Source: Candidatus Abyssobacteria bacterium SURF_5 (GTDB lineage Bacteria; Abyssobacteria; SURF-5). Taken from it: a stretch of DNA of 16,273 bases. Numbering within the stretch: position 1 is the first letter of the stretch; the number at the start of each line of letters is the position of its first letter. Both the position numbers and the translations under genes were made by a program. Location of the stretch: positions 1 to 16,273 of the forward strand of contig QZKU01000015.1 in NCBI GenBank assembly GCA_003598085.1. Direction: 5' to 3'. Below the pieces are notes generated by a model. It made no database searches, was not told the DNA's origin, and saw only the letters and a list, made by a program, of their open reading frames with translations. Of this stretch, positions 1 to 16,273 are shown one piece after another.

Positions 1-102
1 AGCATTTCCAAACGCGCCTTCGGATTCCATGACAACCGATATTTTACTCTTAAAGTCATACAGGCATTCTCAGGCAACAACTAAATCGGAGAAGAACCAA
101 AT

Positions 103-175
103 TTTCTTTGTGCCTTTGTGTCTTGGTGGTTGGTCGCGATAGGTTCCAGGTTTCAAGTTCAAGGTTCCAAGTCTG
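103..175. repeat. Low-complexity intergenic word repeats
   Basis: This stretch contains two phrase-like repeats. One is a run built on 'gtgcctttgtgtcttggtgg' (about 113-132). The other is a series of near-copies of ggttcca/ggtttca/gttcaag (about 141-172). A degenerate relative of the first occurs at 12740-12769. They lie outside the last gene of the operon and no ORF here looks real. They resemble dispersed intergenic repeats seen in many environmental bacterial genomes; that comparison is from memory and was not searched. I see nothing else supportable in bases 1-190. Confidence 0.5.
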
Positions 176-195
176 AAGATAAGAGAGATCCTTCC

Positions 196-210
196 CCCGC
201 GAGGCGCGGG
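196..210. repeat. Small GC hairpin
   Basis: CCCGCG and CGCGGG form a 6-bp stem around an AGG loop, just beyond the putative terminator of the nine-gene operon. On the minus strand it is followed by a purine-rich stretch and then CTCTCTT, so it could be a second termination hairpin or simply another intergenic repeat. Confidence 0.4.
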
Positions 211-240
211 AGAAAAAGAGACCACAGGCGGGACGCCTGT
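211..240 (-). terminator. Putative rho-independent terminator of the qrc-tmc operon
   Basis: Read on the minus strand, a 7-bp stem (ACAGGCG/CGCCTGT, 224-240) with a 3-nt loop is followed by a T-rich stretch with five T in a row (213-217). It starts 21 bp past the stop codon of the last operon gene, which suits transcription termination. The hairpin word (ggcacaggcgtcccgcctgtg on the minus strand, shown across 223-243) also resembles a dispersed environmental repeat, so it may be a repeat used as a terminator. Confidence 0.55.
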
Positions 241-261
241 GCCACCAAAGAAGAAGATCCC

Positions 262-1806
262 CTAATCGATCTGCTCGTTCCCGTTTGGAGCGAGGCGCGC
301 CGATCTCAGGTGCTCGCCGGACGGGATGATCGTCTCCCGTTCTTCGTGACATTTCGTGCAGGTGACCGGACCGCTCCCCATGCTCCGGTGGCATCCCATG
401 CACATGCGGTGATACGCGCTGATCAGCCTCGGCTTGGTGAGCTTCATGAAGTCCATCGGCTCGCCGTGACACGTGAAGCATGCCGGCTTCTCCTTTTCCG
501 GCCCGTGATGATGGCAGGAGTCGCAGTCCTCGATCATCTTCGTGTGCTGCTGATGCGGGAACTTGACGGGCAGATATTTGTTTGACGCGCGCGCGATGAT
601 GGACACTTCCGGTCCCTTATCGGCATCGGCCGGCTCCGCGGACACAACCTCTACCGACGCGCCGAGCTCTCCCTTGTGACATCCTCTGCAGGTGACCGGG
701 CTTTCTTCCTTTTTCGAGACCTCCTTGTTCTTCTCGATGTGGCAGCCGATGCAACTCGATGACGTCTCCTTGTCATGATAAAGCTTGTCGGCCTGCACGC
801 ATCCGGGACGAATGGTGATCTCCGCTTTCCGGTGGCACTCCTCGCAGGATGAAGCCGTCTCGGTGAACCGCAGGTCCATCGACACCAGCGTCTTGACGTG
901 GTAATTGTGACAAGATTTGTTGCATTCCTGCTTCGGATCGTGCTTCTCGTGATCGAACGGGACCGCAGGCAGAATCGCGCCGGGATACGAGATCAGCAAT
1001 TGCTTCGGTCGCTCCTGGTACGTCCGCGCAACGATCTCCTTCGGCTCGGGCACGCGCGGCTTCGCTTCGGGGCGATGACATCCATTGCAGGAATACGGGT
1101 CCAGCTTTATCCTGCCTTCCTGATACTCCTTCTCATGACAGCCGATGCAGCTCGAATGCCCGACCTTTCGGAGCGTTTCCCGGTTCCCCTCCGGTGTATC
1201 CTTATGGCAGTTACCGCAGCGCTCCTCCTGCCCTTTGACATACACCAGTTGCTTCAGCTTCTCGTCGTACTGATGATGGCAGGTGTCGCACCCTTTCTCC
1301 ATCGCGTCAATATGCGGGAAATGATCGAAAATGGGCTGATACCATTCCTCGACAAGCTGACCTGTCTCGACGTGGCACTCGCCGCAGCCGAGCGCTCGCA
1401 CTTTCTTGCCTGTCTCCGTCGCGCCCTCATAATGGCATGCATAACATTTCTCATGATAGGCGTCACGAAGCTGCCCTCTGTCCGGAATCTGCCGCCAATC
1501 GACATACTGATATGAAACCGTCCCTTCCTCATCGGCTGCATGACAAGCGCGGCAGCCTTCTTCCTTCAGTTCGTCCGCATGCTTCTTATGGTCGAAGATC
1601 ACCGCCGCCCGCTCGATCGGGCCGAAAACCTCGGGCTGCGCCATCAGCACGCGCGCCTCGATGACGTTATCTGCGGCGGTTTCAGAGGCGGACGCGGCCG
1701 CATTGGTCGATGTGCCTTCGGCGGGGCTTCCGCATTGTGCCAGCACGACCATAGACAAACAACAGACGGCTGCAACTGCGAGAACGATTATCCATTGGCG
1801 GCGCAT
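262..1806 (-). CDS. HmcA-like multihaem cytochrome c, 15 haem sites
   Basis: This is a periplasmic electron-transfer cytochrome of the class III (c3) family. From the chosen ATG the protein has 514 residues. A short basic N-terminus and hydrophobic segment (about residues 5-24) form a signal peptide or anchor. There are 14 CXXCH sites plus one CX3CH (CNKSCH, C295). They fall into four blocks of 3+4+4+4, each opened by an FDHxxH or FPHxxH motif that supplies distal haem ligands. First cysteines are near residues 85, 121, 141 / 173, 197, 220, 240 / 295, 321, 352, 373 / 428, 443, 469, 483. The layout matches Desulfovibrio HmcA (one three-haem and three four-haem domains), minus that protein's isolated sixteenth haem. 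It lies 13 bp after tmcB, where a tetrahaem TmcA would be expected in the Tmc system. The ATG at 1806 is preferred because GAAGG lies 9 nt upstream; the ATG at 1815 is too close to it. Confidence 0.9.
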   Translation of the reverse strand: MRRQWIIVLAVAAVCCLSMVVLAQCGSPAEGTSTNAAASASETAADNVIEARVLMAQPEVFGPIERAAVIFDHKKHADELKEEGCRACHAADEEGTVSYQYVDWRQIPDRGQLRDAYHEKCYACHYEGATETGKKVRALGCGECHVETGQLVEEWYQPIFDHFPHIDAMEKGCDTCHHQYDEKLKQLVYVKGQEERCGNCHKDTPEGNRETLRKVGHSSCIGCHEKEYQEGRIKLDPYSCNGCHRPEAKPRVPEPKEIVARTYQERPKQLLISYPGAILPAVPFDHEKHDPKQECNKSCHNYHVKTLVSMDLRFTETASSCEECHRKAEITIRPGCVQADKLYHDKETSSSCIGCHIEKNKEVSKKEESPVTCRGCHKGELGASVEVVSAEPADADKGPEVSIIARASNKYLPVKFPHQQHTKMIEDCDSCHHHGPEKEKPACFTCHGEPMDFMKLTKPRLISAYHRMCMGCHRSMGSGPVTCTKCHEERETIIPSGEHLRSARLAPNGNEQID

Positions 1807-1819
1807 TTTCTTCATCCTT

Positions 1820-3202
1820 CTATGCCAGTAAGTGTTGGGGTTTTTCAATGCTTTCGATCAAGATGTCGGCGATGAACTTGGTGTGCATTCCCAATTTATA
1901 GAAACTGATGATCTGTTCGATGCCGCTGTGACAGTTGTGGCAGGGCGTGACAACGTATTTCGCGCCGGTCGCCTTCAATTGCTCGGCCTTCACGCGATTG
2001 CTGACCGCCCTGGATTTCGTCCACGGCGGGCCGCAGTTGATCGTGCCGCCGCCTGCCATGCAGCAGTAATTATGCTCGAACCGCGGATCGACGTCGCGAA
2101 AATCCTCGCACATCTCGTTCATGATGTAACGAAGCTGATGGTGCAATCCTTTCCCGCGGACCGTGTTGCACGGGTCCTGCACCGTGACCGGCTCCTTGAA
2201 CTTCTTTATGATCTTGATTCTTCCGGTGGTCAGCAGTTCATAGTACCACTCGATCGCGTGAATGAGCGGGACCGGCGGGAACCTCCACGACAACCATTTC
2301 GGGCCGTCGTAGGCGCCGCCGCGGAACGCGTGGCCGCATTCGCCCATCACGATCTTCTTGACTTTCAGGCGCAACGCGGTATCGTAATGCAGGCGCTCCA
2401 CCCGGGCCATCGTCTCGAAGTCGCCCGAATACATCGCCATGTTGCTGTTGTCCCAGCCATCGGTCGCCGGCATTGTCCAATCGACGCCGGCCACCGTCAT
2501 GATCTGCGACATATACGAGAGGAGCTGCGCAAGAATCTTCGGTTCGGGCGCGATCACCGAGTACATCACCTCGGCGCCTTCCTTATCCAGCGGGATGCGC
2601 GCCTTCGCCATCTCCATCTGCGCCTCTTCCTCCTGCCACTGGAGCGTATCGATCCATTCGTCCTGCTGCACCCACATCTGATTCATTGTGGCCGCATGGC
2701 TGTTGGTCGTGTCCTGGAGGTAAGCCGGCACCACGTTGAGCAGGTTTAGCATGCGGCGCACGACCAGCAACATATATGCGATATCGATCCCGAACGGGCA
2801 GTACATGCTGCATCGGCGGCACACGCCGCACTCGGTATACACGATGCGGGCGGCGTTCTTTATGAATTCCGCATCCACTTTGCCCTTGCGCTTCACCATC
2901 TCCCACAACGTGTTTTTCACTTTTCCGACCGGCGAAAAGTTCGGGTCCCTGTCACGCGACAGGAAGGTATGGCACGCCTCGGAGCAGAGTCCGCAGTGAA
3001 CGCACGTAGTAAGATACGCCTTCATCCGTGCGCCTTCGCCCTTGAGCACCTGGTTGATCGTCTTCTCTATCTGCTGGGGCGTCAGCTTCTTGATCGTCTC
3101 GTCCAGCCCCGGGTCCTTCACCATCTGCTCCGGCGTCAATTTGCTCCGGGCCTGCTCAGGAGCCGCCACCGCGACGGGCTGGTCATTTTTGGGTTCGGCC
3201 AT
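1820..3202 (-). CDS. tmcB: TmcB-like Fe-S protein with CCG domain (HdrD/DsrK family)
   Basis: This is a cytoplasmic iron-sulfur subunit of a Tmc-type transmembrane complex, related to heterodisulfide reductase HdrD, DsrK and HmcF. It has 460 residues and no signal peptide. Two [4Fe-4S] motifs are visible: C67-x2-C-x2-C-x3-C77 and C125-x2-C-x2-C-x3-C135. The C-terminal CCG domain is complete (C345, C380-C381, C421-x2-C424) and is the type that binds a noncubane [4Fe-4S] cluster for disulfide or thiol chemistry. The upstream CCG half keeps only one cysteine (C289), so a single catalytic cluster is expected. The ATG at 3202 is chosen over an upstream TTG because GGAGG sits 9 nt before it. It lies between tmcC (32 bp) and the multihaem gene (13 bp). 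HmcF is the main alternative, but the tmcC and tmcD neighbours favour TmcB. Confidence 0.85.
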   Translation of the reverse strand: MAEPKNDQPVAVAAPEQARSKLTPEQMVKDPGLDETIKKLTPQQIEKTINQVLKGEGARMKAYLTTCVHCGLCSEACHTFLSRDRDPNFSPVGKVKNTLWEMVKRKGKVDAEFIKNAARIVYTECGVCRRCSMYCPFGIDIAYMLLVVRRMLNLLNVVPAYLQDTTNSHAATMNQMWVQQDEWIDTLQWQEEEAQMEMAKARIPLDKEGAEVMYSVIAPEPKILAQLLSYMSQIMTVAGVDWTMPATDGWDNSNMAMYSGDFETMARVERLHYDTALRLKVKKIVMGECGHAFRGGAYDGPKWLSWRFPPVPLIHAIEWYYELLTTGRIKIIKKFKEPVTVQDPCNTVRGKGLHHQLRYIMNEMCEDFRDVDPRFEHNYCCMAGGGTINCGPPWTKSRAVSNRVKAEQLKATGAKYVVTPCHNCHSGIEQIISFYKLGMHTKFIADILIESIEKPQHLLA

Positions 3203-3234
3203 ACCAGATAACCTCCATTTCAAAGCTCAGCAAG

Positions 3235-3882
3235 TCACCAGTCTCGCGCATTCCTGACGAAACCGAACTCCGAGCCCATATACATTCTTGTGAAGACGAA
3301 ATACAGCATATGCGCCAGGCGCGTAAAAGGAATCGCGATCAGCCACAGCACGCCTGTAACGATGTGCAGAATAACCATAGTCTTGTACGCGAAGAATTGA
3401 TGATGCGCGATAAAGCCGGTGGCGAAAGGCGCCAGCACCACCGCAATCAGCAGATAATCGGAATAATCGGTGACGTTTCTCACCTCGGGCAGCCTGATGC
3501 GCCTCGCGATAAAGAACACGCCCCCGATCAGCACCATGATGGTCATGATATCCGCCGCCAGCGGCGGAAGAGTCCACCACGAAAGGCCAATAGCCTCCCG
3601 CAGCATCACCACGTGAGCCGTCAGCAAGACCGGCGTCGCAATCAGGCAGATATGGAATAAAAAAGTGACGACGGTCATCACCGGGTGCTTCCTCATGTTC
3701 ACGCTTGCGAACGGAACTATCCAGTGCAGAAGCGAGCGCAACCCGTACTTCAGGCTCATGTAGGGGTAAACAACCCGATCTTTCCGGGCGGTCACGAACA
3801 TCCACCCCAGACGATAGGCGCAGCCGCCGGCGAAGACGATGAATGCCAGCCAAACCAGTGGACCGCTCACAAATTCAAACAT
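3235..3882 (-). CDS. tmcC: TmcC-like cytochrome b membrane subunit
   Basis: This 215-residue integral membrane protein has about five hydrophobic segments (near 8-28, 68-92, 106-126, 143-162, 168-198), like the NarI/DsrM/HmcE/TmcC cytochrome b family. H77 and H90 in one helix and H173 and H191 in the last helix are spaced much as the paired haem b ligands of NarI, so two haems b are likely. Its expected role is to carry electrons across the membrane between the periplasmic cytochrome and TmcB. The gene follows tmcD by 20 bp with AGGAGA as ribosome binding site, and tmcB starts 32 bp after it. The TmcC name rests on context; family membership is clear. Confidence 0.82.
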   Translation of the reverse strand: MFEFVSGPLVWLAFIVFAGGCAYRLGWMFVTARKDRVVYPYMSLKYGLRSLLHWIVPFASVNMRKHPVMTVVTFLFHICLIATPVLLTAHVVMLREAIGLSWWTLPPLAADIMTIMVLIGGVFFIARRIRLPEVRNVTDYSDYLLIAVVLAPFATGFIAHHQFFAYKTMVILHIVTGVLWLIAIPFTRLAHMLYFVFTRMYMGSEFGFVRNARDW

Positions 3883-3902
3883 TTCGATTCTCCTGTATTG
3901 CT

Positions 3903-5219
3903 TTAGAGCAATTCCACAATTTCAACAATGCGGCGGATATATTTGCCGTCCTCAACACCGCGAACGAGGATTTTCCCGCCATCCGGACTGAACACCGGCT
4001 CCCACAGCATCTGGAAATTCTTCCGCCACAATCTGCCGTTTATGGCGATCGAGAACCTGCCGCCTCGTTCAACTTTGGCGATGACTATTTTGCTGTCGGG
4101 GCTGAACGCCGGATTCCACACCATCTCGAATGTTTCGGTCCACGGCTCGCCGTTCACCGCAATCGTCCATCGATTGTCTTCCTTCACGATCGCCGCCACG
4201 CGCTTGCTGTCGGGCGAGAAGAACGGCTCGAGAACGCAATCGCTGTAGGTCTTCTCCCACGCGACATCGTCAACGGCAATTGTCCATTTTCCAAAAATCG
4301 GAGCCGCAACCGCGGCGATACGGCTTCCATCCGGGCTGATCTTCTGGCGCCAGAGCTGATCATACTCTCCGCTCCAGAGCCTGTGCCCGTCCTCGACGAG
4401 CACCCACGACTTGCCCACACGCGCCGGAACGAGCACGGATCCGCCTTCGGGACGAAAGAGCGGTTCCCAGATACAGCCAAACGTCTGCTGCCATGGCCGC
4501 CCATCTTTCACTATCGTGTATTCGCAGGTGCCGAGCCGAACCTCGGCCGCCAGATGGCGTCCGTCGGAATTGAAAGCGGGCTCGTACACATTGATAAAGT
4601 TTCGATCCCACTGCTTGTCATTGACCGCGATCGTCCACGTGCCGTCCATGAAACCGAAAATGTCCGCTTCTTTCAAAGGAACCGGCTGCACGATGGCCGC
4701 AACTTTTTCGCCGCCCGGACTCACGGCGATTCCCCGGCAGGACACATATGAATTGGTCCACGACGCGCCGTTTACGACCACGCTGTACTGCATGTCGCGC
4801 TTCGTCTGGGCCGCGATCGTGCCGCCGTCGGCGCTGAAAATCGTGTTCCAGATATACTCGAAGCGTTCCTCCCAGGGCTCGCCCTCGACCGCAACGGTCC
4901 ACGCATCGTCTGCGCGTACGAGCGCCGTGAGCCTTCCGTCCGGCGAGAACCTGATGTACCATGCCTTCTCGAAAGCCTGCTCCCACGGCTCGCCGTTCAC
5001 GCATATCGTGTACTGCCCGTCCTCGGTTTTCACCGGCACGGCAATCCGCTCTCCGTCCGGGCTGACGGAAAACTCATGCACCTCGGGAAATCGCTCCCTC
5101 ATCTCGACGAGATCGGCAATCGCTTTTTCCGAAGTTTCCCAGTCCCAGGAGTCCATCCCGGGTACCGCGGGCTTCACCACCGGCTCGGCCGTCTTTGCGT
5201 TAACAGAAGAGGCATTCAT
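3903..5219 (-). CDS. tmcD: TmcD-like repeat (beta-propeller) protein
   Basis: This 438-residue protein has no signal peptide or membrane segment, so it is expected in the cytoplasm. After about 45 residues it contains ten repeats of roughly 40 residues. Each has a core like W-x-x-x-F-S-P-D-G followed by a beta strand, then a W-T-I-A-V-N-G-E-P-W type segment. The pattern is that of PD40/WD40-like propeller blades. Tmc complexes include a subunit of this kind (TmcD), whose function is not established. Ten blades is more than a usual seven- or eight-blade propeller, so it may form two propellers or some blades may be imperfect. It lies 12 bp after the small membrane gene and 20 bp before tmcC. 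GAGGA upstream of the ATG supports the start. Confidence 0.78.
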   Translation of the reverse strand: MNASSVNAKTAEPVVKPAVPGMDSWDWETSEKAIADLVEMRERFPEVHEFSVSPDGERIAVPVKTEDGQYTICVNGEPWEQAFEKAWYIRFSPDGRLTALVRADDAWTVAVEGEPWEERFEYIWNTIFSADGGTIAAQTKRDMQYSVVVNGASWTNSYVSCRGIAVSPGGEKVAAIVQPVPLKEADIFGFMDGTWTIAVNDKQWDRNFINVYEPAFNSDGRHLAAEVRLGTCEYTIVKDGRPWQQTFGCIWEPLFRPEGGSVLVPARVGKSWVLVEDGHRLWSGEYDQLWRQKISPDGSRIAAVAAPIFGKWTIAVDDVAWEKTYSDCVLEPFFSPDSKRVAAIVKEDNRWTIAVNGEPWTETFEMVWNPAFSPDSKIVIAKVERGGRFSIAINGRLWRKNFQMLWEPVFSPDGGKILVRGVEDGKYIRRIVEIVELL

Positions 5220-5231
5220 CCTTCTTTGTCC

Positions 5232-5456
5232 TCATTTCTTTTCGGAGACTTCCACCGCATTTTCAGCGACATCATTCGCGGCAGAAGCTTCTCCGTTTGA
5301 TTTGCCATTCGATTTCATATCCCGGTACACCTCGGTCACCGACCGCGCCGCAACAAAGAGCAGGCTGGTCAAAACCACGATGACCACCGAATAGAACGCG
5401 CCGAAGAAAATCATGTGGCCGGCGTCCCACCTGAACTCGAAGACCGTCGGAAACAT
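5232..5456 (-). CDS. Small single-helix membrane protein in qrc-tmc operon
   Basis: This 74-residue protein has one transmembrane segment (about residues 14-36) and a charged, Asn/Glu-rich C-terminal tail of about 35 residues. A strong AGGAGG lies 8 nt before the ATG, and the gene is 18 bp after qrcD and 12 bp before tmcD, so it is very likely expressed. I do not recognise a named family. Its position exactly between the Qrc and Tmc modules suggests a small accessory or linker subunit of one complex, but that is inference. Confidence 0.75.
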   Translation of the reverse strand: MFPTVFEFRWDAGHMIFFGAFYSVVIVVLTSLLFVAARSVTEVYRDMKSNGKSNGEASAANDVAENAVEVSEKK

Positions 5457-5474
5457 CGCGTTATCCTCCTGATA

Positions 5475-6737
5475 TCAGTTATTCAATTCATGCTCTCGCG
5501 GGAACAGGTGCAGATATCTATACGAAAGAGAGTAGACAATCCCCCCATATCCGAAAACAGCAAGTGCGACCGTCCATTCCTGCCATGTGGGGTAATACGT
5601 CATGAACCGCTCGAACGGCAGCACCGGAATCGAGAGCGTCTGAATCGTCATGACAAACCGGTTCAGCACGACTCCCAAACAGATAAACAGGCATCCGAAA
5701 ACGAGCGAGATGTCGTAATCGCGCGCTCGCGGGATCAGCAGCAAGACCGCCGGCACGAGCCCGAACACAAACAATTCGAGGAACAGGATCTCCATCCCGT
5801 ACGGCCCTTCATAGAACTTTGTGAACCTGAAACCGCTTGCCGGCACAGTCACGTTCGCCCAGTAAATGGTGTCGGCCGCCTTTAATACGAGATACACTGC
5901 AAACAAAGTCGCCGACAATTTCGCAAGCCGCGACAGCGTCGAGCGAGGCACCAGCTTTCTTCCCGTCACCTTTTGCGTCAGCCAGACCACCAGCGTCGTC
6001 AAAGCCGGGCCCGATGCGACCGCGGAAAGGATGAACAGAAAAAACGTCCACGGCCAGATGCCGATGCCGGTCCGATACGAGAACGGGCGCGCGTACAGCA
6101 CGCCGAACATCCCGCCGAGCGACCCCTGATGGAAGAACGAAAGGAATGCGCCTACGAGCGCGAAGACCGCCATGATGCCGTGCAGGTTCTCGCCGAGATA
6201 TTTGAACAGAGGAAGCCGGCTGAGCGTCCTGTTCTCGGTGATCAGCGGAACGAACTCGATCGTGAGCACGAACAGATAACACGTGATGCAGAAAATGACT
6301 TCGGTCAGCATCGAATGCACGTTGGCGTGCATGAAACTGAAATAGCCCCTGAGCGGCTGGCCGATGTCGATGGTCAGCATGCCGACCGCACCGCTGTAGC
6401 AGATGAAACCGATCACCACGGCGGCCCCGATCAGGTCCTTCAAGAAATCCAGCTTCAGAATGTAAAACAGGAATCCGCTGAAGAAGGCGCCGGCGCCGAG
6501 TGCGATGATGGCGAGGTCCACGCAAATCCACAGCCCGAACACGAAATAGTTGTTCATGCCGGTCTGATTCAATCCCTTCCACAGGCACAGAAATGCGCCG
6601 AGCACTCCAAGCGCCAGCAACAGCGCCCAAAAGCTCAGCCAGATTAGAAATTTCTTCGTCGAGCAGCGCTCCAGCTTGAAATGTTCGTGGTGCTCGACCG
6701 CGTGTTCGAGTGTGATATGTTCGACAAGTTCTGTCAT
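5475..6737 (-). CDS. qrcD: QrcD, NrfD-type quinone-interacting membrane subunit
   Basis: This is the integral membrane subunit of the Qrc complex, which passes electrons between periplasmic cytochrome c3 and menaquinone. It has 420 residues and about ten transmembrane helices, typical of the NrfD/PsrC/ActC family. The HQGSLGG motif (203-209), D74 in the second helix, D124, H141, H186 and N359-R360 are of the kind used for quinone and proton handling in relatives. The His-rich N-terminus (residues 7-19) is cytoplasmic or flexible. It starts 4 nt after the qrcC stop with only a weak ribosome binding site, suggesting translational coupling. NrfD subunits occur in many complexes; the four-gene order A-B-C-D supports Qrc specifically. 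Confidence 0.88.
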   Translation of the reverse strand: MTELVEHITLEHAVEHHEHFKLERCSTKKFLIWLSFWALLLALGVLGAFLCLWKGLNQTGMNNYFVFGLWICVDLAIIALGAGAFFSGFLFYILKLDFLKDLIGAAVVIGFICYSGAVGMLTIDIGQPLRGYFSFMHANVHSMLTEVIFCITCYLFVLTIEFVPLITENRTLSRLPLFKYLGENLHGIMAVFALVGAFLSFFHQGSLGGMFGVLYARPFSYRTGIGIWPWTFFLFILSAVASGPALTTLVVWLTQKVTGRKLVPRSTLSRLAKLSATLFAVYLVLKAADTIYWANVTVPASGFRFTKFYEGPYGMEILFLELFVFGLVPAVLLLIPRARDYDISLVFGCLFICLGVVLNRFVMTIQTLSIPVLPFERFMTYYPTWQEWTVALAVFGYGGIVYSLSYRYLHLFPREHELNN

Positions 6738-6741
6738 GGTT

Positions 6742-7491
6742 TCAACTCAATTTCGTTGCCGTTTCTTTGACCCAGATGCGGGAGCTGAGATAATAGACCT
6801 TCGGCTCGGTATGCAACTGTTCGAGCAGCCGGAACGCGCGCGGGCTATGGGCAAGCTGAGCCACTTTGTGCTCGGGATCGTTCAGATCGCCGAAATGCAT
6901 CGCGCCGACCGGACACGCCTCGACGCACGCCGGCACGTACTCGTCCTCTCTCAGGTAATTCCGCGCCTCATTCTGGGCCTTGTTCTTCGCCTTGAGATAC
7001 CGGTGTGAGCAGAACGTGCATTTCTCGACCACTCCGCGCATGCGCGGGGCGACATCGGGATTCAACTGCCGCTTCATCTCGGCGGGCCACACCGGGTCCC
7101 ACCAGTTGAAGCAGCGAACCATGTACGGGCAAGCCGCCATGCAATAGCGGCAGCCGATGCAGCGCGTGTTGATCTGATCGACGATGCCGGTGCTCGCGTC
7201 GTAGTTGGTTGCGCTCGCGGGACAGACCGAAACGCACGGCGTGTGATGGTCGCATTGCATGCACGGCCGCGCGAAATAGGCCGCGCGCGCCTTCGGGTAG
7301 CTCTCGCCGTTGTTCACCCGATATACGCGCATCCACGCGATGTTCCTTGATTTGTCGCTCTCGTCAACGCGAAACGGGACGTTGTTCTCCATATGGCAAG
7401 CCACTGCGCACGCGCCGCAGCCGGTGCATAAGTCCACGTCTATAACCATGCCATATCGGACAGGCGCAATTTTCCCGTTCCCGTTGTTCAT
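6742..7491 (-). CDS. qrcC: QrcC, periplasmic ferredoxin-like Fe-S subunit
   Basis: This 249-residue iron-sulfur protein of the PsrB/HmcB/DmsB family conducts electrons between the cytochrome or QrcB part and the quinone site in QrcD. Four cysteine groups are visible: C22/25/28/32, C77/80/86/90, C111/114/117/121 and C158/161 with C189/193. It has no signal peptide of its own, as expected for a partner co-exported with the Tat-signal protein QrcB. It starts 4 nt after the qrcB stop (TAATGAAATG), with AAGG about 10 nt upstream, and qrcD follows 4 nt later. Confidence 0.9.
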   Translation of the reverse strand: MNNGNGKIAPVRYGMVIDVDLCTGCGACAVACHMENNVPFRVDESDKSRNIAWMRVYRVNNGESYPKARAAYFARPCMQCDHHTPCVSVCPASATNYDASTGIVDQINTRCIGCRYCMAACPYMVRCFNWWDPVWPAEMKRQLNPDVAPRMRGVVEKCTFCSHRYLKAKNKAQNEARNYLREDEYVPACVEACPVGAMHFGDLNDPEHKVAQLAHSPRAFRLLEQLHTEPKVYYLSSRIWVKETATKLS

Positions 7492-7495
7492 TTCA

Positions 7496-9850
7496 TTACG
7501 CCTTTCTTATCTTGCCCGGTGTTTCACGGTAACAAAGCAAGCCGCTGACGGGGTCCTTGCCCGCGTCCAGCAACTGATACGCGTTCACGCCCTTGTTGCG
7601 AAGGAATTGATCGTAGGCGCTGTGGCCGAAGCCCAGAGGAAACAGCACCACGCCCTCGCGCACGTCAGCGGAACAATGGATGCGCACGCTCACTTTTCCG
7701 CGCGGCGACTCCAAGACCACCCTGTCTCCCTCCTCGAGCCGCTTGTAGATCGCGGTGAGCGGATTGATCCGCACGGAGAGTTCCTCTTTCAGCAAAACGT
7801 TGTCGTGCACCTGCTTGAGCAGGAAAGGAGGTGTGCCCTGGCCGGCGCCGGCAACAATTACCAACTCCTCCGGCATGATGAGCAGATCGAAGCCTTCCGG
7901 CGGCAACGCCGGCGCCACATAATGCGGCTGGCATTCGATGTCGCCGCTGAAAGGAAGCGTCGCCTGCAGCGTCTTGCTGTAGAACTCGAATTTGCCGGTC
8001 GGGGTTCGTGTCTTGATCGCATGGTCGACGGGCGGCTCGAACCAGCACCCGTTCTTGTACAGAGCCCGCCAGAAAACGGAAAAAGTCGGATATCGCTCAT
8101 GCAGAGATTTCGCCGCGCCGGTCGACTCCGCCTCCGGGTCATTCACCTTTCCGCGCCCGGCCTCATAAATCGATTCGGCGCGCCCCTTGAGAATCTCGGC
8201 AAATGAATTCCACGGGAATGATTCCGCCACCGATCCGCCAAGCGCATGGGCGACCTGGATGACGATGTCGCCCGCGCCCATCGTGTCGAACAGGGGATTT
8301 GAAAGCGGGCGGCTCAGATTGTAAACCGGCTGCGGGAAGCCCTCGATGCCGATTTGATCGTCCCATCTCTCGAACGGCGCAGGCAGGGGAAGAATCAGGT
8401 CCGCGCGCGTGGCGCTCTCGTCCATGTACGTCGACAGGCTGACGATATACGGGACTTTTACAAAGAGATCCGAATGCCGCTCCGGCAGGACATAGTGCGG
8501 GTTCGTCTCGTGTATCAGCAGCATCTCGATCTGGCGCGCGTCGATGTCGTGAATCAAAGAGTGCGTCAGCGGGTAGCGCGAGCTGTCGGCGCCGTCGCAC
8601 CGGGCCAGCCGAAGTCCGCGCTCGGCCTCCGCATCCTTCTTCACCGGCGGGAGTGATTCGAACGGCGGTTGCCCCTGGTGGACAAAGCCGCCGGCCTTGT
8701 CCATGTTGCCCACAAGCGCATTGAGGCTGTGGATCGCCATCAGCGCGTACATATCCGGCCATCGGTCGCCGCGACCTCCGCCGCCAACGGCTATGGCAGG
8801 CTGCAGCGAAGCGAATCGATGCGCAAGCTTCTCGATTTCTCGCGCGGGAACTTTCGTAATCTTTTCAACCGCCTGCGGCGAGTATCTCGCCATCACGTTC
8901 GATTCGAATCCCGCACGCAGGTTTCCGCTGATGTCCTTCCAATCCTTGAAGCCGAAACAGCGGTGCTCGATAAACGGCCTGTCATGCAGCCGGTCGCGGA
9001 TCAGAACATGCGCAATTCCGAGCGCAAGCGCGGCCTCCGTTCCGGGATAAATCGGAATCCAGCGGTCAGCCTGGTTCGCGGTGCTCGAGAGGTTCGGCTC
9101 GATCTGAATGATTTCCGGCCGTTTCCCCTCAGGATGGTGCATCCAGCCCGAATACGCGTGCAACATCCGCCCGAACGAGCCCCACCCCTCGAAGAGGCTG
9201 CATCCAAAACTGAGGATGCAGCGGCTGTTTTCTATGTCGTAAGCGACGGCGTTCGTGCCGTGCATGATTCCGTACATGACTTCGGCGCCGTCCGCCGGCG
9301 AATAGGCATGAATGAAATTGGGCGAGCCGACCGACTCCAAAAACCGCTCGAGAAGCTGATTGACGGTGCTGTTGTCATTGCGCGAGATGCAGGCGAGCGC
9401 ATGCGATTTCTCCGAGGCGCGCAGTACGGATATCCTTCCGGCAAGCTCTCGTATCGCCTCTTGCCAGGAGATCTTCTCCAATGATGCGCCCCGTGCGGCG
9501 CGTCTCAATGGAGTTTCAATCCTGGAAGGGCCATACACCATTTGCAGCGATGCGACACCGAGCGGGCAGAGCGACCCGCGGTTGACGGGATGATCGGCGT
9601 TTCCATCCACCCGAACCAGCCGGTCGTTCACCTTGCGCACGGAGACGCCGCAGCCGGCGCCGCACATCCTGCAGACGCTGTTTTCCCGCGACGGATCGCC
9701 CGGCAGCGGAGTCGGCACCCACGACCAGTTCTGCGTCCAGAACGCGACGTCGCGCAGAAGGTACCACGGCGCCGGCGACAGCATCAGCCCCATCGCCGCC
9801 CCTCCTGCGACCGACATCCCCATCATGAATTTTCGTCTGTCGATTTCCAC
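7496..9850 (-). CDS. qrcB: QrcB, molybdopterin-oxidoreductase-family subunit
   Basis: This is the large periplasmic subunit of Qrc, 784 residues. The N-terminus DRRKFMMG followed by a hydrophobic stretch is a Tat signal. C60, C63, C67 and C95 form the N-terminal Fe-S site of the DMSO-reductase family. In characterised Desulfovibrio Qrc this subunit contains no molybdenum cofactor and acts as a scaffold. Consistent with that, I see no obvious Cys or SeCys ligand in the segment HAYSPADGAEVMYG, where family enzymes usually place it. The start is a GTG, supported by AAAGG 8 nt upstream; the next ATG (residue 9) would remove the twin arginines. It lies 35 bp after qrcA. Confidence 0.9.
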   Translation of the reverse strand: MEIDRRKFMMGMSVAGGAAMGLMLSPAPWYLLRDVAFWTQNWSWVPTPLPGDPSRENSVCRMCGAGCGVSVRKVNDRLVRVDGNADHPVNRGSLCPLGVASLQMVYGPSRIETPLRRAARGASLEKISWQEAIRELAGRISVLRASEKSHALACISRNDNSTVNQLLERFLESVGSPNFIHAYSPADGAEVMYGIMHGTNAVAYDIENSRCILSFGCSLFEGWGSFGRMLHAYSGWMHHPEGKRPEIIQIEPNLSSTANQADRWIPIYPGTEAALALGIAHVLIRDRLHDRPFIEHRCFGFKDWKDISGNLRAGFESNVMARYSPQAVEKITKVPAREIEKLAHRFASLQPAIAVGGGGRGDRWPDMYALMAIHSLNALVGNMDKAGGFVHQGQPPFESLPPVKKDAEAERGLRLARCDGADSSRYPLTHSLIHDIDARQIEMLLIHETNPHYVLPERHSDLFVKVPYIVSLSTYMDESATRADLILPLPAPFERWDDQIGIEGFPQPVYNLSRPLSNPLFDTMGAGDIVIQVAHALGGSVAESFPWNSFAEILKGRAESIYEAGRGKVNDPEAESTGAAKSLHERYPTFSVFWRALYKNGCWFEPPVDHAIKTRTPTGKFEFYSKTLQATLPFSGDIECQPHYVAPALPPEGFDLLIMPEELVIVAGAGQGTPPFLLKQVHDNVLLKEELSVRINPLTAIYKRLEEGDRVVLESPRGKVSVRIHCSADVREGVVLFPLGFGHSAYDQFLRNKGVNAYQLLDAGKDPVSGLLCYRETPGKIRKA

Positions 9851-9885
9851 GTCTATTTCCTTTGCCGCTCCAACGTCACGCCGAC

Positions 9886-10524
9886 CTATTTATGACAAAT
9901 GAAACATGCAGTGCTCGTCCCGCGCGCGCGGTGGCACGAGGCGCATTCGTCCATCCGCATCGTCCCCCACACCTTCTTCCCTTTTTCACTCATGATGGTG
10001 AACGCGTTCAATGGGACGCGCGAATCGTACATGACGTAGCTGTAGTTCGTGATCCGGTTCGAATGGTACTCGGTAACGTCGGAATAGCCCTGCGGGCCGT
10101 GGCACGTCTGGCATGAGATGCTCGCCATCCGAACGTGCGAGGAATGCGAGAACGAGACGCATTCGGGCTGCCGGTTGTAAATCGCCCATTTCGGCTCGCG
10201 GTTCCTCTTCACGTATTCGTTGACGAACCTGATCTCCGCCGGCGTTGTCCCTATCGGCTCCTCGTGGCAGTCCGCGCAGATTTCCAGCGCCGGCAAACCC
10301 GCCCAGCTTCCGTCCTCGTGGAAGAAGTGGCAGGTGTCGCACGCCAGACCCAGCTTCTCCACGTGCAGAGGATGATTATCATCAACCGGCTGCATCCGCG
10401 TCTCATAACTCAGCTTCGGCAACACCAGCCAGCCAAGCACAAGAAACGCGACGAAGCCTGCGAGCACCAGGGCGGCCGCCATTCCGAACGTCTTCTGCGC
10501 ATCTGTCAGGTTTCTCACGTGCAT
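9886..10524 (-). CDS. qrcA: QrcA, membrane-anchored multihaem cytochrome c
   Basis: This is the cytochrome subunit that receives electrons from periplasmic cytochrome c3 in the Qrc complex. It has 212 residues: one N-terminal transmembrane anchor (about 13-36), then a periplasmic domain with five CXXCH sites (C62, C83, C138, C194, C207). Desulfovibrio QrcA is reported as hexahaem. Here only five canonical sites are present, plus a lone C122 inside CVSFSHSSH. The ATG at 10524 has AAAGGTG 8 nt upstream, and the preceding open frame has no signal sequence, so the longer reading is rejected. It is the first gene of the nine-gene operon, with a predicted 22-nt leader from a sigma54-type promoter. 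Confidence 0.9.
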   Translation of the reverse strand: MHVRNLTDAQKTFGMAAALVLAGFVAFLVLGWLVLPKLSYETRMQPVDDNHPLHVEKLGLACDTCHFFHEDGSWAGLPALEICADCHEEPIGTTPAEIRFVNEYVKRNREPKWAIYNRQPECVSFSHSSHVRMASISCQTCHGPQGYSDVTEYHSNRITNYSYVMYDSRVPLNAFTIMSEKGKKVWGTMRMDECASCHRARGTSTACFICHK

Positions 10525-10556
10525 ATGGTATTCACCTTTCGTCGCAGTATATGTTC

Positions 10557-10572
10557 GGCAAAAACTGTGCCA
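10557..10572 (-). promoter_or_regulatory. Sigma54 (-24/-12) promoter for the qrc-tmc operon
   Basis: On the minus strand the sequence is TGGCAC-AGTTT-TTGCC, a near-perfect match to the sigma54 consensus TGGCAC-N5-TTGCW with the exact 12-bp GG-to-GC spacing. The predicted start is near 10546, giving a 22-nt leader that holds the qrcA ribosome binding site. This is strong evidence that the operon needs RpoN and an enhancer-binding activator. Confidence 0.85.
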
Positions 10573-10675
10573 TCGATGCGCGCAAGGTGACAAGCGACTG
10601 CAAATCACACGATATTGCTAGCAAAACAATGGAATGCCGCACTGCGTCATACATTCTTTCCGCCTGCATTCGCAT

Positions 10676-10731
10676 CGTTGCCGTGGCGTGTTCTCCGGCA
10701 ACGCGACGTTGCATGCAACGAAACCTGCAAC
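10676..10731. promoter_or_regulatory. Putative shared enhancer with GTTGC/GCAAC half-sites
   Basis: Five GTTGC or GCAAC half-sites fall in 55 bp. CGTTGCC (10676-10682) and GGCAACG (10697-10703) form an inverted pair. CGTTGCATGCAACG (10707-10720) is a perfect 14-bp palindrome, and a further GCAAC lies at 10727-10731. The cluster is 130-185 bp upstream of the predicted qrcA start and 138-193 bp upstream of the predicted start of the divergent gene, a normal position for a sigma54 activator site. The same half-sites occur before the activator gene at 14309-14416. Confidence 0.7.
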
Positions 10732-10842
10732 GAGAAGGCCGCCTCAGAAGGCCGGCGAAAAAGAGAGACGCACATCGAACGCTTCAAATGAATATACGGC
10801 ATTTTCCGGTTCCGCTCGTGCGCGCCGGCGACTGAAAACGCT

Positions 10843-10858
10843 TGGCATAGTTATTGCC
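10843..10858 (+). promoter_or_regulatory. Sigma54 (-24/-12) promoter for the NifX/DUF1847-UspA operon
   Basis: The sequence TGGCAT-AGTTA-TTGCC starts at 10843 and keeps the exact 12-bp GG-to-GC spacing (GG at 10844-10845, GC at 10856-10857). The predicted start is near 10869, about 60 nt before the GTG start codon at 10929. It points away from the qrc promoter, and the two share the enhancer cluster between them. Confidence 0.75.
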
Positions 10859-10928
10859 CTGATATGTCATCGCCAAAATGCGTGGATGCGTAACGGCGGC
10901 ATCTTTGAATCGACTGAGGGAATCAATT

Positions 10929-11873
10929 GTGAAGGTGGCTGTTCCTCTTTTCGGGACGCGGGTTTCGCCCCGATGGTCCTATTCGCAGAACACGTTGCTC
11001 GTTCATCTCGCCGACGACCGCGAGGTCTCGAGGAGAATGATCGATACCTCCGGCTTGAGCGAGGAAGAACGGCTTTCCCAACTCGTTGACCTCGAGGTCG
11101 ACCTCTTCGTCTGCGGCGCGATCGAAGAGGAATACATCGACCTCGCGGGCTCCTACGGACTGCAGGTTGTCCATAACGTTGCAGCCGAGGCCGATGAAGT
11201 CGTTGCAGCCGCGCTGCGCGGCAAGTTGCACAGTGGATTCGGGCTGGACGGCGATATGGCCGAAGACGCCGCCCAAGCGGGCAAGCTCCTGGCGCGAGTG
11301 CGCCCGAAGATCGATTGCGTCGAGTGCGCCGACCGCGTATGCCTGAAGGGGGCAAACTGCACCAGCGAATTCGGAGATGTTTTCCCGGTCGAAAAATACG
11401 CGAAGCTGCATCATTCGATGGAGGTGACCGCGGATATCGCGGCTGAGAATCATCGCAGACTGTGCCGTGTCGCCGAATTCATCTACTATTGCCTCGGGAT
11501 GGAATACAAACATGTGGGCATTGCGTTCTGTGTCGAGATGTTCCAGGAGACCGAAATACTCACGCGCCTGATGCGCCGGTTCTTCAAGGTGAGTCCCGTC
11601 TGTTGCAAGGTCGGCGGCTATATGAAGCCGGACTTCTATACATCCTCGAACGGCGTCGCCTGCAATCCGATCGGGCAGGCGCGCGTTTTAAACGGGATCG
11701 AGACTGATATCAACGCCCTCGTGGGCTTGTGCGTCGGCTGCGACCTCATCTTCACGCGGTACAGCAAAGCGCCGGCATCAACGTTATTCGTCAAGGATAA
11801 ATCTCTGGCCAACAACCCCGTGAGCGCCCTGTACTCCAAGTACTACATCGACGAGATATTGAAGGAGCTGTGA
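10929..11873 (+). CDS. NifX-like domain fused to DUF1847 metal-binding protein
   Basis: This is a 314-residue, two-part protein with no signal peptide. Residues 1-105 (MKVAVPLFGTRVSPR...) resemble the dinitrogenase iron-molybdenum cofactor fold (NifX/NifB-tail/NafY). Residues 125-314 resemble DUF1847, a Cys-rich putative metal-binding family: C130-x2-C-x4-C138-x5-C144, then C201, C225-C226, C245 and C268-x2-C271. No reaction is known to me for DUF1847. The start is the GTG at 10929, where GAGGG lies about 8 nt upstream and the NifX-like domain begins directly; an in-frame ATG at 10878 has no comparable support. It is divergent from qrcA with a sigma54-type promoter, and a UspA-like gene follows 33 bp later. 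A metal or redox-related role alongside the electron-transfer operon is inference. Confidence 0.8.
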   Translation: MKVAVPLFGTRVSPRWSYSQNTLLVHLADDREVSRRMIDTSGLSEEERLSQLVDLEVDLFVCGAIEEEYIDLAGSYGLQVVHNVAAEADEVVAAALRGKLHSGFGLDGDMAEDAAQAGKLLARVRPKIDCVECADRVCLKGANCTSEFGDVFPVEKYAKLHHSMEVTADIAAENHRRLCRVAEFIYYCLGMEYKHVGIAFCVEMFQETEILTRLMRRFFKVSPVCCKVGGYMKPDFYTSSNGVACNPIGQARVLNGIETDINALVGLCVGCDLIFTRYSKAPASTLFVKDKSLANNPVSALYSKYYIDEILKEL

Positions 11874-11906
11874 GCGCGCAAGACAGGATCCGGAAGGAGG
11901 ATTCTT

Positions 11907-12467
11907 ATGACGACCGTAGGATTGGACAGCGTCGGGCTCTGCGCCCATTTCTCGGAAAAAGGCGATTGGGCATTTGACTTTGCGTTCGCGCTGGCGCAAA
12001 AGAACAAGTGTCAGTTGAACATTTTCTACTTCCTCAGATCTCCGTACGAAAGATATTCCGAACCGCCCAACCAAGGAAGAAAACTGGATGATCAAATCCT
12101 CATCGCAACCGACCGAAAGCTCCGGGAATACTACGACAAATGCCTGGGCGAGTACGTCGACGTCGGCTTCAAGGTCTGCGAGGAGAGCAGGCACGCGAAG
12201 GAACTGAGGACGTGCCTGATGCATCGCGAGTATCAGTTGCTGATCATTCCTCACCTGGAGAAAGGCATCACGTTCGGCAATATCCCGATCGAGGAATTCG
12301 CGTACCGGTTCACCGCGCCGGTCGTGCTGGTGGGACCCGACAGGCCGAACCAGTACCATCTGAATCCGTCGGCAACCCTGCTGGCCGACAAGCTGGGCCT
12401 GAGCCAGGACGATTTCCACGAGATCTATCTCGATGAGATCGGGAAAGCCCCGGCCGCTTTGTCGTAA
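11907..12467 (+). CDS. UspA-like (universal stress protein fold) protein
   Basis: This 186-residue soluble protein shows an alternating beta/alpha pattern. An early strand-helix (VGLDSVGLCAHFSEKGDWAFDFAFALA), LNIFYFLRSPYER, YQLLIIPH and APVVLVGP match the order of elements in the universal stress protein fold, and the ending lies about where UspA domains end. The usual nucleotide-binding G-x2-G-x9-G(S/T) signature is not clear, so ATP binding is doubtful. A strong GGAGG is 7 nt before the ATG. It is 33 bp after the NifX/DUF1847 gene and probably co-transcribed with it. Homology is judged by pattern only. Confidence 0.65.
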   Translation: MTTVGLDSVGLCAHFSEKGDWAFDFAFALAQKNKCQLNIFYFLRSPYERYSEPPNQGRKLDDQILIATDRKLREYYDKCLGEYVDVGFKVCEESRHAKELRTCLMHREYQLLIIPHLEKGITFGNIPIEEFAYRFTAPVVLVGPDRPNQYHLNPSATLLADKLGLSQDDFHEIYLDEIGKAPAALS

Positions 12468-12507
12468 TCGGAGCACAGTCCCACGAGTTGCAAGGGGCTT
12501 CTCCCAG

Positions 12508-12546
12508 CCTTTATCCCCCCTTTATCAAAGGGGGACCAAAGGGGTG
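12508..12546. repeat. CCCCCTTT...AAAGGGGG repeat, copy 1
   Basis: CCCCCTTT-ATC-AAAGGGGG (12516-12534) is a perfect 8-bp inverted repeat followed by ACCAAAGGGG. A second copy lies at 12631-12669. The type resembles a repeat common in environmental bacterial genomes. Sitting between two convergent genes, it may act as a two-way transcription stop, although no T-run follows. Confidence 0.7.
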
Positions 12547-12587
12547 CCATCCAGGAGCGCGGAACAAAACAATGATTCCCGATGGAG

Positions 12588-12607
12588 GGGCACGGCGGGC
12601 CGTGCCC
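12588..12607. repeat. GC-rich hairpin between the two repeat copies
   Basis: GGGCACGG and CCGTGCCC form an 8-bp stem around CGGG. A smaller stem (GGCGT/ACGCC, 12613-12626) follows. Both are non-coding and could help terminate the converging transcripts of the UspA-like gene and the activator gene. Confidence 0.6.
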
Positions 12608-12630
12608 GAAAAGGCGTGGCGACGCCAGAA

Positions 12631-12669
12631 GTTTCCCCCTTTATCAAAGGGGTACTGAGGGGGAATTTA
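12631..12669. repeat. CCCCCTTT...AAAGGGG repeat, copy 2
   Basis: This is a second copy of the 12508-12546 element: CCCCCTTT-ATC-AAAGGGG (12635-12652), then TACTGAGGGGGAATTT. The two copies are in the same orientation about 120 bp apart. Confidence 0.7.
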
Positions 12670-12689
12670 CATGCGGCACAGGTGGTCGG

Positions 12690-12832
12690 CGTTCTCTGCG
12701 CCTTTGCGGTGAAAAAAGCCAGTCAAGACGGCGAGGGCTCTTCGTGCCTCCGGGCCTTCGTGGTTAATCTTTAATCCAAAACATGTCTCAGACCCCGATC
12801 CGGGATCCAAAATTGAAAATCCAAAATCCTCT
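12690..12832. other. Non-coding stretch with word-like repeats
   Basis: This stretch holds ctctgcgcctttgcggtg (12694-12711), ttcgtgcctccgggccttcg (12741-12760) with tggttaatc after it, and a tandem of atccaaaattg/aaaatccaaaatcc (about 12807-12831). These are degenerate intergenic repeats related in style to those at 103-175 and 14533-14549. I see no real gene in 12468-12844; the ORFs there are repeat-derived. Confidence 0.5.
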
Positions 12833-12844
12833 GGCGCTCCCCTT

Positions 12845-14185
12845 CTACTCTATCCCGTACTTCTCCATTTTCCGCCACAGCGTCGCCCGGTGCATTCCCA
12901 GCTCTTCCGCCGTTTTCACGCGGTTCCCTTCATTCCGCGCGAGCGCCTCGCGAATGATCGATTCCTCCGAGCTGCTGCCATGGCACAAACGGGAGGCGCC
13001 GTTCTCCTTCTTCTGCGCCGCCTCCAGTATCCGGTCGGGCAGATGCTCGAGCCCGATCACGTTCTTCCTGCAAATGACGAATGCGTGCTCGATCGCGTTC
13101 TCGAGCTCGCGTACGTTCCCGGGAAAATCGTAGCGCCGCAGAAGATTCAGGACTTCTGTCGTTACTCCCTGGATATCCTTCTTTCGTTTCGATCGAAACT
13201 TCTCCACGAAATAATCGATCAATAGCGGAAGATCCTCGAGCCGCTCCCGCAACGGAGGAATCTGGATATTGATCACATTGATGCGGTAGAAAAGGTCCTC
13301 GCGAAATGCCGATTGCTCGACCATCTGCTTGAGGTCCCTGTTCGATGAGGTGATGATGCGGGCGTCCGTCTGCAGCATCCGCGTCGAGCCCAGCGGCTGA
13401 TATTCGCCATTGTTCAGCACCCTGAGCAGCTTCACCTGCAGAGACAACGGCATATCGCCGATCTCGTCCAACAACAGTGTGCCGCCTTGCGCCATGTAGA
13501 ACAGGCCGGGCTTGTCCCGCTTCGCGTCGGTGAATGCGCCGCGCACATAGCCGAAGAGTTCCGACTCGAGCAGCGTCTCGGGAAGAGCGGCGCAATTGAT
13601 GCGGATATACGATTTATGTTTGCGGGGACTCAGGTCGTGCAACGCCTGCGCCAGCAGTTCCTTGCCCGACCCGCTCGGCCCCTGGATGAGCACATTGCAT
13701 TCCGACTCGGCGATCTCCGGCAGCAGCTTGAAGATCCGCTGCATCTTCTCGTTGCAGCTCACCAGGTTCTCGAACCGGTTGATCTTCGACACCTGGTCCT
13801 GCAGATTCTCGATCTCCGACAGGTCCCGGAAAAACTCGACCGCGCCGATGCAGGTCTTCTTCTCGTTGCGAAGAACCGTGGTGCTCACGCTGATCGGCAC
13901 CTTGCGCCCGTCGCGCGTCACAATCGTTACCCGTACATTCGTGATCGGCTTTCCGTTCTGCAACGTGTTGCGAAGCGCGCAACCCGTCTGGCACAGGTCG
14001 GTCCGGAAAATGTCGAAACAGAATTTGCCGATGGCCTCCTCTCGCCTGAACCCCGAAATCTCCTCGGCCGCCCGATTAAAAGAAGTGATCCGACACTCGT
14101 GATCGGTCGTGAATACGCCGTCGGTGATGCTGTCGAAGATGATTGCTGAAATGTCCTTCTGGTCCTGCAATGAATCGTTTGCCAT
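12845..14185 (-). CDS. PAS-AAA+-Fis sigma54-dependent transcriptional activator
   Basis: This 446-residue enhancer-binding protein works with RpoN. It has an N-terminal PAS domain (about 10-125), an AAA+ sigma54-interaction domain (about 140-375) and a C-terminal Fis-type helix-turn-helix (about 405-446, [20 protein letters not shown]). Walker A is GPSGSGKE (169-176) and Walker B is [12 protein letters not shown] (234-245). The sigma54-contact loop reads GAFTDA (216-221) instead of GAFTGA, a variant I believe also occurs naturally in such regulators. There is no receiver domain, so it should sense its signal directly through the PAS domain, which carries C56, C65 and C69 (CQTGC) plus C31 and C112. 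Three sigma54-type promoters with similar upstream sites lie in this window, one before this gene, so local control and autoregulation are likely. The ribosome binding site is weak (TGGAAA). Confidence 0.93.
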
Positions 14186-14248
14186 TGTGTTTCCATTTCT
14201 TGATCAAAAGTGGTCCCAAAACCCAGTTGCCCTCACAATAACATAAAG

Positions 14249-14264
14249 AGCACATAGCATGCCA
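14249..14264 (-). promoter_or_regulatory. Sigma54-type promoter for the activator gene
   Basis: On the minus strand, TGGCAT-GCTAT-GTGCT matches TGGCAC-N5-TTGCW with the exact 12-bp GG-to-GC spacing. The predicted start is near 14238, giving a leader of about 53 nt before the ATG at 14185. The match is a little weaker than at qrcA, but the upstream half-site cluster at the usual distance supports it. Confidence 0.65.
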
Positions 14265-14308
14265 CTTCAAGGTTTTCGCGGGTAAACGGGTCTGTAACTC
14301 CTTGATGA

Positions 14309-14428
14309 GCAACCGACAATGCAACGAAGTGGCGGGTGCGACGCGACCTGCGACAGTCGCTGAAAGGTTGCGCGCATGCAACATTTGCAACGCGATTGAA
14401 GTTGCGCCACTGCAACGCCGTCGCACCC
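14309..14428. promoter_or_regulatory. Putative enhancer of the activator gene (autoregulation)
   Basis: Seven GTTGC or GCAAC half-sites lie here: GCAAC at 14309, 14321, 14378, 14387 and 14412, and GTTGC at 14367 and 14401. Two inverted pairs share the same GTTGC-N6-GCAAC spacing (14367-14382 and 14401-14416). They lie 129-178 bp upstream of the predicted start, the same distance as the enhancer at 10676-10731 from its promoters. GGGTGCGACG (14334-14343) and CGTCGCACCC (14419-14428) form a wider 10-bp inverted repeat around the two pairs. Confidence 0.65.
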
Positions 14429-14730
14429 ACGACATTCTTCATCCGCTGACTTCCAAGCGCGGAAAGCTTTCTGTCCTGATTTGTTGTGTAAGTCCATGAT
14501 AACCATTCAGATAGATCCCTTCTTCCTTTTCAATCCAAAATCGAAATTTGGTTGCGGCTCCGCCGCGCTGTGGAATCTGCGGATTGCTCTCTTTGCCGGC
14601 GTTCGGCGGGTGAGAAAAGAAGCCGGGCGACCCCACCGGGTCGCCCCTACGGAAAGAAACGCGGCGGCGGCATCGTCCCGCCGTCAATATCGCAAACGCG
14701 GATCGCTCCTATGGTGCAGAAGTAAGACTC
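14429..14730. other. Non-coding stretch between regulator control region and arylsulfotransferase gene
   Basis: No convincing gene is present. It holds a CCAAA...TTTGG word (about 14533-14549) and the strong hairpin at 14625-14646. Other GC-rich pieces such as ggcggcggcatcgtcccgcc (about 14662-14681) look like intergenic repeat debris. Confidence 0.45.
14625..14646 (-). terminator. Strong hairpin, possible terminator of the arylsulfotransferase gene
   Basis: GGGCGACCC and GGGTCGCCC form a 9-bp stem around CACC. On the minus strand the stem is followed by GGCTTCTTTTCTC, about 85 bp past the stop codon of the 14731-15900 gene. It could act as a terminator. The same hairpin word resembles a dispersed environmental repeat, so both readings stay open. 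Confidence 0.45.
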
Positions 14731-15900
14731 CTACGGAAGCGGCGGCCAATCCAACGGAACCAGGTGTGCTCTATAAATGGTATTGACGGTAAGCACCTGC
14801 ATGTATTTATAGAAAAAGGGATTGATATACTCCCATACGATTTCGCCCTCGCTGGTGACCTGAAACAGGCGTCCTGATTCTCCTTCGTCAATGAAGGTGT
14901 TGCCATTGGGCAGACGCTGTGCTGAACTGATAAAAGCACTAAAAAATGTGTCCGGATGCCGCCCGGAGATGGCCGCAAGATATTTCCAGACCACCGTTTT
15001 CCGGACGGGGTCGATCTCGACCACCCGGGAATATAATCTGGCTTCCTCGGGATACCCGCCTCTTCCGCCATTGTCGAAGACGAGGATGTTTCCTGCACCC
15101 GGCAATCCGAGAGGGATCATCTTGGCGTCATGTTGCCCGATGGTCTGATTGTCGTCGGGTCCGCATTTCCAGACGATCGTGCCGGTGCTCTTGTCGATGA
15201 TGAAGATGGTGTTGGTGTGCCTTTGGCTGACCAAAATATTTCCCGGCCTGAACCTCGGGTCGCCGAGCAGATTTTCAGGCAGAGTATGTATTGAATTGGT
15301 ATGAGACCAGTCGCCTCCTCTCTCGTCAATCAAACGCCTCGCCAGAGCGCTGAACCCGAACTCGCTGAAGTGATCGCTCGTGTACCATTCCCAAACAATA
15401 TTGCCCTGCGGATTAACTTCAATTATAAAGTCGTCCCATATTTCCTTTGAAGAGATGTCGGGGACGATTCGCAGTTTCCTGCATAACAGGAGAGTGTTCC
15501 CGTTTTCGAGCCGCTCGAAATCATGATGAACGACCAGCTCATTTTTATCAAACGAGACGCTCCAGACGAGATTACTATTCCAATCGAGCTCGACCAGGCC
15601 GGTCATGGTAGCCGTCTCTGCGGTTGAGAGAATCGATCCATTGTCCAAGGGCTCCATGTAATCAAGTGAATACGGGCCGCCGGTCCAGCTATGAACCACC
15701 TCGCCATCCATATCGACCAAAAGAATCTGATGTCCCGCCTGAAACATGAAGTAGCCCTCGAATGTTGTGGCAGGCTCGTGAATCGTGGTGCCCGTTGGAT
15801 AAATCGTTGGAGAGGCATAGACGCGTGACAGCCCGAGAACGGCCAGCAAACCGAAGATAATGATCGCTGCAGCAAGGATTCTCCTGTCCAAAACCTTCAT
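14731..15900 (-). CDS. Exported arylsulfotransferase (ASST)-family protein
   Basis: This 389-residue protein has an N-terminal signal or anchor (about 8-29), so it should be periplasmic or membrane-attached. The rest shows propeller-like repeats (DNGSIL, ENGNTLLL, G-NILVS, GNILVFDNG, PNGNTFID) typical of the arylsulfotransferase family. Candidate active-site histidines occur in the expected contexts: H125/H126 in VVHHDFERLENGN, H200/H205 in DWSHTNSIHTLPEN, H228 near SQRHTN, and H257 in GQHDAKMI. Family enzymes move a sulfate group between aryl groups without PAPS. Many members with this short layout are uncharacterised, so the substrate is unknown. AAGGAGG lies 6 nt before the ATG. No DsbA/DsbB-like partner is adjacent. 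It has its own promoter and seems unrelated to the sigma54 genes. Confidence 0.75.
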   Translation of the reverse strand: MKVLDRRILAAAIIIFGLLAVLGLSRVYASPTIYPTGTTIHEPATTFEGYFMFQAGHQILLVDMDGEVVHSWTGGPYSLDYMEPLDNGSILSTAETATMTGLVELDWNSNLVWSVSFDKNELVVHHDFERLENGNTLLLCRKLRIVPDISSKEIWDDFIIEVNPQGNIVWEWYTSDHFSEFGFSALARRLIDERGGDWSHTNSIHTLPENLLGDPRFRPGNILVSQRHTNTIFIIDKSTGTIVWKCGPDDNQTIGQHDAKMIPLGLPGAGNILVFDNGGRGGYPEEARLYSRVVEIDPVRKTVVWKYLAAISGRHPDTFFSAFISSAQRLPNGNTFIDEGESGRLFQVTSEGEIVWEYINPFFYKYMQVLTVNTIYRAHLVPLDWPPLP

Positions 15901-16026
15901 CGTGTTCCTCCTTCTCTGCTCTGGAGAAAATTCTGAATCTATAGGAATATACAGTCCTCCACTTCATCTGCACGCCCGCGCTCACTATCCTCAAATAATT
16001 GGCGCTATTGATGTCTTTGCGCTTAA

Positions 16027-16056
16027 ATTAAATCATTTCACCGCCAACTCTGTCAA
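16027..16056 (-). promoter_or_regulatory. Sigma70-like promoter of the arylsulfotransferase gene
   Basis: On the minus strand TTGACA (16051-16056) is separated by 18 bp from TTTAAT (16027-16032), giving a start near 16020 and a leader of about 120 nt. The -35 word is part of an 11-bp direct repeat (TCTGTCAAGAG on the plus strand, at 16049-16059 and 16074-16084), so a second TTGACA lies 25 bp upstream without a clear -10. The repeat may be a regulator site. Confidence 0.5.
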
Positions 16057-16084
16057 GAGGAAATCGGTTCAATTCTGTCAAGAG

Positions 16085-16273
16085 AAGCGATGTCCCGCAA
16101 GGTACTTTCTGAAGCTCTCCATGTATAAATGAGGTCTTTTGCGATAAGAGGACTTCGGGCGAAGTATCCGGAAAATCAGGGCTTACGCATCTAAATTCCG
16201 AGTAATTTCTGTAGGAAAGTTTGATCGAGGGCGGCTTTTGTTCTTTTTCTTCTGAGTGATAGCTTTGGTGTTT
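16085..16273. other. Right-edge sequence without recognisable gene
   Basis: This is AT-richer than the rest of the window and contains a small CTTCG-GG-CGAAG palindrome (16153-16164). I see no convincing reading frame. A gene or mobile element may begin beyond the window, but nothing here proves it. Confidence 0.4.

Follow-up and report, generated by a model that had tools for sequence, protein, structure and literature searches.

Clustered GTTGC words mark a predicted autoregulated sigma-54 regulon at the qrc-tmc locus of Candidatus Abyssobacteria bacterium SURF_5

A sigma-54-type promoter requires an activator, and the described system closest to the one considered here is DVU2106/OrpR with the orp operons of the anaerobe D. 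vulgaris. DVU2106, whose loop reads GAFTDA (PMC4641369), activates two divergent sigma-54 operons through palindromes at -131 and -88, and it acts as a repressor at the sigma-70 promoter of its own gene (PMC3897727). For a second Desulfovibrio regulator, DVU3142, sigma-54-dependent control of the Ohc electron-transfer operon was predicted (PMC4641369). In sulfate reducers with Hmc, Tmc and Qrc clusters, qrc stands apart from tmc, proteomics shows Qrc to be constitutive, and in Desulfococcus multivorans regulators and a universal stress protein gene are found near hmc (PMC5109826, PMC11887813). Neither a report of sigma-54 control of qrc nor any paper on DUF1847 was found in the literature searched, which covered few subscription journals.

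The window, by which the whole analysed stretch of 16,273 nucleotides is meant, belongs to an uncultured lineage whose published members are without dissimilatory sulfite reductase (PMC6121073). Like DVU2106/OrpR and the orp operons (PMC3897727, PMC4641369, PMC6345978), the locus combines a one-component sigma-54 activator carrying GAFTDA with divergent sigma-54 operons in an anaerobe, and a NifX/ORP-like gene is among the predicted targets. It differs in that the predicted targets are Qrc-Tmc or Hmc-like membrane complexes, in that the candidate sites are clusters of short words whereas OrpR has one palindrome per promoter, and in that the activator gene has a sigma-54 promoter of its own whereas that of OrpR is of the sigma-70 type with negative feedback. 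As in the DVU3142/ohc system, a one-component sigma-54 activator adjoins its predicted target, a transmembrane cytochrome electron-transfer complex; there, however, the complex is OhcABC, the activator gene is divergent from the target and the loop is GAFTGA, not GAFTDA. The complexes encoded in the window are those of the Hmc, Tmc and Qrc clusters of sulfate reducers, with the difference that qrc and tmc stand together.

Promoters and word clusters in the window

The activator gene and the elements upstream of it are the following.

12845-14185, minus strand: sigma-54 activator (bEBP) with PAS (CX8CX3C), AAA+ with GAFTDA and Fis-type HTH; Pfam PAS, Sigma54_activat and HTH_8
14226-14230, no strand assigned: eighth GTTGC/GCAAC word, a short way past the predicted start (about +10 of the transcript)
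14249-14265, minus strand: activator -24/-12 promoter, GTGGCATGCTATGTGCT at 14265-14249, GG-N10-GC, 10/13 consensus positions
14309-14416, no strand assigned: cluster of seven GTTGC/GCAAC words, two N6 pairs among them, as candidate upstream activator sites

The protein is a bEBP by its domains (Pfam Sigma54_activat 1.4e-65, HTH_8 3e-13), and its loop is like that of DVU2106. The promoter on the minus strand fits the -24/-12 consensus only moderately; it places the transcription start at about 14238, upstream of the ATG at 14185. At the same position the sister genera G001 and G002 (Ca. Abyssobacteria SURF_17) have TTGGCACAATCCGTGCA and TTGGCACAATATGTGCA, respectively. A basal source of activator is needed, and none was found, the search for a sigma-70-like site of the activator gene nearby having given no match.

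Exactly seven words lie within 14249-14428, at 14309, 14321, 14367, 14378, 14387, 14401 and 14412, where 0.45 would be expected in 201 bp (P 5e-7). Their spacings are N6, N9, N4, N6 and N7, and the two N6 pairs, GTTGCGCGCATGCAAC (14367-14382) and GTTGCGCCACTGCAAC (14401-14416), lie 129-178 bp upstream of the predicted start.

Further to the left within the window, two operons diverge from a region with words of the same kind.

262-1848, minus strand: multihaem cytochrome, HmcA-like towards its N terminus and TmcA-like towards its C terminus
1820-3223, minus strand: TmcB, NCBIfam TmcB 700 bits, under the 735 cut-off
3235-3882, minus strand: TmcC, NCBIfam TmcC above cut-off
3903-5219, minus strand: TmcD-like beta-propeller protein (PD40), probably TmcD by its place between QrcD and TmcC
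5475-6737, minus strand: QrcD, NCBIfam QrcD above cut-off
6742-7491, minus strand: QrcC, 390 bits with NCBIfam QrcC, slightly short of the 400 cut-off
7496-9850, minus strand: QrcB, NCBIfam QrcB above cut-off
9886-10524, minus strand: QrcA, NCBIfam QrcA above cut-off, probable ATG at 10524
10557-10573, minus strand: qrc-tmc operon -24/-12 promoter, ATGGCACAGTTTTTGCC, 10/13, conserved in G001 and G002
10677-10731, no strand assigned: five-word candidate site cluster shared by the two divergent promoters, with GTTGCATGCAAC at 10708-10719 as its core
10842-10858, plus strand: NifX-DUF1847/USP operon -24/-12 promoter, TTGGCATAGTTATTGCC, 10/13, conserved in G001 and G002
10929-11873, plus strand: NifX-like and DUF1847 protein, probable GTG start at 10929, DUF1847 2.5e-33
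11907-12467, plus strand: universal-stress-protein-like (USP-like) protein, weak Usp match (E 0.3)

The qrcABCD-tmcDCB-cytochrome operon thus lies to the left of 10524, with all four qrc genes adjacent and in order, and the NifX-DUF1847 and USP-like genes lie to the right of 10929. In NifX-DUF1847 orthologues the Nitro_FeMo-Co match is weak and below the cut-off (2e-5, 0.003). The USP-like protein has orthologues in the sister genera (75-76%) and in G295 (45%), where the gene stands between those for NifX-DUF1847 and the activator. The cytochrome unites its HmcA-like part (residues 22-375; NCBIfam HmcA 257 bits, under the cut-off) and its TmcA-like part (residues 421-502; NCBIfam TmcA 130 bits, above the cut-off) in one protein of 528 residues. 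All three window promoters have GG-N10-GC in a TGGCAC-N5-TTGC-like context, each with 10/13 consensus positions, and their positions are conserved in the two sister genera.

The preliminary description had given the activator gene its own -24/-12 promoter, seven half-sites and two N6 pairs 129-178 bp upstream of the start. The promoter and the seven words are confirmed where they were first noted, and both pairs were located at these distances, with one correction of spacing. The description had also matched the distances with those at the divergent promoters; this holds, since the 10677-10731 cluster is upstream of both predicted starts, by 138-192 bp for NifX (start about 10869) and by 131-185 bp for QrcA (start about 10546). 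The claim of a shared word and geometry stands for the word, the clustering and the distance and falls for the N6 spacing: identical geometry is true of distance and clustering only, because the words at 10677-10731 are separated by N16, N5, N2 and N7, with no N6 and with GTTGC-N2-GCAAC as the core. This core is present in the divergent region of all three genera, and the string occurs just 4-5 times per genome.

Some other elements of the window were recorded beside these. An arylsulfotransferase-family (ASST) protein is encoded at 14731-15900, upstream of the activator promoter region, with no sign of regulon membership. The gap at 12468-12844 between the USP-like gene and the activator holds a short ORF, 12433-12774, which, judged by SPLYQRGTKG and SPFIKG in its translation, is more likely a dispersed repeat than a gene. 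A GC-rich hairpin, GGGCGACCC...GGGTCGCCC followed by CTAC, at 14619-14655 also looks like a dispersed repeat, because near-copies sit in intergenic regions of L205 and L206.

Rarity of the clusters and their recurrence in other genomes

Genome-wide counts came from pattern searches of the 5.1 Mb SURF_5 genome that covered every arrangement of three words separated by gaps of at most 30, the lists being merged by reading. At least five words within 60 bp occur at only three places, namely the two window clusters and C35:6441-6487, and no cluster of five or more words was present in 10 Mb of third-order Markov-simulated sequence. The search thus answers the concern that such clusters might be frequent at random genome sites, as dense ones were met only at the two window regions and at one redox operon.

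The N6 pair was rejected as a conserved unit, since it shows no genome-wide enrichment (8 occurrences in 5.1 Mb vs 7 of the reversed control), is absent at 10677-10731 and, among the compared regions, recurs only at the activator of G001. Two of the eight pairs lie 34 bp apart at the window activator; the N6 sites on contigs C111 and C128 are isolated, with no good promoter nearby. A fixed spacing rule was also discarded: from one word start to another a distance of 12 recurs at five loci and one of 9 at four, and this recurrence is only marginal by permutation (P 0.05). The spacing between words varies (N2, N6, N7, N4, N8), which is unusual for a fixed dyad. No match to WATCARNNNNTTR as an IHF site was found in any region.

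The third cluster (L191:5791-5837) packs six words, two of them overlapping, into 47 bp between another PAS activator (48% identical) and an Hmc-like operon. This operon encodes an HmcF/DsrK-like protein with TmcC/HmcE-like, HmcB-like and HmcC-like subunits, as well as response regulators and a histidine kinase, and its -24/-12 site is weaker (9/13) and at the right distance. In G001 and G002 the C35-type operon and its promoter are kept and the words are absent; because these orthologous promoters are without words, the Hmc-like operon has seemingly been added to the regulon in SURF_5, whose regulon probably includes it. The C35-type activator promoters share a different motif, approximately ACAACAT...TGACATGTCTCA (about L205:2690-2730, L206:4330-4400 and L191:5690-5740), which is presumably the own site of the C35-type activator.

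In G001 and G002 the order activator, USP, NifX-DUF1847 and qrc is retained, with tmc where the contig allows. The same word recurs between the same divergent sigma-54 promoters in both, as the preliminary description's reading of a local regulon would predict, and all nine promoters (three in each of three genera) are of the -24/-12 kind with words upstream. Words are present at the activator's own promoter in 3/3 genera. In G001 the cluster is more distant from the NifX start (241-261 bp) than in the other cases. When k-mers were counted without bias in the six regions, GCAAC/GTTGC came first of 423 5-mers (28 vs 3.4 expected, P 8e-17) and GTTGCA first of 898 6-mers (16 vs 0.78 expected). 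The held-out regions of the two sister genera alone gave 16 words vs 2.4 expected (P 6e-9), whereas seven sigma-54 promoters that belong to other activators of these genomes, taken as controls, gave 7 vs 3.1 expected, with no clear enrichment.

The survey was extended to 386 genomes, with a threshold of E under 1e-160 for the activator clade. Full-length NifX-DUF1847 and a clade activator occur in the same 6/386 genomes (Fisher P 2e-13, a value inflated because these related genomes represent three lineages and not six independent cases). Loci noted in this connection are 10929-11873 of the window, L215, L234, L235, L232 and L233. Three of the six genomes, G258, G295 and G008, represent two further phylum-level lineages, G008 being of the same genus as G295. 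In these three NifX-DUF1847 and an HmcF/TmcB-like operon again run in opposite directions from a pair of sigma-54 promoters, between which lie six words in G258, five in G295 and four in G008. Pooled, these three regions, which are independent of the discovery, gave 15 words vs 2.2 expected (P 1e-8), and GTTGCA was their top 6-mer (15 vs 0.71 expected, P 2e-15). In G295 the NifX-DUF1847, USP and activator genes lie on one strand, and sigma-54 sites at 5892 (minus) and 6244 (plus) flank five words at 6040-6086. The activator gene of G258 lies on another contig and lacks both a cluster and a sigma-54 promoter; autoregulation is therefore not universal. Across 17 promoters the main clusters centre at about -90 to -260 from the predicted start. 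Second copies of NifX-DUF1847, present in SURF_5 (G000) and G002, stand back to back with an Hdr-like operon, again with sigma-54 promoters.

The activator clade and its recognition helix

Tree building with 26 activators placed the window protein together with its orthologues (83% identity to that of SURF_17), the paralogues on C145 and C21 and the G008 protein (support 100/99), next to the orp-cluster activators and the C35 type. G258 and G295 are outside this tree and were covered by an alignment of eight clade members, in which C56, C65 and C69 of the PAS domain and the helix HR-x-TLWRK are invariant; the corresponding helix is HKTTLWRK in the orp type and SRNTLWRK in the C35 type. A 14-row clade that includes an orp-cluster activator (support 100/99) has GAFTDA and CX8CX3C throughout, which makes the window protein a member of an OrpR-type clade as judged from the orp-cluster activators in the tree.

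The orp cluster of SURF_5, assigned from DUF134-like, NifX-like and Mrp/MinD-like genes recognised by eye from sequence, has its own activator, 52% identical to that of the window, and the recognition helix of the window activator differs from that of the orp-cluster activators of the same genome. The window activator adjoins qrc-tmc and not an orp (ORP/Mrp) operon. It would therefore work like OrpR without being OrpR, since a separate paralogue sits in the orp cluster. In G001 the qrc activator shares a contig (L037:1-8285) with the orp cluster, which has an activator of its own and is only about 5 kb away; this suggests local duplication of activators.

No word clusters are present at the orp-type or C35-type promoters of G001 and G002, those of the activator genes included. 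G001 carries the words, though no 76-78% paralogue was detected in it (genome 92% complete). Because the words follow the clade and G001 is without a detected paralogue, the window activator is the likeliest binder, and the C145 paralogue may share sites with it.

Proposed regulation and alternative explanations

The sites upstream of the activator's own sigma-54 promoter are of the same motif as those at the neighbouring operons. Control of the activator gene itself, of qrc-tmc and of the NifX/DUF1847 operon, as predicted in the preliminary description, is supported by the promoters, the rarity of the clusters and their conservation together with the activator. Very probably, the activator switches on its own gene, qrc-tmc and NifX-DUF1847/USP through clustered GTTGC words. 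The Fis-type HTH of the OrpR-like activator would most likely recognise GTTGC(A) words in clusters that, for the most part, precede the starts of -24/-12 promoters by 100-220 bp. From the 10677-10731 cluster it would drive qrc-tmc leftward and NifX-DUF1847/USP rightward, and from the 14309-14416 cluster its own gene, giving positive feedback; activation would be self-reinforcing because the activator's own promoter is sigma-54 dependent. By established sigma-54 biology the activator would oligomerise on the words, loop to the closed complex 100-200 bp away and open it by ATP hydrolysis. The CX8CX3C PAS domain may sense the redox state, perhaps with an Fe-S cluster, so that Qrc-Tmc would be made when the redox state of the cell calls for it. 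An Fe-S PAS sensor is said to have been reported for OrpR by Fievet in 2021. The three invariant PAS cysteines, the redox nature of the targets and the kinship with OrpR suggest that the signal is probably redox.

The words could be bound partly or mainly by the 78% paralogue on C145, or by both proteins, in a two-activator network in which self-control is not strict autoregulation. The recognition helix of this paralogue (MHRVTLWRKM) is nearly the same as that of the window activator, and in G002 four words precede its own start, at -172 to -138; in SURF_5, however, only two scattered words are found at the paralogue promoter and only two in its NifX/Hdr-like intergenic region, and in G001 the activator and divergent promoters carry words with no paralogue detected, so this arrangement is considered unlikely. 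It is rather less likely that the activator at its own gene mainly limits its own synthesis, as DVU2106/OrpR does in D. vulgaris by repressing a sigma-70 promoter (PMC3897727). Downstream words would suit such a role, being present at +10 here, at +29 in G001, at +10 and +28 in G002 (where a further word is at -11) and at +19 of the G002 paralogue, and those at +10 to +29 at four activator promoters may act as a feedback brake; they were noticed after the fact, however, the main cluster is at the usual activating distance and the promoter is of the sigma-54 type, with no sigma-70-like site found nearby.

There is a small chance that an unrelated DNA-binding protein recognises the words and that the activator uses another site. 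Binding by the activator is here a prediction, and variable spacing and orientation resemble the sites of other regulators, but the words track the activator clade across three phylum-level lineages and are absent at the conserved promoters of sister activators. That the clusters are due to chance or composition, or are decoys of the -12 element, is very improbable and is already largely refuted. GTTGCA does contain the TTGCA of the -12 consensus, but decoy -12 elements were rejected as few words have GG 10 bases upstream, and the simulation and the conservation in sister and distant regions speak against chance.

The preferred reading remains activation by the window activator through the clustered words. 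A wider proposal, tentative and held with some doubt, is that the activator and NifX-DUF1847 form a cross-phylum signalling pair. The sigma-54 activator would sense redox through an Fe-S PAS domain, NifX-DUF1847, as a metal-cofactor protein, would modulate the activator or report on it, and the two would jointly choose the membrane electron-transfer complex (Qrc-Tmc, Hmc-like or Hdr-like) via clustered GTTGC enhancers. Little is known of how anaerobes decide on the timing of Qrc, Tmc and Hmc complex formation. The analysis yields a named candidate regulator, a word and a short list of promoters for this decision in an uncultured lineage, with the same module in two other phylum-level lineages, and DUF1847 gains a firm genomic association with the control of redox operons.
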